In this document: piece by piece, positions 1 to 64,000 of the stretch
Layout of the letters: each line of letters starts with the position of its first letter
Position numbering within the stretch: the first letter of the stretch is position 1
Assembly (NCBI RefSeq): GCF_003627815.1
Contig: NZ_CP032698.1
Location: forward strand, 8,122,001 to 8,186,000
Source of the DNA: Streptomyces hundungensis
GTDB lineage: Bacteria; Actinomycetota; Actinomycetes; Streptomycetales; Streptomycetaceae
DNA: 64,000 bases
Direction of reading: 5' to 3'
Notes under the pieces: generated by a model
Told to the model about the DNA's origin: nothing
Database searches by the model: none
The model's input: only the letters and a program-made list of their open reading frames with translations
Position numbers and translations under genes: made by a program

Positions 1-63
1 GCGGGGGTGCGTGTCGCGATCGCGGAGGCGGGTTACGGCGTTGTGGGGGCGGACCTCACCTGA
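1..63 (+). CDS. C-terminal end of a heavy-metal-associated (HMA) domain protein, partial
   Basis: The window opens inside a reading frame that closes at TGA 61-63. The 20 visible residues end in IAEAGYGVVGADLT, which resembles the last helix and strand of HMA copper-binding domains (a conserved AGY followed by a short strand). This could be the tail of a small copper chaperone; an HMA domain at the very end of a P-type ATPase is less usual. The stop overlaps the next ATG as TGATG, so the downstream membrane gene is probably translationally coupled. The N-terminal part, including any CxxC motif, lies outside the window, so the family call rests on few residues and on the copper-related neighbours. 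Confidence 0.45.
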   Translation, partial: AGVRVAIAEAGYGVVGADLT

Positions 64-719
64 TGAGCCCGGCTGGCGGTGCCGCGTGGGAGGATGCCGC
101 CACCATGGGTCTCTCCAGGACGGTACGCGGCGTGCGCGCGACGGTGTTCGCCGCGATGTGCGTGCTGCTTGCTGTCGGGGGGCATCGCCTGGCGTCGGGG
201 GAGTTGCCGCCGTTGTGGGCGGACGGCGCCGGATTCCTCGGGATCTTCGTCCTCGGCTTCCTGCTCGGCGGCCGTGAGCGTTCATTGGCGGGGATCGCGG
301 GTGCGACCCTCGCCGGCCAAGCGGGCCTGCACTTCACCTACGAGGCCGCCCGGCCCCGCACCGCCCTCGCCATGCACGGCATGCGGATGACGCACGCCCA
401 CGCGATGACGCCCCATGCCGTCGCGGCCCATACCGCGGCGACGCTTGTGGTGTCCTGGTGGTTGCGGCGGGGCGAAGCGGCCCTTTGGTCCCTGCTGCGC
501 AGAGCCGTGGCGTTCGTGCCCGGCCTCGCGGCCTGGTGGCGGGCCCGTACGGATACGATTCCGGACCCTGCACGCTGTGGACCGGTGCGAGGCTCGGGGG
601 CGGCTCCGCGGGCGCTGAGGCAGGTGCTCCTGCGGTACGCCGTGTCCCGTCGGGGGCCGCCGTCGGCGTCGGTTATCCGCGCTGACCCCAACCCGACGTT
701 CTCCTTCGGAGTACCGCTC
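63..719 (+). CDS. Met/His-rich small membrane protein, continuous in frame with ycnI
   Basis: About 219 codons from ATG 63 (overlapping the previous stop) or, equally plausibly, from ATG 105, which has GGGAGGA at 88-94. Two hydrophobic N-terminal segments are followed by a Met/His-rich stretch (MHGMRMTHAHAMTPHAVAAH), a third hydrophobic segment and a basic tail. It is a paralogue of the protein at 2330-3193: both begin R-T-V/I-R, share the GRER loop, and end in RQxLL...SRGPP. The Met/His cluster and neighbours suggest a role in copper binding or transport at the membrane; that is inference. Oddity: there is no stop before the ycnI start, so the frame runs straight on to 1463. A stop (TGA 683-685) would be reached only after a one-base frameshift. 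Confidence 0.55.
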
Positions 720-1463
720 ATGATCCACATACGTACCGTCGTCCGGCGTGCCCTGCGGCGGACCGCGCTCGCGGCCGCGCTGGCATCGGCTGGAGTGCTG
801 GCCGCCGCCGGCGTGGCCTTCGCGCACGTGACCGTTCACCCCGGCAGTTACGCGAAGGGTGCCACGGACGGCGTCCTGACCTTCCGCGTCCCCAACGAGG
901 AGGACAACGCGAGCACCACGAAGGTCCAGGTCTTCGTGCCCACCGACCACCCCGTCCTCGGCGTCCTGGTCGCGCCGATGCCCGGCTGGACCGCTCAGGT
1001 GACGACCGCCAAGCTCAAGACCCCGATCAAGACCGACGACGGCAGCATCACCGAGGCTGCCTCGGAGATCACCTGGACCGGCGGCAAGATCGATCCTGGC
1101 CAGTACCAGGACTTCAACGTCGCCTTCGGCCAGCTGCCCGACGACACCGACCAACTGTCGTTCAAGACCTTGCAGACCTACTCCGACGGCAAGACGGTCC
1201 GCTGGATCGACGAGGCCAAGCAGGGCCAGCCCGAACCGGCGAACCCGGCGCCGGTGCTGAGCCTCACCAAGTCGGCGGCCGGTGACGGCGGCGCAGCCTC
1301 GGCGTCCCCGAGCGTCTCGCCCGCCGCGCCCAAGGCCGCCACCGCGTCGTCCAGTGACGGCGCGGCCCGTGGCCTGGGCATCGCGGGGCTGGTCGTGGGG
1401 GTGCTGGGTCTGACCGCCGCGGTGGTCGCGATCCGCCGCGGACGCCGGTCGTCGGAGGTCTGA
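720..1463 (+). CDS. ycnI: YcnI-family (DUF1775) membrane-anchored copper-binding protein
   Basis: 247 residues from ATG 720, which has GGAG at 708-711 at good spacing. A signal peptide ends AFA, leaving His36 as the mature N-terminus (AHVTVHPGSY). In the YcnI family this N-terminal His together with a Trp forms the copper site; PGWTAQV and ITWTGG supply candidate Trp residues. A Pro/Ala/Ser-rich linker leads to a C-terminal membrane helix (about 214-236) and a basic GRR tail, the usual actinobacterial layout of an extracytoplasmic domain tethered to the membrane. It probably handles copper outside the cell alongside the Met/His-rich proteins and the HMA-domain protein. The frame is open upstream to base 63, so a longer fused product is formally possible, but the RBS and signal peptide favour this start. 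Confidence 0.9.
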   Translation: MIHIRTVVRRALRRTALAAALASAGVLAAAGVAFAHVTVHPGSYAKGATDGVLTFRVPNEEDNASTTKVQVFVPTDHPVLGVLVAPMPGWTAQVTTAKLKTPIKTDDGSITEAASEITWTGGKIDPGQYQDFNVAFGQLPDDTDQLSFKTLQTYSDGKTVRWIDEAKQGQPEPANPAPVLSLTKSAAGDGGAASASPSVSPAAPKAATASSSDGAARGLGIAGLVVGVLGLTAAVVAIRRGRRSSEV

Positions 1464-1549
1464 CCCCCGACGGTGGTCCGCCCCGCCCCGTCCCGCCACG
1501 TCCCGGGAACGGTGACGGTGACGGGGCGGACCACCGCTCTCCTGTGCCT

Positions 1550-2087
1550 CCCCGCCCGGGCGGCCCGGAACCAATGTGCTTGAGGGGGCCGACTCCTCGC
1601 ACGGCGCGCGGTGTCGGGCCGCCGCCACGGCGGGTTGCAGGCCCCCGTGGGATGTTCCGAGCCCTGCTCGACGGCTCCGTCGAAGCCGCAGCGCGGCCTC
1701 CTTGCCGATGCCGTCGGGCAGGCCGGGGTGCAGCTCCAGAAGGCGGCCCGGAACCCGCCGGTCCACGAGTCGCGCCCGGTGGTCGTCCACGCGGCGCTGT
1801 CCGGGTCGGCGAAGAGCGGGAAGCGGTCGCCGACTTGGGTGCGGGTAACGGTGACCCGGTGGAGGAGCGCGTCCAGCGCGGGCGCGGCCCACCATGTGTC
1901 CGCCGAGCGGGGACAGGACCGCGGGGGTCCCGAAGCCGACCGTCGTCGTCAGGCCGAGCACGGTGGGTGAGACGCCCAACTCGGCCGAGAGGCGGGGGCC
2001 GAGCGCGCCGAGCAGGAACAGCTGGAGCATGGAGAACGCCATGGCCGACGTGAGCAGCGGGGTCATTGAGCCCGTCGCCACCTCCAC
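1550..2087 (-). pseudogene. Collapsed remnant: start of an MFS transporter joined to a hydrolase-like fragment
   Basis: Read from 2066 leftwards the frame gives a convincing MFS N-terminus (MTPLLTSAMAFSMLQLF, then GALGPRLSAELGVSP and LSPLGGHMVGR, helices 1-2 and the loop). Near 1890 the resemblance stops. A different frame then reads VGDRFPLFADPDS and GRDSWTGGFRAAF, which looks like the start of a six-hairpin glycosidase-like protein of the kind common in Streptomyces, and this too breaks down by about 1680. The simplest explanation is a deletion that fused the starts of two genes, followed by frameshifts. The minus-strand frame stays open far beyond this point, but the later sequence looks like GC-rich antisense of ycnI. 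The hydrolase family call is tentative. Confidence 0.5.
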
Positions 2088-2329
2088 GCCACAGCGTTCT
2101 TGTCCCCTCCCGGGCCCGCACCATCAGCCGCCATCCCTGACCCCTCGCCCGTCCCCGCTCCACTGCGTCCGTCGCCGAAGCTCCCTTCCTCAGAAGTCGG
2201 CCCGAACACCCGGCGGGTTCCGGCCCGTTGCTGTGCTCTGAACCACAGGGGGCGGATCGGCGGGGGGCGTTGCCCAATTTGCGTACCCGACGGTGCAGCC
2301 CAAGGCGCGGGTGCAAGGATGAGCCCGCC

Positions 2330-3193
2330 ATGACTGCCGGAGGGTTCTGCCGCACGATTCGGGCCGCGATGTTCGCGGCCGTCTGCGTGCTGCTCGCGGC
2401 CGTGGGGCACGTGCTCATGTCGGGTACGTCGGTGCCCTGGTGGGCCCTGGCTGCCGGAGCCGTCGCCACCGGAGTCACTGGGTGGTGTCTGGCGGGCAGG
2501 GAGCGCGGGGTCGCGCTGGTCATGTCCGCGACGGTGGCCGCGCAGGTCCTCCTGCACTCCTCGTTCTCCCTGGCACAGGCCGTGGTGCGGCCCGCGCTGC
2601 CGGGCGGGGCGTCCTTCGCCCAGCAATGGGCGCAGTACCTGCTCTGCGGCTCGTCGAGCGCCGATTTGCCGTCCGAGGCCGAGGCGGTGCGGATCGTCAG
2701 CGACGCCGGGCTCGGCAGCCGACTTGCTTCCGCTCCGCCGGGCATGGACCACATGTCGATGTCATCCATGACATCCATGCAGCCCATGTCGTCCGCGCAC
2801 ATGTCGGCGGGCTGGATGGCCCACGACATGGCAGCGATGAACCACACGGCTTCCATGGACCCCATGGCGCACGCGGCCCACATGGGGTCAACGGGCTCCA
2901 TGGGCCACGACATGGCGGGTACGTCGTCGATCAGCATGCTGGCCGCCCACCTGCTGGCCGCGCTGCTGAGCGGGCTGTGGCTCGCCTACGGTGAGCGGGC
3001 GGCGTTCCGCATCCTGCGGGTCCTGGCCGGCTGGTTCGTCGCCCCGCTTCGACTCGTACTCGTCGTTCCGGCGCCACCCCACCGGCCTCGCACGCCCTCC
3101 TGTCGTCACCGTACGGCGGACGTCCTGCGGCAGCTCCTGCTCGCCCGCGCCATCACCTCCCGGGGACCGCCCATGAGGACCGCTGTCGTCTGA
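2330..3193 (+). CDS. Met/His-rich integral membrane protein, paralogue of the protein upstream of ycnI
   Basis: 287 residues from ATG 2330, with AAGGA at about 2315-2319. The N-terminus has two or three membrane helices (MFAAVCVLLAAVGHVLM, WWALAAGAVATGVTGW) and the conserved GRER loop. Residues about 135-200 are packed with Met and His (MDHMSMSSMTSMQ, HMSAGWMAHDMAAMNH, HMGSTGSMGHDMAG), a composition typical of Cu(I)-binding periplasmic loops. A final helix and a basic tail ending RGPPMRTAVV match the upstream paralogue. Function unproven; copper sequestration or import is the natural reading given ycnI and the HMA fragment. It lies 157 bases before the sigma factor gene on the same strand. 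Confidence 0.8.
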   Translation: MTAGGFCRTIRAAMFAAVCVLLAAVGHVLMSGTSVPWWALAAGAVATGVTGWCLAGRERGVALVMSATVAAQVLLHSSFSLAQAVVRPALPGGASFAQQWAQYLLCGSSSADLPSEAEAVRIVSDAGLGSRLASAPPGMDHMSMSSMTSMQPMSSAHMSAGWMAHDMAAMNHTASMDPMAHAAHMGSTGSMGHDMAGTSSISMLAAHLLAALLSGLWLAYGERAAFRILRVLAGWFVAPLRLVLVVPAPPHRPRTPSCRHRTADVLRQLLLARAITSRGPPMRTAVV

Positions 3194-3350
3194 CGACAGC
3201 CGGTTTCCCGAGGCCTGCGTGACGGACAGGTAATCCTCCCGGCGCGCCCTCGGGCATCGTCCGCGCAATTCTCCGCGCGGCCGTACCCCTTCACCGGACC
3301 CACCGACGCAACGGCCGGTCCGGATCCCGGAATCCCGAGAAGGACACCAG

Positions 3351-3944
3351 GTGACCACTCCTGCCCTGCCTTGCTCGCGCGACGAGTCGATAACGGCCTG
3401 GGCGCTCGCCGCCCGTGGCGGCGACCCCGAAGCCGTAGAGCATTTCATTCGCGCGCTCCAGCGTGACGTACGCCGGTACGTCACCTATCTCGGCGCAGAT
3501 CCACAGGCCGCCGATGACTTGACGCAGGACACGTTCCTGCGGGCGCTTGGCAGCCTGCACCGTTTCGAGGGCCGCTCCTCGGCCCGCACCTGGCTGCTGT
3601 CCATCGCCCGCCGTACGGTGGTCGACAGCCTCCGGTACGCTGCGGCGCGGCCCCGGCTCTCCGACACCGACGACTGGCAGTCGGCCGTCGAACGCGTCCA
3701 GCCGCAGGGCCTGCCCGGCTTCGACGACGGCATCGTCCTCGCCGATCTCCTGGCGGCATTGCCCGACGAGCGCAGAGAAGCCTTCGTCCTTACCCAACTG
3801 CTCGGACTGCCTTACGCCGACGTGGCGCAGCTGAGCAACTGCCCAGTGGGGACGGTCCGTTCACGGGTGAACCGGGCCCGCGCGGCACTGATCGAGCGGC
3901 TGCGGGACGCCGAGCGGCCCGCCTTGGTGGGCGCCGCGGCCTGA
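3351..3944 (+). CDS. ECF-type RNA polymerase sigma factor, SigC-like
   Basis: 197 residues from GTG 3351 with GAGAAGGA just upstream (3337-3344). Region 2 is clear (DDLTQDTFLRALGSLHRF, then RSSARTWLLSIARR), and region 4 carries the helix-turn-helix (LPDERREAFVLTQLLGLPY, then CPVGTVRSRVNRARAAL). These blocks closely follow mycobacterial SigC, which like this protein has only the two core domains and no adjacent anti-sigma gene. In M. tuberculosis SigC has been linked to copper acquisition; the copper-type genes immediately upstream make a similar role here attractive, though that is inference. A strong hairpin follows the stop, so this is probably the last gene of the unit. Confidence 0.93.
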   Translation: MTTPALPCSRDESITAWALAARGGDPEAVEHFIRALQRDVRRYVTYLGADPQAADDLTQDTFLRALGSLHRFEGRSSARTWLLSIARRTVVDSLRYAAARPRLSDTDDWQSAVERVQPQGLPGFDDGIVLADLLAALPDERREAFVLTQLLGLPYADVAQLSNCPVGTVRSRVNRARAALIERLRDAERPALVGAAA

Positions 3945-3954
3945 CGGAGCCACT

Positions 3955-3991
3955 GGCACGGCGGCCCGGCCTCATCCGGGCCGCCCGTGCC
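3955..3991 (+). terminator. Rho-independent-type hairpin after the sigma factor gene
   Basis: GGCACGG-CGGCCCGG and CCGGGCCGCCCGTGCC form a 15-pair stem with one bulge and a loop of about six bases, 11 bases after the TGA at 3944. There is no strong T run, as is usual in this GC range. Confidence 0.75.
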
Positions 3992-4270
3992 CAGTCAGTC
4001 AGCCGCCCCGAAGAAGGGGGGGCGCTGCCGCATCGAGAAGATTGGGGACAGCGGGTCAGACCTTCTCGGCCACGATCGGGGGGCCTTGGTGTGAGTACGG
4101 TGATGTCCTCGATGCCGGCAGGGGGAAGGGGAATCCGGCCGGTTTGGACGAGGGCGGTGGCGCAGAGCATGGCGTTGATGCGCTACTTGTGGCCGTGCAG
4201 CCCGGCCATGCGCAGCAGAGTTGCGGCCGAATCGTCTGTTGCCTCAGGTTTCTGCGCGTGGTGGGTCATG
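3992..4270 (-). pseudogene. Fragment of an unidentified minus-strand gene
   Basis: On the minus strand 4268 to about 4060 reads MTHHAQKPEATDDSAATLL, then RMAGLHGHK, a TAG stop, and after it INAMLCATALVQTGRIPLPP followed by AGIEDITVLTPR. The segments either side of the stop look like one ordinary protein, and the end shifts frame before a plausible PIVAEKV tail. I do not recognise the family. It reads as a decayed gene or a very small ORF of 28 codons (MTHH to HK). No other gene is supported between 3992 and 4403. Confidence 0.3.
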
Positions 4271-4403
4271 CTGGCTCGAAGCGTGCGTCGTGGGTTCCGC
4301 TCTACGGGCTGCCGGCGAACTGCTGCGAGCCGTCAGCGACGACAGGCGCTTGACTGCCTCGGCCTCGGCCAGCCCGTTCTCCAGCGCCTGCGGTCGGCGA
4401 TTG

Positions 4404-5069
4404 CTACTGGCCGCGGTTCAGCAGGAGGTGCGATGCCGGGCGGCATGGCCTGCCGAAGGCGGTGCATCGCCTCTCGAAGTCTGGCGGGAGCCAGCCGCTC
4501 CCCAGCAGCCGGGGATGGGCGGGGAAGGCTGCGACAGCGGCAAGGATGAACAGCAGGGACGCCCAGGGGGTGTGGAGCTGGACTGTCGTCTGCCGTCCGT
4601 TGCGGATGTTGCGGAAGCTGGTCTGGAAGACCTCGGGTGCGACGAGGTCGATCGTGTCCAGGCCGCTCCAGGCGAGGTCGAGTGGGCACTGCGGGTGTCC
4701 GAAGTAGACCTTGCGCGCGGTGACGGTGATTTCGCCGGACCCGTCCACCACCCAGCGCGGTTGCGCGTCGTTCGCAGCAGCGCGGCGGCGGGCGGAGTTG
4801 CCGAGGGCAGAGCCGGCCATGCTGCCAAGTACGAATGTGGGACTGCCGAACGCAACGACGCTTCGGTGCATATAGCTACCGTCGCCCAGTGCCCGCCAGG
4901 TCAAACGCGTTGCATGACCGACTGCGAGGGCGCGCTCTCCGGGCTCGAGCCGGGCGACGGTGGTAACCAGCGGACGCTGCCCCAGTCGACCTTCGGCCAG
5001 GTCGGAGATGATGTCGCACGAGACCCAAAGGTACTCGTCGAGCCATGACCATCCCGGTTGCTTCTCCAT
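4404..5069 (-). CDS. Hypothetical protein with a C-terminal hydrophobic segment
   Basis: Chosen start MEKQPGWSWLDEYLWVS (ATG 5069) gives 221 residues; the frame is open to 5177 with other Met/Val starts (5150, 5111), and none has a good RBS. It has natural composition throughout: GDGSYMHRSVVAFGSP, then a Gly/Ala stretch FVLGSMAGSALG, GEITVTARKVYFG (a beta-rich module), DTIDLVAPEVFQTSF, and a helix SLLFILAAVAAFPAHP before a basic end (GRPCRPASHLLL). I do not recognise a family; the pattern suggests a cytoplasmic beta-domain protein with one membrane-associated helix. It stands alone, upstream-facing to a long spacer. Confidence 0.6.
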   Translation of the reverse strand: MEKQPGWSWLDEYLWVSCDIISDLAEGRLGQRPLVTTVARLEPGERALAVGHATRLTWRALGDGSYMHRSVVAFGSPTFVLGSMAGSALGNSARRRAAANDAQPRWVVDGSGEITVTARKVYFGHPQCPLDLAWSGLDTIDLVAPEVFQTSFRNIRNGRQTTVQLHTPWASLLFILAAVAAFPAHPRLLGSGWLPPDFERRCTAFGRPCRPASHLLLNRGQ

Positions 5070-5177
5070 GCCGGAGGCAGGGGCGTAAAAATCGTTCACT
5101 GTCTCTACCATTCCCCCGTGTTGATGCGCCATCAACGCTGTACGGATCATGACCACTTTACTGAGATGCCTGTGCAC

Positions 5178-5725
5178 CCACGAGGGTGTTGTTTGGCCAC
5201 GCTGCTGGCAGGGGTGCGTACTGTCGTAGCGTCCGTATATGGCCTCGCCATACCCCTGGCCAGCCAGTTGCGACCGTCGTCCGCGTCACGCAACGGCGCA
5301 AGCGAGGTCTGCCGGACACCGGGCTCGCCCTCATCGCGGGTCGGGAGGGCCGCAGCGGTGCCTGCGTCATTGGCTCCCCTTGCCTAAGCGGTCGGAGACC
5401 CCCGTGCGGAAGCACGCAAATCGTAGCCCCGGCGCAGTCGCATGCCATTTGGTCCTCTACGAATCGCTCCCCTCTCCCGTGGTCATCGGACAGATCGCGC
5501 GCAGCAGCGACCCGCTCGCTGGCCCTCGAGCCGGTTTCCCGTTTCCTGGGCGAAAGAGGAAACAGGGAAACAGGCTTCGCAAGGGCATGTCGCGGAAATG
5601 ACGTCCTCAGTCCGGCGACAGCAGCCGGCGGTGTCCCGTACCGCAGGCGCTCTCCCTTCTGTGACGACACCCGTGGCGCTTACGAAGGGGGCCGCTGTCA
5701 CAGACCTCAGAGAAGGAGCCCGAAC
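5178..5725. other. Spacer before a small secreted protein gene
   Basis: No frame in this 550-base stretch has convincing protein-like sequence on either strand. It holds one striking inverted repeat (5534-5571) and, at its end, the RBS AGAAGGAG (5711-5718) of the next gene. Confidence 0.5.
5534..5571. repeat. Long inverted repeat
   Basis: TTTCCCGTTTCCT and AGGAAACAGGGAAA face each other around GGGCGAAAG, with one bulged base. The stem is unusually AT-rich for this genome. It lies about 155 bases upstream of the gene at 5726, too far for a simple operator, and could be a terminator or an RNA structure. Confidence 0.55.
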
Positions 5726-6088
5726 ATGACCCTGGTATCCACCGCGAGTCGACGTGTGGCCGCCCCACTCCTCTGTGCGGTCACGCTGCTGGTGGGAGGG
5801 CTCGCACCGACAGCTCCCGCAGCCCAGGCGTCTCCGCAGACCGACGCCTGGCCATGCTCGGGACCCGCGCAGTTCTTCGCGGCCCGGAACGGCAGCGGTC
5901 AGTGGACCTGCTGGGCGAACGCGGGCGAGTCCTACGCCAAGGCTTACGGTGTCGTGCACTGGCAGTCCGGGCACAATTCCGGCCTGTTCGACTACGAATG
6001 CCACGGTGCCACGGGGTCCCACCGGTTCGGTACCGATGACGGTGGCGACCTCCCCGACTGCACGATCTACCACGTCGAAATCGACTGA
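5726..6088 (+). CDS. Small secreted cysteine-containing protein, possibly of the Streptomyces killer-toxin-like (beta/gamma-crystallin) fold
   Basis: 120 residues from ATG 5726 with AGAAGGAG at 5711-5718. A classical signal peptide (LLCAVTLLVGGLAPTAPAAQA) leaves a mature domain of about 84 residues with four cysteines: WPCSGP, QWTCWANAG, YECHG and PDCTIY. The CWANAGES motif, the Gly/Trp-rich strands and the end in alternating hydrophobics (CTIYHVEID) resemble SKLP-type secreted proteins, in which CYANAG appears at the matching place. That call is from memory of the family and tentative. Four cysteines suggest two disulfides and extracellular stability. It is a single-gene unit. Confidence 0.75.
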   Translation: MTLVSTASRRVAAPLLCAVTLLVGGLAPTAPAAQASPQTDAWPCSGPAQFFAARNGSGQWTCWANAGESYAKAYGVVHWQSGHNSGLFDYECHGATGSHRFGTDDGGDLPDCTIYHVEID

Positions 6089-6213
6089 CACAGTCGTACG
6101 GACCGGGCGCACACCCAGGCAGGGGGCGGGGATTGCACTCCGCCAGCGATAGACAAGACCAGGCGGGGGTGGTCGTGTGCCCCCCTCAGGAACTGTCCAT
6201 TCGTGCCCCGACC

Positions 6214-6426
6214 TTAATCGGCGCCGGTATCCTGGCCCGGGTCGATGATCCTGTCCAGCACCGCTCGAACCGCGTGGAAGACCTTCGCCATCTCTGCGTT
6301 CGATGAGGTGTCTCCTGGCGCAAGTTCCGCGTCGGCGGCGAAAAGACGGTTCTCTTGCTCCTTCGTCCAGTCACGGGCCCCGCGGATGCGCCTTAGAAGT
6401 TCATCTGCGTCAACAATGTCGGCCAT
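6214..6426 (-). CDS. Small hypothetical protein
   Basis: 70 residues from ATG 6426 (MADIVDADELLRRIRGARDW); a GTG at 6444 is an alternative start adding six basic residues. It is all helical and charged, with even codon use and no Cys or membrane segment. I do not recognise it. It lies between the secreted protein and an IS5 remnant. Confidence 0.55.
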   Translation of the reverse strand: MADIVDADELLRRIRGARDWTKEQENRLFAADAELAPGDTSSNAEMAKVFHAVRAVLDRIIDPGQDTGAD

Positions 6427-6499
6427 ACGCGTACGTCTACCCACAGGGAGCCGACATTAGCGCAGGCACACGGAGTCGCCCAGCCTGCTGCGTTTCTCA

Positions 6500-6975
6500 A
6501 TGAGAGGACATGTCCGGCCTTCTGCGTGGCCCCCCGACAACGTGGGCCACGGGCAGGAACTTGTCCAGCAAGGGGGGTTGGGTGACTTCGTAGGGTTTCC
6601 ACCCGGTCGGCGACACGGCGAGCCGTACGCCGTGGCCGTCGACAAGGGCGTGGTGCTTGCTGCCCGACGACCGGGCTCGGCCGGCTTTAGGGCCCTGCCG
6701 GACCGCCCGCACGTGGGAGACATCGATCACCGCCCTCGACCAGTCCAGCTTTCTCGCCGACCGCAACGTCGTCAGCTCCAACAGGCGCAACCAGTCCCAC
6801 ACGCCAGCCTCGTGCCAGGCGGCCAGCCCCGCTCGGAGATCATGCCGGAGCCGAAACCCACTTCCTGGGATAGGTACTCCCGCTGAATATCGGTATGCAG
6901 CACAAACAGGAGCGCGCGCAACACCTGCCTGGCCCGGCACCCCAACGGGCCTACAGCCGAAGGCACTTGATCACA
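6500..6975 (-). pseudogene. Truncated, frameshifted IS5-family transposase
   Basis: Read leftwards, one frame gives an N-terminal part (CRARQVLRALLFVLHTDIQR, EYLSQEVGFGSG). A second frame continues with AAWHEAGVWDWLRLLELTTL and the DDE-type core WSRAVIDVSHVRAVRQGPKA followed by GSKHHALVDGHGVRLAVSPTG. These blocks are diagnostic of IS5-group transposases. The last third, with the final catalytic Glu region, is missing, and the frame changes near 6835. No terminal inverted repeats are visible, so this is a dead fragment. Confidence 0.8.
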
Positions 6976-7051
6976 GCTTTTGGTAGGGCAGCTAAGGCAC
7001 GAGCGCGAGCAGTACCCGTATGAAGGCAAAGGAGCGGGGCAGCAGAAGAGT

Positions 7052-7306
7052 ATGGCTGACTTTGGGCAGTTGCTAGGGCAGTCCATGCGCCGTCGCCGGA
7101 TGAGTGTGGACGGTCTCGCTCAGGCGACCGGTATTCGTACTCCACGGGTCCGGGTCTTCGTCCAGGACGGGACGCACGGGCCCGTGCCGCCGACCCGGCA
7201 AGAACTTGCCGAACTCGCCGAGGTCTTGAGTCTGCCGCTGCGGGCTGTGCTGGAGGCCGCTGATCCGCCTGCGATCGGCACGCGCGCTGATAGCGGAACG
7301 ATCTGA
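7052..7306 (+). CDS. XRE-family helix-turn-helix protein
   Basis: 85 residues from ATG 7052, preceded by AGAAGAG. FGQLLGQSMRRRRMSVDGLA, then QATGIRTPRVRVFV and LAELAEVLSLPLRAVLEA, form the five-helix lambda-repressor-like fold: a HTH followed by the conserved choice-of-start helix region of XRE proteins. There is no extra effector domain, so it is a minimal DNA-binding protein. It is probably cotranscribed with the small membrane ORF 10 bases downstream. Confidence 0.8.
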   Translation: MADFGQLLGQSMRRRRMSVDGLAQATGIRTPRVRVFVQDGTHGPVPPTRQELAELAEVLSLPLRAVLEAADPPAIGTRADSGTI

Positions 7307-7316
7307 AGTCGACCCG

Positions 7317-7553
7317 GTGGGCCCGGTGGGCCCGGTGGGCCCGGCGGTGACGGTGATCGCTGTGCTGTTGCCTGTCGGTTTCCTCGGCTTGGTGCTCGCG
7401 CTGGGCTATTTGGAGCGGTGCTGTTCGGCCCGATTCCCCGCCACCGCAAGACCGGTCGCCATGCGTACCGTCAACGGACGGGGTCGGGCAAATGACAGCG
7501 CGGACGTACCACGATTCCGGCTGCGGTGGCCCGTTCGATGTCGGAAGGCATGA
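7317..7553 (+). CDS. Putative small membrane protein with Gly-Pro-Val repeats
   Basis: 78 codons from GTG 7317. The N-terminus is encoded by tandem GTGGGCCCG units (MGPVGPVGP), followed by one strong membrane helix (AVTVIAVLLPVGFLGLVLAL) and a basic tail. It follows the XRE gene closely, and such XRE plus one-helix protein pairs occur in streptomycetes. The last 30 residues look less natural, so the C-terminus may be shifted out of its original frame. Confidence 0.45.
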   Translation: MGPVGPVGPAVTVIAVLLPVGFLGLVLALGYLERCCSARFPATARPVAMRTVNGRGRANDSADVPRFRLRWPVRCRKA

Positions 7554-7904
7554 GGCACCCAACGCTGTGCAGACTGGGCGCCTTACACGCTGTTGGAACT
7601 CCTACCGAACTGATCTGCGATGTTGTCGGATCGTTCCGCGACCACGGGTCGGGCCGTAACGAGACGGAATCGTCTCCATCACCCGCTGGGAAGTGGTGTC
7701 TCTAAAACGGCCGACTCGTCTGTCACCCTGAGGCACGGGGGTCGGCGAAAGGATCGGTCTGACACATGCGCTGCCGAGCGGCAATGAGCCGCTGGGTCCT
7801 GCCTGGCATCCCATCGCCCCTGAGCACGACGGATTCGAGCCACGGGGTGATGCAAATCGACACCGGCGAAGATCCCGCAGGTGTCGCAGTACCCTCGCCG
7901 GCTC
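7554..7904. other. Spacer with no convincing gene
   Basis: Short frames exist on both strands, for example a minus-strand stretch GVDLHHPVARIRRAQGRW near 7800-7860. None has a supported start, domain or neighbour logic. Confidence 0.4.
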
Positions 7905-8309
7905 ACTTGCTGTCAGCGTCCGCCCGCTCAGGGGCGAGCCGGAGACCGTGGTGCTGCGCTGTGTCGCTCTGGCGGCCCTCGCAGTGGCCGCGACCTCGGT
8001 GGTCCCGGTGTACTGGGCCGCATTGCTGACACTCGCACAGGCTCGTTCAACGGACCCTTCGTCGCCGCTACGTTGACCGCACGCTCGCAGTACGCACCAG
8101 AAGGCGCGCGGGCGCAGGGTTTCGTGACCGTCGCCGGTCTCAAAATCGGGGTCGCTTCGCTGGGTGCCGTCGTAGCCGAACTCCTCGCTGCGGTGAGCAC
8201 TGACGGGCTCCTGCCCGTCACCACCGGCGCACTCGCGCTGGCGGTCGTTGTCGGGCTCGCTGACCGCCGGGTCACCGACGGGCCGGAAGGCGGCCGCCGG
8301 CTGCGCTGA
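7905..8309 (+). pseudogene. C-terminal remnant of an MFS transporter
   Basis: The first frame reads SVRPLRGEPETVVLRCVALA and AALAVAATSVVPVYWAALLT (central loop and helix). Near 8040 the frame shifts by one base, and the second frame continues with SFNGPFVAATLTARSQYAPE, GFVTVAGLKIGVASLGAVVA and TGALALAVVVGLADRRV, the last helices of a drug:H+ antiporter-like MFS protein. The N-terminal half is absent. It may share history with the MFS start at 2066, but orientation and distance argue against one gene. Confidence 0.65.
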
Positions 8310-8605
8310 AACACTCCACCGGCCGCTGCCACCACCGGCTCACCCAAAGGCCGCTGCCAGCTCTCCCACCGGCCAACTGGACTTGAGCTGAAGGGCGTAC
8401 CGGTCAACTCATCCGCAACGGAGCAGTCCTGCGCCGGCGGCAGCGGATCGCCTTCAACGTCGCCTCTGCTCCCAGCCGACCCGCGGCGTCAGTGTCGGCG
8501 GCTCAGGTGCTGGAGGCCTGCCTGTTGATCGTTGTTCCGCCACGGACCGTCTGACCTCGGCAGCTGTTATGCGACCAGTACTGAAGACGACTAAAGCCTT
8601 AAGTC

Positions 8606-8632
8606 AAGGCGAAAGAAAAGTAAGTTCGCCTT
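8606..8632. repeat. Perfect inverted repeat upstream of the glycan-enzyme genes
   Basis: AAGGCGAA and TTCGCCTT are exact complements separated by 11 bases in a locally AT-rich patch, 84 bases before the GTG at 8716. It could be a regulator-binding site or a terminator of the decayed upstream gene. Confidence 0.5.
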
Positions 8633-8664
8633 ATTGACCGGGACATGCGGGGCAGGCATCGTGC

Positions 8665-8680
8665 GGGAGAGCGCTCTCCC
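8665..8680. promoter_or_regulatory. LacI-type operator palindrome
   Basis: GGGAGAGCGCTCTCCC is a perfect 16-base palindrome centred on GCGC, ending 35 bases before the start codon. LacI-family sugar regulators of streptomycetes recognise very similar palindromes (the CebR box is TGGGAGCGCTCCCA). Its place just upstream of two secreted glycan-active enzymes fits carbohydrate-controlled expression. No LacI gene lies in the window. Confidence 0.7.
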
Positions 8681-8715
8681 AGCCTTCATTGCCAGCCTCT
8701 CAAGGAGACGACTTC

Positions 8716-10911
8716 GTGTCCGAAAACGGTACGGTCGCGGTGAGTTCACCACGCCGACGTCAACCAGCCCGTCCACGCCGTGCTCTTGTCGGGGCTGTGG
8801 TGGGCGCGCTGGTCAGTGCCCTGTTCGTGCTGTTGCCAGCTACCACCGCCTCGGCTGCTCCCGTCCTCCTGTCCCAGGGCAAGCCGGTAACGGCGTCCAG
8901 TCAGGAGCATTACGGGACGCCTGCGTCCGATGCCGTCGACGGGAACCTCACCACCCGCTGGTCGAGCGCCGCCTCGGACCCGCAGTGGATCCGGATCGAC
9001 CTCGGCGCTCCGACCGCCGTCAGTCAGGTCGTGCTGCGCTGGGAGGCCGCCTACGCCAAGGCCTATCGCATCGAACTGTCGACCAACGGCACCGACTGGA
9101 GCACCGCCTACTCCACGACGACCGGCGCAGGCGGCACCGAGACGCTCAACGTCTCTGGCACCGCACGCTATGTCCGCATGTACGGCGTGAGCCGTGCGAC
9201 GCAGTACGGCTACTCATTGTGGGAGTTCCAGGTATACGGCAGCGACGGTGACGGCGGTCCAACGCTGCCGGGCGGCGGCGACCTCGGCCCCAACGTGGAC
9301 ATCATTGACCCCTCCACCCCTGACATCCAGGGCAAGTTGGACGCGGTCTTCAAGCAGCAGGAGTCGGCTCAGTTCGGCAGCGGCCGGCACGCCTTCTTGT
9401 TCAAGCCCGGCACGTACAACACCATCAACGCGCAGATCGGCTTCTACACGCAGATCGCCGGTCTGGGGCTGCGTCCCGACGACACCACCTTCAACGGGGA
9501 TGTGACCGTCGATGCGGGCTGGGCGGGCGGCAACGCCACCCAGAACTTCTGGCGTGCTGCCGAGAACCTGGCGCTCAACCCGGTCAGCGGCACCGACCGT
9601 TGGGCGGTGGCGCAGGCATCCTCGTTCCGCCGGATGCACGTCAAGGGCGGCCTCAACCTCGCGCCGGCGGGCTACGGTTGGGCCAGCGGTGGTTACACCG
9701 CCGACAGCAAGGTGGACGGGACCGTCGGACCGTACTCACAACAGCAGTGGTACACCCGCGACAGCAGCATCGGCGGCTGGACCAACGGCGTGTGGAACAT
9801 GACGTTCTCCGGCGTCGAGGGAGCCCCTGCGAACAGCTTTCCCGAACCCCGCTACACGACGCTCGACACGACCCCCGTCTCCCGGGAGAAGCCGTTCCTG
9901 TACCTGGACGGCGGCGAGATGAAGGTGTTCGCCCCGGCCAAGCGCACGAACGCGCGCGGCACCACGTGGGCGAACGGGACGACACCGGGCGACTCGATCC
10001 CGCTGAGCAAGTTCTACGTGGTCAAGCCCGGAGCGACCGCGGCGACCATCAACGCGGCCCTGGCCCAGGGACTGAACCTGCTCTTCACCCCCGGCATCTA
10101 TCACGTGGACCAGCCCATCCAGGTGAACCGGCCGGACACCATCGTGCTCGGACTCGGTCTGGCCACGATCGTGCCGGACAACGGTGTGACCGCCATGAAG
10201 GTCGCCGACGTCGACGGGGTCCGGCTGGCCGGCTTCCTCATCGACGCCGGACCGGTCAACTCCACCACCCTGCTGGAGATCGGTCCCTCGGGCGCCACCG
10301 CCGACCACTCCGCCGATCCGGTCACCTTGCAGGACGTGTACTTCCGCATCGGCGGGGCCGGGCCGGGCAAGGCCACCACCAGCCTGGTCGTGAACAGCAA
10401 CAACGCGATCATCGACCACACCTGGGTGTGGCGTGCGGACCATGGTGGCGGCGTGGGCTGGGACACCAACCGAGCCGACTACGGCGTCCGCGTCAACGGC
10501 AACGACGTCCTCGCCACCGGTTTGTTCGTCGAGCACTTCAACAAGTACGACGTCGAATGGCACGGCGAGCGTGGCCGGACGATCTTCTTCCAGAACGAAA
10601 AGGCGTACGACGCCCCGAACCAGGCTGCGATCCAGAACGGCACCACCAAGGGGTACGCCGCGTACAAGGTCGACGACTCGGTCACCACCCACGAGGCCTG
10701 GGGCATGGGCAGCTACTGCAACTACACCGCGGACCCGTCCATCCGCCAGGACCACGGGTTCGAGGCGCCGGTGAAGCCCGGAGTGAAGTTCCACGACCTC
10801 CTGGTGGTGTCCCTCGGCGGCAACGGCCAGTACGAGCACGTCATCAACGACACCGGTCAGGCGACCTCGGGCACCGCGACGGTCCCTTCGACCGTCGTCT
10901 CCTATCCCTGA
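8716..10911 (+). CDS. Secreted CBM32 (F5/8 type C) plus right-handed beta-helix glycan-active enzyme
   Basis: GTG 8716 is preferred because AAGGAG lies at 8702-8707; ATG 8689 is in frame but lacks an RBS. 731 residues: signal peptide ending ATTASAAP (about 20-50), a discoidin/CBM32 domain (about 52-172; motifs ASSQEHYG, DGNLTTRWSS, WIRIDLG, ARYVRMYG, GYSLWEFQVYG), a short Gly-rich linker, then a large beta-helix region (about 185-731; FLFKPGTYN and LFTPGIYHVDQPI mark two pectate-lyase-like turns, then ADHGGGVGWDTNRADYGVRV and EHFNKYDVEWHGER). Two consecutive beta-helix halves recall GH55 exo-beta-1,3-glucanases and GH87 enzymes; the exact family cannot be fixed by eye. Such proteins are sometimes labelled adenylyl cyclase, which nothing here supports. 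Probably cotranscribed with the next gene, 129 bases on. Confidence 0.88.
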   Translation: MSENGTVAVSSPRRRQPARPRRALVGAVVGALVSALFVLLPATTASAAPVLLSQGKPVTASSQEHYGTPASDAVDGNLTTRWSSAASDPQWIRIDLGAPTAVSQVVLRWEAAYAKAYRIELSTNGTDWSTAYSTTTGAGGTETLNVSGTARYVRMYGVSRATQYGYSLWEFQVYGSDGDGGPTLPGGGDLGPNVDIIDPSTPDIQGKLDAVFKQQESAQFGSGRHAFLFKPGTYNTINAQIGFYTQIAGLGLRPDDTTFNGDVTVDAGWAGGNATQNFWRAAENLALNPVSGTDRWAVAQASSFRRMHVKGGLNLAPAGYGWASGGYTADSKVDGTVGPYSQQQWYTRDSSIGGWTNGVWNMTFSGVEGAPANSFPEPRYTTLDTTPVSREKPFLYLDGGEMKVFAPAKRTNARGTTWANGTTPGDSIPLSKFYVVKPGATAATINAALAQGLNLLFTPGIYHVDQPIQVNRPDTIVLGLGLATIVPDNGVTAMKVADVDGVRLAGFLIDAGPVNSTTLLEIGPSGATADHSADPVTLQDVYFRIGGAGPGKATTSLVVNSNNAIIDHTWVWRADHGGGVGWDTNRADYGVRVNGNDVLATGLFVEHFNKYDVEWHGERGRTIFFQNEKAYDAPNQAAIQNGTTKGYAAYKVDDSVTTHEAWGMGSYCNYTADPSIRQDHGFEAPVKPGVKFHDLLVVSLGGNGQYEHVINDTGQATSGTATVPSTVVSYP

Positions 10912-11040
10912 TCTCGCCCCGCGGGCCGCGCCCCTCCCGGGCGCAGCCCCGCATCGACTCCCCGTCGGGCCGGCCGAGCCTGCCCCGCACTCCGGCCCGG
11001 CGGGGCCTCCGCAGCGAACCGATCCGTCAGGAGCACATTC

Positions 11041-13224
11041 GTGTCCAGACCATCGTCCACCGCCATCTCCCCGCCACGCAGAGCCGGCGTCTCCCTCCTC
11101 GCTCTCGGCGCTCTGCTCGCGTCCTCGCTCACCGTCGCGTTCGCGCCGGGCGCTCACGCGGCCGACACTCTCCTGTCCCAGGGCAAGACCGCCACCGCCT
11201 CATCACAGGAGGGGGACGGCTACGCCGCCGCCCTGGCCGTGGACGGCAACCTGACCGGGACCCGGTGGGCCAGCCAATGGACCGACCAGCAGTGGTTCCA
11301 GGTCGACCTCGGACAGCAGTCCACCCTTACCCACGCCGTTCTGACCTGGGAGAGCGCCTACGGCAAGAACTACGAGATACAGACCTCGGACAACGGCACT
11401 GACTGGCGCACCCTGAAGACGGTGACCGACGGCGACGGCGGCACCGACGACCTCGCCCTCTCCGGGACCGGCCGCTACGTACGGATGCAGGGCCTGGCCC
11501 GCTCCAGCGGCTACGGATACTCGCTCTGGGAGTTCCAGGTCTACGGCACCCCCGGCGGCGGCACCACTCCGCCCCCGAGTACGGGTGGCGCTGTCAAGGT
11601 CGAGGGCAGCCAGGGTGACTGGCGCCTGACCGTGGGTGGACAGCCCTACACCGTCAAGGGAGTCACTTGGGGCCCGGCCGCCTCCGACGGCCCGAAATAC
11701 CTGCCGGACGTGCGGGCCATGGGAGCCAACACCATCCGCACTTGGGGCACGGATGCCTCCAGCAAGCCACTCCTGGACTCCGCGGCAGCCAACGGCATCC
11801 GTGTGATCAACGGCTTCTGGCTCCAGCCGGGCGGCGGCCCGGGTGCCGGTGGCTGCGTCGACTACGTCACGGACACCACGTACAAGGCCAACGCGCTCAC
11901 CGAGTTCGCCAAGTGGGTGGACACGTACAAGAGTCACCCGGCGACGCTGATGTGGAACGTCGGCAACGAGTCGGTCCTGGGGCTCCAGAACTGTTACAGC
12001 GGCACCCAGCTCGAGGCCGAACGCAACGCCTACACCAGTTTCGTCAACGACGTCGCCAAGAAGATCCACACCATCGACCCCGACCACCCGGTGACCTCCA
12101 CCGATGCCTGGACCGGCGCGTGGCCCTACTACAAGCGCAACGCACCCGATCTCGACCTGTACGCGATGAACTCGTACAGCAACGTGTGCAAGGTCCGCCA
12201 GGACTGGATCGACGGCGGCTACACCAAGCCGTACATCATCACCGAGACCGGTCCGGCGGGGGAGTGGGAGGTCCCGAACGACGTCAACGGCATCCCCGAG
12301 GAGCCGACCGACGTGCAGAAGGCCGACGGATACACCAAGGCCTGGAACTGCGTCACCGGTCACCAAGGTGTCGCTCTGGGCGCCACCCTCTTCCACTACG
12401 GCACCGAACACGACTTCGGCGGCATCTGGTTCAACCTCGTGCCAAATGGTCTGAAGCGGCTGTCGTACTACGCGGTGAAGCAGGCCTACACCGGCTCCAC
12501 GTCCGGCGACAACACGCCCCCCGTCATCAGCAACATGACCGTCAGCCCCGCGTCGTCCGCCCCGGCCGGTGGTGAGTTCACGGTGCACGCCGACGTGCGC
12601 GACCCACAGGGCGACGCCCTCACCTACAAGGTCTTCCTGAGCGGCAATTACGCCAACGGGGACAAGGGCCTCGTCGAGGCGAAGTGGCGCTCGACGGGCA
12701 ACGGCAACTTCGCCGTGACCGCGCCGCAGAAGCTCGGCGTGTGGAAGGTCTACATCCAGGCCGAGGACGGGCATGGCAACGCCGGGATCGAGACCAAGTC
12801 CGTGAAGGTGGTTGCCCCGCCGGTGAGCGGCACGAATCTGGCACTGAACCAGCCGGCGACCGCATCCTCCTCTCAGCAGTCCTACGGCGACTGCCCCTGC
12901 ACCCCGCAGATGGCCGTTGACGGCAACAGCGGCACTCGCTGGGCCAGTGACTGGAGCGACCCGCAGTGGTTCCAGGTCGACCTCGGTTCTTCCAAGGCCC
13001 TGCACAAGCTCCAACTCGTCTGGGACCCGGCCTACGCCAAGTCCTACGACGTGCAGGTCTCCGACGACGGCAACAACTGGCGCTCGGTGTACTCCACGAC
13101 CGCCGGGGACGGCGACGTCGACACCGTCGACGTCTCGGCCACCGCACGCTATGTGCGCCTTCAACTGACAGCGCGCGGCACGACCTGGGGCTACTCCCTC
13201 CATGAACTGGGGATCTACAGCTGA
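11041..13224 (+). CDS. Secreted TIM-barrel glycoside hydrolase flanked by two CBM32 domains
   Basis: 727 residues from GTG 11041 (AGGA just upstream). Signal peptide to about 41 (FAPGAHAAD), CBM32 (about 42-172: ASSQEGDGYAAA, DGNLTGTRWAS, WFQVDLGQ, GYSLWEFQVYG), then a clan GH-A (beta/alpha)8 barrel (about 185-485) resembling GH2/GH5 catalytic domains: YTVKGVTWGP, GANTIRTWGTDA, acid/base Glu310 in LMWNVGNES, nucleophile Glu402 in YIITETGPAG. A Big/Ig-like beta module follows (about 490-590, PPVISNMTVSPA) and a second CBM32 (about 597-727, with a CPC insertion). Two CBM32s suggest binding to a complex glycan. The CBM32s of this protein and its upstream neighbour are closely alike, so they likely act on the same substrate outside the cell. 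Confidence 0.92.
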   Translation: MSRPSSTAISPPRRAGVSLLALGALLASSLTVAFAPGAHAADTLLSQGKTATASSQEGDGYAAALAVDGNLTGTRWASQWTDQQWFQVDLGQQSTLTHAVLTWESAYGKNYEIQTSDNGTDWRTLKTVTDGDGGTDDLALSGTGRYVRMQGLARSSGYGYSLWEFQVYGTPGGGTTPPPSTGGAVKVEGSQGDWRLTVGGQPYTVKGVTWGPAASDGPKYLPDVRAMGANTIRTWGTDASSKPLLDSAAANGIRVINGFWLQPGGGPGAGGCVDYVTDTTYKANALTEFAKWVDTYKSHPATLMWNVGNESVLGLQNCYSGTQLEAERNAYTSFVNDVAKKIHTIDPDHPVTSTDAWTGAWPYYKRNAPDLDLYAMNSYSNVCKVRQDWIDGGYTKPYIITETGPAGEWEVPNDVNGIPEEPTDVQKADGYTKAWNCVTGHQGVALGATLFHYGTEHDFGGIWFNLVPNGLKRLSYYAVKQAYTGSTSGDNTPPVISNMTVSPASSAPAGGEFTVHADVRDPQGDALTYKVFLSGNYANGDKGLVEAKWRSTGNGNFAVTAPQKLGVWKVYIQAEDGHGNAGIETKSVKVVAPPVSGTNLALNQPATASSSQQSYGDCPCTPQMAVDGNSGTRWASDWSDPQWFQVDLGSSKALHKLQLVWDPAYAKSYDVQVSDDGNNWRSVYSTTAGDGDVDTVDVSATARYVRLQLTARGTTWGYSLHELGIYS

Positions 13225-13687
13225 CGGCTGTGGACCCCCACCACGGTGGTGGAATCCGTCGCGAGGCGCGCACGGGGGCCCGCGGATGTTCGCGGGCAGG
13301 GACCCACGACGGCTTCCGCCACCGCCGGCGAGTGTGCTCGGTTTCGGCTCCATTGCCGCCGCATCGTCATCTCCCGGCTGCGGCGCGGGACGCGGGGCGG
13401 CATCCACGACACGGCGGCGCCGCGCCGCGTGCAAGGCCGCCTGGGCACCAAGGAGTTCGATCCGTTGAGGCGCGCCTCTCGGGGGGATCGAAACCCTTCA
13501 AGGCCGTGACCCACATCACGTTACCGGCGGTATCTGAAACGCCGTGTCGCAGGTAAATTGCGAGGAGGCGCTTGGGGGCCTTGGGGTGTCACCACGGGTC
13601 TGAGCGAGTGTCAGTAGCCCGAGTGGCAGCGGTTTTTCCGTCCCCGCACCGCTCAGGCGCCCACGAGCGAGAGCGAGGGTCTCCGCG
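13225..13687. other. Intergenic region before the monooxygenase cassette
   Basis: 460 bases with no supported gene. Frames run through on both strands (for example 13246-13509 on plus, 13215-13514 on minus), but both are Arg/Pro-rich and look non-coding. The promoter of the cassette at 13688 should lie here; GAGGG at about 13676 is a weak RBS. No clear operator for the TetR gene at 17998 is visible. Confidence 0.45.
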
Positions 13688-15205
13688 ATGGAGCAGCAGC
13701 ACGTCGATGTCCTGGTCATCGGTGCCGGAATATCCGGTATCAGCGCCGCGTGCCACGTCCTGCGGGACAATGCCGGCACTTCGGTCGTGGTGCTGGAGCG
13801 GCGCGCCCGGGTCGGCGGCACCTGGGACCTGTTCCGGTACCCCGGCATCCGCTCCGACTCCGACATGTCGACCTTCGGGTTCGGCTTCCGCCCCTGGCGT
13901 TCGGCCCGCATCCTCGCAGGTGGCGAGGACATCCGGCAGTACGTCGAGGACGCCGCGGCGGACGGCGGGGTCCTCGACCGCATCCGCTTCGGCCGCCGCG
14001 CCATCAGCGCCGACTTCTCGCACGCCGACGGCCGGTGGACGGTCGAGGTAGAGGACGAGACCACTGGCGGGCGCGAGTGCTACAGCGCGGGCTACCTCGT
14101 CGGCGCGACCGGTTACTACGATTACGACGAGCCCTACCGCCCCGAGTTCCCCGGCGAGGCCGACTACCAGGGCACCCTCGTGCACCCCCAGCACTGGCCC
14201 GAGGACCTCGACCACACGGGCAAGCACGTCGTCGTCATCGGATCCGGCGCCACCGCCATCACTCTGCTCCCCGCGATGGCCGACGCCGCGGCGAGCGTCA
14301 CCATGCTGCAACGTTCGCCCACCTACATCCTCGCCCTGCCCGAGGTCGACCCGCTCACCGCCGTCCTGAAGAAGCTGCGCGTTCCGGCCAGGCTGACCCA
14401 TCCGATCTCCCGCACCCGCAACATCGCGCTGCAACGAGGGAGCTACGCGTTCTGCCGCAGGTACCCGCGGCTCGCCCGCAAGGTCCTCCTCGGGCTCGTT
14501 CGGGCCCGGGCGGGCAAGAACGTCGACATGCGCCATTTCAGCCCGCGCTACAAGCCCTGGGACCAGCGGCTGTGCGTCGTCCCCGGCGGCGACCTGTTCA
14601 AGGTGCTCAAGAGCGGTAAAGCGGCCATCGCCACCGACCACATCGACACGTTCACCGCCGACGGCATCCGGCTGAGGTCGGGGCAGGAGCTGAAGGCCGA
14701 CATCGTCGTCACCGCCACCGGACTGAGCGTCCGCCTCCTGGGCGGCATGGCCCTCACCGTCGACGGGAGCCCGGTGGACGTCACGAACCGCGTGCTCTAC
14801 AAGGCCGTCCTGCTCGAAGGCGTGCCCAACATGTCCCTCATCATCGGCTACACCAATGCCTCCTGGACCCTGAAGGCGGACCTGGCGGCCGACTACACCG
14901 CCCGCCTCCTCGCCCACATGCGGCGCCATGGCCACGACATCGCCACCCCCGTGGCCTCCGACGCCGACCGCTCGGAGTTCTCCGTCATGGGCGAGGCGCT
15001 GACCTCCGGTTACATCGCGCGGGCCGACAAGGCCATGCCGCGCCAGGGCACCCGCGATCCGTGGCGGCTGTGGAACAACTACTACCGCGACCGCGCCATG
15101 CTGCGGAGCGCCCCCATCGAGGACGCTCCGCTGCGCTTCGCGAAGGCGGGCCCTTCCGGCGCGGACACCGCGGCCGGCGTTCAGGAACCGACGCGCGCCG
15201 CTTGA
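13688..15205 (+). CDS. Flavin-dependent Baeyer-Villiger monooxygenase, EthA-like
   Basis: 505 residues. FAD-binding GxGxxG at about 11-22 (VIGAGISGISAA), then GGTWDLFRYPGIRSDSD, the block shared almost word for word with mycobacterial EthA. The Baeyer-Villiger fingerprint appears as YQGTLVHPQHWP (Tyr in place of the usual first Phe). The NADPH motif is VVVIGSGATAITLLPA (about 180). C-terminal EthA blocks YKPWDQRLCVVPGGDLF, TATGLSVRLLGG and YTNASWTLKADL are intact, so it should be active: NADPH- and O2-dependent oxygen insertion into ketones, or S-oxidation. It starts a three-gene same-strand cassette with the diiron oxygenase and ferredoxin/reductase (31-base and 140-base gaps), followed by a convergent TetR gene. 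Confidence 0.93.
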   Translation: MEQQHVDVLVIGAGISGISAACHVLRDNAGTSVVVLERRARVGGTWDLFRYPGIRSDSDMSTFGFGFRPWRSARILAGGEDIRQYVEDAAADGGVLDRIRFGRRAISADFSHADGRWTVEVEDETTGGRECYSAGYLVGATGYYDYDEPYRPEFPGEADYQGTLVHPQHWPEDLDHTGKHVVVIGSGATAITLLPAMADAAASVTMLQRSPTYILALPEVDPLTAVLKKLRVPARLTHPISRTRNIALQRGSYAFCRRYPRLARKVLLGLVRARAGKNVDMRHFSPRYKPWDQRLCVVPGGDLFKVLKSGKAAIATDHIDTFTADGIRLRSGQELKADIVVTATGLSVRLLGGMALTVDGSPVDVTNRVLYKAVLLEGVPNMSLIIGYTNASWTLKADLAADYTARLLAHMRRHGHDIATPVASDADRSEFSVMGEALTSGYIARADKAMPRQGTRDPWRLWNNYYRDRAMLRSAPIEDAPLRFAKAGPSGADTAAGVQEPTRAA

Positions 15206-15236
15206 CCGGCGGCCCACCAGACAAGCGAGGACGAAG

Positions 15237-16205
15237 ATGACCGCGCATCCCACCAGGAAGGCCTACGACGAGCGCCTGCGGACCCTGTCCGAGGGTTCCG
15301 TCAACGTCCACTTCAACGCCTTCACCGACATCAAGTGGGACGACCCCGAGTTCGCCATCGACACGAGCGACCCGCGCTGGATCCTCACCTCGGCGGACGC
15401 CCTCGGCGCCCACCCCTGGTACCGGGAGCAGCCGGTCGAGACGCAGATCCGTATTGGGATCTGGCGCTGGGCGGTGATCGCCAAGGTGGGCATGCAGTTC
15501 GAGAACCTGCTCATGCGCGGAGCGCTGGACTACATCTATCAACTGGGCAACCAGGACCAGGAGTTCAGGTACCTCACCCACGAGGTCACCGAAGAGACCC
15601 ACCACACCCAGATGTTCCAGGAACTGGTCAACCGCACCGGCGTGGACACCGCGGGCGGAAAGCGCTGGTTCCGTCAACTCAGCCGCGTCCTGCCCCTGTT
15701 CGGCTCCCTCTACCCCGAGGCGTTCTTCACCGGCATCCTGGCCGGTGAGGAGCCGATCGACCATGTGCAGAAGGCGGCCCTGCGCAGCGGGGAGCCGGTG
15801 CATCCCCTGCCGCAGCGGATCATGCAGATCCACATAGCGGAGGAAGCCCGCCACATCTCCTTCGCGCACGAGTTCCTGCGCCTGCGCGTTCCGTACTTCG
15901 GCAAGGTCCGCCGCGGTGCCCTGTCCGTGCTCTTCCCGCTGATCATGCGCAGCCTGTGCGACGTGATCATGATCCCCGACCGGAAGTCCGCCGCGCAGGT
16001 CGGCATCCCTGCCTGGGTGATCAAGGACGTCTTCTGGAAGTCCGAGGCCGGCCGGAGACTGCTCCACGAGCTCTTCTCCGACGTGCGGATGCTCGCCGAG
16101 GACATCGGCCTGATGAACAAGGCGTCCCGCCCGCTGTGGAGGGCCCTGCGCATCGACGGCCGCCCCGCGCGCTTCCGCGGCGAGCCGGTCCCGCTCACCG
16201 ACTGA
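15237..16205 (+). CDS. AurF-like non-haem diiron oxygenase
   Basis: 322 residues from ATG 15237, 31 bases after the monooxygenase. A four-helix-bundle pattern carries the diiron ligands of the AurF/CmlI group: Glu89 in MQFENLLMRG, an ExxH in EVTEETHHTQMF (about 116-127), a Glu near EAFFTGILAGEEPIDH, and a final ExxRH in HIAEEARHISFAHEF. AurF-type enzymes oxidise aryl amines to nitro groups; many relatives in actinobacteria have unknown substrates. They need external electrons, which the ferredoxin/reductase encoded next could supply. Length is normal for the family. The stop codon region is repeated several times downstream (see repeat at 16194). Confidence 0.9.
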   Translation: MTAHPTRKAYDERLRTLSEGSVNVHFNAFTDIKWDDPEFAIDTSDPRWILTSADALGAHPWYREQPVETQIRIGIWRWAVIAKVGMQFENLLMRGALDYIYQLGNQDQEFRYLTHEVTEETHHTQMFQELVNRTGVDTAGGKRWFRQLSRVLPLFGSLYPEAFFTGILAGEEPIDHVQKAALRSGEPVHPLPQRIMQIHIAEEARHISFAHEFLRLRVPYFGKVRRGALSVLFPLIMRSLCDVIMIPDRKSAAQVGIPAWVIKDVFWKSEAGRRLLHELFSDVRMLAEDIGLMNKASRPLWRALRIDGRPARFRGEPVPLTD

Positions 16206-16298
16206 AGTCCGGCCGGCCCCCTCACCTACTGAGGTCCAGCCGACCCCGGCATTGACCGAAGTCCAGCCGGGCCCCGCTCACCGACTGAAGTCCAAAGG
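16194..16298 (+). repeat. Tandem 27-28 base repeat copying the 3' end of the diiron oxygenase gene
   Basis: Four imperfect units: 16194-16220, 16221-16247, 16248-16275 and 16276-16298. Each carries CTCACCGACTGAAGTCC or a close variant followed by GGCCGGCCCC-like sequence. The first unit contains the codons LTD-stop of the diiron oxygenase gene, so the array arose by duplicating the coding end into the spacer before the next gene. Confidence 0.8.
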
Positions 16299-16345
16299 TC
16301 TCGCGCCGCCCTCCCCCCCACCGCCCGAACGGAGACCAGCCCGCC

Positions 16346-17956
16346 GTGCCGTACGTCGTCACCCGATCCTGCTGCGCCGATGCCTCCTGCGTGCTGGCCT
16401 GCCCGGTCAACTGCATCCACCCCGCGCCGGGCGAGCCCGGCTTCGGGACGACGGAGATGCTGTACGTCGATCCGCGTACCTGCGTGGACTGCGGTGCCTG
16501 CACCACCGCCTGCCCGGTCGACGCGCTCAAACCCCATACGGCCCTCGACGAGGCCGAACTGCCGTTCCTGGAGCTGAACGCCTCGTACTACAAGGAGAAC
16601 GCGCACGCCGACCGCGCCCCCATGTACGTCGTGCCCAGGCAACGCCGCCTTCCGCAGGGCGAGTTGTCCGTCGCGGTCGTGGGGGCCGGGCCGGCCGGAC
16701 TCTTCGCCGCCGACGAACTGCTGCGGCACGCGGGCGTGCGCGTCACCGTCTACGACCGCCTGCCGACTCCGTACGGCCTCGCGCGGGCAGGCGTCGCGCC
16801 GGACCATCAGGACACCAAACGTGTCACGGAACTCTTCCGGGCCATCGAGTCACAGCCCGCCTTCGGCTACCGCCTCGGCGTCGAGGTCGGCACCGACGTC
16901 ACCCACGCCGACCTCATGCGCGAGCACCACGCGGTGATCTACGCGGTCGGTGCAGCCACCGACAAGCGGCTCGGCATCGACGGCGAGGACCTGCCCGGCA
17001 GCATCTGCGCGACGGACTTCGTCGCCTGGTACAACGGGCACCCCGACCGCGCACACGACGACCACGACCTCGGCGTGGACCGCGCGGTCGTCATCGGCAA
17101 CGGCAATGTCGCCCTCGACGTCGCCCGCGTCCTCACGGCCGACCCCGGCGCCCTGGCCCGTACCGACATCTCGGACCGCGCGCTCGCCGCGCTGCGCACC
17201 AGCACCATCCGCGAGGTCGTCCTCCTCGGCCGGCGCGGACCCGCGCAAGCCGCGTTCACCGTGCCCGAACTCCTCGCGCTCGGCGCCCTCAAGGACGTGG
17301 ACGTGTGCGTGGAGGGCTGGCCCGAGGGACTGTCGCCCGCCGCCACCGAGAAGACGCGGCTGCTGTCGGAACTGGCCGCCCGCACGCCGGTCCAGGGGCG
17401 TCGCCGTATCGTGCTGCGCTTCCTCACCAGCCCGGTGCGGATCATCGGCGACGGACGTGTGCGCGCCCTTGAGGTCACCTCCACCACGCTGCACACCGAC
17501 GACGACGGCACCGTCACCGCCCGTCCCACCGGCGACCGCCGGACCTTGGAGACCGGCCTCGTCCTGCGCTGTGTCGGCTACCGGGCCCGTCCCGTCCCCG
17601 GCCTGCCCTTCGACGCGGAAACCGCGACGATCCCGCACGTGGCAGGACGCGTCGAGCCCGGCGTTTACGTCGCGGGCTGGGTCAAACGGGGGCCGACCGG
17701 CTTCATCGGGACCAACAAGACCTGCGCCCAGGAGACGGTCGCATCCCTCCTGGACGACTTCGCCGCGGGCCGCCTCGCTCGGCCCCTGTCGACCGTGACC
17801 GCGGCAGGGAACGCCCTCGGCCTGGAGGACTGGCGGTCGATCGACCGCGTGGAGCGGGCGGCGGGCGAGGCCCAGGGCCGCCCCCGCGTCAAACTCACCG
17901 ACACCGAGTCCCTGTACCGCGCGGCAGCGCGATCCGTTCCGGCGGTACGCGGCTGA
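16346..17956 (+). CDS. 7Fe ferredoxin fused to ferredoxin-NADP reductase, FprB-like
   Basis: 536 residues from GTG 16346 (GGAG upstream). The N-terminus is a two-cluster ferredoxin: CCADASCVLACPVNCIHP and CVDCGACTTACPVDAL. From about residue 110 follows an adrenodoxin-reductase-type flavoprotein: FAD motif VAVVGAGPAGLFAADEL, GVAPDHQDTKRV, NADPH motif AVVIGNGNVALDVARVL, and the signature GWVKRGPTGFIGTNK near the C-terminus. This is the architecture of mycobacterial FprB. It should pass NADPH electrons through FAD and Fe-S clusters to an oxygenase; the adjacent diiron oxygenase is the obvious partner. Confidence 0.93.
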   Translation: MPYVVTRSCCADASCVLACPVNCIHPAPGEPGFGTTEMLYVDPRTCVDCGACTTACPVDALKPHTALDEAELPFLELNASYYKENAHADRAPMYVVPRQRRLPQGELSVAVVGAGPAGLFAADELLRHAGVRVTVYDRLPTPYGLARAGVAPDHQDTKRVTELFRAIESQPAFGYRLGVEVGTDVTHADLMREHHAVIYAVGAATDKRLGIDGEDLPGSICATDFVAWYNGHPDRAHDDHDLGVDRAVVIGNGNVALDVARVLTADPGALARTDISDRALAALRTSTIREVVLLGRRGPAQAAFTVPELLALGALKDVDVCVEGWPEGLSPAATEKTRLLSELAARTPVQGRRRIVLRFLTSPVRIIGDGRVRALEVTSTTLHTDDDGTVTARPTGDRRTLETGLVLRCVGYRARPVPGLPFDAETATIPHVAGRVEPGVYVAGWVKRGPTGFIGTNKTCAQETVASLLDDFAAGRLARPLSTVTAAGNALGLEDWRSIDRVERAAGEAQGRPRVKLTDTESLYRAAARSVPAVRG

Positions 17957-17997
17957 CGAACCCGGCGCTCGGGGCTCACCGGTGGCGGGGGAGCGCG

Positions 17998-18687
17998 TCA
18001 GTGCGGCCCGAGATCCGACACGCGCTGCTGCGGCGACACTTCCACGCCGAGGTCCCGCAGCGTCGCGTCGAGGATCGCCCAGACCGAGCGGCACAGCATC
18101 GCGCGCAACTCCTCCTCGGACTGCTCACGTCGCTCGTCGTGCGCCCACTGGTTGACCGCGGTGTCCACGAAACCCACGATGCCGACCGCGACCGAACGGA
18201 TCGGCGCCTGCGGCACCCCGAGTGCCTTGAGAACCTCCCCGAACCGTTCGCTCAGCATCAGGGCGATGGCCGTCTTCGTGTCCGCCACCAGCGAGCCGTC
18301 ACCCATCGCGTGCTCGGCGACTCCCATGTAGGCGTACAGGCGGGGGTGTTGGGCCACCCAGTCCAGGTGCGCGCCCACCACCCGGTGCACGGCGTCCTCG
18401 ACGGTCCCCTCGAAGGTGAGGGTGGGCTCCATCCGCCGCATGAACGAATCCACCACCCGCCGGCGAATCAACTCGTCCAGCGCGGCCCGGTCCTTGAAGT
18501 GGCGGTAGAGCACCGAGCGCGGCAGCCCCACCCGCTCGGCCAGCCGCTGCACGCGAAAGCGCGTGCCCTCCTCCTCGATGAGCGCGACAGCCGCGTCCAC
18601 CAGGTCGACCTGACGCCGGGCCTTGTGCTCGTCCCACCGAGTGGAGCGTCCGTCGATCTGCGGCTCTCCGCCGGTTCTGTCCGCCAC
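17998..18687 (-). CDS. TetR-family transcriptional regulator
   Basis: 229 residues from GTG 18687 (VADRTGGEPQ); the frame is open further upstream but overlaps the methyltransferase promoter. The N-terminal HTH is clear: VDAAVALIEEEGTRFRVQRL, AERVGLPRSVLYRHFKDRAA, with a normal all-helical ligand domain (DAVHRVVGAHLDWVAQHPRL). It is convergent with the ferredoxin/reductase gene (41 bases apart) and divergent from the methyltransferase (81 bases). It may control the oxidation cassette, as EthR controls ethA in mycobacteria, or the methyltransferase; the sequence does not decide. Confidence 0.88.
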   Translation of the reverse strand: MADRTGGEPQIDGRSTRWDEHKARRQVDLVDAAVALIEEEGTRFRVQRLAERVGLPRSVLYRHFKDRAALDELIRRRVVDSFMRRMEPTLTFEGTVEDAVHRVVGAHLDWVAQHPRLYAYMGVAEHAMGDGSLVADTKTAIALMLSERFGEVLKALGVPQAPIRSVAVGIVGFVDTAVNQWAHDERREQSEEELRAMLCRSVWAILDATLRDLGVEVSPQQRVSDLGPH

Positions 18688-18768
18688 GGCGTCAGGATAT
18701 AGGACCGGCTCAGCGCGCCCACAGGTCCGGACCGCTGCCGACCTGCTTCGACGAACTACATTCGACCC

Positions 18769-19380
18769 ATGAGTCGTTGGCAGGAATTGACCGGTGGAAC
18801 ATCCGGAGACGAGTACGCCGCGCGTTTCGAGGCGCTGGCCCGTGGCGGGAAGGACGTGCACGGCGAGGCGGCGTTCTGCGCGGCGCTGGTGGCTCCGGGT
18901 GCCCGGGTGCTCGACGCCGGATGCGGTACCGGGCGGGTGATGATCCGGCTTGCCGAGCTCGGGTACGACTGCGTGGGCGTCGACCTGGACGCCTCGATGC
19001 TGGACGTGGCACGGGAGCGGGCGCCCCAACTACCTTGGTTTCAGGCCGACTTGGCGGCATTCGATCCCACCCCTCTCGGTGTGGCCGCGGACTTCGACCT
19101 CGTCGTCGCCGCGGGGAACGTCCTGCCGCTGGTCGCGCCGGGCACGGAGGCCACGGTGGTGGCCCGCTTGGCGGCGGCCCTGCGCCCGGGCGGCCTGCTG
19201 GTCGCGGGCTTCGGCCTGGACGCCGCCCACCTCCCCGTGCCGCCGGCCCTGACGCTGGCCCAGTACGACCTCCATTGCGCCGCCGCCGGCCTCACCCCGA
19301 CCGGCCGCTTCGCCACGTGGGACGCGGCGCCGTACGACGGCGGCGGCTACGCCGTCAGCGTCCACCGCCGCGACCGGTGA
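18769..19380 (+). CDS. Class I SAM-dependent methyltransferase
   Basis: 203 residues from ATG 18769. Motif I is VLDAGCGTGRVMIRLAELGY, then GVDLDASMLDVARE (motif post-I, acidic ribose binder), FDLVVAAGNVLPL and LRPGGLLVAGFG. This is a small-molecule type methyltransferase with a short C-terminal strand set. Substrate unknown. It is divergent from the TetR gene, which may regulate it. Confidence 0.88.
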   Translation: MSRWQELTGGTSGDEYAARFEALARGGKDVHGEAAFCAALVAPGARVLDAGCGTGRVMIRLAELGYDCVGVDLDASMLDVARERAPQLPWFQADLAAFDPTPLGVAADFDLVVAAGNVLPLVAPGTEATVVARLAAALRPGGLLVAGFGLDAAHLPVPPALTLAQYDLHCAAAGLTPTGRFATWDAAPYDGGGYAVSVHRRDR

Positions 19381-19612
19381 CCTGGGCGTCACAGGGGGAG
19401 CGGGGGCCGGTGGGAATCCGCGGCGGGGGCGGTGACGAATCACCGGCGACACCTCCGCCACCGTGTGATCCTCCCGGCCCACCTCCGCCTTCGCTACCGG
19501 TGACGGGGCGTCATCGGCACCCGGTGGCACAGGTCGGCGTCACGGAAACCATGCCAGGGCCACGTGGACGTGCACGCCGACACCGACCCGCGCATCGTGC
19601 TCGTGTGCTGAT
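19381..19612. other. Spacer between convergent genes
   Basis: 230 bases, GC-rich; no gene and no clear strong hairpin seen. Confidence 0.4.
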
Positions 19613-20140
19613 TCAGCACATGGGGTGGCTGACGGTGGCGTCGGGGATTTTGGCGGCCTCGTAGTGGCTGTAGTTGCCGCTCAGTTTTGCCTTGGTGCCG
19701 GAGGTCTTGAAGGTGAACCGACCGTGAGCCCTGCCGTCACAGTTGAAGCGGAACGCACTGGTGGTGACGGTGGGCTCGTCGACCAGCCCGTTGTAGGACA
19801 GACCGAAACTGCCGCTCTTCACCACCTTTTTCTGCCCGTCCCGGATCTCGAACCGTCCAGAGACGCGGCAGTTCTTCTGGCTCCAGCCGATGGTCTGCCC
19901 GCCCCAGCACTTCGCCTGGAAGGAACCGTGGGGGCCGCCGTAGGTGCCGAGACAGGACTTCCAACGCGCTGAGGTCCATCGGTCGGCACTGTAGCTGTCC
20001 GTCTCTGGAGTGCAGGTTTCGTCGGCGGCCTGCCGAACGGCAGGTGCTGCGGAACCGGTGTGGGAGGGAGCCGCGCCTGCCGTAGCGGCTACCGTCAGGC
20101 AAACTGCGGCGATCACATGGATCATCTTGGTCGTCTTCAC
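19613..20140 (-). CDS. Secreted hypothetical protein with paired cysteines
   Basis: About 175 residues from GTG 20140 (VKTTKMIHVIAAVCL); GTG 20161 or ATG 20125 are alternatives. Signal peptide ending near AGAAPS, then a Ser/Thr/Gly-rich beta domain with five cysteines (ETCTPE, KSCLGTYGG, AKCWGGQTIGW, KNCRVSGRFEI, RFNCDGRAHG) plus one at the C-terminal residue (SHPMC). A Cys as last residue and an even total of six suggest three disulfides. No family recognised. Confidence 0.7.
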   Translation of the reverse strand: MKTTKMIHVIAAVCLTVAATAGAAPSHTGSAAPAVRQAADETCTPETDSYSADRWTSARWKSCLGTYGGPHGSFQAKCWGGQTIGWSQKNCRVSGRFEIRDGQKKVVKSGSFGLSYNGLVDEPTVTTSAFRFNCDGRAHGRFTFKTSGTKAKLSGNYSHYEAAKIPDATVSHPMC

Positions 20141-20518
20141 ATGCCCGTGAACGACGATCACCGCGAACGGTCACTCCATGCCCCACTCTGGCGCGGTCGT
20201 GTACCCCGTGGGGCCGCCCTGGAAAGATCCGCGCCGCCGCCCGGCGAAGGCCGCCGGCCCACGCGTCGCCGCCGCTCCACCTTCGACCGCGTCCCTTGGC
20301 CGTCCTCCTCGGCCGGCACGTGCCGGAGCCGCTGCGTGCTGACGGTACCGGGCTGCGTGTGGGGGCTGTTCCTACGCCGAACACCCTGGCTACCAGCAGG
20401 AATTGCGCCCGTACCCTTTCAGGAGACAGTCCCGGGGCGGGCATGCGCCGAAACCTGCCCCTGCCCCTGCTCGGGGCGGGGCAGGTTTCCGCTACCGCGT
20501 GTTTTCGGCTGGTACTGA
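20141..20518. other. Spacer between two secreted-protein genes
   Basis: About 380 bases. It contains the terminator of the gene at 20519 and otherwise only Arg/Pro-rich non-coding frames on both strands. Confidence 0.5.
20450..20489 (-). terminator. Strong terminator hairpin of the gene at 20519
   Basis: GAAACCTGCCCCTGCCCC pairs with GGGGCGGGGCAGGTTTC across a loop of about four bases, with one bulge. It lies 30 bases past the stop of the minus-strand secreted protein gene. Confidence 0.85.
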
Positions 20519-20878
20519 TCAGTTGGAGATGGTGTACCAGTCGGTGTCGGTCTGGTAGGTCGGGACGGTCGCCCGGTAGGAGCCGCGGCTCGCCCCGGTG
20601 CAGTTGGCACCGGCCCAACCGATGTAACTGACCTCTCCCTTCCACCACCAGCCGCCGACGTAGGTGTTCCTGTTCGGGGTGTTGAAGCAGATGGTGGCGT
20701 GCTCACCGTTCTGGTTCGTGCCGACCAGGTAGACCGAGTACGTGTCGCCACGCGTGTCAGCAAAGACGATCTGCTGACCGTTGCTGGCAGCGGCGGACTG
20801 TCCGGCGGCGCCGAGGATGCCGGCGAACGCCAATGCCAGCGCACCGACCGTGGTCGCTGCCTTCTTGCGGATGTCCAT
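20519..20878 (-). CDS. Small secreted Trp/Gly-rich protein
   Basis: 119 residues from ATG 20878, with GGGGGAA directly upstream. Signal peptide MDIRKKAATTVGALALAFAG ends near AAAS. The mature domain of about 88 residues is beta-rich: FADTRGDTYSVYLVGTNQNG, ATICFNTPNRNTYVGGWWWK and VSYIGWAGANCTGA, with two cysteines that could form one disulfide. No known family recognised; the size and composition resemble other small streptomycete secreted proteins, including the one at 5726. It is monocistronic with its own terminator. Confidence 0.8.
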   Translation of the reverse strand: MDIRKKAATTVGALALAFAGILGAAGQSAAASNGQQIVFADTRGDTYSVYLVGTNQNGEHATICFNTPNRNTYVGGWWWKGEVSYIGWAGANCTGASRGSYRATVPTYQTDTDWYTISN

Positions 20879-21802
20879 GATTCCCCCTGTGGTTGGCTCG
20901 ATTTGATCGGAGCGTCATGATCATAAGGGGTCAACGGGCGTGCTCTGCAAGGGTGTTCGGTGATTGGGATCAGACAGCGCGGTGCCCTGCCCCGTACCCT
21001 TCAGTAGGGGAAGTGGCGCAGGTCGCGGTGTCGGCGAGAGGCGTGGCCGCTTCACAAATGCAGCCGATATGAAGTCGGAGCAGCCCTGTCACCGGGCCCG
21101 CCGCAGGGACCCGCTCGCCGTGCGGGCCGGTGTCCTCGAGGAGCGGCGGCGGGCGCAGGCGACCATCGAGGGAGAGGACGTTGTGTGGCGGCAGGACGTC
21201 CGCGCGGACTACCTCCGTGCCATCGACCCGGTCGATCAGGGTGGCGACCCGGAGGGGCCCTGCGTCCGTCCTCGCATACGTTGCTGGGCGGAGCGAGGAG
21301 GCCGACGCCGAGGCCCGGCGGGCATAGGGGACCGAACAGAGCCGTCACTCGTTCACGCACAACCCGAAGGCTGCGGACGCCCTCGCAACTGCGGTGAAGG
21401 CAGCCGCCGTCGCCCGGGAGGGAGTGCCCCAGTACCTGCTGCGGTGCGGCTGAAGCAAGTGCGTGAGCAACAGGCGGCGCACGCTGAGACGGTCGCGGAC
21501 GCGCCGTGAACGGATCGGTTGCCGGAGCTTGCCGCGCGTCCGCTGGACGGCGGTACGGCCGCGGCGAAGGGGCCCCTTCGGATTGGTGGATGCGGAGCAG
21601 GAGACGGGCGCCGGTGATCTTCCGGGGGCTGGGGATGTCGGCGCTGACGGGTTCGGCGGTGCCGTCAAGGATGGCCCGCAGGGGGACGTTCCTGCATGCG
21701 GTTTCTGACCTGGACTCTGACGAAACTGCGGTAAGAACCGATTGCACAGATTCTCACCAATGCTCCTACCGACAGGCGAGAAAGCCGAGGATCTGGCGGT
21801 GG
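20879..21802. other. 920-base region with decayed coding traces only
   Basis: The first 80 bases are the leader of the minus-strand gene. Beyond that, plus-strand fragments such as GVLEERRRAQATIEGEDVVW (about 21140) and NPKAADALATAVKAAAVARE (about 21365) look protein-like but sit in different frames with stops between. Minus-strand frames over the same bases are no better. I see no intact gene. Confidence 0.4.
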
Positions 21803-22213
21803 TCAGATGCGGCATGGGTAAAGAGCGACGCGTTGCGTTGCGACGCTGATCTCCACCCAGGATTCGCTCATGCTGCTGGGGATGGGTGATGCCTGGTCGA
21901 ACAGCACGGACCAAGGCCCCATCTGGAGATAGGAGGCTCCGTCGGCGGTCAGGTGAAGGCGGCCGCACATGACCACCTGGTCGCCTTCCTGTCGGAGCTC
22001 CGGCTCGGAGGCAGCGGCCGGTCGGCTGTTCCTGCCCCAGTTGATGTCCGCGTCGACGGTCCATTCGATGAGGTGCTGGCCATCGGCTTCTCCCGGATGA
22101 CCGCGCCAAACCACCACTGCGGACCCGATGGGAGTGTGCACTCGAACTGTCATGTGCTGCTGAGGGGCCTGCGGCAGGCTCTCTGTGCGGACGAACATCG
22201 CCTCATCATCCAT
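21803..22213 (-). CDS. Hypothetical protein
   Basis: 136 residues from ATG 22213 (MDDEAMFVRTESLPQAPQQH); the frame is open to TTG 22258. Strands such as HMTVRVHTPIGSAVVVWRGH and WTVDADINWG and an acidic middle suggest a small beta-barrel or Ig-like protein; there is a single internal Cys (VVMCGRLHL) and one near the end. No family recognised and no neighbour logic. Confidence 0.5.
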   Translation of the reverse strand: MDDEAMFVRTESLPQAPQQHMTVRVHTPIGSAVVVWRGHPGEADGQHLIEWTVDADINWGRNSRPAAASEPELRQEGDQVVMCGRLHLTADGASYLQMGPWSVLFDQASPIPSSMSESWVEISVATQRVALYPCRI

Positions 22214-22770
22214 GACGTCACGGCCGGCCACCGTGGAGTTGTCGGGCTGCGAGGTCAAGCGGCGGTGAACCAGTCCCGGTAGGCGCGGAGGGGCCTTACA
22301 GTGCCCCGGCGCTCGGGCAGGGAAGAGCTACGGACACGTGCCTAGATGTGCGCTGGCGTCACTCCTGGCGCGAGGCCTAGCGGGACATGCGCTTGGCGGT
22401 GTTGACTCGGCCTACAGGCATGGGAGGCCTCGCATTCTATGGTCAGTTCCTCGACCGCAACAGGCCTCGACCTGCCCGAACCGCAGGAAACGGATCTCGA
22501 TGGCGAGGAAGCTCACCACCTCCTGGTGACCGCGCACGCCGACATTTGCCGTCCCCTCGACCATGGCCTGTTCATTCCGTAATTCCCGCGCATGCCACTC
22601 CGCGCGGCCAACACGAAGGTATGGCCGACGCAGGCGGCATCGGCGGAACTTGAACCTACTCTCAACTTGAGACTAAGTTGATGGTAGCTTCAATTTATCT
22701 GCTGCGAACTTCCCGCCGCCTGCGGTGGGGGGGGTCCGCACGCCCTCCTCTCCCCTTTCGGAGTTGCACC
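22214..22770. other. Spacer carrying the azoreductase promoter
   Basis: No gene supported. The last 110 bases become AT-richer and hold the operator-like inverted repeat at 22662-22681 and the RBS CGGAG (22759-22763) of the azoreductase gene. Confidence 0.5.
22662..22681. promoter_or_regulatory. Operator-like inverted repeat of the azoreductase gene
   Basis: TCAACTT-GAGACT-AAGTTGA is a perfect 7-base inverted repeat with a 6-base spacer, 90 bases before the start codon. The core TTGAGACTA recurs in the leader of the convergent TetR gene (24133-24141), suggesting that this TetR protein binds both. Confidence 0.7.
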
Positions 22771-23406
22771 ATGGCGACACTGCTGCACATCGACTCGTCC
22801 GCTTTTGCGGGCCAGGCGTCCACCTCTCGGGCCGTCACCGAGGCCTTCCGTCGTACGTGGCTGGAGGAGCACCCGGGTGGCGAGGTGATCTACCGGGACC
22901 TTGCCGCCCAGCCGGTCCCGCACATCACCGCGGACGCCCACACCGCCGGGTTGCTCGACCCGGCGGAGCACACCGAGGAGCAGGCTCGGGCGTTCGCCGA
23001 GCGCCTGGCCCTGATTACGGAGTTGGAGGCGGCCGACGCGGTGGTCATCGGCGCGCCGATGTACAACTTCTCGGTGCCCTCCAGCCTCAAGGCATGGCTG
23101 GACCAGGTGATCCTGATGGGCCGCACCGCGGGCTCGCCGGAGTCGAAGGTGAAGGGCACACCGGTGACGGTGGTGACCAGCCGCGGCGGCTCCTACGCCC
23201 CCGGTACGCCCCGGGCGCCGCACGAGCACGTGCTGAACTACCTTGAGTCCGTGCTGTCGATGATCTTCGAGATGGAGGCGACCTTCATCGTCGCGGACCT
23301 GACGCTGGCCGCGCACATCCCGGCTCTGGAGCACCTGGTCCCACTCGGCGAGCAGTCGCGGGCCGACGCGTTCGAGGCCGCGGCGAATGCGGCCCGCGCC
23401 GCGTAG
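22771..23406 (+). CDS. azoR: FMN-dependent NADH-azoreductase
   Basis: 211 residues from ATG 22771. Flavodoxin-like fold of the AzoR family: LLHIDSSAFAGQASTSRAVT (phosphate loop), then VVIGAPMYNFSVPSSLKAWL and DQVILMGRTA (isoalloxazine contact), and VVTSRGGSYAPGTPR. Full length for the family. Such enzymes reduce azo and quinone compounds with NADH as detoxification or redox-stress enzymes. The gene is paired with a convergent TetR gene that probably represses it. Confidence 0.95.
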   Translation: MATLLHIDSSAFAGQASTSRAVTEAFRRTWLEEHPGGEVIYRDLAAQPVPHITADAHTAGLLDPAEHTEEQARAFAERLALITELEAADAVVIGAPMYNFSVPSSLKAWLDQVILMGRTAGSPESKVKGTPVTVVTSRGGSYAPGTPRAPHEHVLNYLESVLSMIFEMEATFIVADLTLAAHIPALEHLVPLGEQSRADAFEAAANAARAA

Positions 23407-23413
23407 TCGCGCG

Positions 23414-23459
23414 CGGCGACGGTGTCGACCCCGCCTCGGCGGGCTCGACACCGTCGCCG
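23414..23459. terminator. Bidirectional terminator between azoR and the TetR gene
   Basis: CGGCGACGGTGTCGA and TCGACACCGTCGCCG are exact complements (15 pairs) around a loop of 16 bases. It sits between two convergent stop codons (23406 and 23473). Confidence 0.85.
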
Positions 23460-23472
23460 TTCCTGGCCCTGC

Positions 23473-24069
23473 CTAGCTGGGTAGCGGGCGACTTCCCGTG
23501 CGGGCGCGCAGGCCCTCGAAGAGCAAGGCGAGGACGCGGCGGCGGCCGGCGTCGTCCCCGGCGCGCACGAGGTCACCGTTGACCTGGAAGAAGCGAGCGA
23601 TGTCGTCCATCTGGGCGTCCTCGCGCAAGACCCCTTCGGCGCGGGCGCCGGCGGCCAGATCGGTGGCGAAGGCCAGGGACCGGTCGCAGACTGCCTTGAG
23701 AGCTGGGGCGTTGGGGTAGCGGCGGGAGAATGCGTCGTTGAACGCCGGGTCGTCGGCCTGCGCCTGGCAGATGGCCTCGACGTAGGTCTGTAGTTTCTCC
23801 CAAGCGCTGCCCGCCGCGCCGTCCGCGATGGCCATCGCCGCGCGCACATGCCGGTCGGCGAGTTCATTGACGACCTGGTCCAGCAGCGCGTCACGGCTCC
23901 CGAAGCGGTTGTAGATCGTGCCGACGCTCACCCCCGCCAGTTTCGCGATCGTCTCCAGCGGCGTGTCGAGCCCGTGCTCGGAGAAAGCGTCTGCCGCGGC
24001 CTGACGCAGCTTCTCGACGTTGCGGCGGGCATCGGCGCGCAGCGGCGGCCGCTGGGGTGCCTCGGGCAC
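23473..24069 (-). CDS. TetR-family regulator, probable repressor of azoR
   Basis: 198 residues from GTG 24069, which has GGGAGGGG nine bases upstream; ATGs at 24105 and 24102 are in frame but less well placed. The HTH reads KLRQAAADAFSEHGLDTPLE, then TIAKLAGVSVGTIYNRFGSR. The ligand domain is all helical, with FQVNGDLVRAG and ALLFEGLRA as typical last helices. Leader sequence 24131-24148 shares the TTGAGACTA core with the azoR operator, the classic arrangement of an autoregulated TetR/azoreductase pair. Confidence 0.9.
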   Translation of the reverse strand: MPEAPQRPPLRADARRNVEKLRQAAADAFSEHGLDTPLETIAKLAGVSVGTIYNRFGSRDALLDQVVNELADRHVRAAMAIADGAAGSAWEKLQTYVEAICQAQADDPAFNDAFSRRYPNAPALKAVCDRSLAFATDLAAGARAEGVLREDAQMDDIARFFQVNGDLVRAGDDAGRRRVLALLFEGLRARTGSRPLPS

Positions 24070-24130
24070 GGTGCTCGCCCCTCCCTGAATCGAGAAATCC
24101 ATCATGTTGTGGGCACGTGGGGGACAGTGA

Positions 24131-24148
24131 AGTTGAGACTACCTTCAT
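24131..24148. promoter_or_regulatory. Second operator-like site, in the TetR leader
   Basis: AGTTGAGACTACCTTCAT carries the same TTGAGACTA core as 22662-22681, about 60 bases before the GTG start of the TetR gene. Its right arm differs, so it may be a weaker site. Confidence 0.5.
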
Positions 24149-25036
24149 CTTACGACGCGCCGCCCCGAGGGGTCCTGGCCCGGCAGCTCGCCCGCGAGAA
24201 ACAACAGCGCCCGCCCCGGATGAGCTCGTCGGCCGGTGGGGTGCGGCGCCCGGGGGCCGTCCTGGCGCTGTACGGGGCCCGCGCGGCTTGGGCGAAGGGC
24301 AGCTTCGGTGCTGCCACAGTCGGTAGAAGCAGCCCTCGGCATCGTTGAAGCCGCGGTGCCGGTCGCCGTGCGGGTTGGTGACGTGGGGAATGAAGGGCAG
24401 ATCGCTCGGGCCTGGCTGCCAGTGCTGCTCCTGCCGGCTCACCATGTCCTCCGTGATACGCGGTGACCACAAGGTGCTGAGTGTGTCACCGCCGGGCGGG
24501 GACGGTCCGGGCTTCCGACCGCTTAGCCCGCCCCGGAGGCCGATGAGTACGCGGCGGGTCAACGGCGGTGCCCGACCGTGCCGCGGACGAGGACGTAAAC
24601 AGTCACGCAGAGGGCGGCGACGTCACGGTCGACGAGCAGGGCGATGAACAGCCAGGACGAGAAGCCGTGGCCGACGGAGGTGGCGACGAGGGACACCCGG
24701 GTGCTCAGCGTCGCGTCCACCCGTGGTCCGCGCCCCTTCCCGAGGGTGGGCCTGGACCTCGCCGGAGTTAGCCCCTTGGCGGCCCACGAAGTCCCGGGAT
24801 CCGGCCCGCCCTTGAGGGTGCATTACGTCTCTGACCGCCCGGCTCAATGATCGCCTGCGGTCGGGCCCGCCCCGGGAACTTCCCTGTATGGGGATGTCGA
24901 AATGGTGCCCCTGCTACCTCGTGGGCCGAGGCGTCGGCTCGGGGGAGGGAGTCGGGGAACCACATGAGGTGGGCGGATCAATGTGCACATAGGACGCGGC
25001 GGGCCGGATCGCCGCCGGTGGCCCGAGGGCGGCCTG
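24149..25036. other. Gene-poor 890 bases with one candidate small ORF
   Basis: Minus-strand frames near 24440-24330 read VSRQEQHWQPGPSDLPFIPH, then NPHGDRHRGFNDAEGCFYRL, which may be a truncated gene, but the frame turns Arg/Pro-rich afterwards. Apart from the candidate ORF at 24559-24720 no gene is supported. Confidence 0.4.
24559..24720 (-). CDS. Candidate 53-residue membrane protein
   Basis: From GTG 24720, preceded by GGAAGGGG, the frame reads VDATLSTRVSLVATSVGHGF, SSWLFIALLVDRD, VAALCVTVYVLVRGTVGHRR and stops at 24559. Two hydrophobic segments are joined by a charged turn with a basic end, a plausible two-helix membrane protein or the surviving C-terminus of a longer one. The frame is open only 33 codons further upstream, where the composition is less natural. 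Confidence 0.35.
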   Translation of the reverse strand: MDATLSTRVSLVATSVGHGFSSWLFIALLVDRDVAALCVTVYVLVRGTVGHRR

Positions 25037-25462
25037 CTATCGCCGGATGTACGGGCGAGTCATGATCTCCATGTTGTGGCCGTCCGGGTCGTCGAAATAC
25101 GCACCGCGACCGCCGAAGAGGCGGTTGATCTGGCCCGGCGCGGTGTGGCTGGGGTCGGCGTGGTACGTGATGCCGACCGTTTCCAGGCGGGCGATCATGG
25201 TGTCGAACTGGTCATCGGGCACGAGGAACGCGTAGTGCTGCGACTGGATCGGCTCGTCGCGCTTCTCGTAGTAATCGAGTGTCACGCCGTTGCCCAGGTC
25301 GACGGGCAAGAACGGCCCGAAGGGGGCGCCGACCTTCAACCCCAGGATCACTGCGATGAACTCGGCCGACAGCTGACGGTCCGTAGCGTAAATGGCAGTG
25401 TGGTTCAGCTGGACGGTGGCCGACGATCCAGATTCATGCTGGCGGTGCTGATCACGTGGCAT
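25037..25462 (-). CDS. VOC-family (glyoxalase/bleomycin-resistance fold) protein
   Basis: 141 residues from ATG 25462. Two beta-alpha-beta-beta-beta modules: VQLNHTAIYATDRQLSAEFI, with metal-ligand His in NHTAIY, GNGVTLDYYEKRD, YAFLVPDDQFDTMIARLETV, and GGRGAYFDDPDGHNMEIMTR, whose final Glu is the usual metal ligand. This is a single-domain VOC protein of normal size. Substrate unknown; relatives include dioxygenases, isomerases and antibiotic-binding proteins. The stop lies right after RPYIRR. No partner gene is close. Confidence 0.88.
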   Translation of the reverse strand: MPRDQHRQHESGSSATVQLNHTAIYATDRQLSAEFIAVILGLKVGAPFGPFLPVDLGNGVTLDYYEKRDEPIQSQHYAFLVPDDQFDTMIARLETVGITYHADPSHTAPGQINRLFGGRGAYFDDPDGHNMEIMTRPYIRR

Positions 25463-25651
25463 GTGTGGGTGTGTCTCCGAGTCTTGGATCCGCTGTGGAG
25501 CGCCGCGCGTTGGGGCGCAAGGAGGGAAGACGCGGAGGAAGGGCGGGGCTCTTGCCCGCCTCGTGCTCACGCCGAGGCCGGATGCCCAACTCGTGCATGG
25601 CTCATGGCCGACCCGGTAGTCACCTGAGCGACACTAGTGCCTGACTGCGCG

Positions 25652-25873
25652 TCACAGCAACGCCAGACACTGTTTCGTGGACGAGGTGTGGAGCCGGGCT
25701 TCGGCGGTGTCGCGCTTGGGCCAGAGGCAAGTGTGGTCCACCTCTGTGAGTTCGACGTTGCGCATATAGACCTGGCCGGCGGCGAAGATCATGTCGCCGT
25801 GGTTCTGGCTCGGCACCACCCGCATGTCGAGGCGCCGGCGGTCGGCGGCCATGTCCGAACTGCCGTCCGTCAT
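25652..25873 (-). CDS. Doubtful small ORF
   Basis: From ATG 25873: MTDGSSDMAADRRRLDMRVV, then SQNHGDMIFAAGQVYMRNVE and LTEVDHTCLWPKRDTA, 73 residues with fairly natural composition. The frame is open upstream to 26011. No RBS or family recognised; it could equally be a decayed gene fragment. Confidence 0.28.
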   Translation of the reverse strand: MTDGSSDMAADRRRLDMRVVPSQNHGDMIFAAGQVYMRNVELTEVDHTCLWPKRDTAEARLHTSSTKQCLALL

Positions 25874-26014
25874 GATCTGGGCCTTCGTGCCGCGCCGTCG
25901 GTGAGATTCGGCGTGGTACTGATGTGCGCGCTCGTCTGCCGGGTCGTGTCGACGGCCTTCTTCACCGCGTCCTACGCATCCGAATCGTTCACGCGAGAGC
26001 AGGCAGCACACAGG

Positions 26015-26050
26015 ATGACGGCTATGACGGCTATGACGGCTATGACAGAT
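26015..26050. repeat. Short tandem repeat (ATGACGGCT)
   Basis: Three exact copies of ATGACGGCT and a fourth diverged copy (ATGACAGAT) lie head to tail. As codons this would read Met-Thr-Ala repeats. It is not inside a supported gene. Confidence 0.8.
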
Positions 26051-26391
26051 AGGGCGGAGGGTCTGCGCATCGAAGCCCCAGGGGGGGCGGATGCGGCCTG
26101 CCTCGGACGTAAGACCCGGCCCGAATTCGGTCAGGTCGTCACGAATTGAACTTCACCCGGGCTCCACATTGTTCAGAAGAGCAGGGCTGCCCCACGGCAC
26201 AAAGCCGCTTGCGGATGCGAGGCGCGTAGCTATGACACTGGCCGGCTACGGCCGTCACACCCGGACCGAATCCTGGAGTGCGGATGGCCCCCGGCCCGCC
26301 TTCGACGGCTCGTCCTCCTCCGCGACATGACGCGGCGCAGACCCCGCCGTTCGCCTGCGCCGACGTCAACGAGGCCGGCGGCGAACACGAT

Positions 26392-26754
26392 TCAGATCGC
26401 GGACAGCGGGAGCGTGGTGCCTGGATAGGGACCGTACGACTCGTCCGTCGAGCTCTCCAACGCGCAGAGAAGCAGGAGCGCGATGCCGCCGATACCCGGG
26501 ATCAGGCCGACCAGGATCACCCATCCTGAGCGGCCGGTGTCGTGCAGTCGGCGCACCGTCACTGCCCACGTGGGGAGCACCGTGGCGATGACGTAGATGT
26601 AACCGGGGATCAAGCTGAGCCCCAGAAACTGCTCCGTTGCGATGAACGCGATGACGATGGCGGTGTCGATCAGCCAGAACGTCCAGTACTCGGCGCGCGT
26701 GGCCCGCCCGCGGAACGTGGCGTACTTCCTAAGCGCGTCAATGTAGTAGTGCAC
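26392..26754 (-). CDS. DUF805-family small membrane protein
   Basis: 120 residues from GTG 26754, with GGGGGGA just upstream. The DUF805 pattern is complete: YYIDALRKYATFRGRATRAE and YWTFWLIDTAIVIAFIATEQ (helix 1), LSLIPGYIYVIATVLPTWAV (helix 2), then TVRRLHDTGRSGWVILVGLI (the hallmark RRLHDTGRSGW) and a last helix GIGGIALLLLCAL. It resides in the cytoplasmic membrane; function of the family is unknown. A single gene. Confidence 0.92.
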   Translation of the reverse strand: MHYYIDALRKYATFRGRATRAEYWTFWLIDTAIVIAFIATEQFLGLSLIPGYIYVIATVLPTWAVTVRRLHDTGRSGWVILVGLIPGIGGIALLLLCALESSTDESYGPYPGTTLPLSAI

Positions 26755-27551
26755 GGTTGATCCCCCCACGGGACAGATGCGTGTACTTGTCCCGAGCGGA
26801 GCAAGCCAAGGCGAGGAACATAAGCCACAAGTAAAGGGCAGGGCAATCGAGACCATCCGACGACTTCCAAGGCCGTTGTCCAGCTCAGCCCCGCAACGCC
26901 GTAAGACTTCCGATGATCCGCCGGGAGCCCTACCGATACTGGCCCCGCCACGCAGGTGTGCCGTTCATCCCGCTAGGCGGGTAGGTCGCCAGGAGACGCG
27001 CACGGCTGCACCGTTCTGAACCGGCTCCGAGCTCGCTGAGCACGGGTCCGGATGCCATGCCGACGGACCTGGATGGTTACGAGTCCGAATGCGGTTCATG
27101 CCCCACAAGTGGGGTCCGCCTGCGCCAAGTTGAGAGCCCATTCTTGAACTGCTGCCTATATCGGGCCCTTGTTGCGGATGCGCGGGGCGCGACGCGCTCG
27201 GCTACATCGCGTCCGCACACAGACTTGGCTGTTCCCATGTGTGCCGATCTTCTCGAGGCAACCAATGACGCACGCCCGCCGACGCGCACGCTGCACCAGA
27301 ACCCGCCAGATCGGGCCCCGGACGGCCACTCGGCTCCACCAACCACCACCGAGCTGACCGCTACGAGGGTGGCCAACTCCTCGTCACCGGCGAGCTCTAT
27401 CAGCGGCTCACACACCACAAGAAAGGCACCAGAGCTAGACGAGCCACGGGATAGTCGACCGGCCCGGCACGTTAGAGGTGGGGTAAACCGAATCACCCAT
27501 CTTCGTACAGGCACGATCGACCCCGGGCCTCGCGGACGCGAGCCTGAATGC
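26755..27551. other. 800-base spacer with a possible transposase tail
   Basis: On the plus strand 27335-27470 reads GRPLGSTNHHRADRYEGGQL, then LVTGELYQRLTHHKKGTRAR and a stop. This resembles the basic C-terminal tail of IS701-like (NF041680-type) transposases but is isolated. No intact gene is supported. Confidence 0.35.
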
Positions 27552-28160
27552 ATGGACATCACACAGCCGCCTCTCGCCCGCAGTGGCCGCCCCACTGGCC
27601 GGATCGCCGCGATCCTCCGTGCGCCCTTCCGTGCCCTGACCTGGCGTCGGTTCGCTTACATCGTGCTCGCACTGCCCGTCGGCATCCTCTGTATCCCGCT
27701 TGCCCTGCTAGGCGGCCAAGCGGGCCACATCCAGCGTGCTCTGGCCCAACGCTTGCTCGGCGTTGAAGTCGAAGCGCCGGAACGCAACGGCCCGTTGACG
27801 CTCGTGCACGCAGTCATCAGCGCGCCACTGAACCTCGTCGCGGCCATCTCCTCCGGCCTGTTCTGGTTCGTCGTGGCAATTAACCTCGGCTATCCATTGC
27901 GGCCCGACAACGACACCTCCGACTCCTGGGGCGGCCCGACGATGGCCGGGGCCTGGGCAGTGCACGCCACAGGCGGGCTGGGCTTTCTCCTCGTCGCTCC
28001 CTGGGTCATCAAGGGGTTTACCACGCTGCAAGGCCGCCTCGTCAGGGGCTTCCTCGGCGCGGACCGCAGAGGGCTCCTGAAGACCACAAGCCTGGCACTG
28101 ACGGTCGCAGCGCTGTGCTGCCTGCTGTCGATCCCGCTGATCCACCAGGCCCAGGGGTGA
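27552..28160 (+). CDS. Stand-alone membrane sensor domain protein
   Basis: 202 residues from ATG 27552. The blocks RFAYIVLALPVGILCIPLAL and LTLVHAVISAPLNLVAAISSG, then FWFVVAINLGYPLRPDND, a charged loop, and VHATGGLGFLLVAPWVIKGF match the sensor domain found N-terminal to the kinase core in streptomycete histidine kinases. Here the domain stands alone: the protein ends after a final helix (ALTVAALCCLLSIPLIHQ) without DHp or ATPase domains. It may be a truncated kinase or a modulator; no response regulator is near. Confidence 0.7.
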   Translation: MDITQPPLARSGRPTGRIAAILRAPFRALTWRRFAYIVLALPVGILCIPLALLGGQAGHIQRALAQRLLGVEVEAPERNGPLTLVHAVISAPLNLVAAISSGLFWFVVAINLGYPLRPDNDTSDSWGGPTMAGAWAVHATGGLGFLLVAPWVIKGFTTLQGRLVRGFLGADRRGLLKTTSLALTVAALCCLLSIPLIHQAQG

Positions 28161-28234
28161 CCATGCGGGCCCTGCTCGCCCTCAAATGAGGCGGGCGCAG
28201 GCCACCCGCGCGTCCCTTGAACTGCGAAAACGAC

Positions 28235-28738
28235 TCAAGTTCGAGGATTATTCGACGCCGGACGATCAACGACAAGCGCAATGAGCGTTTTGTCCCGGCG
28301 GAGCCCAACCGTGTCCAGGACCGCGGTCCAAGAGATAGCACCCGGCTCCAGCACGGCCACGAAGGAGCAGAACCGACCCAGAATGAACTGCGATGCTGTT
28401 TTCGCGGGGCCATAGACATACCGAAAGAGCCGCTTCGCTGAGCATGGCGCGTCCGGGCAAAGCCACGGCGATACGTCGACCGCCAGGACCAATCGCCCGC
28501 CCTCGAAACGCGGCAGCGGCAGCCAGGCCCCCACCGTCTGGAGCCGATCGCGTCGATCCGGCCGTGGTTGAGGCCGCCGTACATCGCTCCGTGCCCGCGA
28601 CGACGCTCAGGCAGCAGCGTCAGGTCAACCGGGGGCTTCACCGCCCCGTCTGCACACAGCACCGCGTCCACGAGTCCGAACAACTCGTCACGCCGGGCGG
28701 TCAGCCCCTCGTAGAACTCGCCCCGGAGGCTTGATGCT
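28235..28738 (-). pseudogene. Truncated, frameshifted IS701-like transposase
   Basis: From 28738 leftwards: LRGEFYEGLTARRDELFGLV, DAVLCADGAVKPPVDLTLLP, then RRGHGAMYGGLNHGRID. Near 28540 the frame shifts and continues as WLPLPRFEGGRLVLAVDVSP and CSAKRLFRYVYGPAKTASQF, then FVAVLEPGAISWTAVLD. These are the first 160 residues of the actinobacterial IS701-like (NF041680-type) DDE transposase, including the first catalytic Asp of AVDVSP. The rest is gone; the frame ends in unrelated sequence at 28235. Confidence 0.8.
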
Positions 28739-28935
28739 TCAGCGAACGCCTCCCTTCACAACATCAGGCAGCAGACTCACCCACGGCCTTCGTCGTGATC
28801 ATGTGCACCTTGGTCGGAGCACATGATCAGGCGAAGGCCGCCTACGCCCGGCGAATCCCCATGCGAGCGAATCCGTTTGAGACACCATTCGAGACCATGG
28901 CACCATGTACCGCATGACGATGAACCGAAAGGCCC
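28739..28935. other. Short spacer
   Basis: No gene seen; CCGAAAGG at about 28927-28934 may serve as RBS of the next gene. Confidence 0.3.
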
Positions 28936-29334
28936 ATGCCGCGTAAACGGCCAGGACAGATCCGTGCCGACGCCCCCGGCAGCCACCTGGCAACGGGTGC
29001 AAAGCCGGTCATCGACGGTCTGTCTTCGCGTGCACTGTCCGAGATCAGCCACCTCGAGCAGACCCGCAACTATCTGCATCCAGGCGATGTCAGCACAGCC
29101 GTGGGCCTGTGGAAGAACTACGTCCACCAGCCCGAGCGGGATCTCTGGCACGATGACGAGTTCGGCAACGCGCACTGGTACTGCTGCGGCAACCCCCTCG
29201 AATCCCGAGCCCTCCTCGACACCGTGTTGCAGGCCCTATCACCCCGAAGTGCGCGCGAACTGCGGAAGGTTGTCAGCCGGTCAGATGCCGTCTGGAACCA
29301 ACCATCCCCGCCCCATGACGCGGACGGTAGATAA
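28936..29334 (+). CDS. Hypothetical protein with a Cys-pair motif
   Basis: 132 residues from ATG 28936. It has a basic N-terminus (MPRKRPGQIRADAPGSHLAT), amphipathic helices (DGLSSRALSEISHLEQTRNY) and a central HWYCCGNPLESRALLDTVLQ followed by LSPRSARELRKVVSRSDAVW. This general pattern recurs in uncharacterised streptomycete proteins; no function is known to me. The stop codon TAA lies inside the left arm of a strong terminator hairpin, so translation and termination are tightly apposed. Confidence 0.6.
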   Translation: MPRKRPGQIRADAPGSHLATGAKPVIDGLSSRALSEISHLEQTRNYLHPGDVSTAVGLWKNYVHQPERDLWHDDEFGNAHWYCCGNPLESRALLDTVLQALSPRSARELRKVVSRSDAVWNQPSPPHDADGR

Positions 29335-29381
29335 AGAGACAAGCTCAGCTTGTTCGTTATCTACCAAGCCCCTTCGGGCTT
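29326..29381 (+). terminator. Tandem terminator hairpins overlapping a stop codon
   Basis: 29326-29365: GGTAGATAAAGAGACAAGCT pairs with AGCTTGTTCGTTATCTACC (18 or so pairs, two mismatches). Immediately after, 29366-29381: AAGCCC-CTTC-GGGCTT, a perfect 6-base stem with a UUCG-like tetraloop. The first arm includes the stop codon (29332-29334) of the preceding gene. Confidence 0.8.
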
Positions 29382-30124
29382 GCCGATGACCTTGAGGGGT
29401 CTGGGGGCGTTTGACGTTATTGCTGACGTCGTAGCGGGGCGCCCGATGCAAACATTCACGCTTGGAAAACTCCGACCCCACCTTCGGAGCCGGGCCCCAC
29501 TTCTGGCTGGGGCTATCTCGCCTGGGCCGACCGCGCAGTGGCTCATGCGCATCGGCGCCCTCGACCCGCTCAAGGGGGAGGCGGCACGGCGGGACATCCT
29601 GCTGCCGCGAACGAACTCCCACCGCCAGACCCACAGTCGGTAGGGAGTCGGCCAGCTTCGGATAGACACCCCGCCCGACGGCGCCGGACCGTAGGGCTGC
29701 GGGAGATGACCGCCCGCGACGGCTGGAGGCGCAGCTAGGGGTCCTGGAGATCGACGTTGCGCGGCACCGGGTGGAGGACCACTACCGGCTGCTGTGTGAG
29801 ATCGGCGCGACCGATGCCCAGCACCTGCGCGCGATGCCCGGCGCATGCCGGAGCTTCGGCAGAGGACTTTGGGGTGATCAACCTTAGGGACGTCGAAGGA
29901 TGGACCGTCACCGGTCATCACAACGACGTCCTTACCTATGTCGGCCCTGACGAGCCTCAGGACCAGTCGGAGATCGGTGTCGGGCTGTTCGGTCGATCGA
30001 AGCGTCGTCGCGACGGCACCGAACTGCATGTCGTTCATGTTGAGGACAAGCGAGCTTCAGCGAACTTGGGGTAGGTACCTGCATGTCAGCGGCGGTGATC
30101 ACCGGACACGGTTGGGCCAAGGCC
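29382..30124. other. 740 bases of decayed coding sequence
   Basis: Plus-strand pieces such as LEAQLGVLEIDVARHRVEDH (about 29722) and FGVINLRDVEGWTVTGHHND (about 29868) look like parts of one small gene split by frameshifts. No intact frame is supported on either strand. Confidence 0.4.
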
Positions 30125-30703
30125 TCATACCACCGATGCCCGGAAAGGATCAGTGGGATTGATCTCCGCGTCGTCGAAGAGTTGCTCCAATGCCTCATGC
30201 CCCTGGTGCTTGCGGAACTCGATTTCGGCGGCCGTGACCGGCAGGGTCCACAGGATGCGGGCATGCCCGCCAGGCAGTGGACAGTGCTCAAGGTCAGGCC
30301 CGTGGAGGTACGGCAGGCTGATGAGCAGATGGTCGCAGGCCGAGCCCGGCATCCATGGCTCACCGATCGGCATGCTGTGCTCAAGGTCGAGCTGGTGCCC
30401 TCCGCAGTGGTAGTAGGCGACCATGGCCATGAGGTCGATGAACCGCTGGTCGCGGACGTGGGCGGTCATGACGAACTCAAGCCCATGACCGTCCTTCTCC
30501 ATCGCGGCCCAGCAGCCTGCGGTCACATAGGCCCAACTGTCGCTGCGCGGACCGGGGCCCACAACGAGAACCCGCAGGACGGGCACGGCATCGCGCCGGC
30601 CCGGCCCCAGGTCGCGGACAACGACCTCTACGGAATGTCCCTCGAAGAACGCCCGGACATGTGACTCAACGGCCTCGGCGGCCAGCACCTTCGCATTACT
30701 CAC
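30125..30703 (-). CDS. Suppressor-of-fused (SUFU) domain protein
   Basis: 192 residues from GTG 30703 (SNAKVLAAEAVESHVRAFFE); ATG 30757 is in frame but the added residues look non-coding. The bacterial SUFU pattern is clear: DSWAYVTAGCWAAMEKDGHG, LEFVMTAHVRDQRFIDLMAM, VAYYHCGGHQLDLEHSMPIG, PWMPGSACDHLLISLPY, then ILWTLPVTAAEIEFRKHQGH and LEQLFDDAEINPTDPFRASV. Bacterial SUFU proteins are often immunity proteins of contact-dependent or polymorphic toxins; no toxin gene adjoins this one. Cytoplasmic. Confidence 0.9.
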   Translation of the reverse strand: MSNAKVLAAEAVESHVRAFFEGHSVEVVVRDLGPGRRDAVPVLRVLVVGPGPRSDSWAYVTAGCWAAMEKDGHGLEFVMTAHVRDQRFIDLMAMVAYYHCGGHQLDLEHSMPIGEPWMPGSACDHLLISLPYLHGPDLEHCPLPGGHARILWTLPVTAAEIEFRKHQGHEALEQLFDDAEINPTDPFRASVV

Positions 30704-31208
30704 CGCGCGATCATGCCAAACCTCAGCCAACCGGCCAGACAACTTACCCAGCGTCATGACTCGTGGACATCCGCCAGGTTTACGCGACATCTAGGCGGGC
30801 GGGCAGGGTGCTTACCTGGGATGGGCGGCGCTGAACGTACGGCATCGCGGTTCCCTTACCGATTCCGAAACCCCGCTGACCAGCAGATAGGGGGCTGGTA
30901 GCGAGTGGTCAGCGCCCATGCCGTTCTCGCAGGCAGGACGTTGCCAACTCGGTCGTGAGCTCAACGAGGTAGACGCTGTGGTCCCGGCGCCCTCGGCGAC
31001 GCACCCGCAGCTGTTCACAAGAGCGGTCAAGGTCTTCCATCAGCAGCGCCGCGGCTGCGTAGGCAAGAACGGAGAGCGTTGGTCGCCGAGTTGCAGGAGC
31101 AGCCGCTTGTCACTGAGGGCCGGAATGTTGATGAGATTTGGCAGCGTCTGTCGGGCATGTGGTGTCGGCGTCAGCCGGTGGCTTACTGAGGTGCCGTACC
31201 TGTGATCG
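30704..31208. other. 500-base spacer
   Basis: No frame on either strand has convincing protein-like sequence beyond short pieces. Confidence 0.4.
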
Positions 31209-32726
31209 CTACGTGGGTGTCGTCTTTCGGTGTTCGGCCGGCGGTGGGGTGGCGGTGTTGGTCAGGCAGTGGTCGAGGAGTGCGTGCATGCGGGGGACGG
31301 GGAGGGACGGGTTGGCCGCAGCGCCCTCTGCGGTGCGGGAGTTGGCGAGGAGGGCCTCCAGGGCTTCCGGCGTCAGGCTCGGGTTGGCGGCGGCGGCGCG
31401 GCACACCGATTCGTCGGAGTCTTCCAACGGGGCCTCGGTCAGGGCGGGGTCGGCTGCCGCGAGGGCGCGTACCTCGGGGTCCGGGTGGCCGATGAGGTGG
31501 GCCAGGCCGGTACGGGGCAACGCGGGCAGGGTCAGCAGGTGCGGACGGTGGACCGGGCGGGTGACGAAGACGTCCAGGAGGAGGTGTGGTGGCGCCAGCG
31601 GGTGGTGGCAGGCCAGCCGGATCCGCACCTCCTCGTCCTCGTCCTGGGCGAGTGTCTCGACGACTTCCGCGGGCAGGCCGGGCCAGCTCGCCGCGACCCG
31701 GCGAAGCACCCGTTCCTCGGACGCCGCGCAGGCTGCGAACCAGTCGGGCGACGGCTCAGTATCCAGTTCGGTGATCGGGCAGGTGCAGTCCGGACCGTGG
31801 CCGATGACGCGGAGGATCGCCCAGTACTCGGCCCAGGTACGGGGGAAGGGGTGGAGGCGTGCGCGTATCCGCACCCCCTCGTCCGGGTCCTCCCGCAACT
31901 CTGCCACCTGGTCCGCCCTCAGGTCGGGCCGGGCGGCGACCATCGCGCGGACCTTCGCCTCGGGGTGGCGGGTGAGCCGGGCGATGGCGTCGGCCGGAGT
32001 GTGCCGGTTCCAGGTCAGAGGATGTACGGTGCCGTCCGCGAAGCACTGCTCGACGAGCGCGGGGGACAGGGCGCACGTGCCGAGCACATGGGACTTGCTG
32101 AGCGAACCGATGGAGGGCAGCGCGGACTCCACCCCTTCCGGGTCCAGCTCCCAGCTGCTCTTCTGAGCCGCCTTTTGTACCGCGGGGTCGGGGTCGTGCA
32201 GCAGGGCCCTTCGCTGCGCAGCGGTGAGCGACTGCCACCTCCAGGCGGCGCGTTCACGGAGCTTGGGATGGTCGTGCCCTGCCATGGAGCGGTAGAAGGA
32301 CAAGGGGATCTGCCGGGAGAAGTCGAGCTCCTGGGCGATCTCGTTTTCGGTGAGGATGCCGTCCTCGCCGCCGTCGCGGGCGGTCAGCAGGGTGACGAGG
32401 ATGTCGCCCGGCAGTGGTCGGACCCATCGGGGACGGGGATGGGGGCCGCCGGCGAGCCGTCCGCGGACGATCCCTGACGGGTCTGTTGCCAGCGGGGCGA
32501 GTCGTGCGGGGTCGATGTGCCGGTTGCCCGCGAGCGCGCGTCGGACCCCTCTGGCCGGGTGGTGGAGGGCTGCGTCGATGACGGCGTCGGGCAGGTCACG
32601 CCCTTCGCAAATCAACAGGCCGGCTTCACCGGCCGCCGGATCCACCAGGCGTATCAGTACGTCGCAAGGCGCTGCCGGATTGAAGGCGATGCCGCGCAGC
32701 CACAGTTCATGTAGGGAGTCGGACAC
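31209..32726 (-). CDS. Leucine-rich-repeat-variant (LRV/HEAT-like) repeat protein
   Basis: 505 residues from GTG 32726 (VSDSLHELWLRGIAFNPAAP). Repeats of about 24 residues recur along the whole protein: NPAAPCDVLIRLVDPAAG, HPARGVRRALAGNRHIDPAR, HPEAKVRAMVAARPDLRADQ, DPDEGVRIRARLHPF, DEDEEVRIRLACHHPLAPPH, HPDPEVRALAAADPALTEAP and NPSLTPEALEALLANS. This NP/HP-x(n)-VR-x-A pattern is that of LRV proteins, alpha-solenoids that bind partners. There is a Cys pair (GPDCTCPITEL) in mid-protein, resembling the small Fe-S module some LRV proteins carry, though with only two nearby Cys. It has no signal peptide, so it is cytoplasmic. Confidence 0.85.
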   Translation of the reverse strand: MSDSLHELWLRGIAFNPAAPCDVLIRLVDPAAGEAGLLICEGRDLPDAVIDAALHHPARGVRRALAGNRHIDPARLAPLATDPSGIVRGRLAGGPHPRPRWVRPLPGDILVTLLTARDGGEDGILTENEIAQELDFSRQIPLSFYRSMAGHDHPKLRERAAWRWQSLTAAQRRALLHDPDPAVQKAAQKSSWELDPEGVESALPSIGSLSKSHVLGTCALSPALVEQCFADGTVHPLTWNRHTPADAIARLTRHPEAKVRAMVAARPDLRADQVAELREDPDEGVRIRARLHPFPRTWAEYWAILRVIGHGPDCTCPITELDTEPSPDWFAACAASEERVLRRVAASWPGLPAEVVETLAQDEDEEVRIRLACHHPLAPPHLLLDVFVTRPVHRPHLLTLPALPRTGLAHLIGHPDPEVRALAAADPALTEAPLEDSDESVCRAAAANPSLTPEALEALLANSRTAEGAAANPSLPVPRMHALLDHCLTNTATPPPAEHRKTTPT

Positions 32727-32899
32727 CGCGTCATCCTGCCACCTCGCCTCCAACTCCAACCGGGAGTTGCTGCAACTGTCCTCGCGGCCCTCCGCTTTGG
32801 TGGTGGCGCGAGCGTTGGTTTGCAGGACTCCAGTCCCCCCAGACGGTGACCGAGCCACCGGTCGACCGCTCACCAGCCCGCCGCCTGCACTTGCGAGGC
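32727..32899. other. Leader of the LRV gene
   Basis: No gene is supported here; CAGGA lies just upstream of the GTG on the minus strand. Confidence 0.3.
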
Positions 32900-33418
32900 G
32901 GTTCTTGGGGACGCGGCGTCGCACGGTGTCACGCGGTGGTCTGCCCACAGGGCGGCGAACTCCGGGCTCTTCAACGCCAGTTCGCCGATCAGCGCCGCGA
33001 GCAACGGGGCCTCCGGGTGCTTACCGACGGCGACGCGCAGGTTGCCGACAACCGCGCGCGGCTCGAAGACCTGATACGGGGGCTGTTCTCGAGCTGGGAG
33101 GAGATGGCGGCGGCGGCGGACGATCCGCTGCTCAGCGTCGCGGCCTGGTATCTGGGGGAGGTCCAGGTCCGCCACTACGGCACCGTATGGCAGTGCCGCC
33201 CGCGCCCGGCGCAGTCACCCGACGAGTACGACGAGCCCTATGTCATGGCGCCGGAGTCCCTCTCCGGTACGGATGGGATGGACGGGGAAGAGGACGACGG
33301 CGAGCGAGACGCAGAGGACTGTGATGTTCTCTGCGTTCCCGCCGACGAACTTCGTGCGCTACTGCTGCGGGACGAGGACGAGAGGCTGCGGGACGTTCTG
33401 AACCGCTACCTCTACTGA
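32846..33418 (+). CDS. Hypothetical acidic protein, native start probably lost
   Basis: The frame opens at 32846, but only codons from about 33047 onward look native: DNRARLEDLIRGLFSSWEEM, DPLLSVAAWYLGEVQVRHYG, TVWQCRPRPAQSPDEYDEPY, then an acidic stretch (GMDGEEDDGERDAEDCDVLC) and LRALLLRDEDERLRDVLNRY. The first 67 codons are antisense to the MmyB fragment, so the gene seems to have been cut by the same joint, and any product would carry a chance N-terminus. No family recognised. Confidence 0.45.
   Translation: MTEPPVDRSPARRLHLRGGSWGRGVARCHAVVCPQGGELRALQRQFADQRREQRGLRVLTDGDAQVADNRARLEDLIRGLFSSWEEMAAAADDPLLSVAAWYLGEVQVRHYGTVWQCRPRPAQSPDEYDEPYVMAPESLSGTDGMDGEEDDGERDAEDCDVLCVPADELRALLLRDEDERLRDVLNRYLY
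32900..33043 (-). pseudogene. C-terminal fragment of an MmyB-type XRE regulator
   Basis: The minus strand reads NLRVAVGKHPEAPLLAALIG, then ELALKSPEFAALWADHRVTP, the end of the MmyB-like ligand-binding domain that follows the HTH in many streptomycete regulators (the SPEFxxLWAxHxV block is diagnostic). Everything N-terminal is missing: to the right of 33043 the sequence becomes the coding strand of a different gene. It is a truncated remnant ending at a recombination joint. Confidence 0.6.
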
Positions 33419-33525
33419 GGTTTTCGGTTCGGGCAACGTCTTGGCGGCCTCGTGATCAGTCCTGTCTCAACGATGCAAACGACGTCTGTGGGGGTGTCCT
33501 GCCGTCCTCAGCCGTGCTGGCGTCC

Positions 33526-34974
33526 TCAGCCGTCCTGGCGTTCCGCCGGGAAGACGAAGAAGCCGTTGTCCGTGGTGAGGTACCCATAGCCGGTGGACCG
33601 GGAGAACAGGGGAATGCCGTCGCTCGGCAGGTCCTTGGCCAGTACCTTCTTCGTGCGGGCGTCCACCGCGAGCGCGCTCGTGCCGGACCCGCCCGCCTTG
33701 TCGGTGTCGCCGTACAACACGCCGTTCGCGGAGAAGCGGCGAGGCGTCAGCTGGGTCTCGCCCTCCGCCTGCTTCCACAGCTCCTTCCCGGTCCCGAGGT
33801 CCCACAGGGCGGTGCCGCCCTTGGTGTGCGCCGCTGCGAGCTTGTGGTCGGGAGAAAAAACCGAAGAGCCCTTCGTGTTGATCGTGTCGCCCGGGAAGTC
33901 GGCGTAGCGGTACGTGGTCGAACCGCCGACCTGCTTGCCGCTCGCCAGGTCGTACGTCGCCGTGACGAAGGTGTCCGGCGACATCGCACCGGCTCCCCAC
34001 GCGGTGAGGATCCGCCCGTCACGTACGCCGAGGACACGGACGGCTCCACTGGTGCGCTTGTGGTCCTTGTCCAGTGCCACTCCCTGAGGCGGGACGACGT
34101 CCGCTGTGCTCCACACCTTTTTCCCGGTGGCCAGGTCGGACATGACGAGCTGTTCGGGATTGGTCTCGTACGTGGACGCGTTCTCCACGTGGAAGGCGTA
34201 CGTCCCGGTGATCAGCGGCGCGTGCGCCTGCGCACCGTCGATCTCGTTGTTACGTCGGTCGAAGGAGCAGTGCGCGAGCATGCCCGTACAGGTGACCTTG
34301 CGGGGCGCGCCGCCGTCGATGGGCGTGAGCCTCAGCGTCGCATCGCCGTCCTGCTCGATCAGGTGGCCTTCGTGGATCGAGACGCCCTTGCCGTCGCCCG
34401 CGTGCTCAATCGTGCCGAGCTGTGCTCCGTCGGCTCCGTAGACAGTGACCGCGATGCTGCTCTTCGCCGCGCTCAGCCCGTCGGACTCCTGGGTGCGGGT
34501 CTTGGTGACCGCCACCGCCGGAACACCGTTGTGCCAGGTCGTGGCGGCGACGGTGCCGGCCTGCACGTCGAGGGACTTGCGTACGGCTCCGGTGCTCACG
34601 TCCCTGAACTCCAGGGTCACCGGCTCCGGCTTGTCCGAGGAGTAGGCGGAAAAGAGCGTGCCGACCGTGCCGTCCAGGGGGGCGTTCTCGTAACCCCCGC
34701 GGGCGTACTCACCCTGACCGCTTTTCACGAAGAGCAGGACGTCACCGAGGTCGATGGCCCTGGCCGGCGGCAGGCTCCACGCCTGCCGCTTGGCGAGGCC
34801 GGGCAGCGTGGGGCCGGCGTAGACCGGCCCCTTGGGAGCCTGCGCGGCGCCCTTGCCGCCGCCCTGGGCCGCGTTCCCGGGCCCTGCCTTGTCGGCGTCG
34901 CTCTCGGAAGAGCAGCCCGTGACAAGGCCGAGAGCCAGGACGAGGCTTGTGGTGATCAGTGTGTGCTTCTTCAT
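33526..34974 (-). CDS. Lipoprotein with a PQQ-like beta-propeller
   Basis: 482 residues from ATG 34974, preceded by GGGGA. A lipoprotein signal peptide KKHTLITTSLVLALGLVTGC ends in lipobox LVTG-C (Cys21), then a Ser/Gly/Ala-rich linker. The rest is an eight-bladed-type propeller with repeating strands and Trp/Gly turns: VTLEFRDVSTGAVRKSLDVQ, LVMSDLATGKKVWSTADVVP, ATYDLASGKQVGGS, GTALWDLGTGKELWKQAEGE and ALAVDARTKKVLAKDL. LATGKKVW and LGTGKELW are characteristic of PQQ-like repeats in non-enzymatic actinobacterial lipoproteins. Attached to the outer face of the membrane; role unknown. One internal Cys pair (VTCTGMLAHCSF) may form a disulfide. Confidence 0.88.
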   Translation of the reverse strand: MKKHTLITTSLVLALGLVTGCSSESDADKAGPGNAAQGGGKGAAQAPKGPVYAGPTLPGLAKRQAWSLPPARAIDLGDVLLFVKSGQGEYARGGYENAPLDGTVGTLFSAYSSDKPEPVTLEFRDVSTGAVRKSLDVQAGTVAATTWHNGVPAVAVTKTRTQESDGLSAAKSSIAVTVYGADGAQLGTIEHAGDGKGVSIHEGHLIEQDGDATLRLTPIDGGAPRKVTCTGMLAHCSFDRRNNEIDGAQAHAPLITGTYAFHVENASTYETNPEQLVMSDLATGKKVWSTADVVPPQGVALDKDHKRTSGAVRVLGVRDGRILTAWGAGAMSPDTFVTATYDLASGKQVGGSTTYRYADFPGDTINTKGSSVFSPDHKLAAAHTKGGTALWDLGTGKELWKQAEGETQLTPRRFSANGVLYGDTDKAGGSGTSALAVDARTKKVLAKDLPSDGIPLFSRSTGYGYLTTDNGFFVFPAERQDG

Positions 34975-35189
34975 GTCCCCGCTGGTTTCGCTGAAGTGCG
35001 CATGGCAAGCGCAGATGATCTTCCCGAAGCATAAGGCGTCATCCGCAGCGGCAACTTCTGCGTTCTGACACGCGGACAGCGGCCTCCCGCACCGCCGTTG
35101 GTGGCTGCTCAGCGCTGTATGGCTGTGATCGATGGGCCAGGCACTGTTGGTGACGGACCGACACATCCACCGGCCGGCCGTCTTCCGTC

Positions 35190-35375
35190 GCATGGCTGTC
35201 TCAGGGCGGTGGCTGGCCTTGGTTGAGCTCCAATTGCCGTGCGGTTGACCCGAGTTGTGGAGTGCGGGCGCTGGTAGTGCACCGTCAGCCCTCGCTCTGC
35301 TCGGCGAAGGTGACCTTTCCACAGGCCGAGTTCTCGCAGTACAGGCGCCGTACGCTCAAGTCGCTGCGAAAGGCC
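35190..35375 (-). pseudogene. ISL3-family transposase fragment (zinc-ribbon region)
   Basis: One minus-strand frame reads LSVRRLYCENSACGKVTFAE, then QSEG and a stop at 35285. A neighbouring frame continues as RGLTVHYQRPHSTTRVNRTA. The CxxxxC with TFAEQ followed by GLT and a basic helix is the zinc-binding N-terminal region of ISL3 transposases. Only about 60 residues survive, with a frameshift. Confidence 0.65.
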
Positions 35376-35508
35376 GGCCCCTTTCGGGCCGGGACGAAGA
35401 ACTCGCCCGGCACACCGAACCTGGAGCCTCCAGCGATCACAAGGACCTGCCACGACTCAGGGCCCCGGCCGGACCGAGGCGACTGTTTCCGTCCGCCGCC
35501 GGACATGG

Positions 35509-35660
35509 GTCAAGCTCGGCCGAGTCCAGAAGCCCATGGCCCAGCTGCGACGCGAACGCGGCCGTCTCGCCGTTGGGGCGATCGCCGTCCGGGCGGACGT
35601 GTTCTCGACGTTCCTCTACAACAACCAGGACGCCCGCGGGCTGGTTGAGAAGGCGTCATC
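35509..35660 (+). pseudogene. Fragment of a DUF6262-type transposon accessory protein
   Basis: The plus strand reads KLGRVQKPMAQLRRERGRLA, then VGAIAVRADVFSTFLYNNQD and ARGLVEKA. This HTH-like stretch (ISVxxVAxxAxVSRxFLYxxxD pattern) is typical of the small protein encoded with tyrosine recombinases in some actinobacterial transposons. No recombinase is nearby, and the surrounding frame is corrupted. Confidence 0.45.
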
Positions 35661-35820
35661 GCCAGCAAGAGCCGGCTCGACCCAAGAATCCGACGAGGCC
35701 CACGAACGGATCGAAGCCTCCTGGCGAGAGCGGGCTCTCAACGCCGAGACGGGTCGAGACCAGCGGCCGTCTGGGGCGGTAGCTGGTCGGCCCGTCATCT
35801 GCCGCGTCTATCGTTTCGGT

Positions 35821-36099
35821 GTGAATGACAGGACCGACGATCGACTCATGTGGGAAGTGACCGGATGGGATGTTGAAGAACGCCCAGCTCACGTCACCGA
35901 ACTCAGCAGGGAAGAGGTCCTGCGCATCCGCGACCTCTTCGACCGCCGCCTGCCCGCGGCAGGAGAGGACGAGTGGCTTGCCTGCGCGGCCTACGAGGTG
36001 CCTCCTGACCTGCAACTTCAGGTACTGGCCGCCGTCCCTCGGCTGGAGTTCAAGCCGGGGCTGGAGTACTTCGTCGAGGGAGCTGTCCTGCCCGACTAG
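35821..36099 (+). CDS. Small hypothetical protein
   Basis: 92 residues from GTG 35821 (NDRTDDRLMWEVTGWDVEER); ATG 35848 is an alternative. It has LSREEVLRIRDLFDRRLPAA, EDEWLACAAYEVPPDLQLQV and LEFKPGLEYFVEGAVLPD: balanced, acidic, no signal or membrane segment. The frame is open further upstream into the transposon fragment, which suggests that the insertion replaced its native leader. I do not recognise a family. Confidence 0.5.
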   Translation: MNDRTDDRLMWEVTGWDVEERPAHVTELSREEVLRIRDLFDRRLPAAGEDEWLACAAYEVPPDLQLQVLAAVPRLEFKPGLEYFVEGAVLPD

Positions 36100-36126
36100 G
36101 CCGTGTTTTGGGTTCTGGGTCTGCTG

Positions 36127-37057
36127 GGGCTGGTGAGCGGTGATGATCGCGGTGTGGGGCGTGGGGATCTCTCGGATGAGCAGTGGTCGGTATTGGAGTC
36201 GGTTTTGCCCGCGGCGGGTGTAAGCCGTAGGTCGGGGAACCGGCGGAGGCTGGTGGATGGGGTTCGGTGGCGGGTGCGGACGTGCACCATGGCGGGACGT
36301 TCCGCCCGAGTACGGTCCTTGGCAGACGGTGTACGGCTTGCTCCCAAGGTGGCAGCGTGAGGGGGTGTGGGCGCGGGCGTTGGCGCTGTTGCAGGCGCGG
36401 GCGGATGCGGCGGGACTGATCGTCTGGGAGGTCAGCGTCGACTCGACGGTGTGCCGGGCTCATCAGCACGCGGCCGGTGCGCGGCGGGACGGCGCCGGGC
36501 AGGAGGAGCCGCCGGTCGGGGTGGTCGGCGAGCCGGCCGATCACGGGCTGGGTAGGTCGAGGGGCGGGTTCAGCACGAAGATCCACCTGTCGTGTGAGCA
36601 GGGCCAGAAGCCGCTGTCGTGTCGGTGACGGCGGGTCAGCGGGGGGACAGTCCGCTGTTCGTGCCGGTGCTGGAGGCGATCCGGGTGCCGCGGCTGGGTG
36701 CGCGGGAGGCCGCGGCGGACTCCGGTGCGGGTGCGGGCGGACAAGGCGTATTCGTGGGCGGTCAACCGTGCCCATCTGCGCATGCGGGGGATCCGGTGCA
36801 CGATCGCCGAGCCATCTGACCAGAACCGTAACCGACGACGGCAGGGCCGCTCGGGTGGTCGGCCGCCGGTCTTCGACCATGCGGACTACCGGGCCCGGCA
36901 CGCGGTGGAGTGCGGGATCGGCCGCCGGAAGCAGCACCGGGCGGTCGCCACGCGCTTCGAGAAGCTGGTCTGCCGGTTCGAGGCGACGGTCAGGTCGCGG
37001 CGGTACAGCAGTAGCTCTGACGGGTGCCAAGCGCCAGGTGTTCCCGCCCGGAGCTGA
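36127..37057 (+). pseudogene. IS5-family transposase with several frameshifts
   Basis: Four pieces in alternating frames together give nearly a full IS5 (IS1647-like) transposase: GDLSDEQWSVLESVLPAAGV and NRRRLVDGVRWRVR (to about 36285), RDVPPEYGPWQTVYGLLPRW, VWEVSVDSTVCRAHQHAAGA and GRSRGGFSTKIHLSCEQGQK (to about 36610), TAGQRGDSPLFVPVLEAIRV, and from about 36700 VRVRADKAYSWAVNRAHLRM, then RARHAVECGIGRRKQHRAVA. The catalytic residues are visible (VDSTV, ADKAY, and ECGIGRRK for the Glu). Some IS5 elements use one programmed shift; three shifts mean a dead copy. Terminal inverted repeats were not found; GGCCGTGTTTTG at 36100-36111 may be the left end. Confidence 0.85.
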
Positions 37058-37105
37058 CGGACCGACAGCCCACGACCGGGGCCGGGGTGCTGTCGGCCTG
37101 ACCCG

Positions 37106-37438
37106 TCACTGCCCGCGATGGGGCAGCCCCAGAGCGATCGGGGACTGCAACCGGTAGTACTGGCCGTCGTGGGAAGAGCCGTCCGGACTCGTCTCCGCCG
37201 GCGGCGGAGGGAACCCGACCCCCACCACAGGGGCCGATCCGGTCATGAGGGAGCGCGGAGCGATCACCTCCTCCCCGTCGATCACCACCTCGTCATCGAG
37301 ACCTTGCTCGGCCGCTGCCTGAGACAGAACCTCCGCGATCTCTTCCACGCTCTGATCGTCGCAAGGGACGATGTGGACCACGTCATCATTCACGATGCTC
37401 TCCAACTGCCGGGGGCACCGAGGCGGTACCCAGCCCAT
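37106..37438 (-). CDS. Hypothetical acidic protein
   Basis: 110 residues from ATG 37438 (MGWVPPRCPRQLESIVNDDV); the frame opens only 20 codons upstream. VHIVPCDDQSVEEIAEVLSQ, then AAAEQGLDDEVVIDGEEVIA, PAVVGVGFPPPPAETSP-like strands and a Tyr-containing tail (DGSSHDGQYYRLQSP). No RBS is obvious. It resembles small single-domain proteins of immunity-gene size but has no toxin partner, and I do not recognise a family. It is convergent with the IS5 remnant. Confidence 0.5.
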   Translation of the reverse strand: MGWVPPRCPRQLESIVNDDVVHIVPCDDQSVEEIAEVLSQAAAEQGLDDEVVIDGEEVIAPRSLMTGSAPVVGVGFPPPPAETSPDGSSHDGQYYRLQSPIALGLPHRGQ

Positions 37439-37670
37439 AGTCGCCAGCGCATCGCTCCCGGCCGTCCTCGGCAGCGCCAGAGAGTCGTCGCTTCACCCAT
37501 ATGAGTGCCGCCGAGTCCCCACACAGGAACCTGAAACACGCCCCAGGACTTGTCCGGCCGACCAGGTGACTCCTTCGGGTCCAGGGCGTCGACGCAAACA
37601 GGGGGCGGGGTGCTCCGAGTGATGCCGAGTAGGAACGGCTGCGGCGCCGGATTGACCCCGAAGCTCAGAT

Positions 37671-37690
37671 CTTGACAAGAAGCTGTCAAG
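37671..37690. promoter_or_regulatory. Perfect inverted repeat upstream of the lectin gene
   Basis: CTTGACA-AGAAGC-TGTCAAG, 7-base arms with a 6-base spacer, 70 bases before the start at 37760. The left arm also contains a TTGACA -35-like element, so a bound regulator would overlap the promoter. Confidence 0.6.
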
Positions 37691-37759
37691 GACATTTCAA
37701 GATCGATATCTTCCTTCCATCTGTTTCACGCAACACTCACACGGGGGAGTCCCATCCGC

Positions 37760-38248
37760 ATGAACAAGCATCGCTTTGCTCAACTCGCGATGGTCGCTAC
37801 GGCCGTGCCCGCCGTGTTCGTAGCGAACTCGGGAGTCGCTTCGGCGGCGGGCGGCCAGCAGGCGTACTGGAAGAACGTCGCGACGGGGAAGTGCCTGACG
37901 TACCGGGCTGGTATCAACCAGCCGACCAGGGATGTTGAGACGAGCACTCCTTGCAGCAGGACCCCGGTGTCGAGCTATCGCTGGCTCGAAGAGCAGGCGT
38001 CGGACGGCACTTGGGCCATGCGTACCGAGGACGGCCGGTGCCTGACCAGCTACGGCTCCGCTGTCTACCTGGAGGACTGCTCCGCCGACGTCAACGCGAC
38101 CAACTGGTACCAGCGGTGGTGGGAGGTGTCCTCCTCCAGGGGGTGGAAGCTCAAGAGCCGCATGTCCGGGTTGTACCTCGACAGCAACAGCGACGGCGGC
38201 GTCTACACCCACACGGAGAACGACGGCAACTACCAGCTCTGGAAGTAA
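37760..38248 (+). CDS. Secreted ricin-type (beta-trefoil) lectin-domain protein
   Basis: 162 residues from ATG 37760, with GGGGGAG at 37743-37749. Signal peptide MNKHRFAQLAMVATAVPAVF ends near ASAAGG. The mature part is a single beta-trefoil-like domain: YWKNVATGKCLTYRAGINQP, VETSTPCSRTPVSSYRWLEE, WAMRTEDGRCLTSYGSAVYL, EDCSADVNATNWYQRWWEVS and SGLYLDSNSDGGVYTHTEND-GNYQLWK. The closing Q-L-W and the GKCL/GRCL with paired Cys are typical ricin-B repeats. No enzyme domain is attached. Probably an extracellular carbohydrate-binding protein. Confidence 0.85.
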   Translation: MNKHRFAQLAMVATAVPAVFVANSGVASAAGGQQAYWKNVATGKCLTYRAGINQPTRDVETSTPCSRTPVSSYRWLEEQASDGTWAMRTEDGRCLTSYGSAVYLEDCSADVNATNWYQRWWEVSSSRGWKLKSRMSGLYLDSNSDGGVYTHTENDGNYQLWK

Positions 38249-38786
38249 CTCGAGCGCGCGCTCGCTCCCGGGGATGAGAGAGCCTTGATCAGCTATGAGT
38301 TGGTAGCTGTGCTGATCCGGGGGCGAGCAACCAGCACGCACCCAGCAGCAGCCGCAAGACGTCATCAGGCATGGGTCGACGTCGAGTGCCGCACCGTTGC
38401 CAACTAGCCCGGCGCCCGCATCGGCATCGACGTCCACCCCGTCCGTCGCACTCCGGGTGCCGGGGGATTCGCGATCGTCCCGGGAGGCCGGATCATCCAA
38501 CGCAGCAGCGGCTGGCTCATGCGCCACCGGCGTCGTCGCCCGCCCCTGTGAAGCGATGATCGACCTCATGACCGCAGCATCGCCAACGAAGGCCCCAGTT
38601 GCCGCGGAACTCAGGAGGAGCCGGCGGCTGCACTGCCCACGCCCAGAGACGGGAGTGGGCAGTGACCGTGTGGCGGCAGGTTCTGGCCGCGCTCAACGAC
38701 ACCACGGTCGACCAAGCCCGACCGTGAAACCGTCGTGCCCCTCGGGGCGGCCCGGCTCGCTCGCCACCGAGCTAGCGCCTCACCTG
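38249..38786. other. Spacer with a transposase tail
   Basis: 540 bases; apart from the IS5 C-terminal fragment at 38368-38640 no gene is seen. The end faces the stop of the minus-strand immunity-like gene. Confidence 0.5.
38368..38640 (+). pseudogene. C-terminal remnant of an IS5-type transposase
   Basis: The plus strand reads WVDVECRTVAN, a TAG stop, then ARIGIDVHPVRRTPGAGGFA and IVPGGRIIQRSSGWLMRHRR. A second frame follows with CEAMIDLMTAASPTKAPVAA. The pattern GF-x(5)-R-x-I/V-x-x-R-x-x-GWLMxHRR followed by an EAMI helix is the end of IS5-group transposases, where the Arg-rich block contains the third catalytic region. An in-frame stop, a frameshift and loss of the first two thirds make it inactive. 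Confidence 0.65.
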
Positions 38787-39206
38787 CTATTCCAGCACCG
38801 TAAGTTCATCACCTGTTCCAAGGCCGGCCTTGCGGACCGCCGCCCCGCAAAACTCCTCAGGGGGGCAGTAGCCGTGCTCCAGGACGTAGTGCAGGACCAG
38901 GGTGGGCGCCGCATACACAACCCCTTCCGCTCCTTCTACGTGCACTTCGGCTGAACCAAGAAACAGCTCCTTAGTGCCGTCTTCTCCACCAAGGAGAGAC
39001 GGTGCGAGCGCCTGGCAGAACTCGCATTGGTGGTAGCCACGCATCTGATTCTCGGGGTGAGCACAGAGAATCTTCAGTGCGGCCACGACGACGTCCGCCA
39101 CCAGTCCCTTCGGGTACTCGTGCTGACCTGAGAGCCAACCGACATTGACCATGTCTCGGTCGGATGGCTCGTAGACGTAGGGCGACAGGTCCGGGTAGTA
39201 GGTCAT
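38787..39206 (-). CDS. Probable immunity protein for the Rhs toxin
   Basis: 139 residues from ATG 39206, with a strong RBS AGGAGG eight bases or so upstream that overlaps the toxin's stop region; the toxin stop (39215-39217) is only 8 bases away, so the two are cotranscribed and probably translationally coupled. The protein starts MTYYPDLSPYVYEPSDRDMV, then NVGWLSGQHEYPKGLVADVV and LKILCAHPENQMRGYHQCEF, with an HPxN/CxxC-like cluster (CAHPENQMRGYHQCEFC) and an acidic C-terminal half. MTYYPDLSPY-type starts occur in small uncharacterised proteins next to streptomycete Rhs genes. Role inferred from position. Confidence 0.7.
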   Translation of the reverse strand: MTYYPDLSPYVYEPSDRDMVNVGWLSGQHEYPKGLVADVVVAALKILCAHPENQMRGYHQCEFCQALAPSLLGGEDGTKELFLGSAEVHVEGAEGVVYAAPTLVLHYVLEHGYCPPEEFCGAAVRKAGLGTGDELTVLE

Positions 39207-39214
39207 GGTTCCTC

Positions 39215-42200
39215 CTAGCGCCTAGGGTCACAGTGTTCACGGCAGATTGCGATGTGGACCGGGCCCATGTTCGGCTTGAGGACATCGCTGAGCAGGGTGT
39301 CCTTGCTCACGGTGATGGAGCCGGACATCATCTCCAGGTCGGCACCGGGCTTCACCGTGTAGTTGGGCAGCGATTTCCCGGGCCCAACGATCTCCGTCGG
39401 CTTCACCTTCTCGCCCTTCTCGATGGCCAGGCCGACCGATTGGCGGAGCCGAACTCCGTCCTCGACGTAGAAGTATCCCCATGTCCCGCTCGGCATCGTG
39501 GTGTCGCCTGTGCCGCGCACGTACACGCCGTGGCCGGCGATGACCGCCTGCCCGTCCGGCCGTCCTCCGGGGATCCTCTTGCCTGCTGGGCCAACTCCCT
39601 TGCCGACCGTGGGGGTGTCGTGCCCGCGCACTGGGGGCCGCACGGCGTCACGCTGCCAGCCACGGAGTCCGCTGAGCCCCGTAACGGCGATCTGGCCGGT
39701 CAGGTCCGCCGCGACCTTGCTGTAGACGTCGTAGAGCGCCTCGCACCCCTGGTCGCGGAACATCTCCGCCGCCCGGTAGAGCCGGTAGGCAGGGCGGATG
39801 GGCAGGTACTTGTCGAGGAAGCCGCCGGCACCTCCGTTCTTGCCGGTGAAGGCGTCGTAGATGTCGCCGACGAACTCGAAGGGCATCTTGAGACCCTGGA
39901 CGAAGCCCTTGCCGAACTCCTTGAGCCCCTCGCCGAAGGACTCGACGTGGTCGTCATTGGGGTCGTCGGGGGTCCGCCCGGTGGGGTCCGTGTACTGGGT
40001 CGGGGAGTTGTTGGCGTAGGCGTACGCCGAGATGTAGGGGGTGCCGGCCGGGAGGGGCGCCGGATCGGCGGCTGTGAGGCGTCCGGTGCTGGGGTCGTAG
40101 TTGCGGGCGCGGAGGTAGTAGCCGGCGCTGTTGGTGGTGGGCTCGGTGTACGCGCCGGTGTAGGTGAAGGGGTTGGGTGGCGGGTTAGCGGCCACGTCTG
40201 TCTTGGTGGCCTCGCCGAACGCGGAGTAGGTGTAGCGGGTGCGTTGGGCGCCGGCGGTGTCCGTCACGTCGGTGACGGAGCCGATCTGGTCGTGGTGGAG
40301 GTAGTAGCCGCTGCCTCCCACCGTCTCGGTCTGGGGCTGTCCGAGGGGGTTGTACTGGTACTCGGCGGTCATCGCGCCGCTCGCGTCGTACTCGGCGCCG
40401 ATCGTGGCGAGCGGGCCGTTGGGGTCCCAGGAGGTGGTGCGGAGCGCCGTGGTGCCCTTGGACGCCTTGGTCCGGTAGCCGTTCGCGTCGTAGGCGAAGG
40501 TGAAGGTGTCGGCGCCGGCGGTGACCGACGTCAGCTGGTTCTTGGCGTCATAGCCGAAGGTGTTGACCCCGTCCGAGGTCTGGTTGCCGTCCGCGTCGTA
40601 GGCGAAGGTGCGGTTGGTCGACCCGGCGGCCGTCGCGGTGAGCTGATCGGCACCGTCGTACGAGTATGTGGTGGTGGTGCCGCCCTTGGCCTGGGTCTTG
40701 CGGTTGCCCACGGAGTCGTAGGTGTACGTGGTGGCATCCGCGACGTCGGGGCAGGACGCAGCTTGCGCGGTGGACGCGCAATCCGTGAGGAGCCGATCAG
40801 CGCTGTCGTAGGTGTAGTACTGGTAGCTCGGGGCCTGTCCTGCCCGGGTGACCGCGGTCCTGGTGGTGCGACCCGCGTCGTCGAGGGTGAGCTGCCATCC
40901 CGCGAGGGCGCTGCCGGCCTTGCTGTTGGTGACGGAGGTCAGGCGGCCTGCGTTGTCATAGGCACGGTCCTCGACGTGGCCGTTGGCAGCCGGAAGGGTG
41001 CTGCTGGTGAGGTGGTTCGCGGGGTCGTAGGCATAGGCGAGAGTGCCGGCTGATCCCGACTGGCTCGTGCGCCGACCGTCCGCGTCGTATCCGTAGGTGA
41101 CCTTGGTGCCGGTGGAGGGGCCGGTCGCGACGGCGGCGCCCGTCAGCACGCCCTTGCCGTCCCCGTTCCACTTGCGCAGGCGGTTGCCGGTGTCCGGCGC
41201 GACGACGCCCTGCGTGGTGGTGGAGCCGAAGCGGCCCACGCTGGGTGTGCCGTAGGACGTCCAGTCGTCCGGTTGCAGGACGTAGGCGCCGAATCCGCCC
41301 GTTCCGCTGCCCGGATAGAAACGCAGTCGGTGGTTGGCCGTGTCAACGGCGAGGAAGTCCGGCTTCCCGTCGTTGTTGAATTCTCCGGGTACGAGTTGCA
41401 TCGCACCCCAGCCGCCTCCGAGGTCGGCACGGCTGCCGAGGCCTCCCGACCCGTTGCCGGGGTACAGGTACAGGTGGCCGTCGGAGGGGTCGATGGCCAG
41501 AACGTCGAGTTTGCCGTCGCCATTGAACTCGATCGGTATCAATCGGTAGTTGGCCCAGCCCTGTCCGAGGTCTACGCGTGAGCCGAAGCCTCCGCCACCG
41601 CTCCCGGGATAGAAATAGAGGTGGTTGGCGGTGGCGCTGACGGCCAGGAAATCCTGCTTGCCGTCCTTGTTGAAGTCACCCTGGACGAGAGTCATCGGTC
41701 CCCAGCCGGCACCGAGGTCGTACGGCGCGGCGAAGCCGCCCTTGCCGTCGCCGTCGTAGCGCAGGAGATGGCCGGTCACCTTGTCGATGGCGAGGAGGTC
41801 GAGCTTGCCGTCGCCGGTGTATTCCACGGTGAACATCTGCTGGAAGCCACTGCCCGAACCCGCGAGAGTGGCACCCGTCGCGAAGGTGCCGTCGGAGCGG
41901 CCGAGGAACGTGCGGATGCCGTTGGTGGCGTCGGCGCGGATGACGTCCGTGAATCCGTCGCCGTTGAGGTCCCCGGACGTCGTGCGGGTGGCGCCGCTCC
42001 AGTCGAGTTGCTGGGGCGCGGTGTAGTCGATGCCGCGGGAGGTCAGCTGTCCGGCGTCGTCGTAGGTGTAGCTGTACGCGCCCTTGCCCGCGCTCGGGGT
42101 CACGTTGGTGAGGCGCCCGGCGTCGTCGTACGCCAGAGTCCGGGTGCCCGTGGCGTCGGTGACCGTCTTGCGGCGGCCGAGGGCGTCGTAGGTAGCCGAT

Positions 42201-45200
42201 ACCTGGGGGGTCGGGTCGCCGTAGGAGACCGCGGTGGGCAGCCCCCGCGCGTCGATGGTTGATGTGGCGGTCACGCCGCGGGCGTTGGTGATCCGGTTCC
42301 GGTTGCCATCGGCGTCGTAGCCGAAGGTCTTCTGGCGGCCGAGTGGATCGGTGACGGAGGTCTGACGGCCCGCGTCGTCGTAGCCGTAGGTGGTGGTGCG
42401 CCCGTTGGGGTCCGTGCGTGTGGTGAGGTCGCCGGCCGTGTTGTAGGTGTAGTTGGTCGCGGCGCCGTCCGGACCGGTGACCTTGCTGATCCGTCCGAGT
42501 TCGTCGTAGTCGGTCTTGGTGGTCCGCCCCAGCTCGTCCGTCGCGGAAGCCGCACGGTTCGCCGAGTCGTACGTGGTACTGCTGGTCTTGCCCAGCGGGT
42601 TGGTTGCTTTGGTCTGGTTGCCCGTGGGGTCATAGGTGTAGGAGGTGGTGAATTGAGCCGGGTCCGCCCCTGTCGCGTTGCCGCGGGGTTCGACCTCGGA
42701 GGCCAGGCGGCCGTCGGCATCGTAGGACCAAGTGCCCTTGAAGCTCAGCGGACTTGTCTGGCTGGTGCGGTTGCCGTCCGCGTCGTAGCCGAACGAGGTG
42801 ACCTTGCCGAGCGGGTCCGTGGAGGATGCGAGCAGCCCGGTGTCCGTGTAGGTGTGGCGGGTGACCTTGCCGAGCGGGTCTGTGGAGGTCAGGACGTTGT
42901 CGTTGCCGTCGTACGAGGTCCTCCTGACCTGCCCCAGGGCATTGGTGGTCGAAATTGCCCGGCCCAGCGCGTCGTACGCGGTGGTCGTCACGGCGCCTGA
43001 CGGATCCGTCACCGTCGTCCGGTTGCCATTGGCGTCGTAGCCGTAACTCGCCGTGAAGGCGGCCGCGTTGGCTCCGGACACGTTGCCCCGCGGCGAGACC
43101 GTACTGATCAGCCGGTTCGCCTTGTCGTAGGCGTAGGTGGTCTTGTTGCCCAGGGCGTCCGTGGCCGAGGCGAGGTTGCCGTTGGCGTCGTAGGTGCGGG
43201 TCTGGGCCTTACCGGCCGGATCGGTCATGCCGGTGAGGTGGCCGGAGGAGTCGTACGTGTACGTGGTGGTGCGGTTCGCCGGGTCCTTCGCAGAGGTGAG
43301 CCGCCCCGCGGGGTCGTAGCCGTAGGCCGTCGTGTGTCCCAGTGGGTCCGTCACGGAGGTGAGCAGTCCGCGCTCGTCATAGCTGTAGGCCGTGGTGAAG
43401 GCGTTCGGGTCGGCGTTCGCGACGTTGCCCCGGGGGTCGGTGATCGCGGTGACCCGTCCGGCGTTGTCGTAGCGGAAGGTCGACTTCTCGCCGAGGGGGG
43501 TCGTGACCGAGGTGCGGTTGCCGGAGCCGTCGTAGGCGTAGCTCGTCGTGTTGCCCCGCGGTGTGGTGACGCTCGCCAGGGCGCCGAGGGGCGAATAGGT
43601 GTAGGTGACCTTGCCCCCGGCGGGGTCAGTGCTGGAGGTGACCCGGTTCGCCGTGTCGTAGACGTACGTCGAGGTCTTGCCTCTGCTGTCGGTGTGGCTG
43701 GCGATGTTGCCCGCGGTGTCGTAGGTCCAGCTCTCCGTCAGCGCGGCGGAGGAAGGGGACTTCCGCGTGGTCATGCGACCAGCGGCGTCGTAGGTCATCT
43801 CGGTGGTGTTGCCGGCCGCGTCCGTGATCGAGACGGGGTGCAGATTCCGGTCGTAGCTGTACGAGACCTTCTTGCCGTACGGATTGACGCTCTCCAGCAG
43901 GACATTGCCTGAGTACACGTCGGTCCACACGCCGCCGTTCGGATCGGTCGCGTGGGACTCCCGCTGATTCTCCCAGGTGAAGGTCGACACCTTGCCGGAA
44001 CCGTCCGTCTGGGAGGCGACCCGGCCCGATGCGTCATAGGTGTTCGTGACCTTGCCGCCACCCCGCCCGGTGGCGGTGGCGACCCTCTTGTTCGCGTCGT
44101 AGGTGTAGGTGGCTTCCTTGCCGGCCTGATCCGTCACGGACGTGAGCAGCCCGCCGGTGTATCCGTAGCCGACCGACGTCCCGTCGGGCAGGGAGACCTC
44201 CGTCAACAGGCCTGCCGTGTCGAGCGTGAACAGCACGGTGCGTCCGGCGGCGTCCTTCACCGAGGCGAGACGGCCGGAGGAGTAGGCCAGCGTAAGGCCC
44301 TGTCCACTCCCGTCGGTGAGGGAGGTCAACTGGCCCGCTGTGCTGTATGTGCGCCGGGTACGGTCGGGACTCGTGACGGTGTACGTCGTCCCCGTCTTGG
44401 TGAGCTGGAGCGAGGATCCGCCCGGGCCGGCGTATGTTCCGCCCGCCTGCTCTTTGAACACCACCTGCGCGCCGTCAGCCTCGCGCAGTGTTGCCGTACT
44501 GCCTGCGGCGATCGTCAGCCTGGAGTCGAATGGAGTCGACCAGCCCCGGCCCAGGAGCCCGGCGTCGGCCGAGTTCGACCGGTAGGCCCGGTCCATGGAG
44601 AAGGGCGTGCCGACCCCGACGAGAGACGCGTCCGTGCTCCGGTCGTAGAACATGCCGGTGGCGGTGTTGACCGGATCCGCGCGGTACGCCTGCCCATAGC
44701 AACTGCACAGCCCGGCCTGCGTCCCAGGAATGTCCGGCGTGTAGAACGCCTCGACGAGGGGCGAGGTCGTGCCACCGGGGCTCGACGAACCGTCCGCGCC
44801 CATCAGGAAGATCCAGGCGTAGTACTTCTTGCCGTCCTGAAGGTGCCCGCCCAGCAGGGATGAACTCCACCAGAAGCACTGGTCAGCGGGGTACGCGTTC
44901 GACGCCCACCAGCCGTAGCACCAAGCCCCGTTCTCCAGGTACTTACCCGACGGGTCATCGGTCGCGCGCTTGATCTCCTGCTGGAGCACCGGGTTCTTCT
45001 GCTCGTCCATGACGTAGAGCCACAAGCCCGAAACGGACGACGCGGTGACGGATGAGAACTTCGTCTGTCCACCGATCGACAGCATTCCCGGATAGGCGCT
45101 CGCATAGGCGGAGACCCAGTCCGGGTTGGGCACCGCGGCCGCCGCACGCGACACCGAACCCGAAGTGGGCGCCGCAGCGGGACCGTTCTTCAGCGGCTTG

Positions 45201-45493
45201 TCCGGCTTGGGCGCCGGTACTGCGGGCAGCTTCGGTGCCTTGGGACGAACGAACTCGCGCATGGGCGAGTCGCTGCCTTGTGAGGCCTGCATCTGCGCCC
45301 TGCGCTGCGCCAAGGTCATTGCCTTGGGCGGCTTGGGCAAGTCCTTGTCGGTACGGATCGGCGCCGAGACAACCGCGCCCGGCGCGCCCCGGCCGGTCGT
45401 CGACCGTGCCCAAGCGGCGTCAGCGACCCCCACCGTGGTCAACAGTGCCGTGGTCAGGACGTAGACGATCCCGCGACGTGTGGATCTGAACAT
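39215..45493 (-). CDS. Secreted Rhs polymorphic toxin with an internal FG-GAP propeller and a Stv-like C-terminal domain
   Basis: 2092 residues from ATG 45493. Signal peptide VYVLTTALLTTVGVADAAWA, then a Pro-rich region and an Ig-like segment (about 130-270). YD/RHS repeats run from about 285 to 1160 (for example TYTYDANKRVATATGRGG, NTTEMTYDAAGRMTTRKSP). An FG-GAP/VCBS propeller sits at about 1165-1465 (GDLNGDGFTDVIRAD, GDFNKDGKQDFLAV, EFNGDGKLDVLAID with Ca-binding DxDxDG-like loops), then more YD repeats. The Rhs core YLRARNYDPSTGRLTAADP lies at about 1800, with ISAYAYANNSPTQYTDPTGR after it. A variable C-terminal domain (about 1965-2092) follows. Its VIAGHGVYV, AIEKGEKVKPTEIV and DVLKPNMGPVHIAICREHC resemble the Stv putative-adhesin domain found at the ends of polymorphic toxins. 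Sec-exported; the immunity-like gene follows directly. Confidence 0.92.
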   Translation of the reverse strand: MFRSTRRGIVYVLTTALLTTVGVADAAWARSTTGRGAPGAVVSAPIRTDKDLPKPPKAMTLAQRRAQMQASQGSDSPMREFVRPKAPKLPAVPAPKPDKPLKNGPAAAPTSGSVSRAAAAVPNPDWVSAYASAYPGMLSIGGQTKFSSVTASSVSGLWLYVMDEQKNPVLQQEIKRATDDPSGKYLENGAWCYGWWASNAYPADQCFWWSSSLLGGHLQDGKKYYAWIFLMGADGSSSPGGTTSPLVEAFYTPDIPGTQAGLCSCYGQAYRADPVNTATGMFYDRSTDASLVGVGTPFSMDRAYRSNSADAGLLGRGWSTPFDSRLTIAAGSTATLREADGAQVVFKEQAGGTYAGPGGSSLQLTKTGTTYTVTSPDRTRRTYSTAGQLTSLTDGSGQGLTLAYSSGRLASVKDAAGRTVLFTLDTAGLLTEVSLPDGTSVGYGYTGGLLTSVTDQAGKEATYTYDANKRVATATGRGGGKVTNTYDASGRVASQTDGSGKVSTFTWENQRESHATDPNGGVWTDVYSGNVLLESVNPYGKKVSYSYDRNLHPVSITDAAGNTTEMTYDAAGRMTTRKSPSSAALTESWTYDTAGNIASHTDSRGKTSTYVYDTANRVTSSTDPAGGKVTYTYSPLGALASVTTPRGNTTSYAYDGSGNRTSVTTPLGEKSTFRYDNAGRVTAITDPRGNVANADPNAFTTAYSYDERGLLTSVTDPLGHTTAYGYDPAGRLTSAKDPANRTTTYTYDSSGHLTGMTDPAGKAQTRTYDANGNLASATDALGNKTTYAYDKANRLISTVSPRGNVSGANAAAFTASYGYDANGNRTTVTDPSGAVTTTAYDALGRAISTTNALGQVRRTSYDGNDNVLTSTDPLGKVTRHTYTDTGLLASSTDPLGKVTSFGYDADGNRTSQTSPLSFKGTWSYDADGRLASEVEPRGNATGADPAQFTTSYTYDPTGNQTKATNPLGKTSSTTYDSANRAASATDELGRTTKTDYDELGRISKVTGPDGAATNYTYNTAGDLTTRTDPNGRTTTYGYDDAGRQTSVTDPLGRQKTFGYDADGNRNRITNARGVTATSTIDARGLPTAVSYGDPTPQVSATYDALGRRKTVTDATGTRTLAYDDAGRLTNVTPSAGKGAYSYTYDDAGQLTSRGIDYTAPQQLDWSGATRTTSGDLNGDGFTDVIRADATNGIRTFLGRSDGTFATGATLAGSGSGFQQMFTVEYTGDGKLDLLAIDKVTGHLLRYDGDGKGGFAAPYDLGAGWGPMTLVQGDFNKDGKQDFLAVSATANHLYFYPGSGGGGFGSRVDLGQGWANYRLIPIEFNGDGKLDVLAIDPSDGHLYLYPGNGSGGLGSRADLGGGWGAMQLVPGEFNNDGKPDFLAVDTANHRLRFYPGSGTGGFGAYVLQPDDWTSYGTPSVGRFGSTTTQGVVAPDTGNRLRKWNGDGKGVLTGAAVATGPSTGTKVTYGYDADGRRTSQSGSAGTLAYAYDPANHLTSSTLPAANGHVEDRAYDNAGRLTSVTNSKAGSALAGWQLTLDDAGRTTRTAVTRAGQAPSYQYYTYDSADRLLTDCASTAQAASCPDVADATTYTYDSVGNRKTQAKGGTTTTYSYDGADQLTATAAGSTNRTFAYDADGNQTSDGVNTFGYDAKNQLTSVTAGADTFTFAYDANGYRTKASKGTTALRTTSWDPNGPLATIGAEYDASGAMTAEYQYNPLGQPQTETVGGSGYYLHHDQIGSVTDVTDTAGAQRTRYTYSAFGEATKTDVAANPPPNPFTYTGAYTEPTTNSAGYYLRARNYDPSTGRLTAADPAPLPAGTPYISAYAYANNSPTQYTDPTGRTPDDPNDDHVESFGEGLKEFGKGFVQGLKMPFEFVGDIYDAFTGKNGGAGGFLDKYLPIRPAYRLYRAAEMFRDQGCEALYDVYSKVAADLTGQIAVTGLSGLRGWQRDAVRPPVRGHDTPTVGKGVGPAGKRIPGGRPDGQAVIAGHGVYVRGTGDTTMPSGTWGYFYVEDGVRLRQSVGLAIEKGEKVKPTEIVGPGKSLPNYTVKPGADLEMMSGSITVSKDTLLSDVLKPNMGPVHIAICREHCDPRR

Positions 45494-46142
45494 GGCTCAC
45501 TTCACCCCCGTAGAAAACAGAGAGATCGTCTGTCACAGGCAGGCCGTGAGGTGTCACAACGGGAACGTGTGACCGAAACTTGTCGGTTGTCGTTCGGTGC
45601 CTCGTCCGCCACCAGCGGGTTCGCTGCCTGGCCGGGCACGAGTAAGCGCGTTGGCTGGAATCGGCAAGCGGGGGGAGTGTCCTTGCATCCGGGGCGAGGT
45701 TTGAGGAGGAGACCTCGCCGGGCAGGCGCCGGCATCGACCAGGACCTCCACGGCAGGACCAGCAGACGGGCCGGATCCGGTATCAGCGTGTCCACCGCCC
45801 GAGGGGGAGACTCCCCTTCCCCGCCCTCCTTGTCCTCGCCACCGCTCTGACCTGCTACAAGAAGCTCTCCACACTCACTATGTGAGACGCGGCCCCAAGT
45901 GCCCCTGGGCAATTGGACGTTGAGCGCTTCCCGCTCGCCGAATTCCTCTAAGGTGATTGGCGTGAACGCGTCGAGGGGGGGTACTGGTGGATCGGCAAAC
46001 GGTGTGCCGTCAGTTCGCGGCTGTCTGGGGTTGGGGGCCTCGAGGGGGCTGAGGGATGTGGTAGGGCCGCTGGGCCGAGCCGCGTTGACGAGAACGGCAT
46101 GCACTTTCCGAAGGTAGTCGAGAAAAGGTGGGGGAGTAGGTC
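45494..46142. other. Divergent intergenic region between the Rhs gene and mbtH
   Basis: 650 bases holding both promoters. The mbtH RBS is GGGGGAG at 46127-46133. A TGTCAC motif occurs twice near 45530-45560. No gene is supported on either strand, and no iron-box-like palindrome was seen. Confidence 0.5.
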
Positions 46143-46361
46143 ATGACTAATCCTTTCGACGATGAGTCGGGGCGGTTCGTGACGTTGGTGAACGAGGAGG
46201 GCCAGTTCTCGCTCTGGCCGGCACACCTCGACATACCGGGTGGGTGGCGGGCCGACGGCCCGGAGGGGTCGCGTCAGGAGTGTCTGGACGCGATCGAGGG
46301 ATCCTGGAGTGACATGAGGCCCGCCAGTCTGGTCCGGGCGATGGAGGCCGACGCCGGGTAG
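46143..46361 (+). CDS. mbtH: MbtH-like protein
   Basis: 72 residues from ATG 46143 with GGGGGAG upstream. It is a textbook MbtH: MTNPFDDESGRFVTLVNEEG, then QFSLWPAHLDIPGGWRADGP and ECLDAIEGSWSDMRPASL, including the SLWP and the invariant Trp/Pro residues. MbtH proteins bind NRPS adenylation domains and are needed for their folding or activity. It is the first gene of the NRPS unit, 378 bases before the first NRPS. Confidence 0.97.
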   Translation: MTNPFDDESGRFVTLVNEEGQFSLWPAHLDIPGGWRADGPEGSRQECLDAIEGSWSDMRPASLVRAMEADAG

Positions 46362-46739
46362 CGCTGCGGGGCCCCGACGCTTCCCGAGCCGAACGGCGCC
46401 CCGGCGTTCCCGAGTACCGATTCCGCCTCCGCTTGAGCGAAATCGTTTTGAGCGTGCGCATGAGCTGGTCATGAAGACATGCGCGACCGCTCGTCCGCCC
46501 TTCACCGTGGCCTGTCCCGGATCACCGGTGCACCGCCCCGCTCGGAACCGCGGTGTGTGCGGTGGACCCCTCTCGTGCCGGATCACCCAACCGGTACGGA
46601 TCCTGGCTGACGCCCGGGTGTGATGGTGTTCCGTCCCGGTTCCAGCCCGACGCCGTCTCCGCTGTCGGCTCGGCTGTGGAGCGAAATCACCCGGGCTTTC
46701 TTTGCCGTCCCCAAAATTCTCCCCAAAGGTGTCTCCGGT
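46362..46739. other. Spacer between mbtH and the first NRPS
   Basis: 378 bases. The NRPS frame is open through its second half (from 46620) but those codons do not resemble a C-domain start. No gene seen; it could contain an internal promoter. Confidence 0.5.
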
Positions 46740-49700
46740 ATGCATGGAAACCGCTCACGCACGGTTCGGCAGGAGTCCTTCGAACTGACCGCCGCTCAAC
46801 AAGGCGTTTGGTACGGTCAGTTGGTCGACCCGGACAGCCCCAAATACAACATCGGCGAGTGCTTCGACATCCACGGCACTCTCGACGAGGAGTTATTCGA
46901 CGCCGCCGTAACTCGCGCCGCAGCGCTCTGCGACAGCCTCAACGTCGAGTTCGTCGTAGAGGACGTGGAAGTCCGCCAGCGCGTCGTCCGGGAGCCGGTG
47001 GCGGAGGCGGGCCGGCTCCGTGTGGTCGATCTGTCCGAGAGCGCCGATCCCCTGGCCGAGGCCGAGCGGTACATGGCCGACGACATGGTCACGGTGGACC
47101 GCATCGACGCCCCCCGCCACCACTTCGCGCTGTTACGCCTGGGCCCCCGGCGGCACTACTGGTACGTCCGCTACCACCACATCGCTGTCGACGGTCTCGG
47201 CGGCGCGGAGTTCGCCCGTACGGTGGCCGACCTCTACTCACGTGCAGTTCGCGGTGAGAACCTCGCCGAGCTCGAGCTGCCGTCCGCACCCTTGCACACG
47301 CTCGTAGCGGACGAGGCGGACTACCGGAACTCCGACCGGTACGAAACCGACCGTGCCTACTGGACCGGCAAATTCGGGGACTTGGCCACCGGCCCGTCCG
47401 CTACATCGGGCACGGCCGACGGCGGGGCCCTGCGCGGCGGCACGCTCATGCGCCGCCGCGCCGACTTACCCGCCCCGGCCGAGGTTGACGTACGGCTGCA
47501 CAGCGGCGAGACCCTGCCCGTCACCGTCCTGGACGACCTCCGCCGGCTCGCTGCGGGCCACCGCACCAGCTGGACCGCCGTACTCGTCAGCGCCGTCGCC
47601 GCCTACGTCGGCCGGGTCACGGGGGCGCGGGACGTCACCGTCGGCCTCGCCTCCAACGGCCGCCACGGCGGACTGCGCCACATCATCGGCATGACGGCCA
47701 ACATCCTCCCGCTGCGCCTGACCGTCACCCCGGACCTGACCGTCGGCGACCTCGTCCGCACGGTGGCCGCCGAGATGCGGGACGCCCTGCGCCACCGCCG
47801 CTTCTCTCGCGAACAGCTCGCCCGAGAACTGAACATGACCGACAGCGCGGCCCGCCTCACCGATGTCGTCGTCAACATCATGGGCTACGCCTACGACCTC
47901 GACTTCGGCGGCTGCCCCGCCTCCTCCCGCCTGCTCTCCATCGGCCCGGTCGACGACGTGTCCCTCTTCGTCTCCGAACGGTCCGAGGGCACGGGTCCGC
48001 TGATCGGGTTCGACACCAACCCCGCTCTCTACCACCCCCAAGACGTCCGGCTGCACCAGCACGCCGTCGTCTCCTACCTGTCGACTCTCGCCGCGGCGGA
48101 CGCCGACACCCCGCTGCGCGACCTGCCTCTCCTCGACGAGACCGCCGCGACCACGCTGCTCGCGCAGGGGCGCGGCGACGACTTGCCGGCGCACGTCGTG
48201 GCACGGAGCCTGACGGAAGCGTTCGAAGCCCAGGCTCGCCGGGCCCCCGAAGCCCCGGCCGTCGTGGACGGCGCCGTCACCCTCACCTACCGGGACCTGG
48301 CGCGCACGGCGCACGACCTCGCCGGGGCCCTGGCCGGCTGGGGAGTGGGTGCCGAGGACGCCGTCGGAGTCCTCGTGGGCCGCACGCCGGCGGTGGTCAC
48401 CGCGACGCTCGGCGCGGTAGGTGCGGGCGCGGCATACGTGCCGCTGGACGCCACGTGGCCGGCCGAACGGCTCGGCGACGTCGCCCATGTCGCCCGCCTG
48501 CGCGCCCTGGTGGTCGACGAGGCCGGCGCCGACCACCCCTGGGTGCGGGAGCAGTCCGCCACCCTGCCGGTCGTGGTCGTCGACGACCTCGGCGTCGTCG
48601 TGCGCGGCGCCCCCGTGAGACACGGCCCCCTGCCCTCGGCGACCCGCGGTGACCAGCTCGCGTACGTGATGTTCACCTCGGGCTCCACCGGCCTGCCCAA
48701 GGGCGTTGGCATCACCCACGCGGACGTCCTGGCACTGGCTGTCGACGCCGCTTGGACGGACGGCGTGTCGGACGCCGTGCTGCTCCACTCCGCCTACGTC
48801 TTCGACGCCTCCACCTTCGAGATCTGGGTCCCCCTCCTGAACGGCGGGAAGGTCGTCGTGGCGCCCGGCGGCGTCCTCGAAGCGAGCGGCCTCGAGGACA
48901 TGGTGACCCGGCACGGCGTGACCGCGGCATTCCTGACCACGGCTCTGTTCAACGTGGTGGCCGAGGAGCGCCCGGCGGCGTTCACGGGATTGCGCCTGGT
49001 CGCCGCGGGAGGTGAGACCGCCTCCGCCGAGCTGATGCAGCGGGTGGCCGCCGCCGCGCCGGGCACGCGTGTCCTGCACGTGTACGGCCCCACCGAGACC
49101 ACGACCTTCGCCACACGTCACCCGGTCACTCCCGACACGACGGGTGTGCCCCCCATCGGCCGTGCTCTCGACGGGATGCGTCTGTACGTGCTCGACGACA
49201 CGCTCGCGATGGTTCCGCCGGGTGTCGTGGGGGAGTTGTACGTGAGCGGCCCCGGCGTCGCCCGCGGCTACCAGGGCCGGGCCGCGCTGACCGCCACCCG
49301 GTTCGTCGCCGACCCGTACGACGCGCACGGGCGCCGGATGTACCGCACCGGCGACCTCGTGCGCTGGACGGCGCACGGTGACATCGAATACGTCGGGCGC
49401 GCCGACGGGCAGGTCAAGTTGCGCGGGTACCGCATCGAGCCCGCCGAGATCGAGAACACGCTGCTCGCCGACCCGGAGGTGCGGGCGGCCTGTGTTCTGG
49501 TCCGTGAGGACGTGCCCGGCGACCGGCGGCTCGTCGCCTATGTCGTGCCGGCGCCCGGGTGCCGCCCGGACGACAGCGCGCTGGCCCGCCGCGTGGGACG
49601 CGCGCTGCCCTCCTACATGGTGCCCTCCGTCTTCGTCCTCCTGGACGCACTGCCCCTGAACGCCAACGGAAAGGTGGACCGGCGCGCCCTGCCCGTCCCC

Positions 49701-52700
49701 CAGGTGACGACGGCAACCGGCCGTGCGCCGCGCACGGCACAGGAAGAGGTGCTGGCCGGCCTGTTCGCCGACGTCCTGGGCGTCCCGGCCGTCGGTGTGG
49801 ACGACAACTTCTTCTCGCTGGGCGGACATTCGCTGCTCGCGGCCCGCCTCGCCGGCCGGGTGCGCACGGCTCTGGGCGCGGAGGTCGAGCTGCGGACACT
49901 CTTCGACCACCCGACGGTCGCCCAGTTGGCCGTCGCCCTCGACACCGGCGCGGCCGCCCGACCCGCCCTCGTGCCGCAGCCGCGACCCGAAGCGATTCCG
50001 CTGTCCTTCGCGCAGCAGCGCCTGTGGTTCCTCAACCGTGTCGAGGGGCCCAACGACACCTACAACGTCCCGCTCGTCCTCGAACTCGACGGACAGCTCG
50101 ACACGGACGCCCTGCGCGGCGCGCTGGCCGATGTGATCGCCCGGCACGAAAGCCTGCGGACCGTCTTCGTCGAACGGGACGGCGTCGCCCACCAGGAGGT
50201 CCTCGACGCGAGCGTCGCCGCATCGCTCGCGTCGCTGACCGTCGAGTCGCCGACCGCCGGACAGTCCGCCGATGCCTGGGTGGAGGAGACGGTGCGCCGC
50301 CTGACCGCCGCGCCCTTCGACCTCGACGGCGATGTTCCCGTCCGCGCCCACCTGCTTCGGCCGGCCCCCGGCCGGCACATCCTGGTCCTCGTCCTGCACC
50401 ACGTCGTCGCCGACGGCTGGTCCCTCGCTCCGCTCAGCCGCGACCTAGGCGCCGCCTATCGGGCCAGGAGGGCGGGCACGGGCACGCCCGACTGGCCCGC
50501 GCTGACGGTGCAGTACGCCGACTACGCGTTATGGCAGCGCGCGCTGCTGGGCGACATCGACGATCCCGGAAGTCTGGCCGGCAAGCAGCTCGCCTTCTGG
50601 CGGGAGGCACTGCACGGCACCCCGAACCTGCTCGAACTCCCCCTCGACCGGCCGCGGCCCGCTGTGCCGAGCCATCGGGGCGACGCCGTCCCCTTCGAGT
50701 TGCCCGCAGCCGCGCACAGCGCCCTCGTGCGGCTCGCTCGTGCCACCGGCTGTACCCCGTTCATGGTGCTCCAGGCGGCCCTTGCCGTCACGCTGCACGC
50801 CCATGGCGCGGGTACGGACATTCCCCTGGGCACCGCGGTGGCCGGGCGCACCGACGAGGCTCTCCACGACCTGGTCGGATTCTTCGTGAACACCGTCGTC
50901 CTGCGCACCGACCTGTCCGGCGCCCCCACCTTCCGCGCGCTGCTCGATCGGGTGAAGCAGTTCGACATCGCCGCCTTCAGCCACGGTGGCATCCCCTTCG
51001 AACGGCTCGTGGAGGAGATCAACCCCGAGCGGTCCGGTGACCACCACCCGCTGTTCCAGACCATGCTGGTCCTCCAGAACCAGGAACGGGTGGCCCTCGA
51101 CCTGCCCGGCGTACGCGTCCAAGACCGGTCGCGGCACACCGGCATCAGCAAGTTCGACCTGACGTTCTCGCTCGTCGAGTCCGTCGAGACCGCAGGACCC
51201 GGCGAGTGCGCGTCGGCAGGCTCACCGGGCGGCATCGGTGGATATCTGGAGTACGCCACCGACCTCTTCGACGCCGCCACGGCCCGCGCCCTGTGCGAGC
51301 GCTTCGCCCGCATCCTGACCCAGGCCGTGGCCGACCCCGACCGTCCCGTCGGCGACCTCGACCCGCTCGCGCCCGGCGAGCGACAGCACCTCCTTGCCCA
51401 GGGACGCGGAACGGAGCGCCCCGTGCCGGCCCGGACCGTACCCGAAGCGGTCCGGGAGTGGGCCGCGCGGACGCCCCTCGCGGTCGCGGTGCGCGACGCG
51501 GACACGAGCCTCACGTACGCCGAACTCGATGCCCGCGCCGATGCCGTCGCCCATCTGGTGCGCGAGCGGGGTGCGGGCCGCGAGGACCAGGTGGCCCTCG
51601 CCATCCCGGCGTCCGTGGACGGCGTCGTGGCCATGCTGGGCGTTCTGCGGGCCGGCGCCGCCTATCTGCCGATCGACCCGGAGTACCCCGCCGCCCGCAT
51701 CCGGCACATGCTGGAAGACGCCCGGCCCGCCCTGCTCCTCACCACGACGGAGCTTCAGGCAGCACTGCCGTCCGGTGACCGGCCGTGGGTCGCACTCGAT
51801 GCCCCCGGCAGCCGTGCCGTCAGCCCGGGCGTGCTCACGCCGGACGCGCATCCGGCGGACCCCGCGTACGTCATCTACACCTCGGGGTCCACCGGCCGCC
51901 CCAAGGGCGTGGTCGTGCCCCACGTAGCCCTGGCCAACCACATGGAATGGATGGCCCGGCACCTGGCGCTCACCCCGGACGACCGTGTCCTGGCCCGCAC
52001 CTCCACCAGCTTCGACGCCTCCGGGTGGGAACTGTGGCTGCCGCTCACCAACGGCGCCGAGGTCTGCGTGCTGCCGCACGACGCCAACCGGGATCCGGAG
52101 GCCCTCGTCTCCTGGATGAGCCGATTCGACGTCACCGTCGCCCAGTTCGTGCCCTCGCACCTGACCCTCGTCCTCGCCGAGGCGGCTCACGCCGCGCCGC
52201 TGCCCGCGCTGCGCGCCGTGCTGTGCGGCGGAGAACCCCTGCCCCGAGCGCTCGCCGACCACGTCACCGGCGTGTGGGGGACCGAGGTGCACAACCTCTA
52301 CGGCCCCACAGAGGCGACCATCGACGCGACGGCGCACCGAGTCGGCGGTCCGTGGGACTCCGGCCCGTCCGACACCGTACCGATCGGCCGCCCCGTCGAC
52401 ACCATGCGCGCCTACGTCCTCGACGACAGCCTGCGACCCGTACCGCCCGGCGTCATCGGAGAGCTCTATCTGTCCGGTCCCAACCTCGCCCGCGGCTATC
52501 TGCGCCGCCCGGGGTTGACCGCCGCCCGCTTCGTCGCGGACCCCTTCGGCCCCGCCGGAACCCGCATGTACCGCACGGGTGACCTCGTGCGATGGAACCG
52601 GCAGGGTCTGCTCGACTACGTGGCCCGCGGCGACGACCAGGTCAAGCTGCGCGGGTTCCGCATCGAGCTCGGTGAGATCGAGGCCGCACTCCTGGCGCGC

Positions 52701-55700
52701 CCCGGTGTCACGGCCGCCCGCGCCGTGATCCGCGAGGACGTACCCGGGCAGCGCCGTCTCGTCGCCTATGCCGTCACCGGCGACCCGGCCCTGCGTCCCT
52801 CCGTCCTGATCGACGACCTCTCCCGGACGCTCCCGCACTACATGGTGCCCGGCGCCGTCGTCCTCCTGGACGACCTGCCGCTCCTGCCCAACGGGAAGGT
52901 CGACCGGCGCGCCCTGCCGCAACCCGATCCGGAGGCCGAGCTCACCACCGGCCCCGCACAGCGCGACCTCCGGGAGGACCTGCTGGCCGGCATCCTCGCC
53001 GACGTGCTGGGCCGCTCCGCGGTCGGACCGCACGACAACTTCTTCGACCTCGGCGGGCACTCGCTCCTCGCCATGCGCGTCGTCAGCCGGGTCCGCGCCG
53101 TCCTGGGCGCCGAGATGCAGGTGCGCACCCTGTTCGAGCACCCGACCGCGGCCGGCCTGGCCCGCGCCCTCGACGCGCCGGGCCGGGCCCGTCCGCCCGT
53201 CGTGCCCGCGGCGGAGCGGCCCGACCCGATGCCGCTGTCCCCCGCGCAACAGCGTCTGTGGTTCCTCAACCGGTTCGAAGGCCCCAGCTCCACCTACAAC
53301 ATTCCGCTGGTCCTCCAACTCGCCGGACCGCTGGACACCGACGCCCTGCGCGCCGCCCTGTGTGACGTCGTGGAGCGGCACGAGACGCTGCGCACCGTCT
53401 TCCCCGAACGGGACGGCGTCCCCTGCCAGCACGTCCTTCCCACCGGCGAGGCCGCTCCCGGCCTGCCCGTGGTGAGCATCGCGCCCACGGACCTGGAGGC
53501 CGAAGTTCTGGCCGCCGTACAGCAACCGTTCGACGTCGTCACCGACCTGCCGCTGCGCGCGCTGCTCCTGCGGAGCGCGCCCGACCGCCACGTCCTGGTT
53601 CTCGTCCTGCACCACATCGCGGGCGACGGCTGGTCCCTGGCCCCGCTCGCCCGTCACCTCGGTGACGCCTACCGGGCCCGGCTCGCGGGCCGCGCACCCG
53701 AGCTGGACGCCGGCGCCCCGCTCCAGTACGCCGACTACACCCTGTGGCAGCACGCCGCCCTCGGGGACGGCATCGAGGAGCACGGCGTCCTGCGGCAGCA
53801 GCTCGACCACTGGCGCGCCGCCCTGGCCGGGCTGCCCGGCCTGATCGACCTGCCGCTGGACCGGCCGCGCCCGGTCACCACCGACCCGCGGGGCGCCGTT
53901 CACACCTTCGAGGTGCCCCCCGCCCTGCACGCCGGGCTCGTGCGGCTGGCGAGGGAGTCGGGCAGCAGCCTGTTCATGGTCCTCCAGGCGGCCGTCGCCA
54001 CCCTGCTCCACCGGCACGGAGCGGGCGACGACATCCCGCTCGGCTCTCCCGTCGCCGGTCGCACGGACGAGGCCCTGGAGGACATGGTCGGGTTCTTCGT
54101 CAACACGCTCGTGCTGCGCACCGACCTCTCCGGCACGCCGACCTTCCGTCAACTCCTCGAGCGCGTCCGGGAGTTCGACCTGGCGGCCTACGCTCACCAG
54201 GACGTCCCGTTCGAGCGACTGGTCGAGAGCGTCAACCCCGTCCGGGCCCGCAACCACCACCCGCTGTTCCAGACGATGATCGTCCTACAGAACCAGGAGA
54301 CCGCCCGCCCCGACCTCCCGGGCGTCACGGTCGAGGACCGGCTCGTCCACAACGGCCTGAGCAAGTTCGACCTGACCTTCGCGTTCACCGAGGAGCCGGA
54401 CCTGGGCGGCATGGCCGCCGGGATCGAGTACGCCACCGCCCTGTTCGACCGGACCACCGCGGAGGCCTTCGCGGGCCGTCTGGTGCGCCTGTTGGAGCAG
54501 GCCGTCGCCGACCCCGGTCGGCCGCTGGCGGCCTACGACCTGATGTCCCGGGAGGAGCACGGCCGTATCGCGTACTGGGGAGCCGGCCGCGCGCTGCCCG
54601 CGGACACCGCGGACGACACCCTGCCCGCACGCTTCGCGGCCCAGGCGCGCCGCACACCGGACGCCGTGGCCGTCACCGACGGCACCACCGGCCTCAGCTA
54701 CGCCGAACTCGACCGGGTCTCCGCCGAGTTGGCCCGCGCACTGGCGGGCCACGGCGTCGGTCCCGAGTCAGGTGTCGGCGTACTGCTCACGCGGTCACCC
54801 GGTGTCGTGGCGGCGTCTCTCGGGACGGTCCGAGCCGCCGGCGCGTACGTACCGCTGGACGCACGCTGGCCCGGGGAACGGCTCGACCAGGTCGCCGGAC
54901 TGGCGGCCGTGCGGGTCCTCGTCGTCGACGAGGACACCCTCACGTCCCCGTGGGTGACCGAGGCGGCCCGCCGCCTGCCCGTCGTCGTCATCGACCGGGC
55001 CGGCCGCATCCTGCGGGGGCAGCCCGAACTCTCGGGCCGCGCCCCGGCAGCCGCGCCGCGTCCGGGGAGTCTCGCCTACGTGATGTTCACCTCCGGCTCG
55101 ACGGGCGTGCCCAAGGGAGTCGGCGTCACCCACGCCGACGTGATCGCGCTCGCGGCCGACTCCGCCTGGCAGGGCGGGGCCGCCGACGCGGTCCTGATGC
55201 ACTCGGCCTACGTCTTCGACGCCTCCACCTTCGAGATGTGGGCGCCCCTGCTGAACGGCGGCCGGGTGGTCGTCGCACCGGACGGCGTGCTGGAGGCCAG
55301 GGTCCTCGACGACGCCGTTCACACGCACGGGGTGACCGCCGTCTTCCTGACCACCGCCCTGTTCAACGTGATCGCCGAGACCGATCCGGGTGCCTTCGCC
55401 GGCCTGCGGCTCGTGTGCGCCGGCGGAGAACTGGCCTCCCCGGACGCCATGCAGCGCGTCGCGGGCCTCGCGCCCGGTCCGCGCGTCCTGCACGTGTACG
55501 GCCCCACCGAGACGACCACCTTCGCCACCCGCCACCATGTGGAGGCGGATCTGCCGCCGGGACCGCCGCCCATCGGGCGCCCGCTGGACGGCATGCGCCT
55601 GTACGTCCTCGACAGCTCCCTCGGCCCGGTCCCGCCGGGCGTGGTGGGCGAGTTGTACCTCGCGGGGCGCGGCGTGGCACGCGGCTACACCGGGCTTCCG

Positions 55701-58700
55701 GCCATGACCGCCACGCGCTTCGTGGCCGACCCGTTCGAAGGAGCCGGCGGGCGCATGTACCGCACCGGAGATCTCGTGCGGTGGACCCGCGACGGGCGGA
55801 TCGAGTACGTCGCGCGCGCCGACGGACAGGTGAAGCTGCGCGGCTACCGCATCGAACTCGGCGAGATCGAGGGCGTGCTGGCCTGCCAGGAAGGCGTGGC
55901 CGACGCGTTCGCCGTCGTCCGCGAAGAACCCTCCGGCGACCGGCGGCTCGTCGCGTACGTGGTGCCGGCCGCCGGCGCCCTTCCCGAAGCCGGCGAGCTG
56001 GCGAAGGCGGTCGCCCGGTCCCTGCCCGCCTACATGGTGCCGTCCGCGTTCGTCCTGCTCGACGCGCTCCCGCTGACCGTCAACGGCAAGGTGGACCGGC
56101 GCGCCCTGCCCGAGCCCGAGCACCATGTGTCGGCCCGCGGGCGCGCCGCTCGCACCGCCCGCGAGGAGATCCTCTGCGGACTCTTCGCCGACATCCTCGG
56201 TCTCACCGGGACGGGCGTCGACGACGACTTCTTCGCCCTGGGCGGCCACTCCCTGCTCGCCACCCGTCTGACCGCACGCATCCGGACCGTGCTCGGGGTG
56301 GAGCTCCAGGTCAAGGCCCTCTTCGAGCACCCCACCCCGGGCGCGCTCGCCGCCGTGCTGGACGACGCCGAGACGGCCAGGACGCCACTGGTACGTGTTC
56401 CTGACCGGCCCGATCCGCTGCCGTTGTCCTTCGCTCAGCGGCGCCTGTGGTTCCTCAACCGCTTCGAGGGACCCAGCGCCACCTACAACGTGCCGCTCGT
56501 GCTGCGCCTGGCCGGCCCGCTCGACCGCGGGGCGTTGGAGCAGGCCCTCGAAGACGTTGTCGGACGGCACGAGAGCCTGCGCACCGTCTTCCCCGACACC
56601 GACGGGGTGCCGCGCCAGGTGGTCCGCGACGCCCATGACGCCGACCTCGACCTGACGCCCCGCGACACCGACCCGGCCCTGCTCGACGAGGTGCTGGCCG
56701 CCGTGGTGGCCCACGCCTTCGACATCGCCACCGAGCTTCCCGTACGGGCCCGGCTGGTGCGGCTGGGGGACCGGGACCACGTCCTGGTCCTGCTCGTCCA
56801 CCACATCGCCGGCGACGGCTGGTCCCTGGCCCCTCTCGCCCGCGACCTGGCCGAGGCCTACCGGGCCCGCGCCGGGGGCATCGAACCCGCCTGGTCGGAA
56901 CTCGGCGTCCAGTACGCCGACTACACCCTGTGGCAGCGCGCGCTGCTCGGCGACGAGGACGACCCGTCCAGCCCGGCCGCCCGGCAGCTCGACTTCTGGC
57001 GCACCGCGCTGGCCGGCGCGCCCGACCTGCTCGAACTGCCCTGCGACCGGCCGCGCCCTGCGGTCACGGAACACCGCGGCGACGCCTTCGCCTTCCACGT
57101 GGACGCCGACACCCACCGGGCCCTCGCCGACCTCGCCCGGACCCGCGGAGCCAGCCTCTTCATGGTGCTCCAGGGCGCGCTCTCGGTGCTCCTGTCCCGG
57201 CACGGCGCCGGTGCGGACATTCCCCTGGGCACCGCGGTGGCCGGGCGCACCGACGAGGCCCTGGACGATCTGGTGGGCTTCTTCGTCAACACCCTCGTGG
57301 TGCGGACCGACCTGAGCGGCGACCCGACCTTCGGCGAAGTCATCGACCGGGTGCGGGAGTTCGACCTGGCCGCCTACGCCCACCAGGACGTGCCGTTCGA
57401 GCGGCTCGTGGACGCCCTCAGCCCGGACCGGGTCCAGAACCGCCACCCCCTGTTCCAGACCATGCTGGTGCTACAGAACCAGTCAAGCCCCACGGTGGAC
57501 CTGCCCGGCCTCGCGGTGACGGAACAGCCCGTCCACACCGGCATCAGCAAGTTCGACCTGACCTTCACCTTCTCCGAAAAGCGCGACGGCGCGGGCCAAC
57601 CCGCCGGCTTGGAAGGCGTCCTGGAGTTCTCCACCGAACTCTTCGCCCACACCACTGCGCACACCTTCGCCGCCCGGCTGACCCGCCTGCTGGGCACCCT
57701 CGCCGCCGATCCATCCGTGCGCGTCCACACCGTCGACGTCCTGGACCCGGCCGAGCTGCGCGGTCTGGACCGGGCCGCGCACGGCCCGGTCACCACCGTC
57801 GCCTCGCGCACGGCGCCCGAGGCGTTCCGTGCGCAGTGCGAGCGGACGCCCGGGGCGGTCGCCGTACGCGACGCCGTACGCGACCTCACCTTCGGTGAAC
57901 TCGACGCGCTCTCCGACCGCTTGGCGCACCACCTGCGTGACCGGGGCGTCAGGCGTGGCGATCTGGTGGCCCTCGCCCTGGAGGGCACCGCCGACCATGT
58001 CGTCGCGACGCTGGCGGTGACCAAGGCCGGTGCCGCGTATCTGCCCGTCGATCTGGACTATCCCCAGGAGCGCGTCAAGTACATCTTCGACGACGCCCGC
58101 CCGGTCCTGCTCCTCACACACAGCAGCGCCCGCCCCGAAAAGCACGGTCTTTCCGTGCCCTGCCTGGCACTCGACGACCGGACCGCCTGGTCCACGCATC
58201 GCGCGGAGCCCTGGGCGGCACCGCACCCCGGCGACGCGGCGTACGTCATCTACACCTCGGGGTCCACCGGTCGCCCCAAGGGCGTCGTCGTCACCCACGC
58301 CTCGCTGGTCAACCACATGGCGTGGATGGCCGGCCACCTCGGCCTGACCGGCGCGGACCGGGTGCTCGCCCGCACCTCGCCGAGCTTCGACGCCTCGGTC
58401 TGGGAGACGTGGCTGCCGCTTCTGCACGGCGGATCGACCTGCCCCGTGCCGCCGGCCCTCAACCACGATCCCGCGGGGCTGCTGGACCGCCTGCGCACCA
58501 CGGGCGCGACGATCGCGCAGTTCGTGCCCTCCCACCTCTCGCTCATCCTCACCGAGACCGCCCGCGACCCGGCCCCCGTCGCCCTGCGGGCCGTCCTGTG
58601 CGGCGGCGAACCCCTGCCCCCGTCCCTGGCTCAACGTGTGCGGAGCGCCTGGGACGTGGCGGTCCACAACCTGTACGGCCCCACCGAGACGACCATCGAC

Positions 58701-61148
58701 GCCACCGCCCACCATTACAACGCCGCGGAGACCGCGGCGTCGGTGGGGGAGGGCAGCGTGCCGCTGGGCCGGCCCGTGGACAACACACGCGCCCATGTCC
58801 TGGACGCCGCTCTGCGGCCGGTGCCGCCGGGCGTCACCGGCGAGCTGTACATCGCGGGTGACGGCCTGGCCCGCGGATACCTGCGCCGCCCCGGACTGAC
58901 CGCCGCCCGGTTCGTCGCCGATCCCTACGGTCCCCCCGGCAGCCGCATGTACCGCACGGGCGACCTCGTACGGCGGGACAACGAGGGCCTGCTCACCTTC
59001 GTCTCCCGGGCCGACGACCAGGTCAAGCTGAACGGTTTCCGTATCGAGCTGGGCGAGATCGAGGCCACTCTGGCCGGCCTCGACGGCATCGCCGCCGCCT
59101 GCGTACTCGTGCGGGAGGACCGGCCCGCTGAACGCCGCCTGGTCGCCTACACCGTTGCCGACGGCGGTCCTGCCGCGCTCCCCTCCGACGCCGAACTGCG
59201 CGCCCGGCTCGGCTCGTCCCTGCCGCCGCACATGGTCCCCGCCGTCTTCGTCGCCCTCGACTCACTGCCGCTGCTGCCCAACGGCAAGGCCGACCGGCGG
59301 GCGCTGCCCGCACCCGAGCGACCCCGCACCGCCCGGCGGGGAGGGGAGCCCCGCACCCCGCAAGAACGCGTCCTGTGCGAGGTGTTCGCCTCCGTGCTCC
59401 ACACCCCCGCCGTCCGCACCGACGACGACTTCTTCGCCCTCGGCGGCGACAGCATCCTGTCGATCCAGCTCGTCAGCCGGGTGCGTGAGGCCGGCCTCGG
59501 CATCTCCCCGCGAGACGTCTTCGTCCACCGCACACCGGAGGCCATCGCCGCCGTCGCCGAGGCGCTCGGCGGCCAAACCGCGAGCCCCGTCGAGGACGGC
59601 GTCGGCACGATGCCGCCGACCCCCATCGCCGCCTGGTTCCTGGAGCGGACCGGAGCCACCGACGGCTACAACCAGTCCGGGGTACTTCGCACCCCCGCCG
59701 GCGCGGACGAGGACAGCCTCGCCGCCGCCCTGCAACGACTCCTGGACCACCACGACATGCTCCGCCTGCGCACCGGACGCACGCCCGACGGCGACGTCGT
59801 CCTCGAAGCCCTGCCGCCGGGCACCGTCACGGCACGACGTCGCCTCACCCGTATCGACGTCTCGGGCCTCGGCGCGGACGCCGTCCGTGCCGCCCTCACC
59901 GAAGCGGGCGAAGGGGCCCGCGAGCGGCTCCGGCCGGGGGAGGGGAACGTGTTCGAAGCCGTCTGGGCCGACGCCGGGCCCCACGCGCGCGGGCGGCTGC
60001 TCCTCGTCGTACACCACCTCGCCATCGACGCGGTGTCCTGGCGCATCCTCGCCGCGGACCTGGCCACTGCCTGGCAGGCGGTCACCGGAGCGGCGCCCGA
60101 CGGTGAGGGGCTCACGGCAGCGGCACTGCCCGCCGTCGCCACCCCCTACCGGCACTGGGCACGGCTCCTGGCCACCCAGGCGCACAGCCCCGCGCGGGAG
60201 GCGGAACTCGCCCTGTGGGAGACGGTGACGAGCACCCCTGACCCGCCGTTGGGACGGCGGCCGCTCGATCCCGGTCTCGACACCGCCGACCGCACCAGCA
60301 CCCTCGTCACCCACCTGCCCACCGCCGCCACGACATCCCTGCTCACCAGGGTGCCCGCCGCCTTCCACGCGGGGGTGGACGACGTCCTGCTCACGGGCCT
60401 CGCACTCGCCGTACGGTCCTGGCGCGCCGGACAGGACCCCGGCGACGGCACCGAGCGGGCCCCCAGCGGCGTCCTTCTCCACCTGGAGAGCCACGGCCGC
60501 GAACAGATCAGCGACGACATCGACCTGTCCCGCACGGTGGGCTGGTTCACCAGCCTCTACCCGGTCCTCCTCGACCCCGGGGCCCTCGATGCCCGCAACC
60601 CGGACCGCTTCGACGCGGCGCTGGTCGACCGCGCCCTCAAACGCGTCAAGGAACAGTTGCGGGGCGTCCCCGACCACGGCGTCGGCTTCGGCATGCTGCG
60701 CCACTGCAACCCCGCCACCCGCTCCCGCCTGGCCGCCGCACCCGAACCCCAGATCGGCTTCAACTACCTCGGGCGCTACACCGCCCCGGGGGAGGCGGCG
60801 GACGGCGGCACAGGCGCCGGCGCCGACTGGGAGGTGCTGCTCGACGGCGGAGGGCCGCGCAGCCAGGACCCGGACATGCCCGTCCACCACGTGATCGACA
60901 TCAACGCGCACACCGAGGACCGGGCGGACGGACCGCACCTGGTGACCCGCTGGACCTGGCCCGGCGACCTCCTCAAGGAGGAGGACGTCGAAGCGCTCTC
61001 CGAGGCCTTCACGCGCGCACTGCACGCGATCGCCGAACACGCCGGACGGCCCGACGCGGGCGGCTACACACCGTCCGACCTTCCCCTGGTCTCCCTCGAC
61101 CAGGCCCAGATCGACCGACTTCAGAACAAGTGGGGTGGACGCAAGTGA
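46740..61148 (+). CDS. Four-module nonribosomal peptide synthetase: C-A-T, C-A-T, C-A-T, C-A-T-E
   Basis: 4802 residues from ATG 46740 (AAAGG upstream). C1 about 15-440 (HHIAVDG); A1 489-987; T1 with phosphopantetheine Ser1031 ([11 protein letters not shown]). C2 1086-1540 (HHVVADG); A2 1567-2060; T2 Ser2108. C3 2162-2607 (HHIAGDG); A3 2629-3125; T3 Ser3171. C4 3226-3673 (HHIAGDG); A4 3688-4190; T4 Ser4238 in GGDSILS, the form that precedes epimerases; E 4291-4770 ([10 protein letters not shown]). A core motifs are intact ([33 protein letters not shown]). Read against GrsA, the pocket residues are D-A-F-F-V-A-V-T-F-K for A1 and A3 and D-A-W-Q-L-G-L-I-D-K for A2 and A4. The latter is near published Gln codes; the former is non-standard, perhaps a nonpolar residue. 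Predicted product segment: X-Gln-X-D-Gln. C2-C4 begin [17 protein letters not shown], the LCL type; C1 differs ([16 protein letters not shown]). MbtH is encoded upstream, and the next NRPS overlaps by four bases. Confidence 0.97.
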
Positions 61149-64000
61149 CCGGGTTCCAGCTGGAGGACGTACTGCCGCTGACGCCGTTGCAGGCCGGCAT
61201 GCTCTTCCACGCGCTGTACGACTCCGACGCCGTCGACGTCTACACCGCACAGTTCGTCTTCGACCTCGAAGGACCCGTCAGCCCCACCGCGCTGCGGGCC
61301 GCCGTCGCTGGCCTGCTGCGCCGCCACGCCAATCTGCGGGTCGGGTTCCTCCACGAGGACCTGGACCAACCCGTGCAGGCCGTGGCCGCCGAGGTGCCGA
61401 CGCCGCTGGAAGAGCTCGACCTGACCGGCGCGGACGCCGCGGGCACGGCGCAGGAACGTCTCGCCGCGTTCCTCGCCGCCGACCGGACCCGCCGCTTCGA
61501 CCTCACCACCCCGCCGTTGCTGAGGTTCACCCTGGTGCGCACCGCGCCGCGGCGCTCCCGGCTGGTGATGACGAGCCATCACATCCTCCTCGACGGCTGG
61601 TCGATGCCCCTGCTCGTCCGTGAACTGTTCGAGCTGTACGCCGCCCACGGCGACGACAGCGCCCTGCCGCGCGTCGCCCCCTACCGCACCTATCTCGCCT
61701 GGCTGGCCGGGCAGGACCGCACGGCCGCCCTGGACGCCTGGCGCGCCGCCCTGGCCGGTATCGAGGCGCCCACCCTGCTCGCCGGACGCGCGGTCACGGA
61801 CGCGCCGCGTTCCGGCGACCTTCCGCGCACCCTCGTCCTCGACCTGGACCCGGCCACCACGAGCCGGCTGCGCGAGACGGCCCGTGCCCATCGGCTGACC
61901 CTCAACACCCTGGTCCAGGGCGCCTGGGGGCTGCTTCTCGGACACCTCACCGGACGCCCCGACGTGCTGTTCGGCACCACCGTCTCAGGTCGCCCGCCGG
62001 AGATCCCCGGCATCGAGACGATGGTCGGCCTGTTCATCAACACCGTGCCCGTCCGACTGCGCCCCGAGCCCGGTGAGACCCTGGCCGCACTGCTGAGCCG
62101 GCTCCAGGAGGAACAGGGCCGGCTGCTCGGCAGCCAGCACCTGGGCCTCACCGAGATTCGCGGCACCACCGGCCTGGACGAACTCTTCGACACGCTCGCC
62201 GTGTTCGAGAACTACCCGATGGACGCGGAGGCGCTGCGCACCGCGCAGCAGGCACTGCCCGACCTCGCCGTCACCGGGTTCAGCGGCACCGACGCGGCCC
62301 ACTACCCCCTCACCCTCACCATCGCTCCCGGCGATGCCCTGCGCATCACCTTCGGCTACCGCGAGGCCGTACTGGACCGCGATGAAGTGGCCCGCATCGT
62401 CGCCCGGACGCGCCGCATCCTGACGGCGATGGCGGCCGGACTCGAGCGCCGCGCCGACGCCGTCCCGGTCCTCCTGGACGGCGAGGAGAACGAACTCCTG
62501 CGTCAGGGCCGCGGCGCCCCGCTCCGCGAGGACCCGACCACCGTGAGCATCCCCGATGCCGTCGCCCAGCATGCCGCCCGCCACCCGCACGCGGTCGCGG
62601 TGTCCGGCGCCGACGGACAGCTCACCTACCGGCAACTCCTCGACGCCTGCGACGAAACGGCACGCGCGCTCACCGGGCTCGGCGTCCGCGCGGAGGACGG
62701 CGTCGGCATCCTCACCGGCCGCTCCACGGCCCAGGTCACCGCCTCCCTGGCCGCCCTGCGCGCAGGAGGCGCCTATGTGCCCCTCGACCCTCGATGGCCC
62801 GCCGAACGCCTCGGCCGCGTCGCCGAGGTGGCCTCCCTGCGCGCCCTGGTGGTCGACGCCACCACCCGTACACACCCGTGGGTGCGCGCGCTCGGCCCCG
62901 ACGTCGCCGTACTCACCGTCGACGCCGACGGCCGCGCCGAACAGGGCTCCTCGGCCGCCCGCGGACCCCTTCCCACTGTGCCCGGCGGCGACCGGCTGGC
63001 GTACGTGATGTTCACCTCCGGCTCCACCGGCCTGCCCAAGGGCGTCGGCGTCACCCACGCCGACATCACGGCCCTCGCCCGCGACCGGACGTGGGCGGAC
63101 GGAGCGTCCGAGGCGGTTCTGCTGCACTCCGCGTACGTCTTCGACGCCTCCACCTTCGAGTTATGGGTCCCGCTCCTGACGGGCGGGCGCGTCGTGGTGG
63201 CCCCCGAGGGCACCCTCCAGCCCGCCGTCCTGCGCGACCTGGTCGCCCGGCACGGCGTGACCGCGGCGTTCCTGACGACCGCCCTGTTCGACGTGATCGC
63301 CGAGGCCGACCCGGGCGCCCTGGGCCTGCTGCGCCTGGTGGCCTCAGGTGGGGAAGCCGCCGCACCCGGCGTCCACCAACGCCTTGCCGCCGCACACCCC
63401 GACACCGTCTTCCTCAACGCCTACGGCCCCACCGAGACCACCACCTTCGCCACCCTGCACCACGTACGCGCCGACGACGCCCCCGGACAGGCTCCCGCCA
63501 TCGGGCGCCCCCTCGACGGCATGCGCGGCTACGTCCTGGACCGCGCGCTGCGCCCCGTCCCGACCGGGGCCGAGGGCGAGCTGTACATCGCGGGCCCCGG
63601 CGTCGCCCGCGGCTACCTCGGACGCCCGGACCTCACCGCCACCCGGTTCGTCGCCGACCCGTTCGCGGCCACCGGCGAGCGGATGTACCGCACCGGCGAC
63701 CTCGTGCGCCGGGACGCCGACGGCGTCCTGCACTACGTGGCCCGCGCCGACCAGCAGATCAAACTCCGCGGCCACCGCATCGAACCCGGCGAGATCGAGA
63801 TGGTGCTCTGCGCCGACCCGTCCGTACGGTCCGCCTGCGTCCTGGTCCGCGAGGACCTGCCCGGCGACCGCACCCTGACCGCCTACGTCGTTCCGGTGCC
63901 AGGCCACCTTCCGGACCCCGACCGGCTCCGCGCGCACATCGGGCGCCACCTTCCCGCCTACATGGTGCCGACCGCCTTCCACACCCTCGACGAGTTTCCG
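61145..64000 (+). CDS. Second nonribosomal peptide synthetase, partial (C-A...)
   Basis: Starts at GTG 61145, overlapping the previous stop as GTGA, so the two subunits are translationally coupled. 952 residues are visible with no stop before base 64000. The C domain (about 5-440) opens [19 protein letters not shown] and has [10 protein letters not shown], the DCL type that accepts a D-configured donor and so fits the E domain ending the previous protein. The A domain (from about 475) has [39 protein letters not shown] and [10 protein letters not shown]. Its pocket reads D-A-F-F-V-S-A-T-F, a variant of the A1/A3 pocket. The window ends near A8-A10 ([15 protein letters not shown]); the T domain, further modules and any thioesterase lie beyond. 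Confidence 0.95.

Follow-up and report, generated by a model that had tools for sequence, protein, structure and literature searches.

What does the nonribosomal peptide synthetase (NRPS) line at the end of this window, by which we mean the whole 64,000-nucleotide stretch of Streptomyces hundungensis DNA analysed here, assemble, and is its product new? The preliminary description had read the modules as X-Gln-X-(D-)Gln-X' and knew of no described peptide with such alternating logic. We propose instead, at a probability of about 0.8, a complete six-module line of mbtH, NRPS1 and NRPS2 with reductive release, whose product would be an acyl-hexapeptide Phe-aldehyde, most likely of the flavopeptin family.

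Gene and domain order

NRPS1 consists of four C-A-T modules (C, condensation; A, adenylation) followed by a C-terminal E domain. Its longest open reading frame (ORF) begins at GTG 46620, ATG 46740 being a likely start, and its stop is overlapped by the GTG start of NRPS2, at which point the relatives P0005, P0083 and P0084 also begin. The end of the window at 64000 cuts NRPS2 within A5, while the ORF stays open without a stop to 68743 and continues with T5, then C6-A6-T6, and then a terminal thioester reductase (R). All features lie on the forward (+) strand:

46143..46361, +: mbtH-like gene, 72 aa (PF03621, E 6.3e-24), partner protein for A domains
46740..61148, +: NRPS1, modules 1-4 and E domain, from the chosen ATG start
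46770..48089 (approx.), +: C1, starter-type condensation domain by PDB matches, HHxxxDG intact
48213..49691 (approx.), +: A1, code DAFFAGVTFK, Ile/Val-like
49749..49931, +: T1 (best PF00550 stretch, residues 1044-1104)
49977..51314 (approx.), +: C2, LCL-like, about 60% identical to C3 and C4
51444..52916 (approx.), +: A2, code DAWQLGLIDK, predicted Gln
52977..53165 (approx.), +: T2
53229..54560, +: C3, LCL-like (PF00668, residues 2204-2647)
54627..56099 (approx.), +: A3, code DAFFCGVTFK, Ile/Val-like
56166..56354 (approx.), +: T3
56397..57719 (approx.), +: C4, LCL-like
57828..59309 (approx.), +: A4, code DAWQLGLIDK, predicted Gln
59367..59555 (approx.), +: T4, GGDS form
59592..60989 (approx.), +: E domain, with HHxxxDxxSW, ESHGRE and GFNYLG
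61145..64000, on to window-equivalent 68743 (G000:C1:8190743), +: NRPS2, modules 5-6 and reductase, an ORF
61163..62500, +: C5, DCL-like, after E (PF00668, residues 12-457)
62546..64000, last residues past 64000, +: A5, code DAFFAGATFK
past 64000, +: T5-C6-A6 (code DAWTVAAVCK)-T6-R by domain profiles, R at L006:7649-8707

The mbtH-like gene, which Pfam matched and for which NCBIfam gave no match, was absent from the preliminary description.

C1 is N-terminal with no A-T before it, the arrangement of starter-type domains in acyl-initiated (lipo)peptide NRPSs, and its best PDB matches were 7c1k, 7c1h and 7c1p together with 4jn3 and 5du9 of CDA synthetase I, followed by ObiF1 and EntF. The closest solved relatives are C1 of CDA synthetase I (4jn3) and the 7C1H/7C1K type, a similarity that concerns C1 only; CDA and 7C1H/7C1K-type lines make other lipopeptides. 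In ObiF1 and EntF, the C domains accept aryl acids, so that in view of these two further matches an aryl group, and not a fatty acyl group, could form the cap. In the available part of a paper on lipoinitiation (PMC7804268), the identifiers 7C1H and 7C1K occur.

At the other end of NRPS1, the preliminary description had placed an E domain after the second Gln module and a DCL domain next; an E domain followed by a further C domain was recovered there. The three motifs listed for E are marks of such domains, and C5 is only 26.5-28.5% identical to C2-C4 and C6, its best PDB matches being PvdL, McyB, bacitracin synthase 3 and SrfA-C; from its place and motif, we take C5 to be probably of the DCL type. 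Finally, the reductase domain matched PF07993 (E 2.5e-61) and TIGR01746 (E 2e-96), both above cut-off, and it follows the last T domain with its T-Y-K residues (STT, YxxxK) intact, as expected for reductive release. Elsewhere in our own genome, another TIGR01746 domain also scores above cut-off; in S. papulosa, the R domain of this line is the sole such match.

Pocket codes and the predicted product

Pocket codes were read by alignment to 1AMU, their final K being read from sequence in the table of relatives (tblastn mapping to our own domains). So anchored, residues 299/301 are A/G in A1, C/G in A3 and A/G in A5, where an earlier reading, one residue off in these three domains, had given V/A, V/A and V/S. 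Hence A1 and A3, previously held to share DAFFVAVTFK, differ from each other, and DAFFVSATF does not stand for A5, while the register had been right for A2 and A4, which do carry one identical Gln-like code. Furthermore, the alternation of hydrophobic and Gln modules, with one E domain, holds across the five modules of the window.

In the parts of the papers available to us, DAFFLGVTFK is assigned to Ile/Val positions of cyanopeptolins (PMC2533009) and to L-Ile/D-allo-Ile (PMC13122637), DAWQFGLIDK and DAWQTGLIDK are given as Gln (Table 2 of PMC2866473), and DAWTVAAVCK is predicted to be Phe in the lunaemycin line (PMC9866976). A1, A3 and A5 depart from DAFFLGVTFK at 299, and A5 also at 322; our literature search found no paper with the exact codes of these three domains or with DAWQLGLID. 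We read A1, A3 and A5 as probably Ile/Val-like, A2 and A4 as Gln and A6 as Phe, the exact residues being likewise predictions.

On this reading, C1 would put an acyl group onto residue 1, and the chain built by modules 1-6 would be (Ile/Val-like)-Gln-(Ile/Val-like)-D-Gln-(Ile/Val-like)-Phe, with epimerisation to D-Gln by the E domain of module 4, C5 serving as the matching DCL domain and NRPS1 passing the chain on to NRPS2. The terminal reductase would then free acyl-(Ile/Val)-Gln-(Ile/Val)-D-Gln-(Ile/Val)-Phe-aldehyde, a compound of the covalent protease-inhibitor type. The order of modules 1-5 given in the preliminary description thus stands, but the line does not stop there: because a sixth module, whose code points to Phe, and the reductase lie past 64000, the order becomes X-Gln-X-Gln-X-Phe and the product class changes. 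The sequence itself gives the arrangement of genes and domains, the pocket codes, the integrity of the motifs and the conservation of the line, and from these we infer the acyl group, release as an aldehyde rather than as an alcohol, the activity and the kinship with flavopeptins.

Conservation and duplication history

A sample of 294 other Streptomyces genomes, in each of which 5 candidates were scored, gave the reductase in 20. Second-gene loci were compared in 22 Streptomyces/Kitasatospora cases, 18 of which served for NRPS1 (the shorter L012, L014, L021 and L025 were left out), some rows being partial owing to locus ends or broken frames (L087, L089/L011, L026/L074). By tblastn mapping to our own domains, A1-A4 occur in the same order with nearly constant codes in all 18 relatives, Cys at 299 of A3 included (18/18), while of the 22 second-gene loci, 19 yielded A5 and 20 yielded A6. 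In the main matches, the A domains are 65-93% identical to our own, yet the pocket code of each module is nearly fixed. The watched catalytic residues are likewise kept, in 18/18 relatives for C1 (HHxxxDG), 18/18 for E and 22/22 for R.

An mbtH gene precedes NRPS1 in all 15 upstream flanks examined (15 of the 18 loci), at 65-97% identity, and it was the only neighbour gene found to be common to the loci in these 15 flanks and, with crude GC3 gene calls, downstream of the 18 loci. The same crude gene calls yielded no shared acyl-activating gene beside the line, so the acyl donor would come from elsewhere.

Did the line arise by duplication of a two-module unit, as had been suggested? With 8 outgroups, IQ-TREE united A1, A3 and A5 in one clade and A2 and A4 in another, each with support of 100, which supports an ancient duplication of A-domain types. 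A duplication of the two-module block, in turn, is not demonstrated, as the sister of A1 varies and C2 and C4 do not pair. A1 and A5 were sisters at 1.0 in FastTree with 2 outgroups only and at 45 in IQ-TREE with 8, whereas FastTree with 8 outgroups joined A1 and A3 at 0.73; pairwise identity is 63.9% for A1-A3 and 60.0% for A1-A5. For the C domains, FastTree recovered no C2+C4 pairing with 2 or, later, 7 outgroups, the first tree giving C2+C3 at 0.70 with 2 outgroups and unreliable labels for C5-C7.

Flavopeptins and other peptide aldehydes

The flavopeptin NRPS is reportedly that of Streptomyces sp. NRRL F-6652, from Chen et al. 2013 (JACS 135:10449). As described in the available parts of three papers, flavopeptins are acylated peptide aldehydes made by Streptomyces NRPSs with a reductase domain (PMC8009326, PMC4071589, PMC10548850). 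Our line resembles this, by description only, in its Streptomyces origin, its terminal reductase and its predicted acyl-capped aldehyde, and flavopeptins are the likeliest family by architecture and the descriptions in reviews. The claim that no described peptide follows this logic is accordingly weakened, as the line has the look of an acylated peptide-aldehyde synthetase and flavopeptins are a described class of that kind; its product is probably no novel class of peptide but a protease-inhibitor type that Streptomyces are already known to make.

Other known systems share single traits with the line. Reductase release is common to the imine macrocycles nostocyclopeptide and aureusimine, but R-domain imine macrocycles need a free N-terminal amine, whereas the starter C domain here predicts a capped one. 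The aldehyde end is common to the predicted product and the ureido peptide aldehydes antipain, chymostatin, MAPI and elastatinal, which are short, chymostatin and MAPI ending in phenylalaninal; the starter C domain of our line, which is of the acyl type, and its six modules argue against the antipain type. In the accessible portions of the sources, antipain-type peptide aldehydes are ureido-capped (PMC10548850), and nostocyclopeptide and aureusimine are released by R domains (PMC8949500). The literature search, judged from its listings, brought up no other Streptomyces peptide aldehyde that we recognised as having these residues.

Could the same line make an acyl-hexapeptide family distinct from flavopeptins, that is, a new peptide aldehyde? 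A comparison by description leaves room for it, and the absence of the exact A1, A3 and A5 codes from the papers found speaks for it; the acyl cap, aldehyde end and reductase-bearing Streptomyces NRPS described for flavopeptins speak against it, as does a relative of NRPS2 in S. pratensis, the strain ATCC 33331 of which was formerly S. flavogriseus, according to the part available of PMC4239341. In a protein search that scored the 7983 candidates sharing most words, this species gave P0083 and P0084, 71-72% identical over the reductase end (among the 120 of 169 matches listed). We consider a distinct family doubtful. Rather doubtful, too, is its bolder form, in which a widespread, frozen cassette of mbtH and two NRPSs, lacking any adjoining gene dedicated to immunity, transport or regulation, would make an acyl-hexapeptide Phe-aldehyde that alternates with Gln and has yet to be described, its target perhaps being the proteasome or proteases that are secreted.

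If R carried out a second reduction, to a primary alcohol, the line would yield a lipopeptide alcohol and no longer a protease inhibitor. Aldehydes from R domains are generally reduced again to alcohols, but flavopeptins are named as an exception (both in the available part of PMC8949500), and Streptomyces peptide aldehydes are reported from NRPSs with R domains (PMC10548850, likewise in part); we hold this outcome to be distinctly unlikely. A line that terminates with A5, or with a thioesterase after it, and makes a new X-Gln-X-Gln-X' peptide, as the end of the window within A5 might suggest, can be dismissed, as the ORF runs on to R and both A6 and R recur in relatives.

With the flavopeptin-type aldehyde as the preferred reading, an "unknown alternating peptide" becomes a prediction open to test, namely that a small cassette makes an acyl-X-Gln-X-D-Gln-X-Phe aldehyde. 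The case also illustrates how a product class that is already known can pass for a new one through a single slip in the register of a pocket code and a window that cuts the line. If the link to flavopeptins is true, the relatives described here would give the spread and constancy of the flavopeptin family.

Genes and domain order of the assembly line

The assembly line is real, intact and conserved, and its type is already known. The window covers 8122001-8186000 of an 8.39 Mb chromosome, the genes of the line being as follows (window coordinates):

46143-46361, MbtH protein gene, 72 residues (PF03621, E 6.3e-24)
46620-61148 (+), NRPS1, longest frame; translation more likely starts from an ATG at 46740
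61145 (GTG) to window-equivalent 68743 (+), NRPS2; its start overlaps the NRPS1 stop

As the NRPS2 frame extends to 68743, the window cuts it inside A5; three relatives of NRPS2 have the same start point. The domain order (C, condensation; A, adenylation; T, carrier; E, epimerization; R, reductase) is C-A-T-C-A-T-C-A-T-C-A-T-E in NRPS1 and C-A-T-C-A-T-R in NRPS2, which ends in a thioester reductase (PF07993, E 2.5e-61; TIGR01746, 323.5 bits vs a cut-off of 213.35). The same genome holds a second TIGR01746 match above cut-off, away from this line (G000:C1:7637999-7638913, within a 4133-residue open frame), and in S. papulosa (L022, genome G304) the line's reductase is the sole such match.

In our flanks, spanning 17 kb upstream and 22 kb downstream, 33 ORFs were called, including mbtH and the NRPS2 tail, and compared with 15 upstream (about 15 kb) and 18 downstream (5-10 kb) flanks of relatives. 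The mbtH gene was present in 15/15 upstream flanks, and none of the 31 ORFs besides it and the NRPS2 tail had a relative in more than two of the flanks compared; when the relatives are set against one another, a few further ORFs turn up in 4-6 flanks, including one antisense to the NRPS1 start. On this comparison, mbtH-NRPS1-NRPS2 is the only unit found in common across the relatives.

Adjoining the line is an RHS-repeat protein (39215-45493, -) with 24 RHS repeat stretches, FG-GAP repeats, DUF6531 and a C-terminal Stv-type domain, and downstream of NRPS2 lies a DJ-1/PfpI and AraC-type regulator (10334-11344, -, of L006, the stretch that also holds the NRPS2 reductase); neither had a relative in the relatives' flanks compared. 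Elsewhere in the window, two large tandem proteins with F5/8 type C domains (8689-13224, +), one weakly matching glycoside hydrolase 2, precede a three-gene run (13688-17956, +) of an FAD/NAD-dependent oxidoreductase, an AurF-type N-oxygenase (PF11583, E 2e-91) and an Fe-S/FAD oxidoreductase; this run appears to belong to another biosynthetic locus.

Adenylation specificities and duplication history

The A domains were aligned to a GrsA piece identical to 1AMU residues 234-335; the final K of each code was taken from the sequence, and at position 278 of A2 and A4, where the aligner chose the adjoining F, Q was taken instead, matching the known Gln code.

Table. Pocket codes (1AMU alignment) and their constancy in relatives (18 for NRPS1; A5 recovered in 19/22 and A6 in 20/22 second-gene loci)
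A1: DAFFAGVTFK; same in 14/18, the rest DAYFAGVTFK, DAFFSGVTFK, DAFFAGATFK and one partial read
A2: DAWQLGLIDK; same in 15/18, the rest DAWQLGLVDK, DAWQLGLIEK and one partial read
A3: DAFFCGVTFK; Cys at 299 kept in 18/18 (one read partial)
A4: DAWQLGLIDK; DAWQLGLIDK 8, DAWQAGLIDK 6, DAWQLGLVDK 2, DAWQLGLITK 1, partial 1
A5: DAFFAGATFK; DAFFAGVTFK 15, DAFFAGATFK 3, partial 1
A6: DAWTVAAVCK; DAWTVAAVCK 17, DAWTAAAVCK 2, partial 1

The preliminary description had read positions 299/301 of A1, A3 and A5 as V/A or V/S, which is off by one residue in register. DAFFLGVTFK is described at Ile/Val positions of cyanopeptolins (PMC2533009) and in association with L-Ile/D-allo-Ile (PMC13122637), DAWQFGLIDK and DAWQTGLIDK are Gln codes (PMC2866473, Table 2), and the lunaemycin line has DAWTVAAVCK with a predicted Phe specificity (PMC9866976). 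From their resemblance to these codes, A1, A3 and A5, which carry a small residue at 299, are read as Ile/Val-like, and A2 and A4 are predicted to select Gln, and A6 Phe.

In A-domain trees of 7 genomes each module position forms its own clade, and the A1+A3+A5 and A2+A4 clades each have a support of 100 (8 outgroups). Since each position clusters separately across these genomes, the duplications are placed by the trees before the species sampled. Sisterhood within A1/A3/A5 varies with method and outgroup (A1+A5, 1.0 or 45; A1+A3, 0.73) and C2+C4 pairing is absent from the C-domain trees, leaving the proposed duplication of a two-module block unsupported.

Chain start, C5 and predicted product

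C1 shares 24-25% identity with the remaining C domains, and the solved structures nearest to it are 7c1k/7c1h/7c1p and CDA synthetase I, with ObiF1 and EntF next; 7C1H and 7C1K occur in a paper on starter C domains and lipoinitiation (PMC7804268). Because of these best relatives, an N-acyl cap, fatty or perhaps aryl, is likely, which would argue against head-to-tail imine cyclisation. The starter C was found in 18/18 relatives searched (64-92% identity), and the watched catalytic residues are intact in C1 and E (18/18) and R (22/22). C5, directly after E, is 26.5-28.5% identical to C2-C4 and C6 and has its best matches among the C domains found in PvdL, McyB, bacitracin synthase 3 and SrfA-C; from this placement and its motif we infer a DCL domain, its watched residues being intact in 18/22 relatives (1 unread, 3 not recovered). 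Broken frames in loci L089/L011, L087 and L026/L074 are possible draft errors. The product is probably acyl-(Ile/Val)-Gln-(Ile/Val)-D-Gln-(Ile/Val)-Phe-aldehyde.

Spread of the line and the flavopeptin family

The reductase-region scan gave 51 loci, 22 of them named Streptomyces or Kitasatospora (65-89% identical) and the other 29 being 29-39% identical, except for one 25-residue match at 72%. With 5 candidates scored per genome, the reductase was 58-75% identical in 20 of 294 other Streptomyces genomes sampled, and at most 47% beyond those among the matches listed; in an order-wide sample (7 candidates scored per genome), 7 of 244 other genomes matched at E<=1e-120 (58-75%), six of the same genus and one of another genus of the family. 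Of the 7983 candidates scored in a protein search, at least 169 matched at E<=1e-100, the best 120 of the 169 being 67-90% identical; the S. pratensis protein P0083 represents 188 member sequences, and P0084 is likewise from S. pratensis.

The name flavopeptin derives from S. flavogriseus. This was the former name of S. pratensis ATCC 33331 (PMC4239341). Streptomyces peptide aldehydes are reported to be made by NRPSs with R domains and to target serine and cysteine proteases, the acyl-capped group including the flavopeptins (PMC10548850). An NRPS cluster in Streptomyces sp. NRRL F-6652 yielded six flavopeptins, two of which are low-micromolar inhibitors of the proteasome at its chymotrypsin-like and caspase-like sites (PMC8009326). 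The suggestion that the peptide may be new was owed mostly to the cut window and the register slip. We consider, with a probability of roughly 0.7 and comparing the flavopeptins by description only, that the line belongs to the flavopeptin family.
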